Source: a virus. Taken from it: a DNA stretch of 64,000 nucleotides. The DNA is taken from positions 1-64,000 of the IMG/VR virus record IMGVR_UViG_3300021403_000004; one strand, written 5' to 3'. Shown here piece by piece: positions 1-64,000 of the stretch. How positions within the stretch are numbered: the stretch's first letter is position 1; every line of letters begins with the position of its first letter. The notes under the pieces are model-generated. The model worked only from the letters and a program-made list of their open reading frames with translations, did not search any database and was not told where the DNA came from. A program made the translations under genes and the position numbers.

Positions 1-159
1 GTACGGGGCGGGAGGGTAGCCCTGCTGCGGGGACGGGTACTGAGGCGGGTACTGAGGCTGAGCCGGGGAAGGGTACGAGGGCTGCTGAGGCGGGTACTGA
101 GCGGGGTACGTCACAGTGGAAGTGTCCTTGCGCTTGTCCGTGTCCTGGAGCCGCCGCAC
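1..159 (-). CDS. Pro/Gln/Tyr-rich protein, N-terminal part only
   Basis: Minus-strand reading frame that runs off the left edge of the window. From a GTG at 159 (or an in-frame GTG at 114) it encodes a charged start followed by repeats of QYPPQYP type, caused by tandem GGGTACTGAGGC units around 37-57. Such low-complexity Pro/Tyr/Gln leaders often precede membrane or structural domains in actinobacterial proteins, but the functional part is outside the window and no function can be given. Start choice is uncertain. Confidence 0.45.
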   Translation of the reverse strand, partial: MRRLQDTDKRKDTSTVTYPAQYPPQQPSYPSPAQPQYPPQYPSPQQGYPPAPY

Positions 160-284
160 AGTCCCCGGTCACCCGGGAGACGCGGCGCGCTGGCCCGGGT
201 GCGTCATCCCGACGAGCTCCGGAGGTCCCGACACTACACCTCCTGCCGATGACGCGTACAGACTTCCCGCGAAAAATCCTGGGC

Positions 285-445
285 AGTGGTCTCGTGGCTG
301 GCACTACGACGATGGCTGCATGATCGCGGGGGACACTGGCGTTCTGGCTGGCATGACGATGAGGGCGGCACGGTCATTGGGCTTCTGGCTGGCACGATGA
401 TGAGGGCGGCACGGTCATGAGGCACGAGATGATGGGCTGGCCTGG
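285..445 (-). repeat. AGCC-box array, minus orientation
   Basis: The stretch 160-468 has no convincing gene. It contains TGGCTGGC boxes (reverse complement of GCCAGCCA) and two near-identical copies of CTGGCTGGCACGATGATGAG with GGGCGGCACGGTCAT following. This is the reverse-strand form of the arrays seen at 37-43 kb. CTCTTACAG at 453-461 is a remnant of the start-associated motif in minus orientation. Confidence 0.6.
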
Positions 446-468
446 CTGCGCGTCTCTTACAGGGATGC

Positions 469-657
469 TCATGGCGCCGTTAGCCGACCGTGGCCCTCGC
501 ACAGCGGGCACGGCGGGCCGTCCGGGTGGTGCGCGTCGCAGAAGTACTGCGGGCTGGCCACGCCCCCGGCCAGCGGCGCCAGCCGGGACACCGTGGCAGG
601 CGCCCCGCACTCCTGGCACGTGGCCGGGCCGTAAGGCGTCATGAGGGTGAAGGCCAT
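469..657 (-). CDS. small zinc-ribbon protein
   Basis: A 62-residue protein with two CxxC knuckles (CQEC near residue 14 and CPLC near residue 51) and an intervening C..HH, as expected for a small treble-clef or zinc-ribbon fold. Function is unknown; such short metal-binding proteins are common among early genes of actinophages. It is transcribed divergently from the gene at 713 and shares the promoter region 660-690. The ATG at 657 is the only sensible start. Confidence 0.6.
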   Translation of the reverse strand: MAFTLMTPYGPATCQECGAPATVSRLAPLAGGVASPQYFCDAHHPDGPPCPLCEGHGRLTAP

Positions 658-667
658 GCCATGAGCC

Positions 668-687
668 TATACCATACTGTAAGAGAC
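668..687 (+). promoter_or_regulatory. start-associated motif, divergent promoter region
   Basis: TATACCATACTGTAAGAGAC. It carries the motif ATACTGTAAGAGAC found upstream of many genes in this window. The -10-like ATACTG lies 39 nt from the GTG at 713, and the same patch serves the minus gene starting at 657. Confidence 0.5.
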
Positions 688-712
688 TACGTGCCAGGAA
701 AGGAGCGCACCC

Positions 713-1294
713 GTGACCGTTACCACTGTCATGACCAGCGCGCGGCAGCACGCCGCCCATGCCCGGGCCGAGCAGATCCGGCTGAACGTGCAGCGCGCTG
801 CCGTGCTGTACGTCCAGGCCATCGTGGAGAAGGACTGGCAGGCGCTCGGCTACGGCGGCGTGCCGGACTGGGCGGCAGGCGAGTTCGGGCCGGACCGGTT
901 TTCCGCCGAGCGCCGCCGGGAGATCGTCGCCTTGCTGACCCAGGCCGGCTACACCACCCGGCAGATCGCGGCGGCCACCGGGGCCGGGCACAGCACGGTG
1001 AACAAGGACCAGCGGGAGAACGGCCTGCTGGTGCCCAGCCCGACGGCCCGGCAGCAGGCTGCCCTGGACAGCAACGCGCTGCGCCGCCAGCAGGCCGCGG
1101 AGCTGGCCGAGCAGGAACGGCTGCTGGCCGGGCAGCTGCTGGCGCAGTGGGCCGATCGCGAGCTGCTGCTCCTGCGCTACATCCGGAACGCGGGGATGCC
1201 GCTGGCCGTGGTGGATGACCTGATCGCGCGGCTGGCCAGCTACCGTGACGCCCTGGCGCACGCCCGCCCCCGCGGCAAGGAGGAAGGCTCATGA
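713..1294 (+). CDS. HTH DNA-binding protein, paralogue of the next gene
   Basis: A 193-residue protein. Residues about 60-100 form a helix-turn-helix (LLTQAGYTTRQIAAATGAGH then STVNKD), of the type used by ParB-like and transposase-like regulators. A second conserved block near residues 140-175 (LAQWADRELLLLRYIRNAG) recurs in the downstream protein, so the two are paralogues. A good ribosome site (AAGGAG, 698-703) precedes the GTG start. Its TGA overlaps the next ATG (ATGA), so the pair is translationally coupled. Likely a phage regulator or partition/replication accessory protein; the operator is unknown. Confidence 0.7.
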   Translation: MTVTTVMTSARQHAAHARAEQIRLNVQRAAVLYVQAIVEKDWQALGYGGVPDWAAGEFGPDRFSAERRREIVALLTQAGYTTRQIAAATGAGHSTVNKDQRENGLLVPSPTARQQAALDSNALRRQQAAELAEQERLLAGQLLAQWADRELLLLRYIRNAGMPLAVVDDLIARLASYRDALAHARPRGKEEGS

Positions 1295-3201
1295 AGATGG
1301 CGCCACCAGCAGTGCGGCCAGCAGAGGGGCTGCGGCGCGCGGCAGCTGACCGGGCTGAGCAGATCCGGCTGGGGCTGCAGGGCACCGCGGTGCTGTACGC
1401 ACGGGCGGTGGCCGAGAACGACTGGCAGGCACTCGGCTATAAGGGCGTGCAGGCCTGGGCCGTCGCCGAGTTCGGCTTCGACCGGTTCTCCGCTGAGCGG
1501 CGGCGCGAGATCGTCGCCCTGCTCACGGATGCCGGCTACACGCAGCGCAAGATCGCGGCAGCCGTGAACGCGGGTCACGCCACCGTGCGGCGCGACCAGC
1601 AGGCCCTGGCTGGTGGGCCAGATGGCTCACAAGAACGCCCGAAGTTCACCAGCACTGACCACGACAGCACGGGCCTGACGGGGCCGCTGCCCGCCGTGAA
1701 CGCCCGCCAGCAGGCGGCCCGGGACCGGGAAGCCCGGCGCGAGCAGGAGCGCGTGTCAGCACTGCTGGCAGCGGAGCGCATCGTGGCGGACGGCTTCACA
1801 ATGCCTGCGCAGAGGCAAGAGAACTGCGACATGGAGGGCGGCGAGTACTACCCGTCCGTGCACCCGGCGGAGCAGGCCCGGCGCGAGCAGGAGCTGCTGC
1901 GCGCGGACGCTGCTGCGGTGCTGGATGACGAGGACGAGAGCCTGACCCCGGCTGTCCTCCCGCAGCCACGGCACGTGATCCCGGCGCGCCCGGCAGAGCA
2001 GTACGTCCCGGCCGCGGTGGACGCCTTGCGGCGCGGCCTGACGCAAGGCCAGTTCGGGCGCGAGGCAGGGCTGCCGGACAACAGCATGGTGCTGAGCAAG
2101 GCCTGGGGCGCGGCCGGCGAGCGGCTGCGGGCAGAAGCCGCCATCGCAGGCCAGCACGCGCCTGCTGCCGTGGAGGAGCTCGCTGGCTACCAGCAGGTGC
2201 TCGCGCAGTGGGCGGACTGGGAAGGCCGGCTGGTCGCGCACGTGCGGGATGCCGGGGTGCCCCTGGTGGTGCTGGATGACCTGATCCGGCGGCTGGCGGA
2301 GTTGCGGCGTGCACTGTTAGTTCTCTTGCAGGCCGTACCGTCTCATGATACGGTACGGCGCATGATAAGAATCGAGCAGGCAGCCCTCCATGAGAAGGCA
2401 GCCGAGCAGGATCGCGCGCAGGCTGAGACTGCATGGCGGCAGGCATGGTGGCAGACTACGCTAGCGCTAGGCGAGCCAGCAGATTCCGACCGGAAAAGTG
2501 TCTCAGCAGCGTACGACATCGCGGAGCGCATTCTCGGGCAGTCGCGAACCTGGTTGGCGACACGGCGCATGACAGGCAAAGCACTAAAAGATCTTGTGCT
2601 TGAGGACAAGATCTTTTCGCTTCCCACCCGCCTGGCTGTGCAGTACGTTCAGTCGAAAGCCGATCCAGCTCAAGCAGTAGCAGTTCTCCAGGACGCCGAA
2701 GCACGCGAGCTTTCCCTAAGGGACTTCGCAGCTGAGCTAGGCACGCAGCCGCAGTCCTGGCTGCGCGAGGATGAGCAGCACCAGCGTCCTGTTACGCCAG
2801 AGCAGATGCAGGCCAGGCCCGTAACCGAGCAGGCACGGGTGATCCAGCGGGCTCTCGGCAATCCCGAGGTAGCCAGGGCAGTCTTCCGGGACCAGGACTG
2901 CAAGGCCGGCGTCATGAGCGCACTCCGGCATGATGACCGGCAGGAAGGTTCCACGGCAACCCCGTCCGCACCATCGCCAGCTAAGCCCAGCCTGACTAGG
3001 CTCGACGTCCTCATCTTCCTGGCTGATGCTAAGGACGCGCTACGGCGGGCATCCCGGCTAAGCGTCTCCCTTGGCCTCGCAGGTGACGACGAGGTCTTGA
3101 GTGACCTCGGCGACGTAGAGACAGAGGCTGAGCAGTTCCGTCGCTACCTCACGGGCATGGGCCTGGATGAGGCCATTGCGAAGATCATGGAAGGAGCTTG
3201 A
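1291..3201 (+). CDS. long HTH protein with extra C-terminal domain and an embedded 30-bp element
   Basis: 636 residues. Residues 1-110 repeat the HTH module of the upstream gene (LLTDAGYTQRKIAAAVNAGH), and residues about 310-345 repeat its LAQWADWEG...LDDLIRRLAEL block. From about residue 350 to the end is a separate helical domain, faintly like DUF6192-type actinobacterial HTH proteins (inference); the DNA encoding it is less GC-biased, which suggests a fusion. Residues 171-180 (MPAQRQENCD) are encoded by a perfect copy of the dispersed 30-bp element, read through in frame. Starts at the ATGA overlap with the preceding gene. Confidence 0.7.
   Translation: MKMAPPAVRPAEGLRRAAADRAEQIRLGLQGTAVLYARAVAENDWQALGYKGVQAWAVAEFGFDRFSAERRREIVALLTDAGYTQRKIAAAVNAGHATVRRDQQALAGGPDGSQERPKFTSTDHDSTGLTGPLPAVNARQQAARDREARREQERVSALLAAERIVADGFTMPAQRQENCDMEGGEYYPSVHPAEQARREQELLRADAAAVLDDEDESLTPAVLPQPRHVIPARPAEQYVPAAVDALRRGLTQGQFGREAGLPDNSMVLSKAWGAAGERLRAEAAIAGQHAPAAVEELAGYQQVLAQWADWEGRLVAHVRDAGVPLVVLDDLIRRLAELRRALLVLLQAVPSHDTVRRMIRIEQAALHEKAAEQDRAQAETAWRQAWWQTTLALGEPADSDRKSVSAAYDIAERILGQSRTWLATRRMTGKALKDLVLEDKIFSLPTRLAVQYVQSKADPAQAVAVLQDAEARELSLRDFAAELGTQPQSWLREDEQHQRPVTPEQMQARPVTEQARVIQRALGNPEVARAVFRDQDCKAGVMSALRHDDRQEGSTATPSAPSPAKPSLTRLDVLIFLADAKDALRRASRLSVSLGLAGDDEVLSDLGDVETEAEQFRRYLTGMGLDEAIAKIMEGA
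1801..1830 (+). repeat. 30-bp dispersed element, copy 1 (inside a gene)
   Basis: Begins ATGCCTGCGCAGAGGCAA and ends GAGAACTGCGAC. TGCCT/AGGCA can form a hairpin around the palindrome CTGCGCAG. This copy is in frame within the 1291-3201 gene and adds ten residues without a stop. Confidence 0.9.
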
Positions 3202-3205
3202 GCGC

Positions 3206-3721
3206 ATGACCGTCATAGATGCTGACACCGGGCTGTTCGCGGGCATGAGCCCGGATGACAAGGCCGATGCTGTCCTGCAGAGCCTGAGCGTGGATGCAGA
3301 GGTAACCCTTCAGGACATCATGCGCGCGTCCGGCCTTACCGCCAGCCAGGTTCACGCGGGCATCCGCCATCTGCGCGAAGCACGCGGTGAGCAGTGCGTC
3401 CTCACGCATCGTCGCGGCGCCAAGTCAACGTACCGGCTGGCAGAGAATGCTCCTGAAGTACGCGATTACGCCAATCGCCGCATGCGGCACTGGCGCTGCC
3501 AGATCAGGGTCCTCCAGGCGGAGATGGACACGGCCATGCGCTTGCTGCCCGAAGGGCACGTGAAGAAGGTGCTTACAGCGTCGGCAATCCTTAACACCCT
3601 GCTTCTCACGCTAGAGCTCAACGACGCCATGGACAAGGACCTCGAACGCCGCGAGCTAGCCCTGGAGCGCAAGGTGGCCTCCCTCAACAAGAAGCGGCGC
3701 GTGCCAGTGCGGGCCGGCTAG
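3206..3721 (+). CDS. winged-helix DNA-binding protein
   Basis: 171 residues. The N-terminal 70 residues look like a winged helix (VTLQDIMRASGLTASQVHAG then IRHLREARGE, and a beta-wing with TYRLAE). The C-terminal half is helical and basic and ends KKRRVPVRAG. It follows the HTH pair with only four bases between stop and start, after a GGAAGGAG ribosome site, so it belongs to the same operon. Probably a regulator or replication-control protein; the exact target cannot be read from sequence. An upstream in-frame start (3167) lies inside the preceding gene and was not used. Confidence 0.65.
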   Translation: MTVIDADTGLFAGMSPDDKADAVLQSLSVDAEVTLQDIMRASGLTASQVHAGIRHLREARGEQCVLTHRRGAKSTYRLAENAPEVRDYANRRMRHWRCQIRVLQAEMDTAMRLLPEGHVKKVLTASAILNTLLLTLELNDAMDKDLERRELALERKVASLNKKRRVPVRAG

Positions 3722-3729
3722 CCGCACAC

Positions 3730-3849
3730 TCACCAGCCGCGCAGCCGCAGATAGCCCCGGTAGAGCCACATCCGCGCGCTCCAGCGCCACGCGCGGCGTT
3801 CCTCGCGGGCGATCTCTTCGGCGTTCCGGCACTCGCTGGGCTTCACCAT
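3730..3849 (-). CDS. 39-residue Arg/Trp-rich peptide
   Basis: Short minus-strand frame with an amphipathic, Arg- and Trp-rich helix (EEIAREERRAWRWSARMWLY). The ATG at 3849 has no Shine-Dalgarno but lies about 9 nt downstream of a minus-strand AGTATACTAGACC box, so it would be a leaderless start from the divergent promoter shared with 3893. No family recognised; could be spurious. Confidence 0.4.
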   Translation of the reverse strand: MVKPSECRNAEEIAREERRAWRWSARMWLYRGYLRLRGW

Positions 3850-3858
3850 GAGGTCTAG

Positions 3859-3873
3859 TATACTGCGAGATAC
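3859..3873 (+). promoter_or_regulatory. start-associated motif TATACTGCGAGATAC
   Basis: A copy of the TATACTRTAAGAGAC-like box, 34 nt before the leader ORF at 3893, followed by a strong GAGGAGG ribosome site. Confidence 0.5.
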
Positions 3874-3892
3874 ACGACGAGAGGAGGCAGCG

Positions 3893-3925
3893 ATGCGTCG
3901 CACCAAGCATCTCCCGGGCATGTAA
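3893..3925 (+). CDS. 10-codon leader peptide (MRRTKHLPGM)
   Basis: ATG to TAA in 11 codons, preceded by GAGGAGG at a proper distance. Its last codons form the 5' arm of a hairpin (3911-3919 with 3930-3938) whose 3' arm overlaps the GGAGGAGG ribosome site of the next gene. Translation of the leader would open that site. Function as a coupling leader is inferred. Confidence 0.45.
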   Translation: MRRTKHLPGM

Positions 3926-3938
3926 TCCCGCCCGGGAG
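3911..3938 (+). promoter_or_regulatory. hairpin sequestering a ribosome binding site
   Basis: CTCCCGGGC pairs perfectly with GCCCGGGAG across a 10-nt loop that contains the leader stop codon. The 3' arm contains part of the ribosome site (GGGAGGAGG, 3934-3942) for the gene starting at 3954. Confidence 0.55.
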
Positions 3939-3953
3939 GAGGTGAACGTTTAG

Positions 3954-4091
3954 TTGCCAGCGAGCAAGACCAGCAAGGGCCGTAAGATTGGCCGTAATCG
4001 CGTGAAGTGCGCGAAGTACGCCGCAGAGCACCGCCGGGTCAAGAACAACCCGGCCCGCACCCCGCGGCCGAATGAGAAGACGCCGCACTGA
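3954..4091 (+). CDS. small basic conserved phage protein
   Basis: 45 residues from a TTG start: strongly basic, with the pattern GRKIGRNRVKCAKYAAEHRR followed by VKNN and a Pro/Arg tail. Short K/R-rich proteins of this pattern (KGRK..C..Y..HRR.KN) occur widely in tailed phages; the role is unknown, possibly nucleic-acid binding. Too short for most gene callers. The TTG is preceded by GGAGGAGG, which is partly buried in the 3911-3938 hairpin, suggesting translational coupling to the 10-codon leader. Confidence 0.6.
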   Translation: MPASKTSKGRKIGRNRVKCAKYAAEHRRVKNNPARTPRPNEKTPH

Positions 4092-4152
4092 TGAAGGCAG
4101 CCCGGCCAGCAAGGCGCGCACTCCCTTTGCTGGCCGGGTCCTTCGCGTGCCG

Positions 4153-4404
4153 TCAGGCGGGCGGTGCAGCCGGGGTGGCTGCTGACGTCACCGCGCCGAC
4201 GGCGGTGTCCAGGGCCGACTGGGTGGACGCCAGCTGTGCCACGGCCGCGTTCAGCGCCGTGGTATCCACTCCGGCGGGCATGGCCGCCAGCTCAGCCTGG
4301 ATGGCCTGCACGTCGGTGCCGAGCTGGGTCACTTGCGTGCCGATGTCGGTCATCGTGGCGTTAAGCTGGGCCACTGCCGTGTTGATGTCGTCTTGCGCTG
4401 CCAT
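4153..4404 (-). CDS. coiled-coil protein
   Basis: 83 residues with heptad-like Ala/Leu/Val/Thr pattern (INTAVAQLNATMTDIGTQVT...), ending in a Pro/Ala tail; an elongated coiled coil is expected. Similar short coiled coils accompany tail or lysis genes in actinophages. The start at 4404 follows AGGAG. An in-frame ATG at 4476 would add 24 residues. Its 5' side faces the divergent promoter at 4550. Confidence 0.6.
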   Translation of the reverse strand: MAAQDDINTAVAQLNATMTDIGTQVTQLGTDVQAIQAELAAMPAGVDTTALNAAVAQLASTQSALDTAVGAVTSAATPAAPPA

Positions 4405-4549
4405 TATTTCTCCTGTCTGCCCGGTCAGCCGGTACTCCATTCCGTGGAGCAGCCGCCGGAGCTCTTCGTCAGTCATGGTCGACAGTACCGTGCGGCCCGG
4501 CACGGGGGACAGCGCCCGGCAGGCGCAGGAAGCGGGCACGCGGGTCGTA

Positions 4550-4564
4550 TATACTATAAGAGAC
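4550..4564 (+). promoter_or_regulatory. start-associated motif TATACTATAAGAGAC
   Basis: Best-consensus copy of the motif, 25 nt before the ParB-like gene, which has only a poor Shine-Dalgarno. Confidence 0.55.
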
Positions 4565-4589
4565 AGCAAACCCCGTAGAATGGAACCTG

Positions 4590-5396
4590 ATGACTGAGGC
4601 AGGCAAGGCAGCCCAGGACCTCGCCCGGCGGCTGGCGCCAGCCAGCGTGGCGGTCCGGCTGCCCGACGGCAGCACGCAGGCGCGCGCGCTGGAAGTGCAC
4701 CCGCTGGCGCTGATGGTCCCCGGCATGAACGAGGAGGACGACAAGCGGCTGCGCGCCGACATCGTGGCCAATGGCGTCCGGGAGCCGCTGATCATGCTGG
4801 ACGGCAAGGTCCTGGACGGCCGCAACCGGCTGCGGATCGCCAGCCAGGAAGGCGTCACGGTCAGCCTGAAGGAATTCGACGGTGACGAGGATGCTGCGCG
4901 GGCACTGGTCTGGAGCGTCAACGTTGCCCGGCGGCACCTGAGCACCCCGCAGCTGGCGCTCATCGCCGACCGGTTCGGCTTCATCACCGAGGCCCGTGAG
5001 CACGACAGCGCCCGGTGGCCGAGGGTGGTCTCGGAGCGGATCGGCGGCGCCGTCACCCCGGCCACCTTGCAGCGGTTTGACCAGGGGCGCGTCACGCAGG
5101 CACCGGTCACGGTCGCCAAGATCGACTCCGGGCAGATCCGGCGGGTGGACGTGGCCGTGAAGTCGGCTGCCGCCGAGCTGGGCATCAGCGTCCCGCCCAC
5201 GGTGTCCCGGTCGCCCTGGGACCGGCTCGGCTGCGCCCGCGGCGACGTGCTGGCCGCCGAGCGCGCGGTGCTGAACGGCGACCCGCTGGATGCCGTGCAG
5301 TTCGCCGAGCGGGCCCGCGAGATCCAGGCGGCGCTGGTGCGCATTGACCAGCTGATGCGGATGGACAAGCTGCTGCGCAGCGCGGGGGTCAACTAA
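4590..5396 (+). CDS. ParB/Srx-fold nuclease-domain protein
   Basis: 268 residues. Residues about 36-85 match a ParB N-terminal domain: NEEDDKRLRADIVANGVREP then LIMLDGKVLDGRNRLRIA, containing the GRNR motif of ParB/Sulfiredoxin-fold proteins. VWSVNVARRHLSTPQLALIA follows, as in ParB proteins that continue into a helical DNA-binding part. In phages these act as partition, DNA-modification or nuclease accessory proteins. No ParA is visible nearby, so plasmid-like partition is not supported. Plus-strand, single gene after its own start-associated motif. Confidence 0.75.
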   Translation: MTEAGKAAQDLARRLAPASVAVRLPDGSTQARALEVHPLALMVPGMNEEDDKRLRADIVANGVREPLIMLDGKVLDGRNRLRIASQEGVTVSLKEFDGDEDAARALVWSVNVARRHLSTPQLALIADRFGFITEAREHDSARWPRVVSERIGGAVTPATLQRFDQGRVTQAPVTVAKIDSGQIRRVDVAVKSAAAELGISVPPTVSRSPWDRLGCARGDVLAAERAVLNGDPLDAVQFAERAREIQAALVRIDQLMRMDKLLRSAGVN

Positions 5397-5419
5397 CCCG
5401 TAGCACCACCGCCCGGCCT

Positions 5420-5611
5420 TCATGATGTGGTAGCCGCGTCGCAGTTCTCTTGCCTCTGCGCAGGCATTGTCAGGACTCCGGAGAAGCCGAAAAAGAAACC
5501 GAGCAAGGCGCCTTCATCGATCGTGCGCCCCTTCTGGCTGGCAACCCATCCACCCAGGATGCCACATAGCGTAGCCGCCAGGATTGCGAGTCCCAGGAAC
5601 AGGCTAATCAT
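5420..5611 (-). CDS. small membrane protein with a tail replaced by the 30-bp element
   Basis: 63 residues. Two hydrophobic segments (SLFLGLAILAATLCGILGGW and LLGFFFGFSGVL) around a KGRTIDEGA loop match a common family of tiny actinobacterial membrane proteins with a KGRSxxxGFxLGxxxGxxGxI core. The expected hydrophobic C-terminus is absent; instead the frame enters a 30-bp element copy (MPAQRQENCD) and ends five residues later. The ATG overlaps the stop of the nuclease gene (AATGATTAG), so it is coupled to it. Confidence 0.6.
   Translation of the reverse strand: MISLFLGLAILAATLCGILGGWVASQKGRTIDEGALLGFFFGFSGVLTMPAQRQENCDAATTS
5438..5467 (-). repeat. 30-bp dispersed element, copy 2
   Basis: Perfect copy in minus orientation, encoding the last residues of the small membrane protein. 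With copy 3 (7428-7457), also minus, it forms direct repeats about 1.99 kb apart that bracket the nuclease gene. Confidence 0.9.
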
Positions 5612-7457
5612 TGGACTTTGGCTTCCGGATGATCGTCCCTGGGCAGCCAGGGCCGCCATCATAAGCTGACGTGGGCCGATAATACGGGCAGTTCCCCGTC
5701 ATCAGGTCATCAGCCAGGGCGAACGCCTCTGCGCCGTTAACCGTTGCGCAATACACCGGTTCAACCAGGCCAGTGGGCTCCACGGATACGACCTTCCAGT
5801 AACTTTCCCGCTCTGGCTGCTCGTTGGCAGTTTGTGCGTAAGCCTGGTGTGCGTCCTTCAAGAAGAACCATGCGGGGAGATCGCGCCGTTGAAGGCCGAT
5901 ACTGAAAAGATCCGTGGCCTCAGTGGCGTTAATGCCGATGCGCGCCTTCTTGGAGACCTGGCGGTAACCGATGCCGCACACGGCTGCAAGGTCGCGCACG
6001 AACAGCAAGTCCTCTTCCCGGGCTGATGATAGCGAGCACTGGCCGGCAGGGGTGACGTTCCCGTCTGCGGCAAAGTACCCGGCTAGCCAGCTCAGCAGGA
6101 AGGAGCGTGACTCACTCAGCGGTGGCAGCTCCTTCCAGAACCTGGGGAGCCCGTAAATGTGCTTCACGCCTTCATACTGCTTGAAGGCCGGGAAGAACCG
6201 GAGCATCACATCCTTGCCGTTGCTCGCGTCAAAAATGCACAGTGTTGCGGGTCGCTGGCCTTGCCCGATCGTGCCGTCACCAAAGGTGAAGCCCTGGGCC
6301 ACCGCGACGTCCATCATGTCCGGCATGCTGGCGGTACTGCGCCGCAGCGGCTGGAGCAAGTCTCCCGGCTGAAGCTCGGCAGTGACCTTGCGCCACTGGT
6401 GCCGGACGATTCTGGCGCCATTAGGCTGCCTGCGCGCCCGGTCCGTCACGAACCAGCCGTGCTCAGCCGTGGCCCTGATTTCCTTGCGCAGGCGCCGGTC
6501 TTCCAGCACGATGCGGTACGTTGGCTGCTGCCCGAAGTACCGCACAGGCGCTTCCTGGAAGCTGCCGGTGCGCATGCGGCTCCCGTCAGCGCTCAGCGTT
6601 GGCACGAGGAGCTCATGGGTGCCTGCTGCCAGCTGCGCAATGGGCCGGATCCCGTTCCGGGTGACGACTTCGGTTGACGCTCCAAGACATACGTAACATT
6701 CGTCATCATCAGGCGCAGCAGGCACTTGCATGAACGTCATGCGGCCAGCCGTGACTTCTGCCGCTATGAGCTTGCGGACGGCCGTGCGCTCCAGCATCCG
6801 GGCGACCAGCGCGTCGTCTTCCGGCGCGATCACGCGCTCCCAGACGTACATGCCATCCAGGGTGGCCGCCGTGCGCGGATAGGCAGCGAGCACCACGCGC
6901 TTTACCGGCAGGCCCAGCGCCCGGAAGCCCAGGCCGTACAGCAGTAGCTGGACCCGGTACTTCTGGGATGGGCCGCGATTCCTGATCTTGCTGAGGGACG
7001 TGGGACCCAAGCACTTGTGGTCGACGATACTGTGTTCGAAAGCATCATAGAGGTCCGCTGTCCCGGCATGGTCGGGGTGCGGGACGACCCGGGTCTCCGT
7101 TACCCAGCGCAGCATCCGCTCACGGGCGTTGTCGTCCAGGAAGGCTTGCGCCAGCCAGGCGTGAATCGCTGTCCCGACGATGCTCGGCCACGGGTCGAAG
7201 ACGTTGTTCGTCTTCTGCAGGCCCGCCAGCTTGCCGACAACCTGGCGGTCGCACTGCACTCCAAGCTCACTGGGACCCAGGTGCACTTGCTGGGAGCGCG
7301 GGGCCAGCGTGGCCTGCCGGGTGATGACGCCCTTCAGCTCACGGGCGTACCGTGACGCCCAGGCGGTGTTGCCGTCCAGTGCCCGGGGAGCTGTGGCCAT
7401 GAAGTCGGCCGGGGACATGGATATCATGTCGCAGTTCTCTTGCCTCTGCGCAGGCAT
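5604..7457 (-). CDS. RecB/Cas4-like PD-(D/E)XK nuclease interrupted by an intein
   Basis: 617 codons. Host protein: residues 1-256 and 590-617 (about 284 after splicing). It has a RecB/Cas4-type core with GTADLYD and IVDHK (metal-binding and catalytic motifs) and a conserved Cys early (SELGVQCDR). A terminal cysteine cluster is assembled only after splicing (ECYV joined to CPYY, then PGC), giving the C, CxxC, C pattern of 4Fe-4S nucleases. Such enzymes act as 5'-3' exonucleases in phage recombination. Residues 257-589 are the intein. The start codon and first ten residues come from a 30-bp element; an internal start (MISMSPADF, residue 11) is equally possible. Coupled to the small membrane gene downstream. 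Confidence 0.8.
   Translation of the reverse strand: MPAQRQENCDMISMSPADFMATAPRALDGNTAWASRYARELKGVITRQATLAPRSQQVHLGPSELGVQCDRQVVGKLAGLQKTNNVFDPWPSIVGTAIHAWLAQAFLDDNARERMLRWVTETRVVPHPDHAGTADLYDAFEHSIVDHKCLGPTSLSKIRNRGPSQKYRVQLLLYGLGFRALGLPVKRVVLAAYPRTAATLDGMYVWERVIAPEDDALVARMLERTAVRKLIAAEVTAGRMTFMQVPAAPDDDECYVCLGASTEVVTRNGIRPIAQLAAGTHELLVPTLSADGSRMRTGSFQEAPVRYFGQQPTYRIVLEDRRLRKEIRATAEHGWFVTDRARRQPNGARIVRHQWRKVTAELQPGDLLQPLRRSTASMPDMMDVAVAQGFTFGDGTIGQGQRPATLCIFDASNGKDVMLRFFPAFKQYEGVKHIYGLPRFWKELPPLSESRSFLLSWLAGYFAADGNVTPAGQCSLSSAREEDLLFVRDLAAVCGIGYRQVSKKARIGINATEATDLFSIGLQRRDLPAWFFLKDAHQAYAQTANEQPERESYWKVVSVEPTGLVEPVYCATVNGAEAFALADDLMTGNCPYYRPTSAYDGGPGCPGTIIRKPKSND
5691..6689 (-). mobile_element. 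intein with LAGLIDADG homing endonuclease (nuclease host)
   Basis: 333 residues from C257 (CLGASTEVVTRNG, block A) to N589 (ALADDLMTGN). Block B is TAEHGWFVT with its TxxH. Two LAGLIDADG helices are visible (VAQGFTFGDGTI and LLSWLAGYFAADG), so the endonuclease looks intact. The C-terminus ends TGN before Cys+1 rather than the usual HN. Insertion lies between the two Cys of a CxxC Fe-S ligand pair. Confidence 0.85.
7428..7457 (-). repeat. 30-bp dispersed element, copy 3 (supplies a start codon)
   Basis: Perfect minus-strand copy. Its ATG is the first possible start codon of the intein-containing nuclease. The following 7458-7570 holds no gene but has a minus-oriented TGGCTGGCT box at 7511-7519. 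Confidence 0.9.
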
Positions 7458-7570
7458 GAACGGTCACTGCTGGCGGGTGCTGGCTGCCTGGAGTTCATTG
7501 ACTGCATCATAGTGGCTGGCTGTCCTAGGCTGACGGCAGGATCGTGTCAATAACTGCGCGAGAAGGCAGA

Positions 7571-7846
7571 CTACGCGCGCAGTGTGGCCGTGAATGCTGC
7601 CCAGGCGCCAGCGCTGAACTCGATGACGGTGCGCGCCGGGTCGCCGGCCTGCGTGGTGTCGCGCACGCCCACCACGCCGCTTCCGTGCCCGGCCTCCACG
7701 CAGGTGCCCCCGTCGCATCCGCTTGCCCTGCGCCAGCTTGCTGCCTCCACGCATTCGTAGAGAGAGCTGTAGGTTGCCGTTCGCCAGCTCGCCGCTTCCA
7801 CGCAACTGCTGCGACCACTGTAGGTTGCCGTGCGCCAGCTCATCAT
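7571..7846 (-). CDS. DUF397 protein with triplicated N-terminal motif
   Basis: 91 residues. The C-terminal part is a standard DUF397 domain (CVEA...VVGVRDTTQAGDPARTVIEF followed by SAGAWAAF). DUF397 proteins are small partners of XRE-type regulators in streptomycetes (for example around whiJ-like loci). Here the first motif is repeated: SWRTATYSGRSSCVEAA, SWRTATYSSLYECVEAA, then SWRRASGCDGGTCVEAG. Repeats are also visible in the DNA (7742-7850), so this is a recent tandem expansion. A GAGGAA ribosome site precedes the ATG. A second DUF397 gene lies at 10558. Confidence 0.8.
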   Translation of the reverse strand: MMSWRTATYSGRSSCVEAASWRTATYSSLYECVEAASWRRASGCDGGTCVEAGHGSGVVGVRDTTQAGDPARTVIEFSAGAWAAFTATLRA

Positions 7847-7868
7847 GATGGCTGTTCCTCCGTCATCG

Positions 7869-8045
7869 TCAGCTTTCCCTGCATGACCAGCAACACCTGC
7901 CCCCGGCCTGCCAGTGACTGCCGTCCAGCACCTCGATGCCGAGCACGCGCCCGGCACCGTCCACGTCGATCATGATGCCATCACTGACGCTGGCGGTCCG
8001 CGCCACCGTCCCGGTGCGCACCCCCGCGTACGCCGCCTGGAGCAT
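7869..8045 (-). CDS. DUF2283-like small protein
   Basis: 58 residues with VARTASVSDGIMIDVDGAGR followed by VLGIEVLD, the core of the DUF2283 family (usually a short beta protein of unknown function found in phages and toxin loci). The start at 8045 shares a base with the stop of the preceding ORF (TGATG). A longer frame up to 8132 would overlap that ORF by 88 bases. Confidence 0.6.
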   Translation of the reverse strand: MLQAAYAGVRTGTVARTASVSDGIMIDVDGAGRVLGIEVLDGSHWQAGGRCCWSCRES

Positions 8046-8188
8046 CAGGGCCCTTCCCAGCTTCCCGGCGTCCAGCGCATGGACCCGCTCCAGTACGCCG
8101 GCGCCAGGTGGCACGGGCAGCCAGGATCGCATGGCTTGTCCTTGCCGCGCAGCGCCAGCCGGGACCGGAGCCGCTTCAGGAGGCTCAT
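8045..8188 (-). CDS. 47-residue cysteine-containing protein
   Basis: Basic N-terminus (MSLLKRLRSRLALRGKDKP) followed by CDPGCPCH. Start overlaps the upstream stop (ATGA) and stop overlaps the downstream start (TGATG), so it sits in a chain of coupled small genes 8681 to 7571. Unknown function; possible metal-binding peptide. Too short for the usual ORF cut-off. Confidence 0.45.
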   Translation of the reverse strand: MSLLKRLRSRLALRGKDKPCDPGCPCHLAPAYWSGSMRWTPGSWEGP

Positions 8189-8529
8189 CGCGCGGCCCGC
8201 ACTTCCCAGTGGCCGCCCTTGACGGCGTAGCGGACATACGTGACCGGGTCGTCAGCCTTGAGCTGCTTGCTGTCCAGCCGCCAGGTCTCGACCCACGTCT
8301 GGTGCAGCACCGGCAAGCCCGGGACGCCGGACAGCGTGATCGCGGCCGTGCCCTCCGGGGCCAATGCGGGCAGCTCCGCCTTCAGGGCATCGGTGACGGC
8401 CTTGAACCGGCTGGCGGCCTCCTCAGCCGCGGCCTTCAGCGGCTCGTACATGGCCAGCAGCTCCTCCAGCCGGCTGCCCGGCTCCGCGGTGAGGATCACG
8501 CGCTGGCGAGCGGCATCAGGGGTGCTCAC
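8185..8529 (-). CDS. conserved phage protein, helical N-terminus
   Basis: 114 residues, GTG start after AGGAGG. The N-terminal 60 residues form a helix (LEELLAMYEPLKAAAEEAAS...), followed by a beta-rich C-terminus with WVETWRLDSKQLK and YVRYAVKGGHWEV. This arrangement is frequent in actinophage accessory regions (recognised pattern, no assigned function). It overlaps the preceding stop (GTGA). Confidence 0.6.
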   Translation of the reverse strand: MSTPDAARQRVILTAEPGSRLEELLAMYEPLKAAAEEAASRFKAVTDALKAELPALAPEGTAAITLSGVPGLPVLHQTWVETWRLDSKQLKADDPVTYVRYAVKGGHWEVRAAR

Positions 8530-8681
8530 GCGTCCTCCTGCGTGGCCAGCGGGGCCGGAGCGTGCTGGCAGTCGCACAGCTGCGAGCCGGCTTTCTCGGC
8601 CGCCGTCAGCCCGGGGGCCGCCTGCCGGGACTGCTCCGGGCAGCGCGGGCAGGCCCCGTGCCGGCACTGGATGCAGATCAT
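8526..8681 (-). CDS. 51-residue Cys-rich peptide, likely zinc-binding
   Basis: Starts MICIQCRHGACPRCPEQS and continues to LCDCQHAP; CxxC and CxxxCxxC spacing suggest a small zinc knuckle. First gene of the coupled minus-strand string (8681 down to 7571), with GGGAG before the ATG. Not in any family I can name. Confidence 0.55.
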   Translation of the reverse strand: MICIQCRHGACPRCPEQSRQAAPGLTAAEKAGSQLCDCQHAPAPLATQEDA

Positions 8682-8781
8682 GATGCGTGCTCCCGCCTCT
8701 TGCAGTCTTCAGCGGTCTTATCCTACAGCTGGCCCGGACGGCCACCGCCAAGGGCGTGCTTGTGCGGGGCGCACGTTCAGT

Positions 8782-8796
8782 TATACTATAAAAGAC
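8782..8796 (+). promoter_or_regulatory. start-associated motif TATACTATAAAAGAC
   Basis: A near-consensus copy 13 nt before the AUG of the 8810 gene, with AAGGAGG in between. Confidence 0.55.
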
Positions 8797-8809
8797 AAAG
8801 GAGGCAACC

Positions 8810-9013
8810 ATGCGCAGTTCACCAGGCGCGAAGGCGGATGCCGACACCGTGACGGCAGCGTGGCTGCGCAAGCGCCATCCCGCCTGGGACGACGAGGACA
8901 TCCGGCTGCAGCTCACCCGGACGCACGTGATTGACGAGTACCCGCACTGGCCTGCGGGGCAGGTGGACATGGAAGCACTGCGGCGCATGGCTGCCGAGGA
9001 CGGCCATGCCTGA
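8810..9013 (+). CDS. 67-residue acidic protein
   Basis: Contains TAAWLRKRHPAWDDEDIRLQ and ends LRRMAAEDGHA; mostly helical, charged, no known family. Strong AAGGAGG site and the start-associated motif make the gene convincing. First gene of a plus-strand operon running to about 11.2 kb. Confidence 0.6.
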   Translation: MRSSPGAKADADTVTAAWLRKRHPAWDDEDIRLQLTRTHVIDEYPHWPAGQVDMEALRRMAAEDGHA

Positions 9014-9029
9014 GGAGGAAGAGGGCGTC

Positions 9030-9185
9030 ATGACAATGACGAGGACAGTACGAGGCGGCGACATGGGCGAGCCGCTGCGCCGCCGGTACCTGGAGCCGCT
9101 CACGGTTCCCGGGGAGCCCGTCCCGGAAGAAGAGCCGCTGCCCGTGACTGAGCCAGCCCCGGCCCTGGAGCCGGTGCCTGCGTGA
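9030..9185 (+). CDS. small Pro/Glu-rich protein
   Basis: 51 residues, MTMTRTVRGGDMGEPLRRRY then a Pro/Glu-rich tail (EPVPEEEPLPVTEPAPALEP). The start at 9030 follows GAGGAGGAAGAGG; an in-frame ATG at 9006 overlaps the upstream gene and is an alternative. Unknown function. Confidence 0.5.
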   Translation: MTMTRTVRGGDMGEPLRRRYLEPLTVPGEPVPEEEPLPVTEPAPALEPVPA

Positions 9186-9189
9186 GTGC

Positions 9190-10125
9190 ATGACAGGCGC
9201 CGTCTTGCACTGGGCAGCCTTCAGCCTCGCCGTAACTGGGTGGGCAATGCTGCTCGTGACATGCGCGAGGACGCGGAAGACCAGGAAGGAAAAGGCTCCC
9301 ATGAGCCAGCCACTGAGCTCGCCTGCGTGCCCGGGGAGTACCAGCCCCGGGTGCCTGTGCGACGGCAGTTGCGCACGAGGACCGCGGGGCTTGTGCGGGT
9401 GCGCCCGGTGCGGGCTGCCGCCGGGAAGCAAAAGCTTCGGGAGCTTCAGTTCCGGGAGCTTCGGCTTCGGGAGCAGCAGCATGTCCCGCTGGACGGCCCG
9501 CAGCGGCATCATCATGCCTGCCCGGCCTGCGCACGCGGGCATTGCCGGGTTCGACGGGTCAAGGCCCGGTGACTACGCGCTTGCCATCGGCAGCGTGCGC
9601 GGGCTGCGGCAGTGGAGCTTCCCGGCAGCAGGGGCGCTGGACCGCGCGCTGGCGGCTGGCGCCGAGCCGAGTGCGCGAGCCATCTGGCCTGTTCCGGAGC
9701 CCTTGCTGCTGACGGGAGTCCGCGATCATCCCTGGCGGCCCGGGGTCAACGAGGCCGCGTGCCGCAATAACACGGCCCACGAGCCGCCCGTGGAAGCAGA
9801 TCCGGATACCGGGCTGGCCTGCGGCTGCGGCTTCTGGGCGTACTGGGGCTTGGATGACCATGCCTGGGACATCAAGCTGCCGGTCTTCGGCGTGGTGGAG
9901 GGCACCGGCCGGGTCGTCACCGGCACGAAGGGCTTCCGCTGCCAGAAGGCCCGCATCCTCGCGCTCACCTTGGGGTTCACCGTGGAGGACGGCCCGGAGA
10001 AGATGGCGGATGCATGGCTGGGCGTGCTGATGGACATGATCGGCCAGGCGTATCCTGATGCCCGGGTCTTTGCCACCCTCAACGGCATGCTCGCCTCCGT
10101 GCCGACAGGGGAGTTCACCACGTGA
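9190..10125 (+). CDS. conserved phage protein with Cys-rich and Gly/Ser-rich leader
   Basis: 311 residues if started at 9190. Residues 1-30 contain a membrane-like segment (VLHWAAFSLAVTGWAMLLVT). Residues 38-75 are Cys-rich (CLCDGSCARGPRGLCGCARC). A Ser/Phe/Gly linker follows, and then the main domain from about residue 115, with GFDGSRPGDYALAIGSVRGL, CGCGFWAYWGL, PVFGVVEGTG and KARILAL. This last domain is a recurrent actinophage protein of unknown role. The ATG at 9301 has a better ribosome site (AAGGAAAAGG) and would remove the membrane segment; the choice is open. Confidence 0.6.
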   Translation: MTGAVLHWAAFSLAVTGWAMLLVTCARTRKTRKEKAPMSQPLSSPACPGSTSPGCLCDGSCARGPRGLCGCARCGLPPGSKSFGSFSSGSFGFGSSSMSRWTARSGIIMPARPAHAGIAGFDGSRPGDYALAIGSVRGLRQWSFPAAGALDRALAAGAEPSARAIWPVPEPLLLTGVRDHPWRPGVNEAACRNNTAHEPPVEADPDTGLACGCGFWAYWGLDDHAWDIKLPVFGVVEGTGRVVTGTKGFRCQKARILALTLGFTVEDGPEKMADAWLGVLMDMIGQAYPDARVFATLNGMLASVPTGEFTT

Positions 10126-10206
10126 ATGCGGCCCGCGCAGGGGCAATGGAACTGCGACACCACGTGAACAGTGAATGCTGCCCGCAGGGGCGAGAGGACT
10201 GTGACA
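10126..10206 (+). repeat. two degenerate tandem copies of the 30-bp element
   Basis: 10126-10157 and 10175-10206 resemble the 30-bp element (GCGCAGGGGCAATGGAACTG and CCGCAGGGGCGAGAGGACTG), each followed by ACACCACGTGAA. The same CACCACGTGAA occurs at the end of the upstream gene, so the stretch is a tandem duplication of about 50 bp between two genes. Confidence 0.6.
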
Positions 10207-10210
10207 CCAC

Positions 10211-10426
10211 GTGAAGATCCAGCTGAGCCACGGAGCAGGTGACGGCGGGGTCCAGGTGGACTGGTTCGTCGTGCGGCCGTTGCCCGGTGAGGTGACCAGG
10301 AGCGCCGTCGGCACCGTGATCACCAACGAGATGACCGTGCAGTCCCTGGCGCAGGCCGGGCGCACGGTGATTGAGCTGGACGTCAGGCCGTGGGCCAATA
10401 AAGCTCCACGTAACCAGGAGGGATGA
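10211..10426 (+). CDS. 71-residue hypothetical protein
   Basis: GTG start immediately after the degenerate element pair. Beta-rich sequence (VQVDWFVVRPLPGEVTRSAV) with no recognised family. The stop (10424-10426) is 6 nt before the next ATG, within the plus-strand operon. Confidence 0.55.
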   Translation: MKIQLSHGAGDGGVQVDWFVVRPLPGEVTRSAVGTVITNEMTVQSLAQAGRTVIELDVRPWANKAPRNQEG

Positions 10427-10432
10427 GGGATA

Positions 10433-10561
10433 ATGACCATCAAGGGCGCGTCACTGAATCACGGGCTGGCCAGCCCCGGCCCCTGGCACCAGCTCCTGCG
10501 GGACATCCCGCGACTGGGCGAGGCCTGGCAGGACCTGGTAGAAGGGCGCCGGCCAGAATGA
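10433..10561 (+). CDS. 42-residue peptide coupled to DUF397 gene
   Basis: Reads MTIKGASLNHGLASPGPWHQ then LLRDIPRLGEAWQDLVEG. AGGAGG lies upstream and the TGA overlaps the ATG of the DUF397 gene (AATGA). Unrecognised family; conserved position suggests a small cofactor of the regulatory pair downstream. Confidence 0.5.
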   Translation: MTIKGASLNHGLASPGPWHQLLRDIPRLGEAWQDLVEGRRPE

Positions 10562-10791
10562 GGCTCCCGGGACTGCCCGGCTGGCTGCACCGCACCCGGC
10601 CGCGAGACTGGGCGAAAAGCTCGCTGAGCGTCTACAACGGCAACTGCGTCGAGGTGGCAGGACTGGACGGCGACGTCATCTACGTCAGGAACAGCAAGCA
10701 CCCGGAGGCTGGCACGCTGGCGATCCCGGCGCCCCAGTGGGATGACTTCATTGCCGGCGCGCAGCACGGGGAGTTCAATCGCGGCGCATGA
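10558..10791 (+). CDS. DUF397 protein
   Basis: 77 residues with the classic DUF397 signature WAKSSLSVYNGNCVEVAGLD, then VIYVRNSKHPEAG and WDDFIAGA. DUF397 proteins pair with XRE regulators in actinomycetes. This one sits 41 bases upstream of an XRE gene, as in chromosomal pairs. Its start overlaps the stop of the 42-residue peptide. Likely host-derived, since I know of the pair mainly from Actinomycetota chromosomes. Confidence 0.85.
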   Translation: MRLPGLPGWLHRTRPRDWAKSSLSVYNGNCVEVAGLDGDVIYVRNSKHPEAGTLAIPAPQWDDFIAGAQHGEFNRGA

Positions 10792-10832
10792 TCATGATCT
10801 TCAAAAGCAGTCTCAGGGGGTATCATGAGGGC

Positions 10833-11186
10833 ATGACCAGCAGCAGCGGGCGCGCGGGCCGTACCGCGATCAGGCGGCCCGGGGCCGGGATCACCATTGA
10901 CCGTGATCGCCTGGTCCGGCTGCGCCAGGAACGGCGGCTGTCCCGGGCCCAGCTTGCTGAGGCAATGGCCGGCAACGGCTACACGATCACCCCGGATGCT
11001 ATTGCGAAGATCGAGAACGGCTGGCGCCGCCCGAAGCCGCGCACCCTGGACGCCTTGTGCAAGGCACTGCACTGTGAGTCTACTGAGCTGCTGCCATCCG
11101 AAGGCCCGGAGCCTGATGACGAGCAGGAGCCAGGGCTGGATGACGAGCAGCTGGCTGCTGAGCCTGAGCAGGAAATAGCCAGCTAG
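10833..11186 (+). CDS. XRE-family HTH regulator
   Basis: 117 residues. HTH_XRE at about residues 22-85: LVRLRQERRLSRAQLAEAMA, then YTITPDAIAKIENGWRRP and LDALCKALHC. An acidic C-terminal tail (EPDDEQEPGLDDEQLAAEPE) follows. Start at the second ATG (10833), about 8 nt after a TATCAT box; the first in-frame start at 10788 overlaps DUF397. With the DUF397 gene it forms a regulator/partner pair, probably controlling lysogeny or host development genes (inference). Confidence 0.8.
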   Translation: MTSSSGRAGRTAIRRPGAGITIDRDRLVRLRQERRLSRAQLAEAMAGNGYTITPDAIAKIENGWRRPKPRTLDALCKALHCESTELLPSEGPEPDDEQEPGLDDEQLAAEPEQEIAS

Positions 11187-11283
11187 CCACGCTTTCTTGC
11201 CGCCAATCTGCCGGAGCCAGCCACCGGTCTCCAGACGCTCGCTTGCGGTTCCTGGAAAGAGCAGTCCGGCATAAGGAAAGATC

Positions 11284-11496
11284 GTGATCATGCCTGAGTA
11301 CCTGTCCGCCAGCGAGTACACCTGGCGGCGTGGCCAGTATGACCGGGAGTACGCCCAGCTGGCGGACGGCTCCTGGTACTGGCGGCTGCACCTGCACGGC
11401 GAGCGGCTCAACGGGGGCATCAGCGCGACCCGGCAGGACGCGGCCCACGACGCCGGGCGCGCCGTCTCCCTTCACCTGAGCGGCGGCGCATCGTAA
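11284..11496 (+). CDS. 70-residue hypothetical protein
   Basis: Tyr/Trp-rich beta protein (YTWRRGQYDREYAQLADGSW then YWRLHLHGERLNGG), ending in a short helix. GTG at 11284 follows AAGGAAAG; ATG at 11290 is an alternative. No family recognised. 11187-11283 and 11497-11572 hold no further features. Confidence 0.55.
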   Translation: MIMPEYLSASEYTWRRGQYDREYAQLADGSWYWRLHLHGERLNGGISATRQDAAHDAGRAVSLHLSGGAS

Positions 11497-11572
11497 ACTC
11501 ACGTAACGGGATGCTCTTCCTCCCCTCGTGATTTTTGGCGGTGATGGTCGTGAGCCGGGTTAACGGCGGCAG

Positions 11573-12142
11573 ATGAGTGATGTCGTATGGATAGCGATCA
11601 GCTCCGTATGCGGCGTGCTCGCCTTGTGGATCGCCTACCTCACGTACCGGGAACGGCGCCGCGATGCTGTCACCCAGGGGGAGGCGGCGCGCATCAGGCA
11701 AATCGTCCATGCTGAGACGGAGTCGGTGACGGCCGCCCAGCGGGAGCTTGCCGCCCGCCTGGACGCCATCGTCAGCCGCCAGAACCAGATCGCCGCTGAG
11801 CAGCACGACCAGAGCGTCAAGATCAGCGCCATCCTGGACCGCATGGCCGTCACGGAAACGAAGATCGAGGTCTTCTGGAAGTCGGTGGCCATGGACGCAG
11901 CCAAGATCATCCACAGTCCTGACCCGCGGCGCGCGCACGTCGACGCGCTGCTGGAGTCCTTCATGGGCGGCACCTTGTCGGGTGACCAGGAACGCGAGCT
12001 TCGCGCGATACTGATGAAGATCCGTGATTTCGAGCCTGGGGGCGCCCGGCCTGACTTCCCGGTCTACCAGGGCGAGCAGCTGGCGGCGGCCATCTTGCTG
12101 CGGACCATGGAGCACGTCGCGCAAGGGGGAGCAAGGAGATGA
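11573..12142 (+). CDS. membrane-anchored coiled-coil protein
   Basis: 189 residues. A single N-terminal membrane segment (VVWIAISSVCGVLALWIAYL), then a basic RERRR stop-transfer, then a long coiled coil (residues 35-105) and an acidic C-terminal domain predicted cytoplasmic. The ATGA overlap with the next gene makes a two-gene membrane unit. Similar pairs occur beside actinophage lysis genes; a holin accessory or superinfection role is possible but unproven. Confidence 0.6.
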   Translation: MSDVVWIAISSVCGVLALWIAYLTYRERRRDAVTQGEAARIRQIVHAETESVTAAQRELAARLDAIVSRQNQIAAEQHDQSVKISAILDRMAVTETKIEVFWKSVAMDAAKIIHSPDPRRAHVDALLESFMGGTLSGDQERELRAILMKIRDFEPGGARPDFPVYQGEQLAAAILLRTMEHVAQGGARR

Positions 12143-12633
12143 TAGACGACGAGCTGACGCCAGAGGGCCATGAGGACGAGGTACTGGAAGGCCTGGACGA
12201 GTCCGTCCTGATGAGGACGGCCATCAGGCAGGTGGACAAGCTCACCAGGGCCAACACGGTCAACCAGCGGGTGATCAGCCGGCTGCGGCAGGCCATCATC
12301 GCCCTGTGCGTGGTGGCCGTCATCGTGCTGGCGTCCTGCGCGGTCCTCGGTTACGTGGCCGTTGACCAGCACCGGACCGATGCCCAGCTCCGGGCTGCCA
12401 ACCAGCAGCTCATGCAGCAGAATGACAAGCTGCGCCAGGAGGCCATCACCAGCTGCGCGGGCGGCAACGACTACCGGCAGGGGCAGACCGAGATCTGGAC
12501 TGACTTCATCGGCCTGCTCATCAGCAAGAAGACGCCAAAGGCCACGGTTCACATTGCTGACGCCTTCCTGGCGCGCGTGAAGAAGATCGACACCTTGCAC
12601 GATTGCGCTGCGCAGTACCGGCCCGGGCAGTAA
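12139..12633 (+). CDS. single-pass membrane protein, coupled partner
   Basis: 164 residues. A cytoplasmic acidic N-terminus, a central membrane span (AIIALCVVAVIVLASCAVLG), then an external helical domain (RAANQQLMQQNDKLRQEA) with two Cys that could form a disulphide (residues about 110 and 158). It begins inside the stop of the preceding gene. Resembles phage membrane proteins with a juxtamembrane coiled coil; function unassigned. Confidence 0.6.
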   Translation: MIDDELTPEGHEDEVLEGLDESVLMRTAIRQVDKLTRANTVNQRVISRLRQAIIALCVVAVIVLASCAVLGYVAVDQHRTDAQLRAANQQLMQQNDKLRQEAITSCAGGNDYRQGQTEIWTDFIGLLISKKTPKATVHIADAFLARVKKIDTLHDCAAQYRPGQ

Positions 12634-12660
12634 GCTGGGGGTTACCTCGACGGGTACTGA

Positions 12661-12694
12661 GAAGGCCCCCGCACCAGATGATGCGGGGGCCTTC
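12661..12694 (+). terminator. bidirectional terminator
   Basis: GAAGGCCCCCGCA and TGCGGGGGCCTTC pair perfectly over 13 bp around an 8-nt loop, between convergent genes ending at 12633 and 12717. Confidence 0.85.
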
Positions 12695-12716
12695 ATGGTC
12701 TCAGGCTGCCAGGAAA

Positions 12717-13652
12717 TCAGCCCAGGTTGGTCTGCCCCTCGTGCGCCTCGAAGGCGTCATTGTGCAGCAGGGTGGGCGCGGCGTAGACGGTGCCGCCCGG
12801 GTCGCCGTTCAGCGTGGAGCTGACGAAGATGACCTTGCCGAAGGCGGACGGGAAGGCGTCCAGCGTGGGAGCGCCGCCCTGGTGGCCGTGCTGCACGACG
12901 GTGCCGTAAATGGCCCGCATGTGCGCCTGCGCGCCCACCGCGACTGCGCCGTCAGCAAGGGGCTGCAGTGACTGGCCCGGGTTAGCCTCCGCGCCGAATG
13001 CCGCCTCGTTGAAGTGCTGGTTGAAGTAGAAGGACGTTGACGCAGTCCGGGCCTGGAGGCCGCCGTTGAAGCTGACCGGCCCCCCGCGGACATTCGCCGA
13101 GACGACCCAGTGGCCGCCTACCCGGGCAATGGAGACGTTGACGTTGTCCTGGACCGGGATGCTGGCGATGAGCAGCTGCGGGCCGGCTGGGCTGGTCAGG
13201 AACTTGTCGCCGAGCACCCCGTTCAGGCACGGGTCGCTCTCGGAATAGGCCACGCCCGTCTTCGGGGGGCTGAGCACGGACGAAAGGTAGCCAGCCGCCC
13301 ACTCCACGTTGTACGTGTCAGCGCTGCCGACCGCATTCCCGTTGTTCACGACGCCCACCTGGATGGCGGCCCCGGTGGAAGGGTCGCACAGCTCAGTGCC
13401 AATGCCGTGGTTGGCGTCAGCGGGCAGCAGGCTCAGGGCCGATGAGTTGCTGTAGGTGTCGCCGATGGAGGTGGTGACCTCGTTGAACCCCCGCTGGTCG
13501 GGCTTGGTGTACTGCACCAGGTAGCCGGCCACGGGATTGGTGGCGGCGTTAGTGAACTCCGGCTGGTAGGAGGCTGCTGCCTGCGCCAGCCCGCCTGCGG
13601 CCGTCACCGCAGTCACTGCGGCGGCGAGCACCAGGGCGATGCGCTTGAACAT
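12717..13652 (-). CDS. secreted protein of unknown fold
   Basis: 311 residues. A clear signal peptide (MFKRIALVLAAAVTAVTAAG...AQAAA) is followed by a beta-rich, Asn/Gly/Ser-rich mature part with two Cys around residues 90 and 145. Start at 13652 after GAGAGGAAACC; a longer in-frame start at 13715 was rejected because the signal peptide begins at 13652. Last gene of the lysis region; could modify or bind the host envelope. No catalytic motif seen. Confidence 0.65.
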   Translation of the reverse strand: MFKRIALVLAAAVTAVTAAGGLAQAAASYQPEFTNAATNPVAGYLVQYTKPDQRGFNEVTTSIGDTYSNSSALSLLPADANHGIGTELCDPSTGAAIQVGVVNNGNAVGSADTYNVEWAAGYLSSVLSPPKTGVAYSESDPCLNGVLGDKFLTSPAGPQLLIASIPVQDNVNVSIARVGGHWVVSANVRGGPVSFNGGLQARTASTSFYFNQHFNEAAFGAEANPGQSLQPLADGAVAVGAQAHMRAIYGTVVQHGHQGGAPTLDAFPSAFGKVIFVSSTLNGDPGGTVYAAPTLLHNDAFEAHEGQTNLG

Positions 13653-13719
13653 CTGGTTTCCTCTCTCAGGACTTTCTGCGGGGTAGCCTACACGACTGCG
13701 TGATACACAAGCCACGCTT

Positions 13720-14481
13720 TCAGGCCACCACCCGGTAAAAGGCCGGCGAGCCCCACAGGCTGGCGTAGCCGATCCGGGTGCCGCTATGGTGCGCCCCGAA
13801 GGTGCGGCCGTGGCTAATGTAGAGCTCCACGTGGTACGGCGAGCTGCCGCCCCACATGACCAGGTCGCCCGGGCGCGGGCTGGACGTGCGCACCAGCTTG
13901 CCGCTGCGCACCATCATGCCAGTGTTGTGCGGCAGCGTGATGCCGGCGTGCTGGTAGGCCCGCATGACCAGGCCCGAGCAGTCGTAAGTGGATGGTCCTG
14001 CACCGCCCCAGGCGTACCACTTGCCCGCCTGCGTCAGCGCCCAGGCCAGCGCACGGGCAGCCGTGCCGCTGCGGGCCGCCGCGGTAGTCGTGGCCGTGGT
14101 GGCAACGGCTGCCGTGACCGTGACGGCGCCCGTGCTCGCGGGCGGTGCCTGGCGGGTGACGGCGCGCTCGGCCAGGGAAGCTTGCACGAGGAGGTGCGCG
14201 ACGTGCTGCAGGTGGAAGGCGTGCTCGTGCTCAGCCACGGCCGCCTGGGCACTATCGTCTTGGGCGATGGCGGCGTGCGCGGACGCGGCCCGCTGGGCCT
14301 TGTCCAGGGCCGGGTTGCCCGGATCGGCATAGGGTGCCGTGATGGCGCTGGCAGCTGGCGCCGTCAGGACGTCGGCCTGCCCGCTGGCCATGCTGGCAGG
14401 CAGCGTGAGGAAGGCCGCAAGGCCCAGGGCGGTAGCCAGGGCGGCGATGACGGCTGACCGCCCGCGATGAGTGGTGCTCAT
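13720..14481 (-). CDS. secreted NlpC/P60 peptidoglycan endopeptidase
   Basis: 253 residues. A signal-type N-terminus (AVIAALATALGLAAFLTLPA), then a helical spacer with DPGNPALDKAQRA that is shared with the next gene upstream. The NlpC/P60 domain spans about 140-253: YDCSGLV with catalytic Cys168, PYHVELYI with His217, and a third polar residue near 231. Cleaves peptide stems of peptidoglycan. Start at 14481 after GAAGAAGG. Confidence 0.85.
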   Translation of the reverse strand: MSTTHRGRSAVIAALATALGLAAFLTLPASMASGQADVLTAPAASAITAPYADPGNPALDKAQRAASAHAAIAQDDSAQAAVAEHEHAFHLQHVAHLLVQASLAERAVTRQAPPASTGAVTVTAAVATTATTTAAARSGTAARALAWALTQAGKWYAWGGAGPSTYDCSGLVMRAYQHAGITLPHNTGMMVRSGKLVRTSSPRPGDLVMWGGSSPYHVELYISHGRTFGAHHSGTRIGYASLWGSPAFYRVVA

Positions 14482-14513
14482 GATGACCTTCTTCGTGTAC
14501 CGGCGGGCGCGCT

Positions 14514-15326
14514 TCACGGACGGCAAACCCACTGTGCCCAGGACTGGCCGGAGGCGTCGAACTTGCTCACGGCGTTCAGGGCGTTGACGTGCGCGTCGTA
14601 AAGATCGCCAGGGACTACTGCCCCAAGGATCTGGAAAAGCCCCGTCGCTCCCGAGGGATTGAATGCGCGCGTGTTCATGCCTGACTCGCACGTGGCGATC
14701 CCGACTGCTGCGCTGTCTGCCCAGTGCGGGCCGCCCGCGCAGTTCCAGGCCATCTCGACCTGCGCAGCAGTAAGGTGGCCGCTCGGGTCAGAGCAGCCAG
14801 TCCCGCTCGCGCTCCCGCCACCAGGGTGGCTCACCGTCACGGGGGCAGCGTGCGCCGGGGTGGCGGGGCGCAGCTGCGAGCACGGCATGTCGTAGCCGTC
14901 CCCGTCGCCATCGCCGCACTGGTACCGGGTCTTGGCCAGCACCGTCACCGGCGCCTGCACGCTGCTGGCTGCCGCGTGCAGCCGGGCCATGTGCGCCAGG
15001 TGGGCCAGGTGCGCGAGGTGCCTCTGGTGGTAGGTCAGTGCGGCCGTGCGCGTGACCAGCGCGTCTGCCTGCGCCGTGGCCTGCAGGGCGGCTGCCGCGC
15101 GCAGGGCCTTGTCCTGCCTAGGGCTGCCCAGGTCGGTGTAGGCGCCCTGGGCCGTGCCAGGGGCGCTGGGCGCCACGGCATCGGACTGGCCGCGCGCTGG
15201 CCCGGAAGGCAGCAAGGCGAAGCACAGGACGGCTGCTGACAGGGCCAGCCCGGCGGCTGCGGCACGGACCGCCCTCGCCTGGGTTACCAATGCCCGTGGC
15301 CGGGCAGTGAAAAAGCGCCAGTACAT
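14514..15326 (-). CDS. secreted lysozyme-like transglycosylase with Excalibur-type motif
   Basis: 270 residues. Membrane/signal segment at 22-42. A spacer homologous to the next protein (DLGSPRQDKALRAAAALQAT) and a DGDGDGYDMPC Excalibur-like calcium loop at about 139-149 follow. The C-terminal domain has VGIATCESGMNTRAFNPSGA then TGLFQI, the pattern of lysozyme-like SLT enzymes; E214 is the likely catalytic acid. Works with the NlpC/P60 protein on cell-wall lysis. A CGACGG/CCGTCG hairpin (15351-15371) lies just upstream. Confidence 0.8.
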   Translation of the reverse strand: MYWRFFTARPRALVTQARAVRAAAAGLALSAAVLCFALLPSGPARGQSDAVAPSAPGTAQGAYTDLGSPRQDKALRAAAALQATAQADALVTRTAALTYHQRHLAHLAHLAHMARLHAAASSVQAPVTVLAKTRYQCGDGDGDGYDMPCSQLRPATPAHAAPVTVSHPGGGSASGTGCSDPSGHLTAAQVEMAWNCAGGPHWADSAAVGIATCESGMNTRAFNPSGATGLFQILGAVVPGDLYDAHVNALNAVSKFDASGQSWAQWVCRP

Positions 15327-15463
15327 GGCGCATCACGCTCCTCGGAATCGCGACGGAGTATTTTCCCGTCGTGCTCCAGGGAGCTAAGCACGTGCATCTG
15401 CACGGACGCAAGGACTGCGGTGAGTGAATCGCGCGTGAATCACCGGCGCCCGTGGCTGGTTCG

Positions 15464-15757
15464 TTACCTCCAGGCGATGGTGGCCACCGCGGCGGTGAGC
15501 ACCATGAACGTCACCGACAGCAGGCAGAAAACGGTGACGAGCAGTACCCGGATCGTTACCTGAAGCCGCGAAAGGTGCGCTGGCGTGCCCGTTTCCTCAC
15601 CCTGGATTGGTTGCGGCCCGGAGTTGACCCGTTGCAGGATGCGCACGACGGTGGACTGGCTGACGTCTCCCAGGGCATGGGCTATGCGCCGGGTAGACAG
15701 GCCCACGCTCTTCAGCTGGAGGACCTGTTCTTCAAGGTCTGAATCGCCCTGGTTCAC
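15464..15757 (-). CDS. membrane-anchored HTH protein
   Basis: 97 residues from GTG after GGAGAGG. N-terminal HTH (VGLSTRRIAHALGDVSQSTV) followed by one C-terminal membrane span (VLLVTVFCLLSVTFMVLTAA). A DNA-binding domain tethered to the membrane is unusual for a phage lysis region; it might sense membrane state or anchor DNA (inference). Confidence 0.6.
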   Translation of the reverse strand: MNQGDSDLEEQVLQLKSVGLSTRRIAHALGDVSQSTVVRILQRVNSGPQPIQGEETGTPAHLSRLQVTIRVLLVTVFCLLSVTFMVLTAAVATIAWR

Positions 15758-15806
15758 TGAGTCACCTCTCCTGGGATGCCCTGGCGGGCGCATTAGAAGC
15801 AGACGA

Positions 15807-16169
15807 TCATGGCCGGCTGTGGTCGTCAGCGCGTCCCTGGCAGGCCCACGGAAGGCAAAGCCCGTCACCGGGCGCCCGCGGGACCAGGTGGACGTGGAGG
15901 TGCTGCACATGGCCGTCTTGCGGGCTTGCTGACGTGATGAAGTCGCAGTCCTCCAGCCCATGGCCAGCAGCCCACCTGATGGCGTGCGCCAGGACGTGGC
16001 CCGCTGCACCTGGTTCAGCCAGGACGTCCCGGGCGTGGTGCCGGGACGTGAACAGCCGGTGTCCTGGCGCTGCCGGGTCCCGGCACCCGAACGTCACTGA
16101 CCAGTCATCGGCCTCGTCATACGCGCCCTGGTCAATGCGCGCGCAGAACGGGCACGCCGCCGCAGTCAC
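15807..16169 (-). CDS. HIT-family (histidine triad) protein
   Basis: 120 residues. CPFCARI near the N-terminus and the triad QHLHVHLVPR near residues 95-104 identify a HIT nucleotide hydrolase/transferase. GTG at 16169 overlaps the stop of the upstream gene (GTGA). HIT proteins act on nucleotide phosphoramidates or dinucleotides; a role in nucleotide metabolism during infection is plausible. Confidence 0.8.
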   Translation of the reverse strand: MTAAACPFCARIDQGAYDEADDWSVTFGCRDPAAPGHRLFTSRHHARDVLAEPGAAGHVLAHAIRWAAGHGLEDCDFITSASPQDGHVQHLHVHLVPRAPGDGLCLPWACQGRADDHSRP

Positions 16170-16684
16170 GGGCGCCGCCACGCCTGGGTGAGCACCCACT
16201 GGTCCCAGTCAGCGGGCTGGACTTTCCGCTCACCGCCAGCCGGGCGCGCGAGCACCGCCTTGTCATAGCCGAAGGCGGCCAGCGCGCTGCACACGACATG
16301 GCCCTGCACCTGGCCGTTGACCGGGTCCCAGAGGTGCAGGTCGTCCAGGCCGTCGCCGACGATGGCCGCCCAGTCGTACGGCGTGCCGAGCAGCGCCCGC
16401 ATGGCAGCGGTGACCACGTCGCGCTGGGCGTCCGTCTTGACCTGCAGCACGTTGGCCAGCGTCCACGGGGACGCCAGGTAGTCCGTGGCGTCCCGCCAGC
16501 CAACGCCGCCCGGGCGTCCCTCAATGCACCACAGCGTGCCCTTGGCGTCCCAGTGATCGGCGACGGCGATGTGGTTGCTCAGGTCCGGCTTGCCCTGCAG
16601 GGCGGCGCCGAGCCGGATCATCGTGGCGGCGAAGCCGCTCGTGCGCACGGCCAGCACGTCCCCCGGCTGCACGCCCTTGATCAC
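16166..16684 (-). CDS. permuted papain-fold (YiiX/NlpC-like) enzyme
   Basis: 172 residues. LSNHIAVADHW carries the likely catalytic His and GHVVCSALAAFGYDKAV the Cys, i.e. His before Cys as in permuted NlpC/P60 (YiiX, YaeF) proteins. GTG at 16684 overlaps the stop of a 10-codon ORF. Probably amidase or peptidase in lysis or entry. Coupled downstream to the HIT gene. Confidence 0.65.
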   Translation of the reverse strand: MIKGVQPGDVLAVRTSGFAATMIRLGAALQGKPDLSNHIAVADHWDAKGTLWCIEGRPGGVGWRDATDYLASPWTLANVLQVKTDAQRDVVTAAMRALLGTPYDWAAIVGDGLDDLHLWDPVNGQVQGHVVCSALAAFGYDKAVLARPAGGERKVQPADWDQWVLTQAWRRP

Positions 16685-16713
16685 GGCGCAGCCTTACAGT
16701 CCATGAGTGTCAT
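16681..16713 (-). CDS. possible 10-codon coupling ORF
   Basis: ATG overlaps the stop of the upstream gene (ATGA) and its own TGA overlaps the next GTG (GTGA). Encodes MTLMDCKAAP. May only serve re-initiation between the two genes. Confidence 0.3.
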   Translation of the reverse strand: MTLMDCKAAP

Positions 16714-16985
16714 GGTTCATCCTCACCCAGGGGGCGCCTGCTGTCCACGATCACGTGGCCACTGACGTCCAGGACGAGCCATTTCCCGGGATGCGCGTAC
16801 TCTCCGGCAAGCAAGACGGGTGCCGGGTCAATCGCGCCCGTGAACCCGGAATCGGGATAGCGCCACAACGCCCACCCGGCCACCCGGCAGCACGTCACCT
16901 TCAGGCCGTACGGCAGGTGAAAGATGCTCGTGCGGGAAATGCCCGGCGCGGTGACGTGCAGGTCATGGTAAGTCGGCGCGGTCAC
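16710..16985 (-). CDS. 91-residue hypothetical protein
   Basis: GTG at 16985 overlaps the previous stop (GTGA). Beta-rich, with HVTAPGISRTSIFHLPYGLK and VLDVSGHVIVDSR. No family recognised. The longer frame to 17060 overlaps the upstream small gene and was not used. Confidence 0.5.
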   Translation of the reverse strand: MTAPTYHDLHVTAPGISRTSIFHLPYGLKVTCCRVAGWALWRYPDSGFTGAIDPAPVLLAGEYAHPGKWLVLDVSGHVIVDSRRPLGEDEP

Positions 16986-17110
16986 GGCTGCCGCCCCAGC
17001 ATCCGCGCGCAGGCCGGGCACGTCACCTGGCTGGCCGTGACGGTCAGCCACGTGCTCCACCGGCCGCAGGCCGCCACGCCGTCACGCGCGTGCCAGTGCA
17101 CGATCCTCAT
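16982..17110 (-). CDS. 42-residue zinc-ribbon-like peptide
   Basis: Sequence MRIVHWHARDGVAACGRWST then TCPACARML: one Cys plus CxxC, typical of small actinophage/actinomycete zinc peptides. ATG overlaps the holin stop (ATGA) and its stop overlaps the next GTG, forming a coupled chain. Confidence 0.55.
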   Translation of the reverse strand: MRIVHWHARDGVAACGRWSTWLTVTASQVTCPACARMLGRQP

Positions 17111-17376
17111 GGCCTGGCCGCTGGCGCGGGCGGCACCGGGGGCGCGGCCGTCAGGGGGTTGCCGTTGCCGTCCCGCGGGTCTGCCACGGGCGTGACGTAC
17201 TGGCGGCTGATCAGGGCGGCCACGGCAGCGGCAGCGGAGACCAGCGCAGTGGCGTCGAACGCGCCGCGCCCGTGCACGGCATTGTTGACCATGACGACGA
17301 CGGCGAGGACGGCTCCCGCCGCGGCGATCCAGCCGTTAGGGTTAGTGAGCGGGCTGACCAGGCGTGGCACCTGCAT
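17107..17376 (-). CDS. putative holin
   Basis: 89 residues, start at 17376 after AGGAGG. Two membrane spans (GWIAAAGAVLAVVVMVNNAV and ALVSAAAAVAALI), then SRQYVTPVADPRDGNGNPL and a Pro/Ala tail, the layout of actinophage holins. First gene of the lysis group. Confidence 0.75.
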   Translation of the reverse strand: MQVPRLVSPLTNPNGWIAAAGAVLAVVVMVNNAVHGRGAFDATALVSAAAAVAALISRQYVTPVADPRDGNGNPLTAAPPVPPAPAARP

Positions 17377-17424
17377 GGATCCTCCTAAGAGTATTTCCCT
17401 GTATGATACAAGCGCCGCCAACGA

Positions 17425-17505
17425 GCATGTGCCAGCCAGAACAGTTCAGCCAACGAACGTGTGCCAGCCAGAACAGGTCAGCCAACGAGCGTGTGCCAGC
17501 CAGAT
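17425..17505 (+). repeat. AGCC-box array
   Basis: Three near-identical units of about 32 nt (AACGAGCGTGTGCCAGCCAG then AACAGGTCAGCC). Non-coding. Confidence 0.75.
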
Positions 17506-17532
17506 CAGGGCTCCTGCTAAGGGGGAAGGCCG

Positions 17533-17796
17533 ATGCGGATACCGGGATTCAGCCAGGGAGAGCCAGCGCCCGCTGCCTGGCCGCGCAGGCAGTACGGGGC
17601 CGGCAGCACCATTCACCAGACGGGCACGATCGACGTCCAGCTGGATGCAGGCACGGGTGAGGTAGTCGCCGTGTGGTTCCGCTGCCTGTCCCTGCCGTTC
17701 ACGGTGGGCACCGTGGAGGCGGGCCGTCAGGTCATCCAGCCGGGCATTGCCATTGAGTCCGTCACGTATGCGGAGGAAGCAAGCACGGGCGCGTGA
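17533..17796 (+). CDS. 87-residue hypothetical protein
   Basis: Plus-strand gene in an otherwise minus region, with GGGGGAAGG before the ATG. Beta-rich (TIDVQLDAGTGEVVAVWFRC then LPFTVGTVEAGRQVIQPG). No family recognised; ends 22 bases before the convergent baseplate gene. Confidence 0.55.
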   Translation: MRIPGFSQGEPAPAAWPRRQYGAGSTIHQTGTIDVQLDAGTGEVVAVWFRCLSLPFTVGTVEAGRQVIQPGIAIESVTYAEEASTGA

Positions 17797-17818
17797 CCGG
17801 GCCTTGCACGCGTGCTGG

Positions 17819-19258
17819 CTAGAACTTCTCCGGGTACAGCGCGGCAATGAGGCTGGCAATGTCCCCGCGGAAGCTCTGGAACGGCGTGATCGTGGCCGTC
17901 CCCGAGTCCTCGTCGTAGGAATAGGCGCCAGACAGGAAGGTCAGGGGCGCCGGCGCGACTTCCCCGCCGTACGACGCGTCCGTGACCACGACCTTGTACA
18001 CCAGCCCCGCCTGGTCGCAGCCCAGGTCCACGGGCGTCCCTGCGGTGTTGAGCACCTGCCCGGGCCCGGCGGTGAACGGCCCGGCGAAGCTGGCCCGGAC
18101 GTACCGGGTCAGGATGTTGCTCCCGATGGCCTGCGCCTTGGCCGCCGTCAGCACCCCGGCCGAGCTGAGGTCGATGTAGTACTCCATGGGCCCGTGCGCC
18201 AGCACGGACTTGGCGTTCGTCACGGTCGTGATGGCGAACGTGGCGGCCGAGGCCTTCTTGGTGGACGTGGCCGCCACGTCAGCGGTGGCCTGGTAGCGCA
18301 GCACCAGGGTGTTGACGTCAGCGGCGATGGTGCGCGCGACCGGGGTGTTGCAGACCAGGATGCGGTCCGGCTTGGCCGTGGGGTTGCCATTGGCATCCTG
18401 GGTGAACGGGACGACCTGAAGCCGCCACGGGCTGGCAGGAGGAGAGGACGCGACGGGCTGGGTGAGCTTCCACAGCAGCCCGCCGCCGGTGATCAGCAGG
18501 TCCAGGTGCGCGGTGACGGTTTCCGAGCCGCTGTCCTGCTGCTGGGCGAGGTAGATGCCCGCGGGCTTGCCGATGCCGGGGTTAACCCAGCGCAGCCCGC
18601 GGGTGATGGCCTTGTTCACCGGGTCGTCTGCGTTCCAGGTGGCGTAAGTGGCGGCGAAGTCACTGCCATAGTTCCCGGCGCCGTGCGCGGTGACCGTCCA
18701 GCCGCTGGCCGAGGGCGCTGGCTCGTCCAGCTTGCCCTCCCAGATGCAGGACGCCCCGCGCCATGCCTGCACCACCCGCCCTGGGTTGAGCGCATCGGTG
18801 CGGTACTCCGGCGGCAGCCGCAGCAGCAGGCTGAGCGTGTCCGGCCCCCCCGGGCAGCTGTAGCTGCGCACCAGGTTGGTGACGTGGCCGATCGAGCCGA
18901 GCCATCGTGGGGAGGTCGGCCGCGGGATGGACGTGGCCGTGTCAGATGACGTGGGGGTCGCCAGTGGTGACGGCGTGAAGAACACGTCCAGGAAGCCGAA
19001 GGCCGGCACCCCGATGGCAGCCACCTGGAACAGCGTCGGCTCCTTCAGCGATGCCCCGGTGTACAGCTGGAAGACGTCCCCCACCTGGATGGACTGCGCC
19101 TGCGTGATGCCCACGGCAATGTAGGGGTAGCCGTTCCAGCTGAATGCCCACGACCCGGCCTTGCCCCCGCCGGCCAGCGGGAAGGACCAGGGCTGGTTTT
19201 GTGGTGCGAATGTAACGACTTGGCTGTAGTTGAGCTGCTCCAGTGCCAGTGGGGCCAC
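17819..19258 (-). CDS. minor tail / baseplate protein
   Basis: 479 residues, GTG after GAGGAGGAG. Beta-rich with GRVVQAWRGASCIWEGKLDE and GLRWVNPGIGKPAG. Size, position after the distal tail and fibre genes, and the WEGKL block match Gp37-like siphovirus tail proteins that follow the distal tail protein (inference). Confidence 0.6.
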   Translation of the reverse strand: MAPLALEQLNYSQVVTFAPQNQPWSFPLAGGGKAGSWAFSWNGYPYIAVGITQAQSIQVGDVFQLYTGASLKEPTLFQVAAIGVPAFGFLDVFFTPSPLATPTSSDTATSIPRPTSPRWLGSIGHVTNLVRSYSCPGGPDTLSLLLRLPPEYRTDALNPGRVVQAWRGASCIWEGKLDEPAPSASGWTVTAHGAGNYGSDFAATYATWNADDPVNKAITRGLRWVNPGIGKPAGIYLAQQQDSGSETVTAHLDLLITGGGLLWKLTQPVASSPPASPWRLQVVPFTQDANGNPTAKPDRILVCNTPVARTIAADVNTLVLRYQATADVAATSTKKASAATFAITTVTNAKSVLAHGPMEYYIDLSSAGVLTAAKAQAIGSNILTRYVRASFAGPFTAGPGQVLNTAGTPVDLGCDQAGLVYKVVVTDASYGGEVAPAPLTFLSGAYSYDEDSGTATITPFQSFRGDIASLIAALYPEKF

Positions 19259-19346
19259 CTCCTCCTCTACACTGTGATATGGGCAGCCGCGCTGCGGCCT
19301 TCGTGCCGCTGCCGTGACGACGGCGTGCGAAGGCGCGGCTGCTCCT

Positions 19347-19649
19347 CTACTGCGCGCCGATTACTTCGGTGGATGAGTTCACGAACGGGTAGGGAAGCAC
19401 GTAATTCCCGCCCGGCGCCTGGCCGTGGTAGATGTTGGCGAAAGCGTTCAGGTCCGCGGCCATGGACCGCATGAACGCGATGTCGCCCGTGGAAATGCTC
19501 GCGCCCTGAAGGTCGCCATCGGATTGCGCGGACAGCCACGCGTAGAAGTTGACGGCAGCGGTCAGGGCGTCCCGGACGTTGCGGGCGACCTCGGTCGCGT
19601 TCTGGGTGACCAGTCCCGCATTGGAGACTGCGGTGAACAGGGCCATCAT
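19347..19649 (-). CDS. small tail-region protein
   Basis: 100 residues; helical (ATEVARNVRDALTAAVNFYA). Placed between fibre and baseplate genes; no family recognised. AAGG precedes the ATG pair. A bulged inverted repeat around 19284-19345 lies behind it. Confidence 0.6.
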   Translation of the reverse strand: MMALFTAVSNAGLVTQNATEVARNVRDALTAAVNFYAWLSAQSDGDLQGASISTGDIAFMRSMAADLNAFANIYHGQAPGGNYVLPYPFVNSSTEVIGAQ

Positions 19650-19772
19650 CGGCGCCTTTCCTCAGGGTGGGCACGCATAAGAAGTCAAGGGGGTAAATGC
19701 CGAAGATGCGGATGGCCTCCCCGGCCGTGGCGTCAAAGACCTGGATCTGCCCGCTGGTCTGCATCTGGCAGA

Positions 19773-21482
19773 TCAGCGCCTGCCCCAGGTGCGCGCCGCC
19801 CGGGTCCTCACGGCATTCAGGTACTGCGTGCTGTTAGGCCGGTAGGAGGTGCTCAGCGCGGTGTTGACGTTGGAGGGATTGGCCACGCCACCGGGCGGGG
19901 TGACCTGGCCGGAGATCATCACGCAGTTGAACGGCAGCATCTTGTACTGCAGGGACCCGGTCCAGCTGTTGACGAAGCTGGCCGCGTTGGGCACTTCCAG
20001 CTGGCGCGGGTTGGAGCCGGGCACGAAGGCGCTGACCTGCCCGGAGAAGCCAGAGCTGAAGGCGTTCCCGGCCGCGTCCGACCCGGCCGCGGGCTGCATG
20101 GCGCCGATGGCCGCGCCGTTGGTCACGTAGGTGACCTGGACCTGGCCGTCTGAGCCGTCGCCGCTGTGGATGGGCGCGGATCCGGTATGGCCCACGACCG
20201 TCAGCAGCGGCGCCCCGGACTGCCCGGCGCCGGCGAAGGACCCGTAGTACGTGAGGTCCAGGAGGTTCGGGCCCGGCCCGAAGACGAGGGCCTTGGCCGT
20301 CCCGGACCCCAGCGGGACGGCCAGCGGGTCCGATGCCTGCTGGACGTGGACGGCGCCTTGCGGCGCGGTGAACGTCAGGGCGCTGGTGACGCCCGTCACG
20401 CCGTCGAAGGTGGCAGGCAGCGCGGTGAAGGCCGCGAAGCCCAGGGCCACGGTCACCCCGGCGCTGTAGTACGTGCTGACGTTGGACACCGTCAGCAGGA
20501 CGTTGTCGACGGTGACGCCGCTCAGGTCGGACTGCACCGATGACGGCAAGATCATGACGGACTTCAGCGTCCCGGCGTACAGGCCGTCACTGGTGCCGGT
20601 GCCGCCCTGCCACATCACCGCGCCGACGGCGGCGTCCTTGTTGTTGGCGTTGCCGCCGATGGCGTCGCTGCCGTAGTACGTGGCAGAAGCGGTGGGATTG
20701 TAGTTCTCGATGACCAGGCCTGCAGGCACCGATGAGGCCCCGACGCCGCCCGACCCGGCACCCGGGGAATTGCCGTCTGAGCCGGTGGCGCCTGAGTTCC
20801 CGCCGTTGCCGCCGGCTCCCTGGTTGGCGCCGTGCGTGTCCGCGCCGCCAGCGCCTCCCGTGCCGGAGGCAGACTTGGCGCCGTTGTTGCCGTTGCTGAC
20901 AGTGCTGGCAGAGGAACCGCCACCGCAGCCGCCGGTGGACTGGGTGCCGTCACCGCCGCCGTTGCCGCCCGCCCAGGAGATGAGCTGCCCTGGCGTGGCC
21001 GCGCCGCCCGTGCCGCCAACCAGGCTCACTCCCGCGCCGCCGCCATTGGCGAAGACGCCCGGGCCGCCGGACACGCCGCCCAGGTCAAAGTAGCTCGGGC
21101 CGCCTGGGCAGCCCTGGCCGGCATTCGACAGCGCGCCATCGCCGCCGTCGCCGACCACGTAGCTGTAGACGGTGCCGGGCACGACAGGGTAGAAGGTCTC
21201 CTCGGCGTACGCGCCGCCGCCGCCGCCAGCCGCGCCCGTGGTGGCGTTGCCGCCGTCGCCGCCGCCGCCCGCTCCCCAGCACTGAACCTGCACAACCGTC
21301 ACCCCGGCCGGGCACGTCCAGGTGTAGCTCCCGGCCACGTTCTGCGTGACAACGGTCACCGACGGGTTGTAGACCACGAAGGGCTGCCCCTGGTTCCCCA
21401 CCAGCGCGTTCAGCCGGCTTTCGACGGCCTGCGCCTTGGACAGCGCCTTCGCCACCAGGGACGGGTCATTGGGCCCGGGCAT
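19773..21482 (-). CDS. glycine-rich tail fibre, apparent frameshift near the end
   Basis: 569 residues. After a short helical start come a Tyr/Trp beta segment (YTWTCPAGVTVVQVQCWGAG), a glycine-rich region (about residues 70-250, polyglycine-II-type GGN/GGT repeats), and beta domains. It ends abruptly in an Arg-rich tail (VRTRAARTWGRR) after STSYRPNSTQYLNAV. In a shifted frame the DNA reads EDPGGAHLGQALICQMQTSG then QIQVFDATAGEAIRIFGIYP, a normal fibre C-terminus. A frameshift near 19815 is likely. Confidence 0.75.
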   Translation of the reverse strand: MPGPNDPSLVAKALSKAQAVESRLNALVGNQGQPFVVYNPSVTVVTQNVAGSYTWTCPAGVTVVQVQCWGAGGGGDGGNATTGAAGGGGGAYAEETFYPVVPGTVYSYVVGDGGDGALSNAGQGCPGGPSYFDLGGVSGGPGVFANGGGAGVSLVGGTGGAATPGQLISWAGGNGGGDGTQSTGGCGGGSSASTVSNGNNGAKSASGTGGAGGADTHGANQGAGGNGGNSGATGSDGNSPGAGSGGVGASSVPAGLVIENYNPTASATYYGSDAIGGNANNKDAAVGAVMWQGGTGTSDGLYAGTLKSVMILPSSVQSDLSGVTVDNVLLTVSNVSTYYSAGVTVALGFAAFTALPATFDGVTGVTSALTFTAPQGAVHVQQASDPLAVPLGSGTAKALVFGPGPNLLDLTYYGSFAGAGQSGAPLLTVVGHTGSAPIHSGDGSDGQVQVTYVTNGAAIGAMQPAAGSDAAGNAFSSGFSGQVSAFVPGSNPRQLEVPNAASFVNSWTGSLQYKMLPFNCVMISGQVTPPGGVANPSNVNTALSTSYRPNSTQYLNAVRTRAARTWGRR

Positions 21483-21512
21483 CAGTCGCCCCCAACGGGA
21501 AAATGAACATTT

Positions 21513-24500
21513 TCACACCTGCCTCTCCAGGTACCACCGCGAAAGGTACGACAAAGCGAGATCGGGAGCGCCTTCCACGGCGTAGGCAAGGAACAGGTTG
21601 TCCCCTGGCGTGATGTAGAACGGCGAGCCGGAGATGATGGCGGCGTCCAGCAGGCTGACAGACTGCGACCGGTCCAGGTCGGAGCCGAGGATGCGGCCCA
21701 GGTCATACTCGATGGTCGGCTCGTCAATGAACATGTTGGCGTAGGTGTTTCCCCCCGGGACGTTGACGAGCACGCTCGACCCTTGCGTGTCCAGGAAGAT
21801 CACGTCCAGGAACTGGTCCGCGGTGTTGGTGTCAGTGATGGACACGCTGAATGACGCGGAGGTGTTGGACGGGTCCACGTACTTCACCGGCAGCGTCAGC
21901 TCGCCCATGACCACGATGCCGTTGGTGATGTCGGTGGAGGGGGTGAAGGTGCGCGCCACCGAGGAGGCGTACGTGTTGCCGCCCAGGTACTCTGACTGGT
22001 TCACCGTGACGGTGACCGAGCGCGCTGATGACGGGCTGTTCCAGTTGTAGGCGGTCAGCACCACGGTGTACGTGCCGTTGAACTGCGCGTTCACGCCTGC
22101 GACCAGGCTTGAGACAACATACTGGGTGCCTGAGGGCGTATCGGAGGTGTTCCCGATGGGCACGATCGGGTTCAGTTCCGGAGGCGACTGGGCGCCGGGC
22201 CGGTGCGCGATCAAGGTGGCGAACGGGGCCAGCGGCGGCGTCCAGGTCAGCACCACGTTCCCGTTGCCGCCCGCGCCGCCGGCCTCCGTGGCCCCGGTCG
22301 TGACGGCCCCGCCCCCGCCGCCCCCAGGAGGGGACGCGCCGTCGCCGACGTCCACGGCTGCGGTGCCGCCGTTGGCGCCCTTGCCGCCGCCGGTCACCGC
22401 TGTCGCCCCGGCGCCTCCTGAGGACCCGATGGTCCCGGCGTTGCCCGCTGAGCCGCTGCCGCCGGAGCCGCCCCCGCCACCGCCGTTGGTGGACCCGGCG
22501 CCGCCTGCCCCGCCATTGTTGTGCGTGGTGTTCGCGCTGCCCGTGCCGCCGGCGCCGCCCGTGGCCGTGTTGAGCGCGACGGATGAGCCGCCGTGCGCGG
22601 TGACCACGGCGCCGGTGGTGGCCGCGGAGCCGAAGGTGGTGGTGCCGCCGTTGACGGCGCTGCCGCCCGCAACCGTGTAGGTGACCTTGACCTGGCCGGC
22701 TGCGCCAGCGGCCCCGGGCTGGTTGCCCAGGTTCCCGTACCCGCCACCTCCTCCGCCACCCGGACCGGAGCCGGTCACGGGAAAGCCTGGGTTGTTCGCG
22801 CCCGCGCCACCCGCGCCGCCACCCGTCACGGCCACGGCCCCGGCGCCGCCGGTGTTCCCGGACCCGTTGCTGCCGGCGTTGCCCCCGGCTGCGGTGCCGC
22901 CCCCGCCCCCGCCGCCCCCGCCGGCGTAGGACGGCGACGTGCCGCCCGCTCCCCCGTTGTGGTGCGTGGTGTTGGCGCTGCCCGTGCCCCCCGTGCCCCC
23001 CGTCGTGCCGCCCGTCGTGGGGATGACGCCGCCGTGCGCCGTGACGGTGACCGAATCGCCGGTGAACGACGAGGGCTGCCCGTTGGCCTTGCTGGCGGAG
23101 TTCTGCACGAAGATGCCGCCGGCGCCCACGGAGAACTTGTACGTCTTGCCGGCAGTGACCGCGAGCGAGGGCTCGGCGGCGTACTCACCGCCGCCTCCTC
23201 CGCCTCCGCCGTCAGCGCCCCGCGCGCCGCCGCCCCAGCACTCGGCCAGGACGGTGGTGACGCCTGCCGGGCACGTCCAGTTCCCGCCGCCGGAGACGGT
23301 GAACGTGACGGACTGCTGCGCGGCGCCCGGCTGGCCCCCGGTCCCGCAGGAGAACGGCACGGGCGTGCCCTCGGCCACGGTCAGCGCGGCCTCCGCGGCG
23401 TACTCGCCGCCGCCGCCGCCGCCGCCCTGGCCAGAGGTGGAGCGCGTACCGCCGGAGCCGCCGCCGCCGATGCACTCCGCCTTGACGGACGTGACCCCCA
23501 CCGGCGGCCACCACACACCGGAGCCTTCCAGCTCAATGGACACGTTGCCGGACTGCGGCAGCTGGAACTGGCAGCTCACCGGCGTCCGGGCCGTGCCCGG
23601 GACGCCCATGACGTTGTACATCACGCCGCGCTGGCTGGCGGGCGCGGCCAGGGACGGCGGGTTGGCGGTCACCGAGTCCAGCCACGCGTTCATCCGGACG
23701 TACGCGGTCTTGCCGCCGCCAGCCCAGTTGGACAGCGTCACGGAGTAGCTGGCGACCTGCGTGTAGGTGAAGTGGGCCACGCCTTGCGGGACGGGCGCGG
23801 TGACCCGGGTCCACTTGGGCGTGGTGGCCTTGTTGGACCACGGGACCTTGCTCATCGTCCGGGAGAACGTGAGCTTGTTGCTGAAGGCGTCGGTGAGCGT
23901 CCAGCGCATGGTCACGTTGGAGGCGAACGTGGCAGCCGGCGCCCCCCAGTGCGTGGTGTCATAGGACTGGCCGAGCCAGACCGACAGGGCCGTCAGCCCG
24001 GTGATGTCGAAGGACAGCCCGCTCTTGGCGTAGGTGACCGGCACGTAGGTGGCATTCGGCGGCTGGTAGTGCGCGGAGTGCGGGCCGACGACGAACTGGG
24101 TGCTGGACGTCCAGTTGGCGCCCGACACCGCGGCGAAGTTGTCCAGGATGACCGGCGCGGGCGGCGCGGCGATCCCGCCGAGGATCGGGCTGGCGAAGGC
24201 CACGTTCGTGAGCGCGTCCGGGGCGCTGCGGATGTAGGGCAGCGCCTGGAACTGCAGCGTGATGATGGCGATGGGTGACGGCTGGCCGGGCAGGAAGCCG
24301 TAGGAGTACACCGTCGGCAGCGCGCGAAAGCAGTCAAAGACCTGGGCCAGCCCCGTGGAGGCGGGCGTCCAGGTCAGCGTCCACGTCGGCGCGTCGATGG
24401 CCTGGATCAGGAACTCCTTGGCCGCCGACAGCGTGGCCTGGTCAGGAGCGGTGATCTTGACGGGCAGCGTGATCGTCCGGTTGCTGGCCCGGACGCCGAA

Positions 24501-24734
24501 GGGCCGCTCGCCGTCCAGCAGCAGCGACTGGACCAGGTCCGTCGTGGGGTCGGGGGCGCCCAGGTCCCAGGCGAGCTGCGAGCCCAGCGCCGTTCCCCCC
24601 GTGGAGGACGGCGCGAGCAGCCGGAAGACGGCGCCTGTCCCGGCTGCGTTCACCAGTGCCGGGATGTCACTCTGCACGCCGCTCCCGGCGCCGAGCACCT
24701 CAATGATGTCGGCGATGACGAGGCTGTCTGCCAT
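21513..24734 (-). CDS. distal tail protein with glyc-rich adhesive extension
   Basis: 1073 residues. The N-terminal 220 residues look like a distal tail (Dit/SPP1 family) protein: LLLDGERPFGVRASNRTITL, then FDCFRALPTVYSYGF. Beta domains follow, then three glycine-rich blocks (about residues 420-830), then a C-terminal beta domain. The downstream fibre (19773) shares the CPAGVT...CWGG module, so the fibre domains have been duplicated. Forms the tail tip and probably contacts the host. Confidence 0.7.
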   Translation of the reverse strand: MADSLVIADIIEVLGAGSGVQSDIPALVNAAGTGAVFRLLAPSSTGGTALGSQLAWDLGAPDPTTDLVQSLLLDGERPFGVRASNRTITLPVKITAPDQATLSAAKEFLIQAIDAPTWTLTWTPASTGLAQVFDCFRALPTVYSYGFLPGQPSPIAIITLQFQALPYIRSAPDALTNVAFASPILGGIAAPPAPVILDNFAAVSGANWTSSTQFVVGPHSAHYQPPNATYVPVTYAKSGLSFDITGLTALSVWLGQSYDTTHWGAPAATFASNVTMRWTLTDAFSNKLTFSRTMSKVPWSNKATTPKWTRVTAPVPQGVAHFTYTQVASYSVTLSNWAGGGKTAYVRMNAWLDSVTANPPSLAAPASQRGVMYNVMGVPGTARTPVSCQFQLPQSGNVSIELEGSGVWWPPVGVTSVKAECIGGGGSGGTRSTSGQGGGGGGGEYAAEAALTVAEGTPVPFSCGTGGQPGAAQQSVTFTVSGGGNWTCPAGVTTVLAECWGGGARGADGGGGGGGGEYAAEPSLAVTAGKTYKFSVGAGGIFVQNSASKANGQPSSFTGDSVTVTAHGGVIPTTGGTTGGTGGTGSANTTHHNGGAGGTSPSYAGGGGGGGGGTAAGGNAGSNGSGNTGGAGAVAVTGGGAGGAGANNPGFPVTGSGPGGGGGGGYGNLGNQPGAAGAAGQVKVTYTVAGGSAVNGGTTTFGSAATTGAVVTAHGGSSVALNTATGGAGGTGSANTTHNNGGAGGAGSTNGGGGGGSGGSGSAGNAGTIGSSGGAGATAVTGGGKGANGGTAAVDVGDGASPPGGGGGGAVTTGATEAGGAGGNGNVVLTWTPPLAPFATLIAHRPGAQSPPELNPIVPIGNTSDTPSGTQYVVSSLVAGVNAQFNGTYTVVLTAYNWNSPSSARSVTVTVNQSEYLGGNTYASSVARTFTPSTDITNGIVVMGELTLPVKYVDPSNTSASFSVSITDTNTADQFLDVIFLDTQGSSVLVNVPGGNTYANMFIDEPTIEYDLGRILGSDLDRSQSVSLLDAAIISGSPFYITPGDNLFLAYAVEGAPDLALSYLSRWYLERQV

Positions 24735-24764
24735 CTCAGTTCACCGGCCCGTCTGCTCGCGGCT

Positions 24765-27700
24765 TCATCGCCCGTAGTAGCCCATCGATGCCCCCCGCGC
24801 CGCGCTGCCTGACAGCCCGCGGGCGAAGGCCTGCCCCTGCGTGCCCGTCACCTGGATGAGCTTGTCCAGTTGCTGGCTGAGGCGGTTCAGCCGCAGGTTC
24901 GTCTCGTGCAGCGAGCCAGGCCCCTGCGCGGGCGTGACCATCTCAGCGTGGCGCGTGGTGTTGATGCCGATGCCGCCCGCGGGCAGGATGCCGCCCCGGT
25001 CATAGGTGCCCAGGGCCCGCACGAGGCCGCCAGCCGCGTACCCGTGGCCCTGCCCGATGACGCTGCCCATCCCGGGCCCGTACCGGGCCAGCGCGTAGTG
25101 GATGGCGGCGTAAATCTGCGCCATCGGGTTCTCGCTCACCGGGCCGCCGCCGTAGTTCACCAAGGGAGGCGTGTTAATATAGGGACCAGCGTAAGCAGCG
25201 AAGGTGCTTGGGATGAGCTGTAGCAAGCCAACACTAGGGTGACCTGCTTGGGCATTTGAGTCGGTAAGGTTCACGGCGTTCAAATTACCGCCACTGTTAC
25301 CAGTGAGGAATACGTGCCCGTCAAGCCGTGCGGTCCAGCTGCCCAGCTGCGTAGTACAGCACCACACGGGCGCTGTACCCGCATCCTTCACGAACATCAC
25401 GCGCGACGGGCCGCCGATGTACGGCGACGTGATGCCGATGCCCCAGCCGCCATGGGACTTCCTCCGGGCCGGGCGGTTCCCGCTGAGGTAGACGGCCAGC
25501 TCGATCGCGTCGGCGACAGGCCCGTCATTCTGGTAGATCACCGTCTTCGAGGGCTCACGATGGCCTTCTGCCGCGATCATCGCCCCGAGCCATGCCTCAC
25601 GCTGTGCGGCAGACATCCGCAGGACCTGGCTGACGGCATCCGTCTTCGGGTTCCCGGCACGGGCAAGCAAGTCGCGGGCGTACGCTGCGGGGAGGTGCCA
25701 CGTGCGCGTGACGAGCTGGGTGGTGCCGAACCCAGGCCCGTTACTGTGCCCGCAGCGGTCTTGCGCGTACCGGCCTACCCCGGGAATGCCTGCCAGCGCT
25801 TCTTCGATGGCGGCGAAATGCTCAGCCTTTGCCTGGGAAACGGTGACGGAGAGCCCGCTCGTGCCTGGCACGCGCGTACGATCCGGGTCTTCATAGGGCC
25901 TGCCTCCGGCACCCTTCCTTGGCGTGCCATCGCGCCGCAGCCCGAATGGCGCGTCCTGCGTGCGCTCCTGCCAGTTCACGGGGGGAGCAGGAGGCGCCTT
26001 CCGCCAGACGGGCTTGCTTGCCATGACGCAGCCGTCACCCGCGATCCAGCCGAGCAGCGCAGCCTCACGGACGGACACGGGCAACTCGTCACCCAGGTTC
26101 GCAAGACGCGCGAGAACGATGCGCTGGCCTGGGGCCTTGTCTTCCAGCTTGACGAGCGCCGTGCTTGTGACCTGCTCATAAGTGCCCACGCCGCGCTTGT
26201 GGACGGTAACGGGCTCCTTGTGCTCCTTGCCCCGGTGAACCTGCACGGCTCGCGGGGACCGGAATGGCCCGCGGCTGCTTCCCGTGGCCCCGCAATCCGG
26301 GCACTGGAGTTCCGTGAACGCGCCTTCACGGCGCCGGACGACGGTCTCCATCAGCCAGCGGTGATTCGGGGTTGCGACAGCTTCCCAGTGCTCATTGCCG
26401 AAGCGGACGACGGGAGCGCTCTCGTAGTGCTGCACCCGGGTAACCCGCGTCCATTCACTGACGCCCGTAACGGGGTTATAGCCGATGGTCTCGTCACCAG
26501 GCTGTACTTCGTCATGCTTCTTCCAGCCATCCCGCGTCAGTATCATGACGTCAAGTGTCACGCACTCTGTTTGAATTTGTCGCAACCAGTTGGCAACAAG
26601 CGACAACGGCAGGCCAAGGGAGCTCAGCGCCGTGTTGATGTCGGCGGCGTAGTTCGCCGACCCAGGGCCCAGGAACGCGCCCTTCACGGCAGCGGCGATG
26701 GCCCTGACGAGCGCGGCATTGGCGGCCTTCTCGAAGCGCGTGCCCATCGCCACCTCGAATCCCTGGCCGGTGCCCTGGACGAACTTGTCCTGCACGGCCT
26801 GCACGCCAGCCACCCCGACCACGCCGCCGCCGGCGAAGCCGGGCAGCGCGCCGCGCAGGTGGTCGATGGCGCCGGACCGCACCATGTTGCGGGGGATGAC
26901 GACCTCTCCCGGCGTCAGCATCGCGAACACGCTGTCAGAGTTTCCAGAGCCGGGCACCTGGCCGCCCTTGGCCACGAACAGCAGGTTGCCGATCACCTGC
27001 TGGGTGCTGCCGGTGATGGTCTGCTCCGCGGTGATCTTGCCCTTGCCGCTGGCCACCAGGCCGATGGGCAGCGACGCGCCGTGCAGCTTGTCGATCTGGT
27101 TCTGCAGGTTGGTGACCAGCTGCTGGGCGACCTTGGACTGCACGCCCACCGCCTCCAGGTCCTTGATGAGCTGGTCGCGGGCGCTCTGGGTCTTGTTGGA
27201 GTTGTCCCCGCTGGACAAGATGGCCTGGGAGAACTTGGTGATGTCGCTGTTGATGCCCGGGGTGTCAAAGCCAATCTGCTGCAGCGTCTTGATGAAGGTC
27301 TTGTCGATGAGGGCCGAGGCCTTCTGGGCGTTCACCGACGTCTTGGAGATGTTGTCGCCCAGGGTGGCCATCAGCTTGATGGCATCCTGCATGGAGACGC
27401 CGAGCACCTTGGCGATCATCGCCGCGATCTGCGGCCCGGAGTCGTTGGCCGCCATCCCGGCCGCGATCAGGGATTTCACCAGGGCGTCCTGGGCCGCCTT
27501 GGCCTGCGTGGACCCCTTCCCGAACTGGGCGAGCGCGTTACCGTAATTCGCGGCGGCCTTCTGCACGCCGTCGTACTTCAGGATCGCCTGGTTGATGTCA
27601 CCGATCAGCGTGTTGGCAATGTAGTCGCCTTGCGCCTGCATCGCGTCGGTGAGCAGGGCCTCCTGGGTGGTGGCCTGGTCGGTGATGTCCTTGACGTTCT

Positions 27701-30700
27701 GGGTCGCCGTGCCAGCAGAGTTCAGCCAGTCCGTGAGGTCCTTGATGCTGGTGCCGCCGGTGTAGCCCGCCTGCTTGGCCAGCGCCAGCATGGAGGCCGA
27801 CGCGTTCTTGGCGCCCTTGTCGGCGGCCACCATCGGGATCAGCAGGTTCTTGACGGTGGAGGTGAACTCGTCCGACTTGACGGCGGCCTGCCCGAGCCAG
27901 TTCGTCAGGTCCTTCAGTGACGCGGTCCCGTGGTAGCCCGCTTCCTGCGCCAGGGCCACGAGCTGCGCGGTGGCCTCCTTGGACCCGGACGCGTACTTGA
28001 CCAGCGGGATGATGGCGTCCTTGACGCCCTGGGTGAACAGGTTGCCGGCCAGCCCGGCCGTGCGCCAGCTGGCGAACAGCGCGTTGGCGTTGGACACCTG
28101 GGTGCCGAACGCCTGGTTGAGGTCCAGGCTCGCCTGGTTCAGGCCGTCCATGGACGCCCCGGTCAGCGTCCCGGTGACGCTCAGCTTGCCGAGCGTGTTC
28201 CGCAGCGTCTCACCGCTGCCGCCGGCCTTCTGGAAGTTCTGGTCCAGCGTGACCATGCCGAGCGCGAGGGTGTCGAAGGTGCCCTGGCTGCCGGTGACGT
28301 CACCGATGAACGAGCTCCAGCCCTGGTTCAGCTTCTGCGTGGCGGTGTACTGGTCCGTCTCGGTGCGGCTGAGGACGTCCAGGTTATTGTTCAGCGCCCC
28401 GGCGGTTCCGTTCATCGCCTTGTAGGCAGCGAGCGTTCCCAGGACCTGCGCCGTGGTGGCTGCCCAGTCCTGGACGTTCTTGTCCAGCATCTGGTTCTGG
28501 GTGATGCCTGCTGCCGTGAGCGCTCCCAGGGCTGAGGACGTGGATCCCGTGATCTTCGCGATGTCCTGGAGGTGGCCATTGAACGTCTGCTGGTTGCCCT
28601 GGAGCACGGCCAGCTCATGGGCATATGCCTGCGAGGCGTTGGTGGCCCCTTCATACCCCTGGCGCAGGGCCTGGAGCTGCTGGGAGGCAAGCGACCGGTC
28701 GTGGCCGCCAACGCTCAGGACGCCGTCGACCTTGCTGATGGCGGCGGAGTACATCTGGGCGGCGCCCTCAGACTGGACCAGCTGCTGCCTGGTCGCCGCG
28801 ATGGACTGCGCCAGGATGCCCAGGGTCTGGGCCACGCCGGCACTGCCCACCACCTTCTGGATGGAGGCCGTGAAGTCGTTGGCCGCACTGGAGCTGTTGT
28901 GCAGCCACAGGGCCAGGGCCACCAGCCCGGCTACGACGATCGTGATCCAGCCGAGCGGGCTGATGCTCTTGAAGACGGCCAGCGCGGCGTCCAGCACGCC
29001 CGTCAGCGTGATGACGCCTTCCTCACTGGTGGCCACCGCGACCAGGCCGGCGACGTAAATGGCCGCTGCCTGCGCTGCGGCGTAGAAAGCGCCTGCCAGC
29101 GGGACCAGGGCCTTGGAGTAGAAGGCGACGGCCAGCGACGTGGCCAGCCCGATGTAGATGAACGCCCCGTGAATGACCAGGCCCCAGCGCAGCACCGGCT
29201 CCAGCATCCGGGTGACGTTCTCCAGGACGCCGGTCAGGGCCACGCCAAGGGTCAGCAGCTTCTGGGCGTAATCGGGCACGACATTCAGGACGTTGCCGAT
29301 CGCGCCGAACACGTTGCCGAATGCCGTGCCCAGGCCCAGCAGGCTGCTCTTGGCGTTCTTGGTGAAGATGTCGAAGGCCGTGCCAGATGTCAGCGCGGCC
29401 GTCATCCGGCCGGCCAGCTGGTCAACGACCGGGCCAGTCTCCCGCACGATTTTCTGGAAGTCCCCGGTGTGCGCCTTGGCGACCACCAGCGCGTCACCGA
29501 AGACCTGGTACACCTCCGGCCGGACCGCGTTGTGCAGGGTCTCCAGGGCGCCCGTCAGCGGGTACATGGACTGCGTGGTGGCATCCGCGGCGATGTGCAG
29601 GTTGGTCATCCGCCGGGCGACTTCCTGCACGGCATCGGAGGCGGCCACCCCGAAGGCCCCGGCGGCGACGGCCGCGCCGCCCCAGACGGCGATCAGCTCC
29701 ACCAGCACGTCGGCGGCGATGTGCATGACGGAGATGTGCGTGGCCCAGGCGGGCAGCAGCCCTTGCAGGAGGCCGCCGAACAGGGTGACTTTCGTTCCCA
29801 GGATGCCAAAGGCGTTCCCCAGGATGCCGCCCGTTCCCGCCAGGGCCGCCATGCCGCCGGTGGCCCTGGTCCACATGGGCTGGGTGTTCCCCAGGGCGAT
29901 GGCGAGCAGGTTCTGCGCGACCGTCACCCCCCTGGTGGAGGCGATCAGGTCAGCCTGCGCGCGCGCCGCGTCCTCAACCGCCGTCCCCACCTTCTCGGCC
30001 GCGACCTCCAGGCCGAGCAGTGATGCCTGCGCTGCGATAAGGCTGCCGGTGTCCACGTTCATCCGGATGTCATGCGCCTTGGCCTGCAGTGCTGTAATTT
30101 CTGCGGTGACGGCCGCGATAGCCGCCTTGATGGCTGCCGTCTGCGCAGTGACCTCAATGTTCCTGGCGTCCGACCTCAGCACCTGCAGCTCGGCCTCAAT
30201 GGCATACAGCCGGGCCACTGCGGCGTCAATCTCAATGTCCGCCGTCAGGTGATTGAGTGCTGCCTCCAGGCCGTGCGCCTCAAGCTCCAGGTTGGCGATC
30301 TTAGAGATGGCAGCCGTGGTGTCCGCGTCGATCTGCAGGTCAGAGGACTTGCGCACCAGGGCGGCCAGCTTCGCCTGCAGCGCGGCGATCTTCGCGTCGA
30401 TCGCGGAGGTGTCCGCGCTCAGCGTGATGTCCGCGACCGTCTTGGCCAGCGCGAGCAGCTTGCCCTGCAGCGTGGTGATGGTGGCCAGGGCCGGCTTGCC
30501 GTCCGCGCCGATCTTGATGCTGGCGAGGTTGGCCGACAGGGCGTCCATCCGGGCCCGGAGGTTGACGATGGACGCCAGGGCGCCGGTGGTGTCTGCCTTC
30601 ACCTTGACGCTGACGTCGGGGTTGATCCCGGCCAGCGCGGTCCGGATCGCGGCATCTGCCTTGAGCCGGAAGCCGCTCGCGTCCGGGCTGACCGTAACCC

Positions 30701-30722
30701 AGGCCTCACCGAGGGTGGCCAT
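24765..30722 (-). CDS. tail tape-measure protein with SLT domain, interrupted by an intein
   Basis: 1985 codons; about 1562 residues after splicing. The N-terminus has coiled-coil repeats of about 45 residues (IDAKIAALQAKLAALVRKSS...). Hydrophobic stretches lie at about 330-360 and 590-610. A typical tape-measure block (KGGQVPGSGNSDSVFAML then TPGEVVIPRNMV) follows, and then a lysozyme-like SLT domain near the end. The spliced SLT motif reads IQTESGGN with SVGLLQLIPSTFAAYAGPYI downstream. Residues 1387-1809 are the intein. Sets tail length and probably locally digests peptidoglycan on entry. Confidence 0.9.
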   Translation of the reverse strand: MATLGEAWVTVSPDASGFRLKADAAIRTALAGINPDVSVKVKADTTGALASIVNLRARMDALSANLASIKIGADGKPALATITTLQGKLLALAKTVADITLSADTSAIDAKIAALQAKLAALVRKSSDLQIDADTTAAISKIANLELEAHGLEAALNHLTADIEIDAAVARLYAIEAELQVLRSDARNIEVTAQTAAIKAAIAAVTAEITALQAKAHDIRMNVDTGSLIAAQASLLGLEVAAEKVGTAVEDAARAQADLIASTRGVTVAQNLLAIALGNTQPMWTRATGGMAALAGTGGILGNAFGILGTKVTLFGGLLQGLLPAWATHISVMHIAADVLVELIAVWGGAAVAAGAFGVAASDAVQEVARRMTNLHIAADATTQSMYPLTGALETLHNAVRPEVYQVFGDALVVAKAHTGDFQKIVRETGPVVDQLAGRMTAALTSGTAFDIFTKNAKSSLLGLGTAFGNVFGAIGNVLNVVPDYAQKLLTLGVALTGVLENVTRMLEPVLRWGLVIHGAFIYIGLATSLAVAFYSKALVPLAGAFYAAAQAAAIYVAGLVAVATSEEGVITLTGVLDAALAVFKSISPLGWITIVVAGLVALALWLHNSSSAANDFTASIQKVVGSAGVAQTLGILAQSIAATRQQLVQSEGAAQMYSAAISKVDGVLSVGGHDRSLASQQLQALRQGYEGATNASQAYAHELAVLQGNQQTFNGHLQDIAKITGSTSSALGALTAAGITQNQMLDKNVQDWAATTAQVLGTLAAYKAMNGTAGALNNNLDVLSRTETDQYTATQKLNQGWSSFIGDVTGSQGTFDTLALGMVTLDQNFQKAGGSGETLRNTLGKLSVTGTLTGASMDGLNQASLDLNQAFGTQVSNANALFASWRTAGLAGNLFTQGVKDAIIPLVKYASGSKEATAQLVALAQEAGYHGTASLKDLTNWLGQAAVKSDEFTSTVKNLLIPMVAADKGAKNASASMLALAKQAGYTGGTSIKDLTDWLNSAGTATQNVKDITDQATTQEALLTDAMQAQGDYIANTLIGDINQAILKYDGVQKAAANYGNALAQFGKGSTQAKAAQDALVKSLIAAGMAANDSGPQIAAMIAKVLGVSMQDAIKLMATLGDNISKTSVNAQKASALIDKTFIKTLQQIGFDTPGINSDITKFSQAILSSGDNSNKTQSARDQLIKDLEAVGVQSKVAQQLVTNLQNQIDKLHGASLPIGLVASGKGKITAEQTITGSTQQVIGNLLFVAKGGQVPGSGNSDSVFAMLTPGEVVIPRNMVRSGAIDHLRGALPGFAGGGVVGVAGVQAVQDKFVQGTGQGFEVAMGTRFEKAANAALVRAIAAAVKGAFLGPGSANYAADINTALSSLGLPLSLVANWLRQIQTECVTLDVMILTRDGWKKHDEVQPGDETIGYNPVTGVSEWTRVTRVQHYESAPVVRFGNEHWEAVATPNHRWLMETVVRRREGAFTELQCPDCGATGSSRGPFRSPRAVQVHRGKEHKEPVTVHKRGVGTYEQVTSTALVKLEDKAPGQRIVLARLANLGDELPVSVREAALLGWIAGDGCVMASKPVWRKAPPAPPVNWQERTQDAPFGLRRDGTPRKGAGGRPYEDPDRTRVPGTSGLSVTVSQAKAEHFAAIEEALAGIPGVGRYAQDRCGHSNGPGFGTTQLVTRTWHLPAAYARDLLARAGNPKTDAVSQVLRMSAAQREAWLGAMIAAEGHREPSKTVIYQNDGPVADAIELAVYLSGNRPARRKSHGGWGIGITSPYIGGPSRVMFVKDAGTAPVWCCTTQLGSWTARLDGHVFLTGNSGGNLNAVNLTDSNAQAGHPSVGLLQLIPSTFAAYAGPYINTPPLVNYGGGPVSENPMAQIYAAIHYALARYGPGMGSVIGQGHGYAAGGLVRALGTYDRGGILPAGGIGINTTRHAEMVTPAQGPGSLHETNLRLNRLSQQLDKLIQVTGTQGQAFARGLSGSAARGASMGYYGR
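25296..26564 (-). mobile_element. intein in the tape-measure transglycosylase motif
   Basis: 423 residues, C1387 (CVTLDVMILTRDGWKKHDEV) to N1809 (GHVFLTGN), with Ser+1. Block B is TPNHRWLM. Endonuclease-like motifs are LLGWIAGDG and WLGAMIAAEG. An extra zinc finger (CPDCGATG...VHRGKEH) lies between blocks. It sits directly after the catalytic Glu of the SLT motif (TE/SGGN). Confidence 0.85.
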
Positions 30723-31104
30723 TACTGTTCACCCGCCTCAGGCCGCAACAGGGGCGCCATAAGATCCGGCCGATCAGGGACCAGAGGCCGACGGTCAGGA
30801 ACGGCTCCTTGACGCGGTCCTCCCGCGGGTACTCCAGGAAGACGGCCGGGTCCGCGGGCGCGTTGGCACTGGCCCACAGCGACCCCCCGGACCGGTGCCC
30901 TATCCGGGTGTGCACGGATGCCTTGGTGAAGCCAGGCGGCCGGGCGTTGCTGCGCGCGCTCCAGGACGGCGTGGCGCGCACAGGGACCCGGGCCCGCGCG
31001 ACGGCCGCCGCCTGGTCCGCCAGGTCTTGCAGGTACCGGCCGACCATGCCGTGCTCGTCGTCCAGCAGGGCGGTGATGGCCGCGTCGTCCAGCCGCACGT
31101 CCAT
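30706..31104 (-). CDS. phage structural protein, gp10-like (tentative)
   Basis: 132 residues. N-terminal helix MDVRLDDAAITALLDDEHGM and LADQAAAVARARVPVRA, then PADPAVFLEYPREDRVKEPF, resembling HK97 gp10-type or neck proteins that line the head-tail region. Its place between chaperone and tape measure is unusual. Good GGAGGG before the ATG. Its last 17 bases overlap the tape-measure start. Confidence 0.5.
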   Translation of the reverse strand: MDVRLDDAAITALLDDEHGMVGRYLQDLADQAAAVARARVPVRATPSWSARSNARPPGFTKASVHTRIGHRSGGSLWASANAPADPAVFLEYPREDRVKEPFLTVGLWSLIGRILWRPCCGLRRVNSNGHPR

Positions 31105-31139
31105 GCCGTTCCCTCCGTCCTGCTATACTCGGTAATACA

Positions 31140-31314
31140 CAGCCAGTGCTCCACGGCCAGCCGTGATCCGCGTGCCGCCAGGTGACATCAGCCAGCCAAG
31201 GTCCCAGTGCGCCCTGCCGCCCGCATGCAGCCAGGCGACATCAGCCAGCCGGGACGAGGAGATCCCCGTGCGCCTCACCGTCCCATCCACGCTCCCGGGA
31301 TCTCCTCGTCCCGG
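31140..31314 (+). repeat. AGCC-type duplication plus 18-bp inverted repeat
   Basis: A unit CAGCCAGGYGACATCAGCCA occurs twice in imperfect form (31180-31250). Next to it CCGGGACGAGGAGATCCC (31249-31266) is an exact reverse complement of 31297-31314, which codes the end of the chaperone extension. The stem may end that transcript. Confidence 0.65.
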
Positions 31315-31664
31315 CTGCCCAGCGGGGCGGCAACCGGCGCGTCCGGGTCATCGAAGGCCATCCCGCTGGCCTCCTGGTGCGCCCGCAGCGCGGCCAGCGC
31401 CACCGCCTCCGGGCTGGTCCTCATGCCGATGTCCTCCTCGAACTTCTCCGCTTCCTCCCCCGTCATCTCGCTAGTGATGAGGGCGTAAGCGAAGTTGAGC
31501 AGCTGGCGCGGGCTCAGCGCCTCGATCCCCGCTTCCGCGTGGCGGAGCCGCTCGCCGTCAAGCCGGCCCGCGTTCTGCGCGCAGTAGCGGGTGAGCCACC
31601 ACGCGGCGGGGTAGGGCGCCCGGACGCGATCTCCAGCACCTTGGAGACCACGCCCATCAGGTCG
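31275..31664 (-). CDS. tail assembly chaperone, -1 frame extension
   Basis: Open in the -1 frame relative to the 31514-32164 gene, from a stop at 31665-31667 down to 31275. It reads YPAAWWLTRYCAQNAGRLDG then LSPRQLLNFAYALITSEMTG, ending PGAWMGR. No ribosome site or start is needed if reached by -1 slippage; the overlap 31514-31664 is the window for the slip. A CCG to CCC slip at ACCCCG near 31613 is a candidate. Confidence 0.7.
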   Translation of the reverse strand, partial: RPDGRGLQGAGDRVRAPYPAAWWLTRYCAQNAGRLDGERLRHAEAGIEALSPRQLLNFAYALITSEMTGEEAEKFEEDIGMRTSPEAVALAALRAHQEASGMAFDDPDAPVAAPLGSRDEEIPGAWMGR

Positions 31665-32164
31665 TCAGCATCGGCCTTGGTGACCATCGCGTGCTCCTCG
31701 AACCTGCTCCAGTCACCCCTCTCGTAGGCTTTGCAGGCCGTCTCGTTGCGCGCCTCGCAGTGCTCGCACTCCCCGCAGCCCGGCGACCCCTCGTAAATGC
31801 AGTCGCGCAGCATGGTGTACATGGCAGCCAGCGCCCGCGGATCCTGGGTGTCCACGTCCGAGGCAGAGGCGAACTTCAGCAGCGGCATCAGGCCGATCCG
31901 CTCTGAGACCCGGAACTCCTGGCCGAGCAGCGTGACGCGGTCACCCGAAGCGATGACGCTCCCGGTCGTGACCTCATCGTCGTCGTCGGGCGGCTGCAGG
32001 TTCTTCTCCGCGGCAGTGGCCTGGACCCGGGCCAGCGCGCGGTCAGCCTTGGCCGGGATGGCAGCCTGGGCCTTGGCCGGCCGCGGCGGGGGGAGCGTGA
32101 CGGCCGGGACCGGCTCATCCCAGTCGATCGTGTAGTCGGCCTCTGCCTCAGGCACCAGGACCAT
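31514..32164 (-). CDS. tail assembly chaperone, upstream frame
   Basis: 216 residues. Acidic and Pro/Ala-rich start (EAEADYTIDWDEPVPAV), then FRVSERIGLMPLLKFASASD and RDCIYEGSPGCGECEHCEAR. It ends in an Arg/Thr-rich out-of-frame-like tail (RRTRAGLTASGSATRKRGSR). Position between tail tube and tape measure, plus the long overlapping -1 frame, is the hallmark of gpG/gpGT chaperones. Both products (short and fused) are expected. Confidence 0.8.
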   Translation of the reverse strand: MVLVPEAEADYTIDWDEPVPAVTLPPPRPAKAQAAIPAKADRALARVQATAAEKNLQPPDDDDEVTTGSVIASGDRVTLLGQEFRVSERIGLMPLLKFASASDVDTQDPRALAAMYTMLRDCIYEGSPGCGECEHCEARNETACKAYERGDWSRFEEHAMVTKADADDLMGVVSKVLEIASGRPTPPRGGSPATARRTRAGLTASGSATRKRGSRR

Positions 32165-32474
32165 CTCCTAGCTCAGCAGTGATCCGGTCAATCTGCTTCT
32201 GGATCCAGGCAACGCCTTCCTGCCGGGCCTCGTTCTCCTCCAGGTCCGATCCGGTGGCGTTGTCGATGCCGCGCGTTGCGTTCACCACGTGCCGGGTGAT
32301 CTCCGCGACCGTCAGGTCCGTGACTAGGTGATGGTGCGCGAGTGCGTTGACCAGGGTCGCGGCAAGGTTGAACCGCTTGGTCTCGTTGACCAGCAGTGCC
32401 ATGTACAGCAGCCGCCGCGTTTCGTCAAAGTCCGTGGCGTCGCCGCTGTCGCGGGTGATCTTCCGTGCTGTCAT
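32148..32474 (-). CDS. 108-residue phage protein upstream of chaperone
   Basis: Helical (DETRRLLYMALLVNETKRFN, EENEARQEGVAWIQKQIDRI). Start at the internal ATG 32474; the longer frame to 32561 begins in a hairpin region. Overlaps the chaperone start by 17 bases. Unknown function in the tail module. Confidence 0.6.
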   Translation of the reverse strand: MTARKITRDSGDATDFDETRRLLYMALLVNETKRFNLAATLVNALAHHHLVTDLTVAEITRHVVNATRGIDNATGSDLEENEARQEGVAWIQKQIDRITAELGDGPGA

Positions 32475-32547
32475 CGTGGTCCGTCCCGTATCAGGATCTG
32501 ATGATGTAGACTGCGTGATACCCCAGCGTCGCACTGGGGGAGAGGGT

Positions 32548-32588
32548 GGCCAGGCGGGCACGAGCGCCGTGCTCGCCTGGCCGTTTTC
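32548..32588 (+). terminator. strong hairpin followed by GTTTTCC
   Basis: GGCCAGGCGGGCACG (32548-32562) pairs with CGTGCTCGCCTGGCC (32568-32582). The T-run is on the plus strand. A plus-strand TAGACTGCGTGATAC box lies 40 nt upstream (32507-32521), so this could end a short non-coding transcript. Confidence 0.6.
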
Positions 32589-32601
32589 CTGAACTGTTCA
32601 G

Positions 32602-33318
32602 TTATGCGGAGCCCGTTAGCTCGGCCCTGGTCAGCGCCCGCGCGCGACCCAGGACCGCCTGGACCTCATTCGGGTAGTACTGCGTGACGAAGGTGATCAG
32701 GTCTTCCAGGCGCTGGCCTGTTGGCTGCACCTTCACCCAGACCTCCAGGTTCTCGGGCCGGTTGTCGGTCTTGATGCCGTTGACGTGGTGCACGTTCTCG
32801 AATGGGTAGAGCCTGCGGCCGAGCTTGACTTCCGCGACGGCACGGTGCTCCAGGATGGTCCACTTGCCGTACTTGAGCACGACGTAGCCCTGGTTGTTGA
32901 CGCCCCGGTGACCTGAGCCGTTCTGGCCACGGCGCAACGGCTCATTAGCGTCCCCGTAGTCCTTCCAGCGCTGGTAGTGCCGAAGGCAGAATCCGCGGCC
33001 GTAGTGAAGAGAACCGCAGCCTTCGACTTCGCACAGACGCGGCTGGCTGGGCTTGCGAGAGCCGGCGTTCTTACGTGGCCTGGCCCCTCCTGCTTCCCCG
33101 TTGTTTGCCTTCGCCCGGTAGTAGTGCATGCTGCACAAGCCCTTGGCGCTGTAGGGACGGGTGCAGCCCTCCACGGAGCACTCCCTGGGCGGCTGGCGCA
33201 TCGGCCCTCCGCCCAGGGGATCTCCGTAGCGCCGGTTCCGCTGCCAGTGCGCAGCGCACCAGCCGCGAGCGTAATGCGAATTCGCGCAGCCTTCGATTGA
33301 GCATGTCTCTTGAGCCAT
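32602..33318 (-). CDS. free-standing HNH endonuclease with three zinc knuckles
   Basis: 238 residues. Three repeats of the form C-S/V-EGC...GxCxxHYxR (residues 5-125), then an HNH core: EHRAVAEVKLGRRLYPFENV followed by HHVNGIKTDNRPENLEVW. Typical homing endonuclease inserted between tail tube and chaperone genes. ATG at 33318 has a TATCGT box close upstream. Confidence 0.85.
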   Translation of the reverse strand: MAQETCSIEGCANSHYARGWCAAHWQRNRRYGDPLGGGPMRQPPRECSVEGCTRPYSAKGLCSMHYYRAKANNGEAGGARPRKNAGSRKPSQPRLCEVEGCGSLHYGRGFCLRHYQRWKDYGDANEPLRRGQNGSGHRGVNNQGYVVLKYGKWTILEHRAVAEVKLGRRLYPFENVHHVNGIKTDNRPENLEVWVKVQPTGQRLEDLITFVTQYYPNEVQAVLGRARALTRAELTGSA

Positions 33319-33355
33319 GCTGCACGATACCGCATAATTACGCTCTTCACAGTTA

Positions 33356-33790
33356 TCAGGTTCCGGCTATGCCTACAGTTGGATAACGCTGAATGCGCGT
33401 CGCAGCGTTCCAGGTGCTCTTCAGGCTCACGGCTGCCGCCACGCCGCCCGCGACGCTGAAATCAGGGAGGATTTGGCCAAAGAAGTATTGGCCCGGTGCG
33501 GACCCCTGCACGCCGAGCGTGCTCGGGTAGAGGTAGAAGTTGCGCGGCAGGCCGTCAGTGGCCGCCACGTACGTCTGCGCCGTGGCCGTGTCGTAGAACC
33601 CGGTGAAGTCACCGGAAGCGTCGGGCAACCCGGCGACCCAGATGAGGTTCTGGTCGCCCATGGAGGTTACGTCGACTTTGTTAACGACAAAATTGATGCT
33701 CCAGTCCGACAAGAAAGCCATGGGACTGGCGAGGTCGGCGGGATTCACGCCGACGTACGCGATGCCATTCCTTCCGTGGATCCGACTCAC
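33356..33790 (-). CDS. major tail (tube) protein
   Basis: 144 residues, GTG after AAGGAG. NKVDVTSMGDQNLIWVAGLP then DASGDFTGFYDTA matches siphovirus tail tube proteins (KVDVTS.GD...V.G..D.SGDF). Lies upstream of the chaperone and tape measure, as expected. The HNH gene is inserted between. Confidence 0.8.
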   Translation of the reverse strand: MSRIHGRNGIAYVGVNPADLASPMAFLSDWSINFVVNKVDVTSMGDQNLIWVAGLPDASGDFTGFYDTATAQTYVAATDGLPRNFYLYPSTLGVQGSAPGQYFFGQILPDFSVAGGVAAAVSLKSTWNAATRIQRYPTVGIAGT

Positions 33791-33885
33791 TGTAGCTGAC
33801 TCCTTACGCTATGTGTTGCGAAGGACCCGGCTCCGTGCACGGCCTCGGGTGTCACATACCTTGTGACATGCGATACTATACCAGT

Positions 33886-34731
33886 GTGATCTGTACTGAT
33901 TGCGGTCGTGACAGGCCGCCGCGCCGCGGGCTGTGCGGTGCCTGCTACAAGCGCCGGAAGGAAGCTGGCACGCTTCCGCAAAAAGCCGTGCCTGACCGAA
34001 CGTGCACGGCAGCGGCTGGTGGGCAGTGCTCTGACGACTACATGGGTAAAGGGCTGTGCAAGAGGCATTATTACCGGCAGTATTTCCAGGGCACGACAGA
34101 ACTGACGACGCTGAAGACGGCGCCCGATGACGTGCGGTATTACGCAGGCGTTGACCGGCGCACGGCTGGGGAGTGCTGGCCCTGGACGGGAACGATTGTC
34201 AGCACGACTGGTTACGGGCAACTTCACTGGGATGGTCAGGGCGTCTCCGCGCACATTGCGGGCTGGGAGCTGGCCACCGGGCTGATCGCAGCCGGCTTCT
34301 GGATCGACCATGCCTGCCACAACCGGGATGGCTCGTGCAGGGGGCTGGCGTCCTGCCTGCACCGCAGGTGCCAGAACCCGCTGCACCTGGAAGCGGTAAC
34401 GCCAGGCGTCAACTTGGCCCGCAGCCCGCTGACGAAGATCAATCAGGGCTGGGTAGCCCGGGGCGCCAGCGAGGACGAATACACTGCACTGGCCAGCAGC
34501 TGGGCCACCTGGGCTAGCGGGAAGATCGATGACGAGGCGTTCACTGCCCTGGTCATCACGCACGCGAACGCCCGGATCATTCCCACGTGGCGCCCACCTG
34601 ACTGCCCGCTCGGGCACCGGCTGGCCGGGGCTAACAGGATCGTGCACCCAGAGCGGGGGACGACGGGCTGCCGCGAGTGCATGATGCGCACCAAGCGGTT
34701 CCGTGGCCACTGGCTGCTCCGTCAGGACTGA
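33886..34731 (+). CDS. HNH homing endonuclease with N-terminal zinc ribbons
   Basis: 281 residues from GTG 33886 (ATG 33868 also in frame). N-terminal Cys knuckles (VICTDCGRDRPPRRGLCGAC, GLCKRHYYRQ), the HNH core (WIDHACHNRDGSC...CQNPLHLEAVTPGVN), and a C-terminal zinc ribbon with CPLGH and CREC. TACTATACC immediately upstream of the GTG suggests a leaderless start. Inserted divergently beside the tail tube gene. Confidence 0.8.
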   Translation: MICTDCGRDRPPRRGLCGACYKRRKEAGTLPQKAVPDRTCTAAAGGQCSDDYMGKGLCKRHYYRQYFQGTTELTTLKTAPDDVRYYAGVDRRTAGECWPWTGTIVSTTGYGQLHWDGQGVSAHIAGWELATGLIAAGFWIDHACHNRDGSCRGLASCLHRRCQNPLHLEAVTPGVNLARSPLTKINQGWVARGASEDEYTALASSWATWASGKIDDEAFTALVITHANARIIPTWRPPDCPLGHRLAGANRIVHPERGTTGCRECMMRTKRFRGHWLLRQD

Positions 34732-34794
34732 GCGAGCCGGCTCCGGTCAGGGCCGCGGCATGTTACCGGCAGGGTACACCAGCTAGCCTGTTAA

Positions 34795-35097
34795 GTGTGC
34801 GATGAGCTGTGGCGGCCTGTCCCCGGCTACCAGGGATGGTATGAGGTCAGCAGCCATGGCCAGGTGTACTCACTGGCGCGGCCCTCCGCGCACGGCGGCT
34901 TGCTCGCGCCACAGGTTAACTCCGCCGGGTACCGGTTCGTGCGCCTGCATAAGTACGGCCGTGCCCGGGCGTTCACCGTCGCGCGCCTCGTGCTGGAGGC
35001 CTTCAGCGAACCAGGCCGCGGGCGCCGTGCCCGGCACGGCCCAGGCGGCAAGCTGGATGACTCATTCAGCAACCTGCGCTGGCGCTTACATTACTAG
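34795..35097 (+). CDS. NUMOD4/HNH-like endonuclease, degenerate core
   Basis: 100 residues. The N-terminus is a NUMOD4 motif (ELWRPVPGYQGWYEVSSHGQ then VYSLAR). The C-terminus ends in an altered HNH-type block (ARHGPGGKLDDSFSNLRW, where family members usually have HxDGNxxNNxxxNLRW). One histidine/asparagine set is missing, so it may be inactive. Confidence 0.7.
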   Translation: MCDELWRPVPGYQGWYEVSSHGQVYSLARPSAHGGLLAPQVNSAGYRFVRLHKYGRARAFTVARLVLEAFSEPGRGRRARHGPGGKLDDSFSNLRWRLHY

Positions 35098-35157
35098 AAC
35101 ATTTATTCGAAAAATATCTTCTTACCATCCGGAATAGACCTTGCCGTCATTGCGTTA

Positions 35158-35172
35158 TATACTGTAACAGAC
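35158..35172 (+). promoter_or_regulatory. start-associated motif TATACTGTAACAGAC with structured leader
   Basis: Lies in the AT-rich stretch 35098-35165, which is unlike the rest of the window. Downstream, GCGCAGC and GCTGCGC (about 35178-35214) can form a hairpin enclosing CCGG/CCGG before the DUF932 gene. Confidence 0.55.
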
Positions 35173-35240
35173 ACTTAGCGCAGCCGATCCGGGAAGCTCC
35201 GGGGCACGCTGCGCGGCACAGGAGAAAGAAGCGCTTGGCA

Positions 35241-36395
35241 ATGCCAGCAAACGTAGATGCCATGTTCTCCGTCCGCCAGGTGCCCTGGCACCGGGAGGGC
35301 ATCGTCACCGACGACTACCCGCAGACGTTCGCCGAGGCCCGGGCCCTGGCCGGGCTGGACTGGGACCCCGTCGCCTACCCGGTGACCAGCGAGCAGGTGA
35401 TGACCGCGGCCCAGTTCCGCGAGCGCGCCCGGGACCTCATCATGTCCCGCGGGGAGCTGAGCGCTGATGAACTGGCCAGCGACGTCACCAGCTTGTGGCT
35501 AGAATCCTTCCGGCGCCCTGTCAATGACGTGGTCGTGTTCGGCCCCCTGGTCGCCGAGATCGTGGACAGCGCCGCTGACGACAGTGACCAGTGGCGCCGG
35601 ATCGCCCGCAGCGACACCGGGGCCACGCTGTCATACCAGCGCGCTTCCTACAGGCTCATCCCGAACAGCGACTTCGGCGAGATCATCGACGCCGTCACCG
35701 GGTCTGACAGCACGGTCAAGCTGGAGACCGGGGGCTGCCTGGACGGCGGGCGCCGGGTCTGGATGCTGGCCCGGCTGGACGAGCCGCACCAGGTAACGGC
35801 CCGCGGGCGCATTGACGCGTCTTACAGCTTCCCGTACCTGGGCGTCACCAGTGACCACACCGGGAAGGCCAGCTGCGCGGCGCGGCTGACCGAGGTCAGG
35901 ATCGTGTGCGGGAACACCTACTCACTCGCTGAGGCCGAGGGCGAGCGCACCGGCGCGGTCTTCTCCTTCAGCCACCGCGGGGACTGGCGGGACCGGGTCA
36001 CCGAGGCTCGCGAGGCCCTGCAGTTCGCCCGCAACGAGGCGCGGGAGTACACCGAGGTGATGAGCGGGCTGCTCGGGATCGCGGTGACCCCGGCGCAGCA
36101 GCAGCTGTGGCTGCGCGAGTTCATCCCGGCCCCGCCGGACGGCATCGTCTCAGACCGGGTGATGGCCAACATCGAGACGGCGCGCGCGGCCGTGCTCGGC
36201 TTCCTGAACGGGCCGACCGTGGAAGGCGCTGGCATCGGCGGCACCGCGTACGGGCTGGTGCAGGCGGCTGGCGAGTACCTGGACTGGGCGCGGCGCGCGA
36301 ATTCCTGGGAGAGCCGGCTGAACCGCAACCTGCTCAAGGCCGAGCCGCTGAAGGCGAAGGCGGCAGCGCTGGCAAGGGAAGCGGCACTGGCGTGA
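35241..36395 (+). CDS. DUF932 / TIGR03299 phage-plasmid protein
   Basis: 384 residues. N-terminus MPANVDAMFSVRQVPWH, then FAEARALAGLDWDPV, YRLIPNSDFGEI, GGRRVWMLARLDEP, and RLTEVRIVCGNTYSLAEAEG, all landmarks of DUF932 proteins carried by phages and plasmids (role unknown, sometimes described as anti-restriction-like). A TTG at 35235 fits the AGGAG spacing better; ATG fits the family N-terminus. First gene of a plus-strand run. Confidence 0.8.
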   Translation: MPANVDAMFSVRQVPWHREGIVTDDYPQTFAEARALAGLDWDPVAYPVTSEQVMTAAQFRERARDLIMSRGELSADELASDVTSLWLESFRRPVNDVVVFGPLVAEIVDSAADDSDQWRRIARSDTGATLSYQRASYRLIPNSDFGEIIDAVTGSDSTVKLETGGCLDGGRRVWMLARLDEPHQVTARGRIDASYSFPYLGVTSDHTGKASCAARLTEVRIVCGNTYSLAEAEGERTGAVFSFSHRGDWRDRVTEAREALQFARNEAREYTEVMSGLLGIAVTPAQQQLWLREFIPAPPDGIVSDRVMANIETARAAVLGFLNGPTVEGAGIGGTAYGLVQAAGEYLDWARRANSWESRLNRNLLKAEPLKAKAAALAREAALA

Positions 36396-36580
36396 ACACC
36401 TGGAAAGCTTACGGGACAGGCGCACACGACCTGATGAAGCTGGAGGTGAACCACGAGCCGGGCACAGTCACGGCCCGCGTCTTCATCATCGGCTCCCAGG
36501 GCGGCACGCATGGCGCCATCGAGGTGCGCATGACGGACCTGCTCCGGCTCCTGGCGGGACTGACGGCCAGCAGGTCCTGA
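36392..36580 (+). CDS. 62-residue hypothetical protein
   Basis: GTG overlaps the DUF932 stop (GTGA). Reads MNTWKAYGTGAHDLMKLEVN then VTARVFIIGSQGG and MTDLLRLLAGL. Unrecognised; likely translated by coupling. Confidence 0.55.
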   Translation: MNTWKAYGTGAHDLMKLEVNHEPGTVTARVFIIGSQGGTHGAIEVRMTDLLRLLAGLTASRS

Positions 36581-36599
36581 GCGGAAAGAAAGAGAAGGC

Positions 36600-37178
36600 A
36601 TGGGAACACGAGGATTCATCACCTTCGCCGTGAACGACGAGGAGAAGACGGCCTACAACCACTGGGACAGCTACCCTGATGGCCTGGGCCTGGCGGTGCT
36701 AGGGTGGCTGCGGGAAGCGGCCAAGGACCCGGCGGCCTTGCGCCAGCAGGCAGCTGCCCTGCAGGTCGCCAGCCCGGGCAGCGCGCCCACAGACGAAGAC
36801 GTCGCCCGGCTCGCCGGCTTCGCGGACCAGGGCGTGGGCACCGGGAGCCTGCGCGACTGGTACGTCCTGCTGCGCGCCACGCAAGGGGAGCCGGGCCTGA
36901 TGCTGGCAGCGGGGGTCATTGAGGACGCCCGCGACTTCCCGCTGGACTCGCTGTTCGCTGAGTGGGGCTACGTCATCGACCTCGACGGAGACGGCCTGTT
37001 CGAGGTGTACCGGGGCTTCCAGAAGCAGCCGCACGACCTGGGCCGGTTCGCTAGCCGTAGCGAGCCAGGCGGCAACCACGGGTACTACCCGTGCGCCCGC
37101 ACGGCACGCTGGCCGCTGGCGGCACTGCCGGGCAACGAGGAGTTCCTGGCGCAGCTCCGGGAAGACGACGATGAGTAA
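36600..37178 (+). CDS. conserved phage protein (YNHWDSYPDGLG family)
   Basis: 192 residues. GFITFAVNDEEKTAYNHWDS then YPDGLGLAVLGWLR is a recurring N-terminus in actinophage proteins. The rest is acidic and ends YVIDLDGDGLFEVYRGFQKQ. No enzymatic motif recognised. Confidence 0.65.
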   Translation: MGTRGFITFAVNDEEKTAYNHWDSYPDGLGLAVLGWLREAAKDPAALRQQAAALQVASPGSAPTDEDVARLAGFADQGVGTGSLRDWYVLLRATQGEPGLMLAAGVIEDARDFPLDSLFAEWGYVIDLDGDGLFEVYRGFQKQPHDLGRFASRSEPGGNHGYYPCARTARWPLAALPGNEEFLAQLREDDDE

Positions 37179-37189
37179 CCTTGCGGCCC

Positions 37190-37850
37190 GTGACCACTAG
37201 CCAGCCAACCACGCCATGCCGCCGTGAACCCGCAGCCAATGACCGTTAGCCAGCCAACGACGCCATGCCGCCACTCAGTGTCAGCCAGCCAACGTACCGG
37301 TGCCGGCAGCCAAGGAGCAACTAGCCAGTCATGAACCCGCAGCCAGGGGGCGTTAGCCAGCCAGGACAAAAATGCAGCCCTTGAACGTGTGCCAGCCATC
37401 GGGATCATGAGCTAGCCCGCAGTAAACGCGCAGCCATGGAACGCCTGCCTGCCATGATGATGATGATGATGATGATGATGCACATGACCACCAGTCAGCC
37501 ACACTAGACGAGCAGCCATCGGACGCTTGCCAGCCATCATGATGATGCACACGACCTGCAGCCAGGGGGCATTAGCCAGCCACGGTACATCAGCCCTGAG
37601 TGACGGTCAGCCAACGATGCGGAGCCGCAGCCAGGATATACGAGCCAGCCATCATCCCGCAGCCAGGGCATGCAGCCATACGACCTGAGCCAGCCAGCGT
37701 GCCGGTGTCCTGCAGCCACGGGTTTACAGCCAGCCAAGGTACGCGTGCCCCGCGCGGCCAGCAGAACTCAGCCAACCATGCAGCCAAGACGAAGTGGCCA
37801 GCCAGCAGCCTCCTGGCACGCGCGGCGAAGTAGCCAGCCCGTGCCCCGAT
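37190..37850 (+). repeat. AGCC-box array, long
   Basis: The 37179-37888 gap has no gene. It carries many AGCC / AGCCAGCC boxes separated by about 10 nt, plus a (GAT)n microsatellite at about 37453-37480. It ends before the TATACT motif at 37855. Confidence 0.8.
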
Positions 37851-37854
37851 GAGT

Positions 37855-37869
37855 TATACTGCATCAGAC
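37855..37869 (+). promoter_or_regulatory. start-associated motif TATACTGCATCAGAC
   Basis: 20 nt before the ATG at 37889, with AAAGGAC in between. Confidence 0.5.
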
Positions 37870-37888
37870 ACCAAGAAAGGACGAGGCC

Positions 37889-38137
37889 ATGACAACGCGA
37901 TGGCCTGACGGCTTCAAGCCCCAGTACTGGTCGGGTGACCGCTGGGTGCAGGAGGAGCGCGCCACGCTGCCCGGTGGCATCACGGCGGCGGAACTGCCGG
38001 CGTTCCTGGCAAGCGAGGGCATCCCGGGCACCGCGGAGCTCACTGCCATCACGGAATACGACGAGGACGGCCCCGTCGTGCAGCTCCGGTGGCTCACCGG
38101 CGTCCCGGAAGAGAAGGCAGGAGGGGACAGGGCATGA
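37889..38137 (+). CDS. 82-residue hypothetical protein
   Basis: MTTRWPDGFKPQYWSGDRWV at the start, acidic and beta-rich. Unrecognised. Its TGA overlaps the next ATG, starting a three-gene coupled operon. Confidence 0.55.
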   Translation: MTTRWPDGFKPQYWSGDRWVQEERATLPGGITAAELPAFLASEGIPGTAELTAITEYDEDGPVVQLRWLTGVPEEKAGGDRA

Positions 38138-38352
38138 TCGTCCACCGTGGCCTGAAGCACGTAAGCGCCACCGGCTCCACGCTCGGGTTCTCGCTAGAGG
38201 ACAACCTGCACGTGCGCCTGGAAGGCAAGGAAGTCCAGCGGGTGCTTGACGAGATCGCCTGGTCCGCACCGGAACTGCTGCACATGGCCCTGGAGCGGCG
38301 CCAGGTCCGGCTCATCACTGAGGCAGTCAGGAACGAGGAGGGCGCGGCATGA
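38134..38352 (+). CDS. 72-residue hypothetical protein
   Basis: ATGA overlaps on both sides. Reads MIVHRGLKHVSATGSTLGFS and ELLHMALERRQVRLITEAVR. No family recognised. Confidence 0.55.
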   Translation: MIVHRGLKHVSATGSTLGFSLEDNLHVRLEGKEVQRVLDEIAWSAPELLHMALERRQVRLITEAVRNEEGAA

Positions 38353-39281
38353 CGCACTTCATCGTGCTGGCCTGCCTGGAAGACCCTGGCCAGCTGAGCG
38401 AGATGCTCGCGCCGTACGACGAGAACAGGGAAGCAGCGCCATACCGCAGCTATGAAGACGGCCTGCCCGAGGAGCACTGGGCCGTGAAGAGCCTGCGCGC
38501 TGAGGGCAAGCTCCCAGACGGCCCGCTGACCTGGCAGCAGGTCGCGGACGCGGTCAATGTCGCGTACTGCCAGGGTGCCGACGATGAAGGCGACCATCTG
38601 TTCCTTGATGAGGACACCGACCGGGCCTACATGATGTCCACGCGCAACCAGCAGTCCAAGTGGGACTGGTACACCGTCGGCGGCCGGTGGGGCGGTTCCC
38701 TGCGCTACAAGCCCGGGCACGCTGGCGAAGTCCTGATGCCAGAGCAGTCGTGGAGCTCACCGGAGAAGTTCCCGTTCTTCGGCTGCGATGGCGGCCCCAA
38801 GCGCGCGCTGGACCTGGAGAAGGTGCGCCAGGATGCGGAAGACGAGGCCAGGACGCTGTACCGCGAGTACCAGGGCCTGGTGGCAGGACTGCCAGAAGCG
38901 GTCCCGTTCAGCGTCTTCGCCGGCATGGTCAGCGAGGGCAGCGGCTACACCATCGAGCGCGCGCGGCAGGAGTACCACAGCCAGCTGCGGGTGGCACGAC
39001 TCAATGCGGAGGGCAGCCCGTTCCGGTGGTCCAGCAAGGACGTGCTGGAGGTGTTCTCCGTCAGCGAGGACGAGCACGCACGGCGGCAGCGGGACCAGGC
39101 CGTGCCCGGCTACGCGCTGCTCACGACCGACGGCGAGTGGATGGCGCCAGGCACGATGGGCTGGTTCGGCATGAGTGACGACGGCCCGGACGACCGGGCT
39201 GCCTACCTGCGCGCGGCCAACGCCTACGTGGACAGCCTGCCCGATGACGCGTGGCTGGTCGTGGTGGACTGCCACATCTAG
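38349..39281 (+). CDS. conserved phage protein (WDWYTVGGRWGG family)
   Basis: 310 residues. The block QQSKWDWYTVGGRWGG (about residues 100-115) is a well-known feature of otherwise uncharacterised phage proteins. The acidic N-terminus and a C-terminal WLVVVDCHI complete it. Coupled by ATGA to the preceding gene. Confidence 0.65.
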   Translation: MTHFIVLACLEDPGQLSEMLAPYDENREAAPYRSYEDGLPEEHWAVKSLRAEGKLPDGPLTWQQVADAVNVAYCQGADDEGDHLFLDEDTDRAYMMSTRNQQSKWDWYTVGGRWGGSLRYKPGHAGEVLMPEQSWSSPEKFPFFGCDGGPKRALDLEKVRQDAEDEARTLYREYQGLVAGLPEAVPFSVFAGMVSEGSGYTIERARQEYHSQLRVARLNAEGSPFRWSSKDVLEVFSVSEDEHARRQRDQAVPGYALLTTDGEWMAPGTMGWFGMSDDGPDDRAAYLRAANAYVDSLPDDAWLVVVDCHI

Positions 39282-39289
39282 CCAGCAGG

Positions 39290-39530
39290 AGAACGTGCCG
39301 CCATGACCGTGAAGCCAGCCCCCATGATGCTGAAACCAGTCATCATCCCGCAGCCAGAGCATATGAGCCAGCCAAGATCGCGCAGCCAGATCCGTTCAGC
39401 CAGCCACGATAGGCGAGCATCCTGCAACACGGCCAGTCCATGGGAGCCAGCCGAGATAGTCCAGCCCGCAACGCAGCCAGAGCACGCGAGCCAGCCACTA
39501 TGCCACAGCCCGACGGCTACAGCCAGCCCC
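39290..39530 (+). repeat. AGCC-box array
   Basis: Non-coding; AGCCAGCC doublets alternating with single AGCC boxes and ending at the 30-bp element. Confidence 0.75.
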
Positions 39531-39536
39531 ACTTCA

Positions 39537-39566
39537 ATGCCTGCGCAGAGGCAAGAGAACTGCGAC
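39537..39566 (+). repeat. 30-bp dispersed element, copy 5
   Basis: Perfect plus-strand copy, outside any gene. With copy 6 (40755-40784), in the same orientation, it brackets the whole RNA island. Confidence 0.9.
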
Positions 39567-39590
39567 CCGCTACCATCATGACCAGCCCCC

Positions 39591-39705
39591 GCCAGCCGGG
39601 GCTTACAACCTTTCTCCCCGGTTACAACAGCCCGCCTGCTTCGGGCGTGAGACCGTGCATGGCGCTTCACGCGGAAGGCGAGATCTGGCGGGGGCTCTCC
39701 CGGGC
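39591..39705 (+). ncRNA. structured RNA, type B, copy 1
   Basis: GGTTACAACAGCCCGCCTGC (39620-39639) and GCGGAAGGCGAGATC (from 39671) match the element at 40282-40405. Inner helices GCGTGA/TCACGC and GCCT/AGGC are supported by compensatory differences with the other copy. No ORF. Confidence 0.5.
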
Positions 39706-39734
39706 GCAGGCCCTGCAGTCACTGACATCCAATG

Positions 39735-39895
39735 GACTTGAGCCAGCCAGGGTAGATGTGCAGCCTCAACACCTGAGCCAGCCAATGGAGTACAGTCAAC
39801 GCACCTGAGCCAGCCAGTGAAGTACAGCCATGGCAGGTCAGCCAGCCAAGGTAAATGTGCAGCCAGAGCATGCTAGCCAGCCGAGGCCAAGATGC
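39735..39895 (+). repeat. AGCC-box array
   Basis: About 160 bp of AGCC/AGCCAGCC boxes between the first type B element and the first tRNA-shaped element. Confidence 0.75.
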
Positions 39896-39925
39896 AGCCT
39901 CACGATAACTGAATAAGGAGAACAA

Positions 39926-40089
39926 GGGCAGGCCAGGAATTGTCCGGCGTTCGGGGAGCGGAATCACACAGCAACATTCATGTGATCCTCGCCGCTCCTG
40001 TCACCGGGCAGGCAAGGCGCACGCCAGGGAAGGGCCTTACACTACAATCTCTTCCCGTGCCTTCAGGAGTTCGATCCTCCTGCTGTCCA
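39926..40089 (+). ncRNA. tRNA-shaped structured RNA, copy 1
   Basis: Closed by GGGCAG with CTGTCC. A long arm takes the D-arm place (TGTCCGG 39941-39947 with CCGGGCA 40004-40010; GGAGCGG 39955-39961 with CCGCTCC 39992-39998). A second arm has AAGGC/GCCTT and GGGAAG/CTTCCC. Then a canonical T-arm, AGGAG TTCGATC CTCCT. Preceded by ACTGAATAAG. Confidence 0.6.
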
Positions 40090-40116
40090 CGCAAGACAAC
40101 TGAATAAGGGGAACAA

Positions 40117-40281
40117 GGGCAGGCCAGGAATTGCCCGGCGTTCGGGGAGCAGGCTTATTGGAGAAATCCAGTCTCAGCTCTCTGCTCCTGTCACCGGGCA
40201 GGCAAGGCGCACGCCAGGGAAGGCTTCTAATTAGCAGGATGCTTTTCCGTGCCTTCAGGAGTTCGACTCTCCTGCTGCCCA
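40117..40281 (+). ncRNA. tRNA-shaped structured RNA, copy 2
   Basis: Same plan as copy 1. The inner helix changes to GGAGCAG/CTGCTCC (compensatory) and the closing pair becomes GGGCAG/CTGCCC. T-arm AGGAG TTCGACT CTCCT. The apical loop carries a TGGA-GAAA-TCCA hairpin. Confidence 0.6.
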
Positions 40282-40405
40282 CGAGGCCCTCGCCGGCCGG
40301 ACCTCCACGGTTAGGCAACTGCCGGTTACAATAGCCGCCTGCATCGGGTGCGTCAACTGACATGCACGAGCGCACGGAAGGCGGATACGGCGAGGGCGCT
40401 CACCA
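40282..40405 (+). ncRNA. structured RNA, type B, copy 2
   Basis: CCCTCGCC (40287-40294) pairs with GGCGAGGG (40390-40397). CCGCCT/AGGCGG and GTGCG/CGCAC lie within. GGTTACAATAGCCGCCTGC matches copy 1. Followed by ACTGAATAAG. Confidence 0.5.
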
Positions 40406-40481
40406 CTGAATAAGCACGTGCCGCCAGAAGACCTCGGCCAGCCAGCGGGATCGTGAAGCATAAACTGAATAAAAGAAACAA

Positions 40482-40631
40482 GGGCAGGCCAGGAATTGCC
40501 CGGCGCTCGGGGAGCGGAGAAATGTGTACTTCACGCTTCACCACCGCTCCTGTCACCGGGCAGGCACGGCGCATGGCAGAGAAGACCCTTTTTCTTCTCG
40601 CGCTTCGGAAGTTCAAGTCTCCCGCTGCCCA
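40482..40631 (+). ncRNA. tRNA-shaped structured RNA, copy 3
   Basis: Shorter (150 nt). Keeps TGCCCGG/CCGGGCA and GGAGCGG/CCGCTCC, and has a perfect GAGAAGA/TCTTCTC arm with a 7-nt loop. T-arm is imperfect (GGAAG TTCAAGT CTCCC). Closing GGGCAG/CTGCCC kept. Confidence 0.55.
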
Positions 40632-40639
40632 CGCGCGAC

Positions 40640-40870
40640 AACGTCATCCAGCCGCCAGCGCTCTTAAGCCCGCCAAAGTAGACCTGCAGCCAGCAGATCC
40701 CAGCCATCGGACCCCAGCCAGCCATCGTTCTCCAGCCAGCGCTTGGCCTTGGCAATGCCTGCGCAGAGGCAAGAGAACTGCGACAGCCAGCGCATGTGAA
40801 TCCGCCAAGATCGCACAGCCAGATAACCTCAGCCAGCCATCGTTCTTCAGCCAATGAACCCGGGCCAGCC
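40640..40870 (+). repeat. AGCC-box array
   Basis: Non-coding; contains the plus-strand 30-bp element at 40755-40784. Confidence 0.7.
40755..40784 (+). repeat. 30-bp dispersed element, copy 6
   Basis: Perfect plus-strand copy, direct repeat of copy 5. Confidence 0.9.
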
Positions 40871-40889
40871 AAGGGAAAGGACAGTACCC

Positions 40890-41432
40890 ATGACAACGAA
40901 GGTAAAGGCCGAAGCCGCTAACGACCGCGCCCGCCGGCTATGGGACGGGGACGCGCACAGCACGGCGCAGGCGCTGCTCAAGGAGCTGATGGACGACCCG
41001 TCGCCCCAGGAGGCCATCCTGGTGCTGCTGCCGTGGATCACCGACCGGGTCCGGGCGGCCATTCGCACCGACGTGCGGGCAGCGGAGGAGAGCGCCTTCA
41101 CTAACCCGTCCGGCCGGCCCGACCGGGTCGCCCAGCACATCCGCTCGCAATCGGGCGCGCTGCCCGCGCTGGACAACCTGGAGATGCTGCTGTCGCTGCC
41201 GGTCCTGGTGCCCGTCGCGGGCAGCGTGACGCAGTCAGTCCTGTGGAAGGACATGACCATCGCGGATCACCAAGCCAGAATCGGCATGATCAGCAAGCCC
41301 CTGGCCGCCATTAACGCGGCCATAAGCCGCCATCGGTGGTCTATCGCCGAGATAAAGAAGCACAAGGTGGAGTGCCTCGGGCAGATTGACCTCGCCGTGC
41401 TCCGGGCTGAGATGCTCAGCTCCCGGGCGTAA
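40890..41432 (+). CDS. 180-residue hypothetical phage protein
   Basis: Start at 40890 after AAAGGAC; an upstream in-frame start (40854) lies in the repeat array. Helical, acidic (ALLKELMDDPSPQEAILVLL, RRLWDGDAHS). No family recognised. Confidence 0.6.
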   Translation: MTTKVKAEAANDRARRLWDGDAHSTAQALLKELMDDPSPQEAILVLLPWITDRVRAAIRTDVRAAEESAFTNPSGRPDRVAQHIRSQSGALPALDNLEMLLSLPVLVPVAGSVTQSVLWKDMTIADHQARIGMISKPLAAINAAISRHRWSIAEIKKHKVECLGQIDLAVLRAEMLSSRA

Positions 41433-41434
41433 TA

Positions 41435-41880
41435 CCGCCGCAGAACCTCAGCCAGCTATCGCAGGACAGCGAACTTGCCGCCAAGAGACCCTAGCCAGCC
41501 CTGGTTCCCCAGCCGGGAGCTTTTGCAGCCAAGCTACTACAGCCAGCCAACGACCTGCAGCCAAACTACCAGAGCCAGCCAAGGTACCGCAGCCTAGGGA
41601 GATCAGCCAGCCACTGAAGGCCTGCAGCCAAACTACCGGAGCCAGCCAATGCCGTGCAGCCAAGCTACTGGAGCCAGCCAACGATCTTCAGCCAACCTAC
41701 CGGAGTCAGCCAAGGACCTGCAGCCGATGATCATCAGCCAAGCTACTACAGCCAGCCAACGACCTGCAGCCAAGGATCGACAGCCAGCCAATGTTCTTGT
41801 GCAGCCATGTACTGACAGCCAGCCACGGAGCCGGTGGCACATGCAGCCAAGGTTTGTGGGCCAGCCAAAGAAGAACAGAA
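41435..41880 (+). repeat. AGCC-box array, best-ordered copy
   Basis: From 41527 to 41822 nearly every AGCC is followed by exactly 10 nt before the next AGCC, with single and doublet boxes alternating (AGCC-N10-AGCCAGCC-N10), a 32-nt unit repeated about nine times. Spacer sequences also recur (AAGCTACTAC, AACGACCTGC). No ORF. Confidence 0.9.
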
Positions 41881-41896
41881 GGGAAAACAAAAGAAA

Positions 41897-42793
41897 ATGA
41901 ATAAGGAGTACTGGCAGCTTCGCACTGCCGGGCGGAATTACTACGACGCCTACCGGCTCACCACCCGGATCGGCAACCGGCTGCGCGCGCTTGCCCGGGC
42001 CGGCGAGGCCTATGACATCGACCTTCATGCGCAGCTGGAAGCGGCGACTGCCATGAAGGACACCAGCGGGCGCATCCTCGTCCGCGTCTACAAGAACATC
42101 GGCCCCCTGAAGGTCCGGGAATTCCAGAAGGCCACCCTGGGCATCGGCGAGGTGTGGATGGCCCGGCTGATCGGGGAAGTGGGCGACTTCGTCACCTACA
42201 CCGAGGCGTGGTGGGAAACCCCGGATGACGCGCGCGGCCCGCTGGCCTCCGATGACTTCGATGACGACGACGATGAGCTCGGTGAAGAGGACGAGGACGA
42301 AGCGCCCCGGCCCAAGCGGGTGCTGGCAATCGGCGACGTGCGCTCCATGGGCGTCCGCGAGCTGTGGGCGTACTGCGGGCACGGTGACGCCGAGCGGCGC
42401 CGGCGCCGCAACCAGACGCAGGAGGAGGCCCTGGCTTCCGGGAACCCGGCCGCGAAGATGATCGTGCACCAGATGGCCGAGTTCGCGCTGCGCTCCAACG
42501 GGGCACCGGACAAGAACGGCAAGGCCCGCGGGCAGACCCCGTACTACCCGTGCTACGTGCGGGCCCGGGCGCACGCAGAAGAGCTGCACCCCGACTGGAA
42601 GGCCGGCCACGTCTACAAGCACGCGGTGCGGATAGTCGGCAAGGCCATCCTCAAGGACCTGTGGCGCGTCCAGCACGGCTACGAGCCCATCTACGGCGCG
42701 CACCAGGATGACTGGGTGCCGCGCCGCCCCCTGGTGCAGCCTGAGCGCACGGCACGAGCCGCCGTCCCGGGGCGCGCACCCGCTGGCGTGTAA
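41897..42793 (+). CDS. conserved phage protein with acidic linker
   Basis: 298 residues from ATG 41897. N-terminal helices (YDAYRLTTRIGNRLRALARA), VREFQKATLGIGEVWMARLI, then an acidic linker (SDDFDDDDDELGEEDEDEA), then a basic helical domain with HPDWKAGHVYKHAVRIVGKA. Unrecognised; may bind nucleic acid or a capsid component. Ends before the 43053 terminator. Confidence 0.6.
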   Translation: MNKEYWQLRTAGRNYYDAYRLTTRIGNRLRALARAGEAYDIDLHAQLEAATAMKDTSGRILVRVYKNIGPLKVREFQKATLGIGEVWMARLIGEVGDFVTYTEAWWETPDDARGPLASDDFDDDDDELGEEDEDEAPRPKRVLAIGDVRSMGVRELWAYCGHGDAERRRRRNQTQEEALASGNPAAKMIVHQMAEFALRSNGAPDKNGKARGQTPYYPCYVRARAHAEELHPDWKAGHVYKHAVRIVGKAILKDLWRVQHGYEPIYGAHQDDWVPRRPLVQPERTARAAVPGRAPAGV

Positions 42794-42804
42794 AGCTCGC
42801 CACC

Positions 42805-43035
42805 GTTCTTCAGCCAGGATCCTGGAGCCAGCCAAGGTAAACGAGCAGCCAGAGAACAACAGCCAGCCCGCGAACTCGTGCAGCCATTGAAGACCAGCCA
42901 GCGTATTCGTGCAGCCATCCCCGCCCGAGCCAGCCATGGGCCGTGTGAACATGCAGCCACGCAACCAAAGAACAACAACCAGCCATTGACCATGTGACGG
43001 CTCTTAATAATCCACGCATGAGCAGCCAGCCCATC
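42805..43035 (+). repeat. AGCC-box array
   Basis: Non-coding gap between the 41897 gene and the terminator. Confidence 0.75.
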
Positions 43036-43052
43036 ATCTGGTGAAGCAAGGA

Positions 43053-43088
43053 AAAAGCCCCGTACCGGGAAACCGGTGCGGGGCTTTT
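43053..43088 (+). terminator. bidirectional terminator
   Basis: AAAAGCCCCGTACCGG, GAAA loop, CCGGTGCGGGGCTTTT, between convergent genes at 42793 and 43122, followed by TCTTTTGCCTTTTTT. Confidence 0.9.
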
Positions 43089-43121
43089 CTTTTGCCTTTT
43101 TTCACGCTGCCCCTGGACGCG

Positions 43122-44108
43122 TCATGCCAGGCCCTTCACCACGGCCCAGTCGCGCAGCGCCTGCGCCGCGTGCTTGTTTCCTGCCGTGTGCATGAGCGTG
43201 GTCCACGCGCTGGTCTTGGCCCACAGCTCCTGGTCGTGCACGTCATGGAGCGCCGGGGCGGGCGGCACGGGGACTGGCGGCGCTGGAACGGGAGCTGGTG
43301 GCACCGGGACGGGAAACGGTCGGCCGGTGAGCGCAGTGTAGTCCGCGGCAAACTGGGGCAGGCTGACGCCGTCCAGGAATTCCCGGCTGTTGAGGTGCTC
43401 AGGCCAGATGACGGCCCAGCACTCCTGCACCTGCCGGCTCCAGAACGCGTCCGTGAAGCTCGTCTCCTGGGCCCACGTGATGAACGCCTCGTCGCCGCCG
43501 AGCTGCCCGGTGCCACCGGAACCATAGCCGCCGACCAGCACGGAGTGGCCGCCCTCGTCCGGTGAGCCGGGCACGTAGTCCCAGGGCTGGCCGACGCTGA
43601 ACTGGTCCTGGTTGGCGGACTGGACCACGATGCCCGTCCACACCGCGCCGAAGATGGCAATGGCGGCCTTGACCTCATCCGGGTTGGTGTAGTCGACGGC
43701 AGCGAAGCCGAGCGCCTTCACGCCGTCCGGGCCGCCGTTGGCCACCAGGTCCTCCAGCGCCGTCTGGATGTCCATGCCGTTGTCCTGCTGGGGGAAGCCC
43801 GGGTTCTGCGTGGCGTAGAACGCCCCTACCTGCGGCAATGTCGGGTAGTACTCCGTGCTGAGCACGGCCGTGACCAGGCGCCGGAAATCCGCCCATGTTA
43901 CCGCGACGCAATCGCCCGCACCTTCGGCCGGGAACCCTGCCGCGACGTTGGCGGGATCAGGCCCGTTGCCGAGCATCTGCCAGCCCTGCAGCCGCGCCAG
44001 GTAATCGGCTGCAGGCGGGTGCGCGGGGACCACGCCCGTCAGTGACCGGCTCAGCCGGACGCGCGGGCGCCGGGGGTCATTCGGGCGGCGGCCGAATTTG
44101 AGGGTCAT
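43122..44108 (-). CDS. papain-like (C1-type) cysteine peptidase homologue
   Basis: 328 residues. GAGDCVAVTW with Cys67, GGHSVLVGGYGSGG with His188, and FITWAQETSFTDAFW near 210 give the papain order Cys, His, then Trp/Asn-type loop. A Pro/Ala hinge (about 265-292) leads to a C-terminal helical segment. Such proteins occur in actinophages without a proven role; virion maturation or host cell-wall attack are possible. Confidence 0.65.
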   Translation of the reverse strand: MTLKFGRRPNDPRRPRVRLSRSLTGVVPAHPPAADYLARLQGWQMLGNGPDPANVAAGFPAEGAGDCVAVTWADFRRLVTAVLSTEYYPTLPQVGAFYATQNPGFPQQDNGMDIQTALEDLVANGGPDGVKALGFAAVDYTNPDEVKAAIAIFGAVWTGIVVQSANQDQFSVGQPWDYVPGSPDEGGHSVLVGGYGSGGTGQLGGDEAFITWAQETSFTDAFWSRQVQECWAVIWPEHLNSREFLDGVSLPQFAADYTALTGRPFPVPVPPAPVPAPPVPVPPAPALHDVHDQELWAKTSAWTTLMHTAGNKHAAQALRDWAVVKGLA

Positions 44109-44181
44109 GCATGCTCCCAGGTCCGTGGCTGGCCGGCTGATCGTCCCAGGCGGCGTATTTCACGGTATCGCATGGTGAGCG

Positions 44182-44568
44182 TCACGTGCAGGGGTGATGG
44201 CCGTGCCGGGCAAACCACTTGTTCGCCTTGAGGAACCGGCCTTCTCGCCAGAAGCCCCATGCCCGGGACTTCGGGCCAGTGAGCATCAGCGTCCAGGCCC
44301 CGTGCTCGCCCGGGATGACCGTGTGCTGGTGCAGGGCCGGGCGCACCCGGGCTGAGCCTGCCATCAGCACGTCATCGCCTGCCGGGCTGCGATCGGTGTA
44401 GCAACCGCGCAGCATGACCGTGGCGAACCACCACGGGTGATCATGGAAGGCCCGGTCATCATCCGGCTTCAGCCAGTGGTGCAGGCGCACCGAGCCAAGC
44501 CTTGCCTCCAGCTTCCACCGGATGACGTACGGGCATTGCGGCAGCCCGAGCTTCTCGGCCCAGGTCAT
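44182..44568 (-). CDS. cupin-like phage protein
   Basis: 128 residues from ATG 44568 (MTWAEKLGLPQCPYVIRWKL), with RLHHWLKPDDDRAFHDHPWW and HQHTVIPG, the metal-binding cupin signature. A longer frame to 44688 would translate straight through the tRNA-like sequence and looks like an artefact, although a start-associated motif (44689-44702) abuts that ATG. Function unknown. Confidence 0.65.
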   Translation of the reverse strand: MTWAEKLGLPQCPYVIRWKLEARLGSVRLHHWLKPDDDRAFHDHPWWFATVMLRGCYTDRSPAGDDVLMAGSARVRPALHQHTVIPGEHGAWTLMLTGPKSRAWGFWREGRFLKANKWFARHGHHPCT

Positions 44569-44574
44569 CGTCAG

Positions 44575-44646
44575 CACCGGGGAATGGTTTCGGGCCACTG
44601 ACCTCTGCGTAATCTGCGCAGCGCTCTTCCTCTGAGCTACCCCGGT
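44575..44646 (-). tRNA. tRNA-like sequence, anticodon GAU, degenerate
   Basis: Complete cloverleaf: acceptor ACCGGGG/CCCCGGT, D-arm GCTC-AGAGGAA-GAGC, anticodon arm CTGCG-CAGATTA-CGCAG, variable AGGTC, T-arm AGTGG-CCCGAAA-CCATT, discriminator G. Position 33 is A instead of U and the T-loop starts CC instead of TT, both highly conserved normally. Likely a decaying or mimic tRNA. Encoded just upstream of the cupin gene. Confidence 0.55.
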
Positions 44647-44688
44647 CCGGCGGAAGCCCCCGGACTTCGTTGGCTCCCACTCGGTCAT

Positions 44689-44702
44689 GTCTCTTACAGT
44701 AT
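44689..44702 (-). promoter_or_regulatory. start-associated motif ATACTGTAAGAGAC
   Basis: Directly abuts an ATG (44688) on the minus strand, as in leaderless transcripts, and lies 42 nt upstream of the tRNA-like gene. Confidence 0.55.
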
Positions 44703-44739
44703 CATACATTCACGCCTGCACGTATCACGCAGGACCATT

Positions 44740-44818
44740 GTGGCTGGCAAGCCAATGATGGCGGCAGGTTCCTGACATGTCTCTTGTGGCTGGTAATCCG
44801 ATACTGGCTGCAGGGTTA
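44740..44818. repeat. degenerate AGCC boxes
   Basis: TGGCTGGCAAGCCAATGATG and TGGCTGGTAATCC occur between the tRNA promoter and the zinc-finger gene; no ORF. Confidence 0.5.
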
Positions 44819-44819
44819 G

Positions 44820-44942
44820 TCAGGCAGTCCCGGTGCCCTTGCAGTCCTTGCAGGGCACGAAGGTTGATGCCCCAGGCTCCAGTCCTGAGCCCCCACAGGT
44901 GGGGCAGTCTTTCCTGGTTACCCGGATCATGGTGAGGTTCAT
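44820..44942 (-). CDS. 40-residue DnaJ-type zinc finger protein
   Basis: MNLTMIRVTRKDCPTCGGSG then CKDCKGTG: one half of a DnaJ central zinc finger (CxxCxGxG repeats) as a stand-alone peptide. The ATG lies 5 nt downstream of ATACTGTAAGATAC (44948-44961). Missed by an ORF length cut-off. Could be a redox or chaperone-mimic peptide. Confidence 0.6.
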   Translation of the reverse strand: MNLTMIRVTRKDCPTCGGSGLEPGASTFVPCKDCKGTGTA

Positions 44943-44960
44943 GACATGTATCTTACAGTA

Positions 44961-46042
44961 TCACAGCTGCTCTAGCCACCCGAGCAGCTTCCGGGCGTGG
45001 CTGGCGAACGTCCGGTCCGCGATGGCCACCTGCGCCTTCCGGGCCGCCTCCTCGCGCTCAGCCTCGTGCCTGCACCACCAGCGCAGCTGCTCTGCGGCGT
45101 CTTCCGGCGTCGCGAACGAGGGCAGCATCCCGAGGACCTCATCGCTTTCCGGCCGCGGGTCCCTGAGGAAAAACAACCGGGACGCTGCCATCTCCACCTC
45201 GCGCGGGCCCATTGCCCAGCCCTCGCCCGCGTGCTCTTCCTCTGATTCCCGGCGGTACAAGTTGATGCCGCACGCGGCGTGCCGGTACAGCTCAGCCGTC
45301 TCGGCATTGTCCACGCAGGCTGCGTCCTGGGACAGGTACGCGCGCAGGGGCGAGCCCTCGCCCGTTTCCTCTTTCCAGTACGAGCCGCCCAGCAGGAAGT
45401 CCAGGCCCGCGAAGCCAGGCTGGGTGACCATTGCCTCAAAGAACCGCACCCGCGATTCAAAGGCCGTGCCGATGAAGGTGAGGTCCGCGGCCAGCTCCGG
45501 GTTGACTGGCCCCGTGCGCGGGTGGTGCACGTCCGGCCGGTACGCGTGCGGGATGTAGTACGCCGGGCCAAGTTCCTGGTACCGGGCAAGGTTCACGGGG
45601 TCGTTGATGAGGTTGATGTCACCGAACGGCGCCCGGGTCAGTTGCTCCGTGTCCTGGTACGGCGATTCCGTGTGCAGAAGCACTATCTTGTGCCCTCGTG
45701 CACGGAGAAGCGCAAACGTCCCAGCTTCAACAAAAAAGGCGCTCACGAACACGATCACCTGGGGCCAGAAGGAGTAGGTGGCATGCGTGATGCCTTGCAT
45801 GGACGCGCGGATCGCTTCCAGCTGGTTCATCGCCTGCCGGACGATAGGATGCCCGGTCTCGTCCTTCTCTTCCGTGTCAATAAGGGCGCGCGAGTAGAAG
45901 TAAAGGCGGCCCTTTAAATCATTGGTGTTGTATAGCGCGACCTCGCAACCCTGCTCCCGCAGGCCGTCGGCCCATCCCCGGTATACGTCCGCAACACTGA
46001 AATCAGGGCCGTTAAACCAGGGTGTACTATCAGCACCCTCAT
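44961..46042 (-). CDS. CgeB-like glycosyltransferase, apparent frameshift
   Basis: The start MRVLIVHPG (ATG 46042 after GGAGGTGAT) and the rest, FNGPDFSVADVYRGWADGLR onward, are in different frames; a -1 shift at CCTGGTTTAAC (about 46017) joins them. Downstream: HKIVLLHTESPYQDTEQ, LGPAYYIPHAYRPDVHH, and CGINLYR with EMAASRLFFLRDPRPESDEV, as in phage CgeB-type glycosyltransferases. Without the shift only 45830-44961 (289 residues) is read. Probably decorates phage or host surface. Confidence 0.7.
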
Positions 46043-46058
46043 GTTGGCATCACCTCCT

Positions 46059-46598
46059 TCACAGCGATTTCCGCTGTTTACGCTGCAGGTACATCTTTCG
46101 GTAATGATCCTTGCGGGCACCACTTGCATTCCTGGCGTTATCCCGCGCCTGAGCGCATGCCCGGCATTCCCTCTTGCCATTTTTGCGCAGGATGGTATTA
46201 GCTTCCGTGAATTCATGCCCTTGCGGGCACTTGTTCTCGCGAACCAGGATAGCAGTCGGGTGCATCCCGCGGAGCATGTTGACTGACCGGGTCACCGGGT
46301 CGCCGTGCCAAGGGTTCACGCAGGCCCGGTTACGGCACAGGTGATCAGGTTCCAGCTCAGGATCGAACTCGCCACGGTACAGCCGCCAGGCAATCCGGTG
46401 CGCTGTCGTTGGCCGCCACTTCCCGTCTCCGCACTTAACATTGAACAGAGCGTAACCTGTCTTCTGGAAGTGCGCGCCTGACCAGGCCCAGCAAGGTCCC
46501 GGGCACAAATCCTCATCCGGTGATGGTGGCCCTGGCAGCAGCTTGGCCTCGAACCGCTTGTGCATATCCCAGGTAACCGGGATTTGAACTCGTTTCAC
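46059..46598 (-). CDS. HNH homing endonuclease
   Basis: 179 residues from GTG 46598. IPVTWDMHKRFEAKLL, CWAWSG, AHRIAWRLYRGEFDPELEPD then HLCRNRACVNPWHGDPVT (HNH core), and a C-terminal zinc ribbon CPQGHEF...CRACAQARD. Inserted next to the glycosyltransferase. A CCTGTA/TACAGG hairpin and a T-run (about 46632-46690) lie upstream, probably ending the 46704 gene. Confidence 0.85.
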   Translation of the reverse strand: MKRVQIPVTWDMHKRFEAKLLPGPPSPDEDLCPGPCWAWSGAHFQKTGYALFNVKCGDGKWRPTTAHRIAWRLYRGEFDPELEPDHLCRNRACVNPWHGDPVTRSVNMLRGMHPTAILVRENKCPQGHEFTEANTILRKNGKRECRACAQARDNARNASGARKDHYRKMYLQRKQRKSL

Positions 46599-46703
46599 AC
46601 ACGGAGATTACCTAGTCCTGGGTGTAAAAAACAAGACTTGGCACCCCGGTTAAGCACCTGTACCCATACAGGAACGCGCCCGCGTCTTTGCGCAGGTCGT
46701 CGC

Positions 46704-47228
46704 TCACGAAGCGGGCAGCCCGAGGGCCGGAGCGACGATCGTGCGGTACCACTGGGTCGCCTGCGCGCCCCCGCGGGCGAGGTCCGTCAGGCCCTCATAG
46801 CCCTCATGCACCTCGCCGGTGAACTCGTTCTCCCAGGCCCAGCGGGCGCCCTGGCCGTCCAGCCACTGGCCCAGCTCCGCGACCAGGCGGGCGTGCAGGT
46901 CACCGCAGCCATTGCCGTCGGAGTCCCGGTAGCCGTACGGCGTGTCGAAGGAGGCCTCCAGCCAGTGCGGGAAGCAGCGCCGGTGGCGCGCGTCCTCGTC
47001 ATCAGGCTCGCAGTACCGGTGGTGGCCGCCCTCGGCAACCAGTGGCGCGTCCGTGCCATAGTGAACGTCCAGCAGCGCGAGCAGCCCCTGGCCGGGCTTG
47101 TTCCCGATGTAACCGCCCTCATCGGTGAACTTGATGCCCTCGTGAGCGCCGATGAGCCGGTTGCACGCTACCCACACGGCCCGGTAGTCCACCTTGCTGA
47201 TCACGTACACGCGTGTGTCCAGGGTCAT
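46704..47228 (-). CDS. conserved phage protein
   Basis: 174 residues. MTLDTRVYVISKVDYRAVWV and CNRLIGAHEGIKFTDE, then GLLALLDVHYGTDAPL, a form often found in actinophages; no function assigned. Overlaps the next gene by four bases. Confidence 0.6.
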   Translation of the reverse strand: MTLDTRVYVISKVDYRAVWVACNRLIGAHEGIKFTDEGGYIGNKPGQGLLALLDVHYGTDAPLVAEGGHHRYCEPDDEDARHRRCFPHWLEASFDTPYGYRDSDGNGCGDLHARLVAELGQWLDGQGARWAWENEFTGEVHEGYEGLTDLARGGAQATQWYRTIVAPALGLPAS

Positions 47229-47497
47229 TGCACGTTCTCCTCAAACCAGGCGGCCATCTCACGGGCGCGCTCGTGAACGGCGTCCAGCTCCTGCTGCGTC
47301 CAGGCAGGCAGCTCCAGGCGCGTCACGGTGCCCGCGTCGGTGTCCAGCACCAGGACGTCACCCGGCATCACGTCGTGCAAGCCCCACCGGGCCAGCTCCA
47401 CCTCTGCCACCATGCTCACGCTGCCCTCCCGGCGCAGGTCAACAGTGGCCTCATCGCCAGTGACCTCGATCACGATGCCGTGCCAGGGCTGGCTCAC
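47225..47497 (-). CDS. 90-residue hypothetical protein
   Basis: Small beta domain (GIVIEVTGDEATVDLRREGS) with a helical tail (ELDAVHERAREMAAWFEENV). Coupled on both sides by ATGA-type overlaps. Confidence 0.55.
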   Translation of the reverse strand: MSQPWHGIVIEVTGDEATVDLRREGSVSMVAEVELARWGLHDVMPGDVLVLDTDAGTVTRLELPAWTQQELDAVHERAREMAAWFEENVQ

Positions 47498-47877
47498 GAT
47501 GCCTCTTCCTCCAGCCAGCGCTCCACCCGCTCGCTCAAGATGGCGTAGCGCACGGCCATGTCCTGCCGTTCCAGTGCCGCCGCGCGGGTCTCCGGCGCCC
47601 GCGGCACGTACACCGGGACGGACGCGAACTGGCTGGCGGTGGCGTCGAGCAGCATGCCGCCGGGCAGCCGGTTCACCGTGTGCCGCATGTCCATGCCGGC
47701 GTCAACGACAAGGAACCGCACGAGGTCGCCGCCGGCATAGTCCTGGATCACCAGGGCCGATACCGTGCACTGCCCGCACGCAGGGTTCCCGGGCGTCCAC
47801 CGGTCCGGGAAGGCGCTGGTCTCCCGTATCCAGGATTGCCGCAGCGCCGCCAGGACGTCATCAAGCACGGGATTCAT
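47494..47877 (-). CDS. YunG-like phage protein
   Basis: 127 residues. NPACGQCTVSALVIQDYAGG then HTVNRLPGGMLLDATASQF matches YunG-family proteins of Gram-positives and phages. The ATG lies 6 nt after TATGCT, a leaderless-type start. Function unknown. Confidence 0.7.
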   Translation of the reverse strand: MNPVLDDVLAALRQSWIRETSAFPDRWTPGNPACGQCTVSALVIQDYAGGDLVRFLVVDAGMDMRHTVNRLPGGMLLDATASQFASVPVYVPRAPETRAAALERQDMAVRYAILSERVERWLEEEAS

Positions 47878-47919
47878 GACGTTAGCATACTGCGTCAGAC
47901 TGCGCCGCGCTGTGCCGGG

Positions 47920-48345
47920 CTACAGCGCCCCTGCCTGGATCGACAGGCGGGCCCCGAAATAGGTGACCCCGGCATAGTCCACCCGCCCGTAGCTGTCAGC
48001 GGCCAGCGGCACGGCGAAGTGCACGGCGCCGCCCAGCGTCGGGTCCTCCTGGATGGCGCCGGCGATGCTGGCCGGGACGCTGTCATCCACGCCGATGCCC
48101 AGGTAGGCATCCAGCGCGCGCTGCACCTTCTCCACCGGCGCCCCGTCGCTGAGCAGCAGCAGCACCCGCAGGTTCACGGTGAAGGCGCCGTCCACGGTGG
48201 CGCCGTAGGTCACCACGGGCTGGCCGGGCAGCACCACGGCCACCGGCGGGCTGACCTGGTCACGGGCTTCCGGCAGGGCGCGCAGTCCCGTGCCCGTGGT
48301 AATCCGGGCGGCCAGGGCGGTGCGGATAGCGGCAAGGTCAGTCAC
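47920..48345 (-). CDS. tail terminator / minor tail connector
   Basis: 141 residues from GTG 48345 at a stop/start overlap. LAAIRTALAARI at the start, then VSPPVAVVLPGQP, VNLRVLLLLSDG and QRALDAYLG, as in siphovirus tail-terminator proteins. Placed between connector (50836) and tail tube (33356). Confidence 0.6.
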   Translation of the reverse strand: MTDLAAIRTALAARITTGTGLRALPEARDQVSPPVAVVLPGQPVVTYGATVDGAFTVNLRVLLLLSDGAPVEKVQRALDAYLGIGVDDSVPASIAGAIQEDPTLGGAVHFAVPLAADSYGRVDYAGVTYFGARLSIQAGAL

Positions 48346-48940
48346 AGTCAGCGCTCCCGGGATCACGGCGCGATGCTGGCTCCTGCCCGGGCTCGTGCCC
48401 TGGGGAGAACGCGCCCGCTCCTGGCGTCATCGCGGTAACATGACGGTGAATTTCCGTCAGCAGCGCGCTGGCTGCCTCGATCCGCGCCGTCATCTCATTA
48501 TTGACGGTCAGGAGCGCGTCCAGCTTTCCCGTCTCGCTGTAATGCGCGAGCGCCTGCTCTGCTGAGACCCGGTCAGCCCGCTTGGCCGCGATCAGGATCA
48601 GCGCTCCCTGCAAGCCGGCCATCATCGACAAGCACAAGTTCAGCAGGATGTACGGGTACTTATCGAACCCGTGCCCGCGCAGGAACAGTGAATTGAACGC
48701 CATCCAGGCGCCCATGAAGGCCAGGAAGCTGCCAACGAACGCCCACGACCCGAAGGCGTTTCGCATCACGTCCGCAGCGCGCTCGCCAAAAGTCAGTTCC
48801 TGCCCGGTCCGGACGTGCGGATGGCGCTTCCACAGCTCGCGCCCTGACTTCAGCCCGCGCACCAGCTGGTAATGGCGCTCAGGCAGCTCCACGCGGCCAT
48901 CCTTGATTCCTGGCAGCCACGTGCGACGACCCGTTACCAT
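48338..48940 (-). CDS. DUF1003 membrane protein
   Basis: 200 residues. TFGERAADVMRNAFGSWAFV, AFMGAWMAFNSLF, and DKYPYILLNLCLSMMAGLQG are DUF1003 landmarks (two membrane spans). The stop overlaps the tail-terminator GTG. Role in phage unclear; usually a host membrane protein. Confidence 0.75.
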   Translation of the reverse strand: MVTGRRTWLPGIKDGRVELPERHYQLVRGLKSGRELWKRHPHVRTGQELTFGERAADVMRNAFGSWAFVGSFLAFMGAWMAFNSLFLRGHGFDKYPYILLNLCLSMMAGLQGALILIAAKRADRVSAEQALAHYSETGKLDALLTVNNEMTARIEAASALLTEIHRHVTAMTPGAGAFSPGHEPGQEPASRRDPGSADCD

Positions 48941-48968
48941 GAGCTTTACCGTACGCTACAGCAGTCAT

Positions 48969-49127
48969 TCACGCCGCCTTCATGATCATCGCGTAGATCA
49001 CGGTCGACACCAGCTCCATGGACTGCTCCGTGGTGAAGCCTGCCATCACCCAGGCCAGGTACATCTCGTGCTGGGCCACGGCGGACGCCTGCAGCATCGT
49101 CAGCGGGTCAGGAACGTCGTCAGCCAC
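48969..49127 (-). CDS. 52-residue helical phage protein
   Basis: MADDVPDPLTMLQASAVAQH then EMYLAWVMAGFTTEQSMELV: an AGFTxxQALxLV-type helix pair found in tiny actinophage proteins. GTG start. Below ORF size cut-off. Confidence 0.6.
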   Translation of the reverse strand: MADDVPDPLTMLQASAVAQHEMYLAWVMAGFTTEQSMELVSTVIYAMIMKAA

Positions 49128-49137
49128 GAGCTGATAC

Positions 49138-49204
49138 TATACTGCGAGAGACGACTGGCCTGCGCCCGCCTTCCCGGCTCTCTTCGCTGAAGGCCAGTCG
49201 TCTC
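49138..49204 (+). ncRNA. candidate small hairpin RNA behind a start-associated motif
   Basis: TATACTGCGAGAGAC (49138-49152) leads into a perfect 13-bp stem GAGACGACTGGCC (49148-49160) with GGCCAGTCGTCTC (49192-49204). No ORF follows. Confidence 0.45.
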
Positions 49205-49335
49205 CTTTGCAGCCATTGATCCAAGGCCAGCCAACACGATCGTGCCGCCAGGGACATGTCGCAGTTCTCTTGCCTCTGCGCGCAGGCGAAGCCAGCCATG
49301 CCTGTTCAGCCGTTGACCCAGGGCCAGCCATTGTG
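49205..49335 (+). repeat. AGCC-box array with variant 30-bp element
   Basis: Includes the minus-strand element variant 49258-49287, which differs from consensus by a CG insertion in the central palindrome. Confidence 0.75.
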
Positions 49336-49338
49336 GCA

Positions 49339-49986
49339 CTAGGCCGCCCACTCCAGTGCCCACGCCTCATCCGGCACCCCGGTCCAGGGCATCACGCGCC
49401 CCCAGCTGACCATCCCCCGCGGGTGGGACAGCACGGCATGGCGCGCGTGCGGCAGGCTGACGCCGACGACGAGGCCAGGCACGATCATGGCCTCGTCAGC
49501 GCGCCTGGCCGACACCAGGCGCACATCTGCCCTAGGTGACCAAGCCAGCAGCACGTCCAGCACGTCAGCGATGCCGGCGCCGTCCTCGCCCCCGGCCATC
49601 GCGTGCAGCCGCGCGACCTCCTGCGCAGTCAGCGCCAGGCCCGTGACGGCCAGCAGGTGGTTGGCCACTGCCGTGGCCGCGCACGTGGGCGCCTCGTCAT
49701 TGCAGCCCAGCAGCCACCAGCCGGGCAGGACCGCAGGCTGGACGGGAGCGACGGCCGCGGCCTTCTGCACCGGGACCTTGCCCTGGCGCTTGGCCGCCTG
49801 CGCTGCCCGGCCCGCCGCGGCCCACTTCAGCGCCGCCTGCTTCTGGGCAGCGGACGGCTTCTTGCCCCGGGCCCGGGCGGTAGCCTGCGCCTTACGGCCG
49901 GCAGCGGCGAACTTCTTCCCGGCGGCCACTTGCGCAGGCGTGCGGCCGGCATGCGCGGCAAGCGGGGCCTTCGGGGCCTTGGCCAT
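49339..49986 (-). CDS. papain-fold (C39-like) protein with basic Ala/Lys-rich leader
   Basis: 215 residues from ATG 49986 after AGGAGG. Residues 15-75 are Lys/Ala/Arg-rich, histone-tail-like. GCNDEAPTCAATAVANHLLA then PHARHAVLSHPRGMV suggest a C39-like cysteine peptidase fold (Cys95 or Cys102, His). Paired downstream of the small 50001 gene. Function unknown. Confidence 0.55.
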   Translation of the reverse strand: MAKAPKAPLAAHAGRTPAQVAAGKKFAAAGRKAQATARARGKKPSAAQKQAALKWAAAGRAAQAAKRQGKVPVQKAAAVAPVQPAVLPGWWLLGCNDEAPTCAATAVANHLLAVTGLALTAQEVARLHAMAGGEDGAGIADVLDVLLAWSPRADVRLVSARRADEAMIVPGLVVGVSLPHARHAVLSHPRGMVSWGRVMPWTGVPDEAWALEWAA

Positions 49987-50000
49987 CGTGACCTCCTGGG

Positions 50001-50261
50001 CTAAACGGTATCCCTGGCAGCGTGCGCATAGAAGTACCCGCACCAGAAATGCGCGAATGCCCGGTCTTCGTCGCCCAGTTCACTGTGGTAGATGACAGCC
50101 TGCGCTTCGGCAATCCCGTCCTTGTTGACCGTGACGCTGCCGTCGCCTCCCCGCAAGACCAGCGGGACGCGCATGACCTCGCGCTCAGTGCCCTCCTCGA
50201 ACACGATCACGTCGTCGCCCGCGTGCTGGGCAAGGTAGCGCCCGCTTGGCAGCCGTGCCAT
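50001..50261 (-). CDS. 86-residue hypothetical protein
   Basis: Start at 50261 after AAGGAGGG and a minus-strand TATACT (50288-50293). Beta-rich N-terminus (VIVFEEGTEREVMRVPLVLR), then HFWCGYFYAHAARD. Longer frame to 50444 crosses the repeats and was rejected. Confidence 0.6.
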   Translation of the reverse strand: MARLPSGRYLAQHAGDDVIVFEEGTEREVMRVPLVLRGGDGSVTVNKDGIAEAQAVIYHSELGDEDRAFAHFWCGYFYAHAARDTV

Positions 50262-50309
50262 GTGCCCTCCTTCTTGCTGTATGCTGCAGTATAACGGCCG
50301 CAGGTAGCC

Positions 50310-50515
50310 AGTCAAAGAAACAGCAGCCCAGGGACGCGAGTCAGCCAAGGACCAGCAGCCCGAGATCGCTTGCGCGCCAAGGACCAGCAGCCCGAGATCG
50401 CTTGCCCGCCAAGGACCAGCAGCCCGAGATCGCTTGCCCGCCAAGGACCAGCAGCCGAACCAGATGAGCCAGCCAGAAGACGGCAGCCACCGCCGGTCAG
50501 CCAGCCGAAGACTCC
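50310..50515 (+). repeat. AGCC array grading into exact 32-bp tandem repeats
   Basis: GCCAAGGACCAGCAGCCCGA then GATCGCTTGCCC occurs three to four times in tandem (about 50344-50456) with a period of 32 bp. Confidence 0.85.
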
Positions 50516-50529
50516 CTGACCGTCATGGC

Positions 50530-50640
50530 TCACCGGCCGCGGGGGCAGCCCGACTTCACGTTGTCCACCGGCACGAGGGCCGGGCAGTTCTGCGTCGTCA
50601 GCACGCCCCGCGTTAGCCCGGTCCTTACCTTGATGACCAT
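50530..50640 (-). CDS. 36-residue peptide
   Basis: MVIKVRTGLTRGVLTTQNCP and a short Cys-containing tail, after GGGGAAGAGTGAGG. Small, but with a proper ribosome site; no family. Confidence 0.4.
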   Translation of the reverse strand: MVIKVRTGLTRGVLTTQNCPALVPVDNVKSGCPRGR

Positions 50641-50684
50641 CACGCCTCACTCTTCCCCGTTCCGTAAAACGACCAGCCATGAGA

Positions 50685-50835
50685 CACGTGCCAGCCTCAG
50701 CGGCCCTGCAGCCAAGCGACTACAGCCAGCCACCCCATGCGTGCCGCCCTATCCGCTCAGCCAGCCAGCGTAGATGTGCCTTATGCCTCCCCTTCCTGCT
50801 GCCACAGATCGACAGCCAGCCAGCGTAGGCGTGCC
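50685..50835 (+). repeat. AGCC-box array
   Basis: Non-coding gap between the 36-residue peptide and the connector gene. Confidence 0.7.
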
Positions 50836-51774
50836 TCATACTCCCACCGAGCGCTTCGTGTTCTTGAAGGGCCGCAGCAGCTCTATCAGCCAGGGGTTGG
50901 CCTGGATGCGCGTGACGCCGTAATCGGAGACCCCCGCCACGCCGAAGGGCGCGTCCTTTGACTTGAACAAGTCCGCGGCCAGGATGAAGGACGCTTGCGT
51001 CACCGAGGCCGGGACCTGGCTCCAGCCCCAGGTCCCGGCGATCTGCACCCGGTCCAGGTGCGCGAACGGGTAGATGAAGGGGAACAGCTTCCCAGACTGC
51101 ACGGTGTAGGCCTGCCGGTACGGCCGCAAGATGCCCGTCGCGTTCAGGTTATAGCTGTCAGGCCCGATCCGGAGCTGGTAATCAGTGCCCTGCACCCAGG
51201 CCTCCTCGAAAGTGCCGTCACCATCGCGGTCCACGTTGAGCGCGGTCAGCGAGACCAGCGGGTCGATGTTGACCTTCACCAGCTCATGCGGCACGAAGGT
51301 GCGCACTTCGGTGATCCGGGTGAAGTGCTGGCCGCACCACTGGTTCACCCAGTCGCACACGGTCTGGATGGCGATCTGGGCCTGCGAGTCGTCGTCGCTG
51401 TCGGTGATGCCCAGCCGGTCCTTGAACTCCTCCAGGCCGATGTACCAGGTGCCGACCGCCGTCGGCAGCACCCGCCAGGTGCCCGGCTGGATGTCCGATA
51501 CCGCCCCGGTGCCGATCCAGACGAACGACCACAGGCCGTCAATGCCCGTGATGGCCGGCGAGCACGGCACGGGCAGCGTGTAGCTCCCGGCGGAATTGCG
51601 GACGACGTCCGCGGGAGCCGAGCCGTTGTAGGTGTGCGTGACGGACGTGCCAGACGGGTCAGTCACCACGCAGCTGACCGTGGTCGGGTCTGCCGCGACC
51701 TGGGAGCTGTTCAGGAAGACGTTGCCCAGCTCGGCTATCTCCGATGGTGACTCGTAGAAGACCGTTGCGGTCAT
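50836..51774 (-). CDS. head-tail connector-like protein with Ig-like start
   Basis: 312 residues. The N-terminal 110 residues look like a bacterial Ig-like beta domain. The rest reads GLEEFKDRLGITDSDDDSQA then QTVCDWVNQWCGQHF and SFILAADLFKSKDAPFGVAG, as in gp6-like connector proteins. Domain fusion is uncommon. Confidence 0.65.
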   Translation of the reverse strand: MTATVFYESPSEIAELGNVFLNSSQVAADPTTVSCVVTDPSGTSVTHTYNGSAPADVVRNSAGSYTLPVPCSPAITGIDGLWSFVWIGTGAVSDIQPGTWRVLPTAVGTWYIGLEEFKDRLGITDSDDDSQAQIAIQTVCDWVNQWCGQHFTRITEVRTFVPHELVKVNIDPLVSLTALNVDRDGDGTFEEAWVQGTDYQLRIGPDSYNLNATGILRPYRQAYTVQSGKLFPFIYPFAHLDRVQIAGTWGWSQVPASVTQASFILAADLFKSKDAPFGVAGVSDYGVTRIQANPWLIELLRPFKNTKRSVGV

Positions 51775-51871
51775 GCGCGCTGCCCTGGCTGAGGGTGACC
51801 CGCGCTACCAGCCGCCGGGTGCTGGTCCTGCATCCTCTTGCCTGCCAGGATACGCCTCGCCATCACGCCGG

Positions 51872-53746
51872 TCACGTCACCGTGGCGCGCATGCTCGCCA
51901 GCTCCGTCACGGCGGTGTCAATGCTGTGGCCGCCCACGACCGGGCCGGTCACTCCCGGTGCCGGGGCAGTGCCCGTGCCTGCCGCCAGCCCTGCCGCTGC
52001 CGTCACGTTGCTGGAGCTGGCCACGGACGGCGGCTGCGCCGTCCCGTTCCCGGTGCCCGCCCCTGCAGCGGCCACGGTCACGGCAACGGGCGCCTGGGCA
52101 GTGCCTGCAGCAGCGGCCAGCCCTGCGGCGGCCGTCACGGACGGCACCGTGGTGACCACGGCGTTCCAAGCCGTCCCGGCGCCCGGGGGCAGCCCGGCAA
52201 TGACAGTAACCTGCGCTGCTGGCGGCTGGGAAGCACCGGCCCCGGCTGCCAGCCCGGTACCGGCCACGACTTGCGCGGCAGGCGGCTGCGCGGTCCCGGC
52301 ACCGGGCGCCCGCCCTGCGCTCGCGGTCACGGCCGCAGCTGGCGGCTGCGCAGTTCCTGCTCCTGGTGCCCGCCCGGGGCCGGCCGCGATGACGGCGCCT
52401 GGCGGCTGCGCGGTTCCCGTCCCGGCAGCCAGGCCCGCGCTGGCAGTCACGCTGGCCACGGGCGGCTGGGCAGTGCCCGTTCCGGCAGCCAGGCCCGCGC
52501 TGATGACCGCCGGGGTCACTTCAAGGTCAGCCCAGTAGTTTTGCGTGCTGCCGGCCGTCGGGGTGGTGACCAGCGCCACCAGGTAGGGGTAGACGTCAGG
52601 CGGGCCCTGGGTGAAGGTGCCCTGCCCGGCCAGCGTCGTGCCATCGCTGAACGCAGGCGTCCCGCCGGCATTGCCGTTGTAGTTGTAGGCCAGTGACGCG
52701 GCAGACAGCTGCGGCGCCGAGATGGGGCCGTTGGTGACGCCGCTGGCGCCGATGCCGTTGCGCCAGTAATCGGTCTGCGCGTCCTTGGCGAAGCACGCGG
52801 CCGGCGAGGCAGCGCCGTTGTACACGCCGGCCTTGTACTTGCCCGCAGGGAGGGTCGCGCTCAGCGTGCACGAGATCCACCCGGACGCCGCGGCGCCCGA
52901 CCACGACGGCGCCGCGTTCGTGGCGGCCAGGGTGCCCGTCAGGCCGCCGCCGGTGATGCTCCAGATGTTCGCCGCGGTCGCCAGCTGCGTCGCGCCTGAT
53001 GGTGAGTAGTACCAGAGCTTGCTGACCACGCACGCCTGCGACAGCGCGATCTCGGTGGCGACCTCGTAATTGTCCGGGGCATCGGAGACGATCGACGGGT
53101 TCGGCGGCCCGGTGTTCGGCCACAGCCGGTACGTCCCCGCGTACCCGGCAGGGGCCGTGTCGGAGACGCTGGCGTCCATCCAGAAGTTGCCGTTGTTGCT
53201 GCCCGTGAAAGGCATGTTCACGGTCGCGTCCGTGCCTGCCGTGGAGAAAACGCCCTGCGGGTTGCCGAACGGGTCCGGCGCGGAAAAGCCCTGGTCCGAG
53301 AACGCGAACAGGGGCCCGCTGGTGATGCCCGATGTGTGGCCGCCGGAGCCGTACGAGTCAGCCGCGCCCGTGCCCGCGCCGGTCGTGTCGGAATCGCTGA
53401 AGCCGTGCAAGGTGACCGCAGCCCAGCCGGTGCACGCGTTGTACGTGCTGCCGATCGACAGCTGAATGGGCGTGCTGAGGGCGACGAAGTTCCACTGCCC
53501 GGCCGTCAGCGTCCCGGACGTGACCGTCGCAGCGGGCAGCAGCGTCCCGGTGCCGGCGCCGTCGACGTGCCACAGCGCGAACTTCCGCGCCGTCACGTCC
53601 TCGCCGGTGGCCACCCACTTCCAGTAGCCGGTGAACCACATGCCGCCCTGGGTCACCCGGAACAGGACGCCCACCAGGATGTTGCCGGTGTAGGGCACCG
53701 GCGAGGACGGGCCGTTAGTGGCCGGGAACAGCCGGTACGTCGTCAT
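51872..53746 (-). CDS. DUF4082-type structural protein with 20-residue repeats
   Basis: 624 residues. Tandem beta modules, including YEVATEIALSQACVVSKLWY and GKYKAGVYNGAASPAACFAK (DUF4082). The C-terminal 220 residues are imperfect 20-residue repeats (GLAAGTGTAQPPVASVTAS) identical in style to those of the next protein. Probably a surface fibre or decoration protein. Confidence 0.65.
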   Translation of the reverse strand: MTTYRLFPATNGPSSPVPYTGNILVGVLFRVTQGGMWFTGYWKWVATGEDVTARKFALWHVDGAGTGTLLPAATVTSGTLTAGQWNFVALSTPIQLSIGSTYNACTGWAAVTLHGFSDSDTTGAGTGAADSYGSGGHTSGITSGPLFAFSDQGFSAPDPFGNPQGVFSTAGTDATVNMPFTGSNNGNFWMDASVSDTAPAGYAGTYRLWPNTGPPNPSIVSDAPDNYEVATEIALSQACVVSKLWYYSPSGATQLATAANIWSITGGGLTGTLAATNAAPSWSGAAASGWISCTLSATLPAGKYKAGVYNGAASPAACFAKDAQTDYWRNGIGASGVTNGPISAPQLSAASLAYNYNGNAGGTPAFSDGTTLAGQGTFTQGPPDVYPYLVALVTTPTAGSTQNYWADLEVTPAVISAGLAAGTGTAQPPVASVTASAGLAAGTGTAQPPGAVIAAGPGRAPGAGTAQPPAAAVTASAGRAPGAGTAQPPAAQVVAGTGLAAGAGASQPPAAQVTVIAGLPPGAGTAWNAVVTTVPSVTAAAGLAAAAGTAQAPVAVTVAAAGAGTGNGTAQPPSVASSSNVTAAAGLAAGTGTAPAPGVTGPVVGGHSIDTAVTELASMRATVT

Positions 53747-56700
53747 GCGCCGCCTCCGGGGAAGGTCACCGTTGCCCGGCTGCTGGCAGCTGGCGTCACG
53801 CTGGCGCCAGCGCTGTAGCCCTTGATGACGTTCGCGGCAGCTGACACGGCGGGCAGCGGGGCCACCGCCAGCGAGCTGGCCAGCTGGGCCCGGGCCGTCA
53901 CCACGGCGGCTGCAGCCAGCGCTGCCGCGGTCGCAGCCGCCAGCACGGGCGTCCGGGCCGGGACCGCGGCCTGCGCGGTTCCTGCGCCCGTGGCCAGTGC
54001 GGCACTGGCGGTCACGCTCGCCACGGGCGGCTGGGCAGCCCCGGTCCCGGCGCCCAGGCCGGGAGCCTCAGCTGCCTGCGCTACCGGGCTGAGGGCCGCG
54101 CCCGTGCCTGCTGGCAGTCCCGGCACCCGGCCAGGCACGGGCGGCTGGGCAGTGCCCGTGCCAGCGCCCAGGCCCGCTGCGGCGACAGCTTGCGCACCAG
54201 GAGACTGCGCCGTGCCTGCGCCCGTGGCCAGCCCGGCACTCGCCGTCGTGCTGCCTGACGTGGACGCCGTGGCCGTCAGTGCCGCGCCCGTACCGGAAGC
54301 CAGCCCGGCAAGGACGGTGACCTGCGCACCAGGGGGCTGGGACGTGCCCGCACTGACGGCCGTGCCCGGCGTGAGCGCCACGGCTGGCTGCTGCGCGGTC
54401 CCGGCACCGGGCGCCAGCCCGGCACTGACCGCGTCTTGTACTGCCGGGAGCTGGGCCGTGCCAGCGCCCGTGACCAGCCCGGCGGCTGCCGCGAGCTGCG
54501 CGGCCGGGGCTTGCGCGGTTCCCGTGCCGGAGGCAAGGCCAGAAGCCGTTGCCGCGGTGGCCACGGGCGGCTGCGCGGTCCCGGTTCCGGTGGCAAGGCC
54601 CGGCTGCGCGGTAACTTGCGCACCCGGAGCCTGGGACGTGCCCGCGCCCGCAGCCAGCCCGGCATTTGCCGTGGTGTTCCCTGACGTCGATGCTGACGGG
54701 GCAAGTGCCGTGCCCGTCCCGGCAGCCAGCCCGGCACTGACGGTGACTTGCGCACCCGGAGCCTGGGCGGTGCCCGTGCCCGTGGCCAGTCCCGTGCTGG
54801 CAATCGCGAGCGCTCCCGGGGCCTGGGACGCGCCCGTGCCTGCGGCCAGTCCCGCGCTGGCAATGACCTGCGCTCCCGGGGGCTGGGACGTGCCCGTGCC
54901 TGCGGCCAGTCCCGCGCTGGCAATGACCTGCGCTCCCGGGGGCTGGGACGTGCCCGTGCCTGCGGCCAGTCCCGCGCTGGCAATGACCTGCGCTCCCGGG
55001 GGCTGGGACGTGCCCGTGCCTGCGGCCAGTCCTGGAGCAGCCGTGACCTGCGCGCCCGGAGCCTGGGAAGTACCTGTCCCGGCAGCCAGCCCGGCAGGAG
55101 CGGCAGCCACGGCAAGGGGGGTGTCCAGCGCCGCGCCGGTGCCCGTGGCCAGCCCCGGAACTGCCGTGACGACGGCAAGAGGGGTATCGAGTGCCGCGCC
55201 CGTCCCGGCAGCCAGGCCCGCTGGCGCCGTGGTGGCCGGCACCGTGGCCGCCGGGCTGGCGATGGCCTGCTGCTGGCGCCGGTAGCGCCGCTGCCACAGG
55301 TCCGACCCGGGCTGCACGGGCGGCGCCGTCACGGCCGGCTGGGCAGGCGGCCCCTGGAAGGCCAGCACCCAGTCGGGATCGCCCTGGCTGTTGCTGCCCT
55401 TGGCCGTGGAATTGTACGTCGTGCCCGTGGCAGCAGGCGACGTGGCGCCGTTGACGGGGTCAATCCAGGTCGCGGTGTACCCGGGATTCAGCAGCGCCTG
55501 GTTGACGGTGATCGTGGTGGCGTGGCTGAGGTACACCACGGCCAGCGAGCCGTCTGGCGTGATGGAGCCGGTGACGTAGGCGTCCGTCGTGGAGGACTCA
55601 TACTGGCTGGTGGTGTACGTGGAGTGCGTGCCGCGCCCGGACGTGATGAACTGGCTGGCCGTGTCCGGCAGCAGGTTCTGCCAGCCGGGCAGCCCCTCGA
55701 ACGCCGTCCTGATCGCCAGCGCGCTGTTCTTCCAGAACCAGCCGGTCGCCGCCTGGTTCTGGGCGGTGGCCGGCCACTCCCAGACGCCCTCATCACCGTG
55801 GATCTTGCCGCGCGCGCCTGACGACAGCGCCCACCAGGACTCTTGCCGGAAATTGCGGTCGAACGCGAAGCTCGACCCGCCGACGTACGATGAGCCGCCC
55901 TGGTAGAAGTAGCCGTCCCCGGCGATCACCGGCACGGTGCCGTCAGCCGAGTACGCCAGCTCAACCCCGTAGTAGATGACCTGGTAGCTGTAGACGAAGT
56001 TGTACTGGGCGTTGGCGAAGCCCCACGCCTGGTGGGTGTTATTGCCGTCCAGCGTCAGGCGGCTGGTGGTCTCGGGATTGTTCTCGATGGACACCACGTG
56101 CGCGTCCCCGGCCGCGCGCACGCCCGTCATGAACGCCGTGATCAGCGCGTCATTCTCGCCGAAGTAGTCATCGGCAAGGTTCCAGACGAGGTTGGGCAGG
56201 CCTTTGTACCGGTTGCCGAGCGCTGTGCCGTACGCGGTGAACTCTGCCGCCGACTTGCCGAACAACGGCCCGGGACCGGAGCTGAAGTCGCTATCGTAGC
56301 CGATGGCGTTCAGGAACACGCAGATGCCCTTGGCCCGGGCGCTGGCCAGGAAGTAGTCGATCCGCTGCCAGTACGCTTCCGTCAGGCCCGACGACGGGCT
56401 CGCGCCCGATGTCCCGGTTGACGGCGCGCCGCCCTGGAAGGGGTACAGCCCGTCGAACGTCACGCCCTGGTCGTTGATGTTGCCGGACTGGGTGGTGCCC
56501 ATCGGCTTGGTGTAGACGACGTTGACGCCCTGGGCCTGGCGGGTGGCCAGGTAAGTGTCGTAGTCGGCCTGCCAGGCGCCGGACGTCCAGCGCCCCACGT
56601 TGCCGCACAGCGCCCAGGCTGCGTCGCCCCACACCAGCCGGGGCGTGCCGTACTGGTCGGTGAAGTACCCGTTCGCGCCGCCCGCGGTGCCCGTGATGAC

Positions 56701-57615
56701 CGGCGGGTCAATGAACCGGTACCAGGGGATGTTGGGATTGCGCCAGCGGTGCCGGAAGAACACGCCGCCCGGCTGGGCAGGCAGCGACGGCGGCGCGGGC
56801 GTGGATGCCTGCCCGTCCAGGCCGGAGCCGGCGGCGGCCGCCAGCCCGGCCATGACGGGCGGCGGCAGGCTGCTCGGGACGGGCTGCTGCGGGCGCCTCC
56901 ACCAGCGCCGCCAGGACGCGCTGCCCGGCTGCGGGGCTGGCGGCAGTGACGGCGGCGGGGCGGCCAGCTTGAACGCGACCAGGAGCAGGCCCCAGGTGGT
57001 GGCCCCGGAGATCGCCCAGGACAGGGACTCCAGGCCGCCCGTGGAGTTGCCGTAGCCCGCCACGAGCTGCGCGCTGTTGCTGGACCCCGAGTTCACCGCG
57101 GAGGAATAACCGGACAGCGTGTACGTGCTGCCGTACCCGGCGTCGCCCGCCATGCCGAGCAGGAACTCGCCCGCCGTGGCCGAGGAGTACGTCGTGCCGC
57201 CGGTGATGGTGGCTGGCGATGCCGTGCCCGTGTTGTGCCCGGCAGTGCCGTCCAGGATGGCCGTGGTGCTGCCCGCCTGGAGCCCGGCTACCTCAAGCAG
57301 GCCGGCGACGGCGCCGAAGTTCGTGCCGTTGGTGCACGTGATGACGGGCTTGAGGCCGGCATCGCCCGCTGGGGTGTCCAGCGCCCAGAAGGACAGGCCG
57401 CCCTGGCCCGACGGGTAGGCAACGGACCCGATGCTCGTGAAGCTGTTGGCCGCCGCGTCCTTGACGGTCGTGGGAACGGTGACCGTGTTGGAGTCCAGCG
57501 ACACCACGACGATCAGCTTGGAGCCCGATGACAGGCTCGCCGTGGACGGCGTGACCGTGCAGTTGCCGGAGCCGGCCACGGCACCGGTGGCTGACTGGAG
57601 GACGGACCAGCTCAC
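53743..57615 (-). CDS. GH140/DUF4038-like glycosidase with 20-residue repeat tail
   Basis: 1290 residues. N-terminal beta domain (about 1-215), a Pro-rich linker, then a DUF4038-type (apiosidase-like) barrel about 310-700: LVWGDAAWALCGNVGRWTSG, YLATRQAQGVNVVYTKPMG, NLVWNLADDYFGEND, VSIENNPETTSRLTL. A collagen-binding-type domain with FITSGRGTHSTYTTSQYESS follows. From about 780 to 1250 there are roughly 20 repeats of GLAAGTGTSQPPGAQVIASA type. A depolymerase on the virion is the likely role. Confidence 0.75.
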   Translation of the reverse strand: MSWSVLQSATGAVAGSGNCTVTPSTASLSSGSKLIVVVSLDSNTVTVPTTVKDAAANSFTSIGSVAYPSGQGGLSFWALDTPAGDAGLKPVITCTNGTNFGAVAGLLEVAGLQAGSTTAILDGTAGHNTGTASPATITGGTTYSSATAGEFLLGMAGDAGYGSTYTLSGYSSAVNSGSSNSAQLVAGYGNSTGGLESLSWAISGATTWGLLLVAFKLAAPPPSLPPAPQPGSASWRRWWRRPQQPVPSSLPPPVMAGLAAAAGSGLDGQASTPAPPSLPAQPGGVFFRHRWRNPNIPWYRFIDPPVITGTAGGANGYFTDQYGTPRLVWGDAAWALCGNVGRWTSGAWQADYDTYLATRQAQGVNVVYTKPMGTTQSGNINDQGVTFDGLYPFQGGAPSTGTSGASPSSGLTEAYWQRIDYFLASARAKGICVFLNAIGYDSDFSSGPGPLFGKSAAEFTAYGTALGNRYKGLPNLVWNLADDYFGENDALITAFMTGVRAAGDAHVVSIENNPETTSRLTLDGNNTHQAWGFANAQYNFVYSYQVIYYGVELAYSADGTVPVIAGDGYFYQGGSSYVGGSSFAFDRNFRQESWWALSSGARGKIHGDEGVWEWPATAQNQAATGWFWKNSALAIRTAFEGLPGWQNLLPDTASQFITSGRGTHSTYTTSQYESSTTDAYVTGSITPDGSLAVVYLSHATTITVNQALLNPGYTATWIDPVNGATSPAATGTTYNSTAKGSNSQGDPDWVLAFQGPPAQPAVTAPPVQPGSDLWQRRYRRQQQAIASPAATVPATTAPAGLAAGTGAALDTPLAVVTAVPGLATGTGAALDTPLAVAAAPAGLAAGTGTSQAPGAQVTAAPGLAAGTGTSQPPGAQVIASAGLAAGTGTSQPPGAQVIASAGLAAGTGTSQPPGAQVIASAGLAAGTGASQAPGALAIASTGLATGTGTAQAPGAQVTVSAGLAAGTGTALAPSASTSGNTTANAGLAAGAGTSQAPGAQVTAQPGLATGTGTAQPPVATAATASGLASGTGTAQAPAAQLAAAAGLVTGAGTAQLPAVQDAVSAGLAPGAGTAQQPAVALTPGTAVSAGTSQPPGAQVTVLAGLASGTGAALTATASTSGSTTASAGLATGAGTAQSPGAQAVAAAGLGAGTGTAQPPVPGRVPGLPAGTGAALSPVAQAAEAPGLGAGTGAAQPPVASVTASAALATGAGTAQAAVPARTPVLAAATAAALAAAAVVTARAQLASSLAVAPLPAVSAAANVIKGYSAGASVTPAASSRATVTFPGGGA
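54841..55020 (-). repeat. perfect 60-bp tandem repeats
   Basis: Three identical 60-bp units, each encoding one 20-residue repeat of the glycosidase tail. The neighbouring units are diverged copies. Confidence 0.95.
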
Positions 57616-57655
57616 GCGTGCCCACCTCCTGCCAGGTCAGGCCGGACTGCCCCCC

Positions 57656-58237
57656 TCAGTTCTCGCCGTAGACCCGCATCTGGGTCAGCGTCGTGCTGTT
57701 GGCGGCGTTGGAGGCAGACCAGGTCCCGAACAATTCCAGGAACAGGCTGATCTCGTTGTTCACGCCCGTCAGGTTGTTGGAGAACATCAGCGACTGGGGC
57801 GCCGTCGACCACACGGACGTGGCCACGACGGCCACCCGGATCTCGCCGTTGGCCTGCAGCGTGGTGCCCAGGTTGCCAACTGCCTGGCAGGTGACGTCGC
57901 AGTCGATGGACCACGGGAAGACGGTGGTGATCGCCGGGGTCAGCGTGGCGGACGTGAACAGCGTCGCGCCGCCAGTGCCCGCGATCGTCCCGGCCGCGGC
58001 GTCCAGGCCGGCGGCGTAGACGAACGTGGCCGTGCCCGCCACCGACGTGATGGTGCCCTCAGCCTTGAGGTGCAGGGCCTTGCCCGGGTAGGTGAAGTAG
58101 CCGGCCGGGATCAGGCAGCGCGGGATGGATGATGACGCGATGGCCGAGATAGGCGCCTGCGTAGTGTACGTGTTCTTGGTGACCGAGGCAGGAAGGGAGT
58201 ACAGCAGTTCCCCCTGGGTCATGGTATAACCGCTCAA
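57656..58237 (-). CDS. virion decoration or minor structural protein
   Basis: 193 residues, TTG after AAAAGGAG (ATG at 58222 possible). Beta-sandwich composition (GTITSVAGTATFVYAAGLDA, FPWSIDCDVTCQAVGN). Between fibre genes; no specific family. Confidence 0.6.
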   Translation of the reverse strand: MSGYTMTQGELLYSLPASVTKNTYTTQAPISAIASSSIPRCLIPAGYFTYPGKALHLKAEGTITSVAGTATFVYAAGLDAAAGTIAGTGGATLFTSATLTPAITTVFPWSIDCDVTCQAVGNLGTTLQANGEIRVAVVATSVWSTAPQSLMFSNNLTGVNNEISLFLELFGTWSASNAANSTTLTQMRVYGEN

Positions 58238-58296
58238 GATGATCTCCTTTTGACCGGAATCAGAGCGTTCCCAAAGAAATGTGTTATGCTCAGAGC

Positions 58297-58887
58297 ATGG
58301 CTAACAAAAGGAGATTTACGCCGAAGCAAGATTCCGACATTGCTGCCCTCTACGTCGACAAAGGCCTGACGATGGACGCCATCGCTGCGCGGTACGTGAA
58401 CGCATCGGTTAACAGCGTCCGGAATTCGCTGCTGCGCAGTAACGTGACTATCAGGCCGAAGAACAGTCCACGGCCTGATGAGGACTGGCCTGTCTGCTCC
58501 TGTGGCGGGCGCGTGATCTACAAGACGGCCGGCCAGTGCGCAAGCTGCTACCACCGGGAGCGCAATCGTGTGCCTGAAGTCAGAGAGGCAAAATTCACCT
58601 GGTGGCTTCGAAAAGCACATGGCATGAGCCGGGAAGCTTACGATGCCATGCTGGCCGCGCAAGACGGGGTATGTGCAATCTGCCGCAGTCCTGACCCACG
58701 AGGACACCGGCTCGCGGTCGACCACGATCATGCTTGCTGCCCTGGTGAGGGATCGGCATGCAGCTCGTGCATCCGCGGACTGCTGTGCGTGAGCTGCAAT
58801 ACGGCACTTGGATCGCTTCATGACGACGTGAGGCTTGCTGAAGCCCTCATCGCCTACCTGAAGCACACCCGTAGTAATCATGGCTGA
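58297..58887 (+). CDS. endonuclease VII-type recombination/homing nuclease
   Basis: 196 residues. N-terminal HTH (MDAIAARYVNASVNSVRNSL), zinc-binding CSCGGRVIYKTAGQCASC, then the endonuclease VII core: MLAAQDGVCAICRSPDPRGH, LAVDHDHACC and IRGLLCVSCNTALG. TATGCT lies 6 nt before the ATG (leaderless-type). Plus strand, squeezed between minus structural genes: its TGA is adjacent to the next stop. Probable homing insertion. Confidence 0.85.
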   Translation: MANKRRFTPKQDSDIAALYVDKGLTMDAIAARYVNASVNSVRNSLLRSNVTIRPKNSPRPDEDWPVCSCGGRVIYKTAGQCASCYHRERNRVPEVREAKFTWWLRKAHGMSREAYDAMLAAQDGVCAICRSPDPRGHRLAVDHDHACCPGEGSACSSCIRGLLCVSCNTALGSLHDDVRLAEALIAYLKHTRSNHG

Positions 58888-59415
58888 TCACGTCGTGATG
58901 CTGAAGACGGTGCCGCTGCTGTACCCGGTGGTGAACCAGGCAATGGTGAACGTGCCCGCCGTCACCGATTGCGACCCGCCGAAGTAATTGAAGCAGAATC
59001 CCTGGTTGGCGACGGTTCCCGCGGTGATGGACGTGCAGTACACCAGGTCGCCGAAGACCGCGCTGACCGTGACGGTCGTCCAGCTGGCATTGGCGGCATG
59101 GAACGCCAGCGCATTGGTGGCCGTCCCGTCAATGCCGTAGGACAGCGTGCCCAGGGCCGTGCCGCCCGCGGTGTAGTTCGTGCCGGATGCCTCATTGGCC
59201 GTCACCCACGGGCCGCCGGCGCCGTTGTAGCCGATGTGCGCCATCGTGTCGGTGTTCAGCGGCGTGGTCGTCAGGTACAGGGCGGCCTTGAAGCCGTTGT
59301 TGGCGATGCCCGTGGTGACCCAGCCCGTGGGCAGGGACGTCCCGCTGCCGGCCGTCGCCTGCAGCAGGGGGTTGTTCATGGTCTGCGTGAAGATGGCACT
59401 ACCTGACCAGGCCAC
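58888..59415 (-). CDS. minor structural protein
   Basis: 175 residues, small and beta-rich (LPTGWVTTGIANNGFKAALY, FCFNYFGGSQSVTAG). Phage structural character; resembles decoration proteins. No family assigned. Confidence 0.55.
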   Translation of the reverse strand: MAWSGSAIFTQTMNNPLLQATAGSGTSLPTGWVTTGIANNGFKAALYLTTTPLNTDTMAHIGYNGAGGPWVTANEASGTNYTAGGTALGTLSYGIDGTATNALAFHAANASWTTVTVSAVFGDLVYCTSITAGTVANQGFCFNYFGGSQSVTAGTFTIAWFTTGYSSGTVFSITT

Positions 59416-59418
59416 GGC

Positions 59419-59742
59419 CTAGACCTCCGTTGCGAGCACGGCCCGTGCGAGGCCTGCGTTGACGAGCACGTCATCGTGGTCGTTGAAGAGGGTGCGGACG
59501 GACATGTACGCCTTGCCGTCCTCGCCCATGGCCTGCAGGTCCGCGCCCAGGTAGTCCTGGCGCTCTTCAGCCACGACGGAGCACCGCGTCCCTGTCCGTA
59601 CCAGGGGCGCGGTGAGCATGTGCAGGCGCGGGCACGTGTGAAAGCGGGACGACCCCGGGGGCAGTGCGGGAGTCCGGTCTGTAGTATTACAATTGGGGCA
59701 GTGCCAGTCTTCGTACGGGACCTTCAGGAGCGGGACGTCCAC
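59419..59742 (-). CDS. 107-residue zinc-ribbon phage protein
   Basis: HCPNCNTTDRTPALPPGSSR then FHTCPRLHMLTAPLVRTGTR: a zinc ribbon followed by AEERQDYLGADLQAMGEDGK. Typical of structural regions of actinophages; role unknown. 59743-59852 contains an inverted repeat CGTTAC/GTAACG. Confidence 0.6.
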   Translation of the reverse strand: MDVPLLKVPYEDWHCPNCNTTDRTPALPPGSSRFHTCPRLHMLTAPLVRTGTRCSVVAEERQDYLGADLQAMGEDGKAYMSVRTLFNDHDDVLVNAGLARAVLATEV

Positions 59743-59852
59743 CCGGAGGGCCTCCAGCCACTCAGGTGATTGCTTCCTGGCTCCCTGACCTGGGCCGCAG
59801 CGTTACCGACAGTGTAACGTAGCGCGTCCCGTGCTGGGCGGTCCTGCGGCGC

Positions 59853-60470
59853 TTACTTCTTGAGCGCCAGCATGATGCCCAGGACCACCGACACCAGCAC
59901 GCTGATCACCATGATGACGGGGACGATCACCTGGTTCAGGTCGGTGCGCCCGGCCCGTCCCTCAGCCCGCTGCGCCAGCTCGCCTGCCGTCGTGCCGGAC
60001 GCGGTGTCCAGCCGGGACGTGAGCCGCAGCTCCAGCTTGCCGATCAGCTCGCTGAGGGCAGCCAGCCTGTCCTCCAGCGCCTGGCGCGCCCCGGCGTACT
60101 CCTGCCGGGGCACGAAGTGCGCAGCCTGGTCAGACAGCGTCTTGCGGAACTCATTGACGGACTGGAACCGGGCTTCATTAGAGGTGGCCGCCACGCCCAC
60201 GGCCTTTTCTGCGCTGCCCAGTGCCGTGGCAGTTGCCTTCTCCGCGGCGGCGAACGCCGCGTCCAGGGCCTTGACCTGGGTGGCGTAACGCTCGTCCAGC
60301 AGCGTGCTCAGGCTGGCGATCTTGATGTCCGTCAGCTCGCGAAGCGCCGCCAGCTCCCGGCGGTACTGCACCGTGACCTGCTCAATGGCCGCATTGGTGA
60401 GCAGCGTCGGGTCCGGGCGCGGCACCAGGTCCTGCTGCTGCCAGCCCGGCGGCACGGAAGTGCCCTCCAT
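59853..60470 (-). CDS. C-terminally anchored coiled-coil protein
   Basis: 205 residues. Pro-rich start, long coiled coil (about 30-150: LAALRELTDIKIASLSTLLD), then one membrane span at the end (VIMVISVLVSVVLGIMLALK). A recurrent actinophage type; function unknown. Confidence 0.65.
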   Translation of the reverse strand: MEGTSVPPGWQQQDLVPRPDPTLLTNAAIEQVTVQYRRELAALRELTDIKIASLSTLLDERYATQVKALDAAFAAAEKATATALGSAEKAVGVAATSNEARFQSVNEFRKTLSDQAAHFVPRQEYAGARQALEDRLAALSELIGKLELRLTSRLDTASGTTAGELAQRAEGRAGRTDLNQVIVPVIMVISVLVSVVLGIMLALKK

Positions 60471-60498
60471 CCCTGGATCATACGGCTCACCTGCTGCC

Positions 60499-60780
60499 TC
60501 AGCCCTGCACCGGCGGCTTCCCCAGGCTCATGACATCGTGCGGGGACGCCACGACCAGGGCGCCGCCCAGCTGGTCGGCCAGCCCTGACAGCGCCCGGGA
60601 CCAGGCGCGCAGGTCCGTGGCGCTCACGAGCATCGTCAGCGTGGCCGACGACGTCCGGAAGGTCAGCACGCCCAGCATCCCGCCCGGGGCGTCCATCGTC
60701 CCCGCGTCCATCCGGGCCGGCCCCATGGCCAGCAGGGGATTGCCCGGGTCCACGAGGAACGGCTGCCCTGGCGCGGTCAC
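60499..60780 (-). CDS. 93-residue hypothetical protein
   Basis: GTG start. LGVLTFRTSSATLTMLVSAT and LGGALVVASPHDVM suggest a small beta/alpha domain. Overlaps the next gene by four bases. Confidence 0.5.
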   Translation of the reverse strand: MTAPGQPFLVDPGNPLLAMGPARMDAGTMDAPGGMLGVLTFRTSSATLTMLVSATDLRAWSRALSGLADQLGGALVVASPHDVMSLGKPPVQG

Positions 60781-61313
60781 GGGTGGCTGCCGGCCAGCGG
60801 GAACGAGGCGGAGTCGCCCGTGGCGTAATCCGTCAGCACCAGGGCCGGGCCGTCAGCTGACAGGGCGCCGGCATCGCCGATGCTCATCACGCACTGGTCA
60901 ATGCGCAGGCCGCCCAGCGCGCCGGCATCGCGTGCCGGGAAGACCCGGCCGGACACGTCCACGCACGCGATGGTCACCGGGACGGTGCGCACCGGCCCCG
61001 GGACCGCCACGGTCCGGGTCACCGTCCGGGTGCGCACCGGGCCTGGGACGGCAACCTTCTTCACGACCACCGGTCCCGGCACCCGCACCTGCACGGTCCT
61101 GGACACGGTGTGTTCCGGGACGGGCATGCCCGCCATCGCCCACGATGCGCCGGCGAGCACCGTGACCACCACGGCAGCCAGCAGGAAGACCAGCCGCGCG
61201 CCTGCCTGGCGGCGGAACGGGGCCAGCGGCGCGTCCTGCGGCGGGATGACCGGAATCGGGCACGTGTCATCATCGGCATGCGAAACGGGCAGCGGCGCGG
61301 GTGACTGGGTCAC
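60777..61313 (-). CDS. single-pass membrane protein with Val/Pro repeats
   Basis: 178 residues. One membrane span (LVFLLAAVVVTVLAGASWAM), then an outside region with repeated VPGPVRTRTVTRTVAVPGPV, then a small Cys-containing domain. The GTG at 61313 was chosen because the longer frame overlaps 61330. Confidence 0.55.
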   Translation of the reverse strand: MTQSPAPLPVSHADDDTCPIPVIPPQDAPLAPFRRQAGARLVFLLAAVVVTVLAGASWAMAGMPVPEHTVSRTVQVRVPGPVVVKKVAVPGPVRTRTVTRTVAVPGPVRTVPVTIACVDVSGRVFPARDAGALGGLRIDQCVMSIGDAGALSADGPALVLTDYATGDSASFPLAGSHP

Positions 61314-61329
61314 GAGCTCGGCAATCCTC

Positions 61330-61518
61330 TTAACGCTGGCTGGCGGTCCGGCCGAACAGCATGTCCAGCACGGCATCGGGGCTGACCTTGCGCGCGAGCA
61401 GGGCTGACAGGGCAGCCGCTTCCTTGCCCTCGTAGAAGTCCAGGAGCTGCCCGTCATCAGAAAAGGCCACGTACCGGGACGACTCCTGCGGGCCGTCCAC
61501 GTCCTTGACGATCACCAT
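61330..61518 (-). CDS. 62-residue hypothetical protein
   Basis: MVIVKDVDGPQESSRYVAFS then FYEGKEAAALSALLARKVS; short alpha/beta protein after GAGG. No family recognised. Confidence 0.55.
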   Translation of the reverse strand: MVIVKDVDGPQESSRYVAFSDDGQLLDFYEGKEAAALSALLARKVSPDAVLDMLFGRTASQR

Positions 61519-61528
61519 CGCGATTACC

Positions 61529-62083
61529 TCACGCGGGGCGCTGCTTGATCCACCGCCGGACTTCCCCGTCGTCCAGCACGGGCCACCAGTGCTCAGGCGG
61601 CGGCGCTTCCAGGTTAGCGCAGATGACCACGCCGCCTGGGCGCACGTCCTGCCAGACTTTCGCCTCCAGCTCGCGCTGCAGCGCCCTGTCGCGCAGCGGG
61701 CGGTTGAACCACAGGAGGTCGAACTTGCCGTAGCCCCCGTAATCCAGGGCGTCAGCGACCTCTGCCGACAAGCCGAGCTTCCAGGCCTCGTTCACGTACT
61801 CCGGGACCCGGTCAATGCCGTGCACGTCCAGGCCGAAGACCTCCTGGGCAATGAGCATCCGGGTTCCCACGCCGCTGCCGACTTCAAGGAACGACGTCCC
61901 GGAAGACTCCGGCAGCGCCTCTGCCACCAAGGCGATGAAGTCCCAGAGCGGGAACGGCATCCAGGGCGTGCTGCGCACGTCATCATGCCCGGCGCTGCCT
62001 GCCAGCCACTGCCGGTCCAGCAGCTCCGCCTGCCGCAGCGCCACCCTGATCGCCTCGGGCCTGCTGCCCCCGGGGATGCTCAC
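61529..62083 (-). CDS. class I SAM-dependent methyltransferase
   Basis: 184 residues. Motif I FLEVGSGVGTRMLIAQEV, motif II VHGIDRVPEYV, then FDLLWFNRPLRD. GTG overlaps the previous stop. Substrate unknown; its place beside a glycosyltransferase suggests modification of a sugar or surface component. Confidence 0.75.
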   Translation of the reverse strand: MSIPGGSRPEAIRVALRQAELLDRQWLAGSAGHDDVRSTPWMPFPLWDFIALVAEALPESSGTSFLEVGSGVGTRMLIAQEVFGLDVHGIDRVPEYVNEAWKLGLSAEVADALDYGGYGKFDLLWFNRPLRDRALQRELEAKVWQDVRPGGVVICANLEAPPPEHWWPVLDDGEVRRWIKQRPA

Positions 62084-62403
62084 GACTGGGCCCCGTCACG
62101 CGGGCCGGGCACGTCATCGCGCAGGCAAGGCTGGACATCGTCACGCGGGCCGGGCGCGCCCGTTGCCGGGGCCAGCCCTGCCTGCGCGATGACGTGACCG
62201 CCAGGCAGCGGCTCGCTGTCCGGCTCAGGATAGGCGTCCGCAGGCAACGGCGGCAGCGGCTCGCCCGCCACGGCCTTCGCCCAGTCGATCCGGTCCCCGC
62301 CGCGGGTTTCCTGCTGCGGCACCTGCTCGCCCATGCCGGCTCCGTCCTGTCCTGGCTGGCTGGCCAGCCTGTCACTCCCGTGCACATCAGTCTTGGCTGG
62401 CAT
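62080..62403 (-). CDS. hydrophilic, Pro/Asp-rich protein
   Basis: 107 residues, mostly disordered (GEQVPQQETRGGDRIDWAKA), with repeated RDDV and PRD units near the end. Overlaps the methyltransferase start. Unknown. Confidence 0.4.
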   Translation of the reverse strand: MPAKTDVHGSDRLASQPGQDGAGMGEQVPQQETRGGDRIDWAKAVAGEPLPPLPADAYPEPDSEPLPGGHVIAQAGLAPATGAPGPRDDVQPCLRDDVPGPRDGAQS

Positions 62404-62492
62404 CGTCCGTGCACGGCTGCGCCCCCGGCCCTGAGTGAGCGGCTCGCGGTCCCCGTCATGATACCGCACGGATACCGCATGAGACCGCCAGG

Positions 62493-63545
62493 CTACCGGA
62501 ACAAGGACTCATACGCCTGCGCCCACAGGTGCCAGTTCCTCGCGATGGTGCGCTCGCACGCCGCCTCCCGGGCTGCCTTGCCCATGGACGCCCGCAGTCC
62601 CGCGTCATTGGCCAGCACGGACATGTACTTCAGCCACTCGTGGTCGTGCCTGACCAGGAAACCGTTCTCGCCGTGCCGGATGAAGTTGCGGTACACCGCG
62701 CAGTCGGTGGCGATGGACGGGATGCCGCGGGCTGCCCACTCCAGGACCTTGACGTCCGACTTGGCGAGGTCGAAGTCCGTGCCCGTCAGCGGGGCCAGCC
62801 CGATGTCGAAGTCCGCCGTGGCATAGTACTCCCGTGGCTGCTCGTACACCGGCACCCACGGGACGTGCAGGACCCTGTCGCTCAGCAGGTACGGCTTGCG
62901 GGCCTTTCCCGACGGGTTCAGGAACGACTCGCTGAAGTCCGTGCCCCCCAGCTGGAAGTCCCAGCCAGGGAAGCGCCGCAGGAACCGCCGCACGGGGTCC
63001 ACGATGAGGCCCACGTCGCTGCCGTGGCTCGCGCCGCCTGCCCAGCCCACGGCAGGCCGCTCCCGGGAGGCCCGGGGCATGTCCAGCACCCAGCCGGGGA
63101 TGCAGTTGGGCAGCACGGCCACGCCCGGGTTGCCCGTCTCCTCGCGCATCACCGCGGCCAGGTGACTGGTCGTCACGGTGATCAGGTCGGCCACCTGCGC
63201 CTGGTGCGTGACAGCCTCGCGGATCTCCGGCCTGCTAAAGACATGGTAGGCCTGCCAGTTCACCGGCGTCACCCGGAACACGTCGTCATCGATCTCGTAC
63301 ACCAGGCGGCTGCCCGGGACGCGCGCCTGCCGCCAGACGCGCATGCCGCCGTAATGGTTGAAGCGCTGGCCGATGATGATGTCGTGGCCTTGCATGTCCC
63401 GCAGCGTGATGGGCCTGTTGCCCTCCTCGTTCCCCCCACTGCGGAACGTGACCTCATGCCCGTGCCTGGCCAGCTCCTCCAGGGGGACCGTCATGCGGTA
63501 CCAGCAGCACCCGGAACCGCCGTCGTGGCCGGCGAAGATCTTCAC
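62493..63545 (-). CDS. GT4-like glycosyltransferase
   Basis: 350 residues, GTG start. MKIFAGHDGGSGCCWYRMTV, AVGWAGGASHGSDVGLI, and the C-terminal ATADFDIGLAPLTGTDFDLA then SDVKVLEWAARGIPSIATDC are typical of GT-B family 4 enzymes. Likely glycosylates phage or host polymers. Confidence 0.8.
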   Translation of the reverse strand: MKIFAGHDGGSGCCWYRMTVPLEELARHGHEVTFRSGGNEEGNRPITLRDMQGHDIIIGQRFNHYGGMRVWRQARVPGSRLVYEIDDDVFRVTPVNWQAYHVFSRPEIREAVTHQAQVADLITVTTSHLAAVMREETGNPGVAVLPNCIPGWVLDMPRASRERPAVGWAGGASHGSDVGLIVDPVRRFLRRFPGWDFQLGGTDFSESFLNPSGKARKPYLLSDRVLHVPWVPVYEQPREYYATADFDIGLAPLTGTDFDLAKSDVKVLEWAARGIPSIATDCAVYRNFIRHGENGFLVRHDHEWLKYMSVLANDAGLRASMGKAAREAACERTIARNWHLWAQAYESLFR

Positions 63546-63686
63546 GGGTGCACGGTCACCGACTCCATCAGCCGATCCTTTCAGCCTGAACGTTTCCGTG
63601 TTTTAACCGGAAGAGTACAGTTAAGGGTAGCGGGCCTAGTGCGGCTGCCCGCTGGGAGACAACACCTCCGAGCCGCAAAGGAGCTG

Positions 63687-63857
63687 ATGGCAATGCTCGC
63701 CATCGCCGCGCTCGTGTTCTTCATCATCACCGCCGTCGTCGCGTGGGTAGACAAGACCATTTCGGTCCCGCACTTGATCGCCTTGACGGCCGTCGGCCTG
63801 GCCTTCCTCGCTGGTCACTTTATCTGGGGCTGGTGGGGCACCCGTACTGCTCCCTGA
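63687..63857 (+). CDS. 56-residue membrane protein
   Basis: Two membrane spans (MLAIAALVFFIITAVVAWVD, LIALTAVGLAFLAGHFIWGW) after AAAGGAG. No family recognised; resembles tiny phage membrane proteins. Confidence 0.6.
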   Translation: MAMLAIAALVFFIITAVVAWVDKTISVPHLIALTAVGLAFLAGHFIWGWWGTRTAP

Positions 63858-64000
63858 CAGGGACCGCGGGCGTCCTGCAGCCTGGTCACCACGCGCACCC
63901 TGTAACCCGCGTCCGGGCAAGACCGTGCCCGCCTCGTCCCAGGGCGCCTCTTTCTTCGGCGTCCAGCAGGAGATCCCCGGCTCGGCATGCGCGTGGTAGT
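63858..64000 (-). other. possible end of a minus-strand gene running off the window
   Basis: Minus frames read YHAHAEPGISCWTPKKEAPW and, in another frame, GYRVRVVTRLQ; both look protein-like but are not joined. Too short to call. No other feature seen. Confidence 0.25.

Follow-up and report, generated by a model that had tools for sequence, protein, structure and literature searches.

The window, that is, the whole 64,000-base stretch that was analysed, spans positions 1-64000 of virus record G000, which is 106,870 bases long, and contains eight clear copies of a short repeat, which lie in or beside genes for a small membrane protein and a Cas4-like exonuclease, inside a further open reading frame (ORF), at a gene junction and in intergenic tracts (Table 1). 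An IMG/VR search with the exact core of the repeat identified two more assemblies of this phage, one of which (G001, 122,432 bases) is 100% identical to G000 wherever the two were compared and continues past the left edge of the window. Five more clear copies and two decayed ones were located in G001, bringing the clear solitary copies to 13, all of which are sense to the upstream gene (13/13, with gene directions taken from a home-made gene caller).

Table 1 Solitary repeat copies and the features that adjoin them (window coordinates unless G001 is given)
Feature	Position	Strand	Context
Solitary repeat	1795-1830	+	In frame inside ORF 1291-3201; abutting TTC at 1795-1797
Solitary repeat, 35/36 nt	5438-5473	-	3' end of small membrane-protein ORF 5662-5420
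Solitary repeat	7428-7463	-	Upstream of the start codons of the Cas4-like exonuclease; abutting TTC at 7458-7460
TTC and two diverged repeats (10123-10158, 10172-10205)	10114-10215	+	At a would-be GTGA stop/start overlap
ACCACGTGAA, three copies	10117-10126, 10159-10168, 10206-10215		Separating and flanking the pair at 10114-10215
Solitary repeat	39531-39566	+	Intergenic; TTC at 39533-39535
Solitary repeat, 35/36 nt	40749-40784	+	Intergenic; AGCCAGCGC at 40734-40742 and 40785-40793
Solitary repeat, variant	49258-49295	-	Intergenic; exact over the last 24 nt; CG inserted in the hairpin loop
Five clear copies	G001: 58182, 65628, 66901, 70366, 73280		
Two decayed copies	G001: 83756 and 76274		The latter inside the Cas12-type gene

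The preliminary description of this DNA had reported a 30-bp element, ATGCCTGCGCAGAGGCAAGAGAACTGCGAC, in five perfect copies, and these were found where it placed them, at 1801 (+), 5438 (-), 7428 (-), 39537 (+) and 40755 (+). Not one of 100 dinucleotide-preserving shuffles gave an exact match, ruling out chance or low sequence complexity as the origin of the 30-mer. The three variants that it listed are real too, namely the one at 49258 on the minus strand and the tandem pair at 10123 and 10172, which is diverged but clear (41 and 36 bits). The size of the unit had been underestimated, since the full unit comprises 36 nt and the genuine 30-mer covers nt 7-36 of it.

Several other repeated sequences were observed in the same genome. 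Mostly non-coding tracts at 37200-43000 and 50300-50850 of the window are full of AGCCAGCCA-type repeats of ~32 nt, a 59-nt repeat has three copies at 39901, 40092 and 40457, and 60-bp tandem repeats run inside large minus-strand ORFs at 51950-55220. In G001, five small genes within 3.5 kb (68358-71855, in L018) have nearly identical DNA encoding the peptide RKLTMAEL at or near their C-termini.

The origin of the 36-nt unit became apparent ~22 kb outside the left edge of the window, where G001 carries an array of 22 near-identical direct repeats of CTGGCAATGCCTGCGCAGAGGCAAGAGAACTGCGAC, one of them with a single change, regularly spaced by spacers of 35-39 nt that are all distinct except for one identical pair. 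The element is thus nt 7-36 of the CRISPR repeat of the phage itself and its dispersed copies are solitary repeats, an identification that is nearly certain. The 13 clear isolated copies match the phage's own array repeat. The array directly follows a 528-aa gene of TnpB/Cas12 grade, whose product was matched by the Pfam Cas12f1-like TNB model (5.7e-15) and the PADLOC Cas12f model (2e-20), while a match to the NCBIfam guided_TnpB model fell under that model's cut-off. Cas12f and TnpB are the best models for this protein; the solved Cas12m4 was matched only at E=0.025. Gene and array make up a compact type V-like CRISPR system, consisting of a TnpB/Cas12-type effector and the 22-repeat array, that is carried by the phage.

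The gene and array are flanked by a helicase-like gene on one side and the DNA polymerase on the other. Phage phiAsp2 of Actinoplanes, with a polymerase of 41% identity, has a helicase, a single small gene and the polymerase in succession, with neither effector gene nor array between them, so that gene and array look like an added cassette in the present phage. Cas1 (PF01867) is absent from both records, in which positive controls were detected; a missing cas1 is common in minimal and phage-borne CRISPR systems. As a search of the phage for Y1 transposase, Cas1, reverse transcriptase and Ku found none, any uptake of spacers would depend on other machinery, unless it has ceased. No significant tracrRNA anti-repeat was found in the interval between effector gene and array. 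The decayed copy at G001 76274 (L011 2270-2305) lies in frame within the Cas12-type gene, directly after the first RuvC motif, and reads LPAQGHANGA against MPAQGQENCD. The RuvC-II glutamate of the effector aligns to glycine in a stretch where the alignment is not firm, and the protein may therefore bind without cutting, as in Cas12m; a Cas12m with D-E-D likewise does not cut (PMC11013384).

Comparison of the solitary copies with the array repeat revealed 95% conservation over nt 8-36, 99% over nt 30-36 and 59% over nt 1-7; conservation ends exactly at the repeat/spacer boundary and fades across nt 1-7. The 36-nt scaffold of Cas12m2 folds into a pseudoknot except for its initial 7 nt, which are disordered (PMC10442227). 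The TGCCT/AGGCA hairpin of the preliminary description was recovered, though it is not the sole symmetry of the element as had been stated, given that CGCAG can also pair with CTGCG, and a possible H-type pseudoknot like that of Cas12m2 would combine GCCU/AGGC with CGCAG/CUGCG. Covariation among the copies was no higher than in shuffles and was dropped as proof of structure, so the fold rests on analogy; an Rfam search returned nothing. Most changes among the copies fall outside the scaffold part or in the putative loop. Two sequence forms can be distinguished, one with AGAGG as in the present array and one with AGGGG (58182, 65628, 66901, 73280, 10123 and 10172). The AGGGG copies at 58182 and 65628 (6182 and 13628 in L018) share the 15 nt upstream, CGCGCCAGGTTCAGG, and differ downstream, as though a single leader or array had been their source. 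These two, like 10123 and 10172, are not fully independent of each other.

It had been proposed that the element writes protein ends. The frame encoding MPAQRQENCD does lie in frame inside ORF 1291-3201 and does form the end of the small membrane-protein ORF 5662-5420, and the in-frame copies at 1795, 5438, 65628 and 66901 all use the frame MPAQ(R/G)QE(N/D)CD. Most solitary copies, however, are non-coding and occupy leaders or the gaps between genes, and their sequence is that of the array repeat. The general claim was therefore abandoned, and the effects on coding sequence appear incidental to the sites at which repeats happened to insert. The element was also said to provide the first possible start codon of a split nuclease; it does lie upstream with an ATG, which is only one possible start among several, because two homologues are annotated as starting ~5 and ~22 residues further into the frame that begins there. 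The nuclease itself is a Cas4-like exonuclease (phrog_1674, E=6e-56; window 7457-5604, minus strand) and its apparent split is an interruption, between ...CYVC and CPYYRPT..., by a probable LAGLIDADG-containing intein that has weak matches to Pfam intein and LAGLIDADG models, both below the cut-offs.

The copies behave as inserted sequence rather than as a conserved protein motif, occurring in unrelated genes and at intergenic sites, some with flanking duplications; confinement to homologous coding places with no sign of insertion was not what was found. All clear copies end exactly at the 3' (guide-side) edge, the 5' edge being ragged, and native sequence that differs from copy to copy follows downstream, except that its first 10 nt are common to both members of the tandem pair. 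The order at 10123 is TTC, ACCACGTGAA, unit, ACCACGTGAA, unit, ACCACGTGAAGATCC, and the outer flanks, when joined, read GAGTTCACCACGTGAAGATCC, with the overlap of upstream stop and downstream start restored as GTGA. At 66901 it is TTC, AGCGTGACC, unit, ACCGTGACC, and the frame stays open when the flanks are joined. ACGGTTTCG stands on either side of the repeat at 58182, as does AGCCAGCGC at 40749, but the tract around 40749 is rich in that motif. The direct duplications at 10123, 40749 and 58182 measure 9-10 nt and are each expected in ~0.3% of control pairs; the 9-nt duplication at 66901 is weaker (p ~0.025). A paralogous gene (713-1294) was considered as an empty-site control and proved uninformative, the region around the insert missing from it as a larger block.

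Six of 12 copies have TTC at the breakpoint, or five if 49258 with its ambiguous 5' edge is set aside, against a background of ~1% per position. Among 20,000 random sets, TTC reached six in none and five in one; the trinucleotide was picked post hoc, and the best of all 64 trinucleotides reaches at least six in ~1% of random sets. The known PAM of Cas12m2 is TTN. Four clear copies (5438, 65628, 70366 and 73280) have neither a breakpoint TTC nor a duplication.

These marks suggest, as the favoured reading and at a probability of roughly 0.4, that repeats were inserted between a PAM-like TTC and a protospacer, probably via recombination with a matching array; TTC would be the PAM, and the sequence 3' of each solitary repeat would have been the protospacer. 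A matching array, located in this phage, a relative or a host, would supply the repeat-spacer unit against which the protospacer is repaired or recombined, with homology beginning at the spacer and copying going back through the repeat to halt at a variable point. Joining of the copied end to the PAM side would yield TTC, 0-10 nt of flank, the repeat and the flank again; break or fork repair would be an alternative route to the same copying. With PAM and protospacer no longer adjacent, the site would escape recognition by the effector, as spacers inside an array do. Since the units are sense and keep the scaffold, those with an intact scaffold could also make crRNA against repeat-less alleles in related phages. 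Besides the post hoc choice of TTC, the four clear copies that lack both marks and the failure to find a relative without inserts or an array with matching spacers, other considerations count against this mechanism: the effector possibly does not cut, which makes break repair initiated by it less plausible, a point mutation in the PAM would be a simpler escape, and the sense-only orientation needs an extra reason. A more ambitious form, which appears unlikely, holds that the repeat moves into PAM-flanked sites of its own genome, hiding the site and at the same time making the gene sequence a guide against repeat-less competitors. If it were true, CRISPR memory would be stored within genes rather than in an array, and TnpB-style flank guides and CRISPR arrays would be functionally linked.

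Relatives, hosts and targets were sought in several collections. The element had no exact match in GTDB contigs, no host array with this repeat was found, and three degenerate IMG/VR matches to the repeat were judged to be chance. Protein searches with three phage genes recovered only the same phage, and relatives of the effector were lacking in IMG/VR, GTDB contigs and GenBank phages, with only distant TnpB proteins in plasmids. For the array spacers, phages and the phage's own genome gave no match and plasmids only weak partial ones; two of the spacers, searched against IMG/VR, matched only this phage. Used as guides, the flanks had no own-genome target beyond chance and none that was convincing in phages or plasmids. 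The collections searched thus yielded no related phage, and so none without the inserts that would show empty sites, no array with matching spacers and no host.

A somewhat unlikely alternative to the insertion of repeats at PAM-like sites regards the copies as retained because they are functional embedded RNA sites, in which the Cas12-like protein of the phage binds or processes sense repeats in phage mRNAs, resulting in crRNAs that use the flank as a guide and silence rivals, or in regulation of the carrier mRNA. The uniformly sense orientation, the 95% conservation of the scaffold part with changes mostly outside it or in the putative loop, and the processing of pre-crRNA within the repeat by Cas12m proteins (PMC11013384) are all in keeping with this idea. 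It does not predict the TTC and duplicated flanks, however, and the shuffle-level covariation and the want of own-genome targets beyond chance for flanks as guides also speak against it.

The duplications, the ragged 5' edge and the two generations of sequence would also suit a small non-autonomous mobile repeat spreading or homing by RNA-guided action, for which TnpB provides the same layout of target-adjacent motif, element and flank-derived guide, here TTC, element, guide. This explanation is improbable: Y1 transposase (PF01797) is absent from both records, with controls detected, no reverse transcriptase was found, terminal inverted repeats were not seen, and the effector may not cut. Non-autonomous IS200/IS605 members may lack a Y1 transposase.

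Viral solitary repeat units act as RNA anti-CRISPRs (Racr) for types I-F and I-C (PMC10651486), and the present copies could by that precedent give rise to decoy RNAs that block a type V system of the host sharing this repeat. Such a role is very unlikely, as decoys would poison the phage's own effector and array with that repeat, the copies are many and lie partly inside genes, and a host array with this repeat was not found in GTDB contigs. A repeated peptide, suggested by the single frame used by the four in-frame copies, or an ordinary phage regulatory repeat unrelated to CRISPR, of which start-associated sequences are an example, is refuted for practical purposes by the Cas12-type gene and its adjoining 22 regularly spaced repeats, with spacers of 35-39 nt, and is opposed by the non-coding position of most solitary copies.

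If insertion at PAM-like sites is true, genomes may escape CRISPR through a repeat copied into the target, or guides may arise from flanks as in TnpB, and surveys that mask coding sequence, including the published search for solitary repeat units (SRUs), would miss such copies.

Rickettsia palindromic elements are short structured repeats of ~100-150 bp found in frame in unrelated genes and have no CRISPR link; the phage repeat resembles them in its in-frame insertion into unrelated genes, and is shorter and linked to CRISPR. TnpB guide RNAs of IS200/IS605 elements share with it a target-adjacent motif, a scaffold and a flank as guide, whereas the phage has a ~30-nt scaffold, a true spacer array and no TnpA that could be found. 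The type V-M Cas12m systems (PMC10442227, PMC11013384) are similar in having a compact effector beside an array, a 36-nt repeat ending in GAC, a possible pseudoknot scaffold, a T-rich PAM-like motif and a RuvC site that is probably altered; different from Cas12m, the 528-aa effector matches Cas12f/TnpB models better and is phage-borne with dispersed solitary repeats. Viral SRUs and Racr (PMC10651486; reviewed in PMC11656645) are likewise single CRISPR repeats outside arrays in a virus, so far read mainly as host-mimicking inhibitors. They are defined by having no associated cas genes and by inhibiting host Cas proteins, whereas this genome has its own cas gene and array. What sets this phage apart is the occurrence of solitary repeats in numbers, with at least 13 copies, several of them coding, beside the phage's own array and effector, and with TTC and duplications marking insertion at PAM-like sites.
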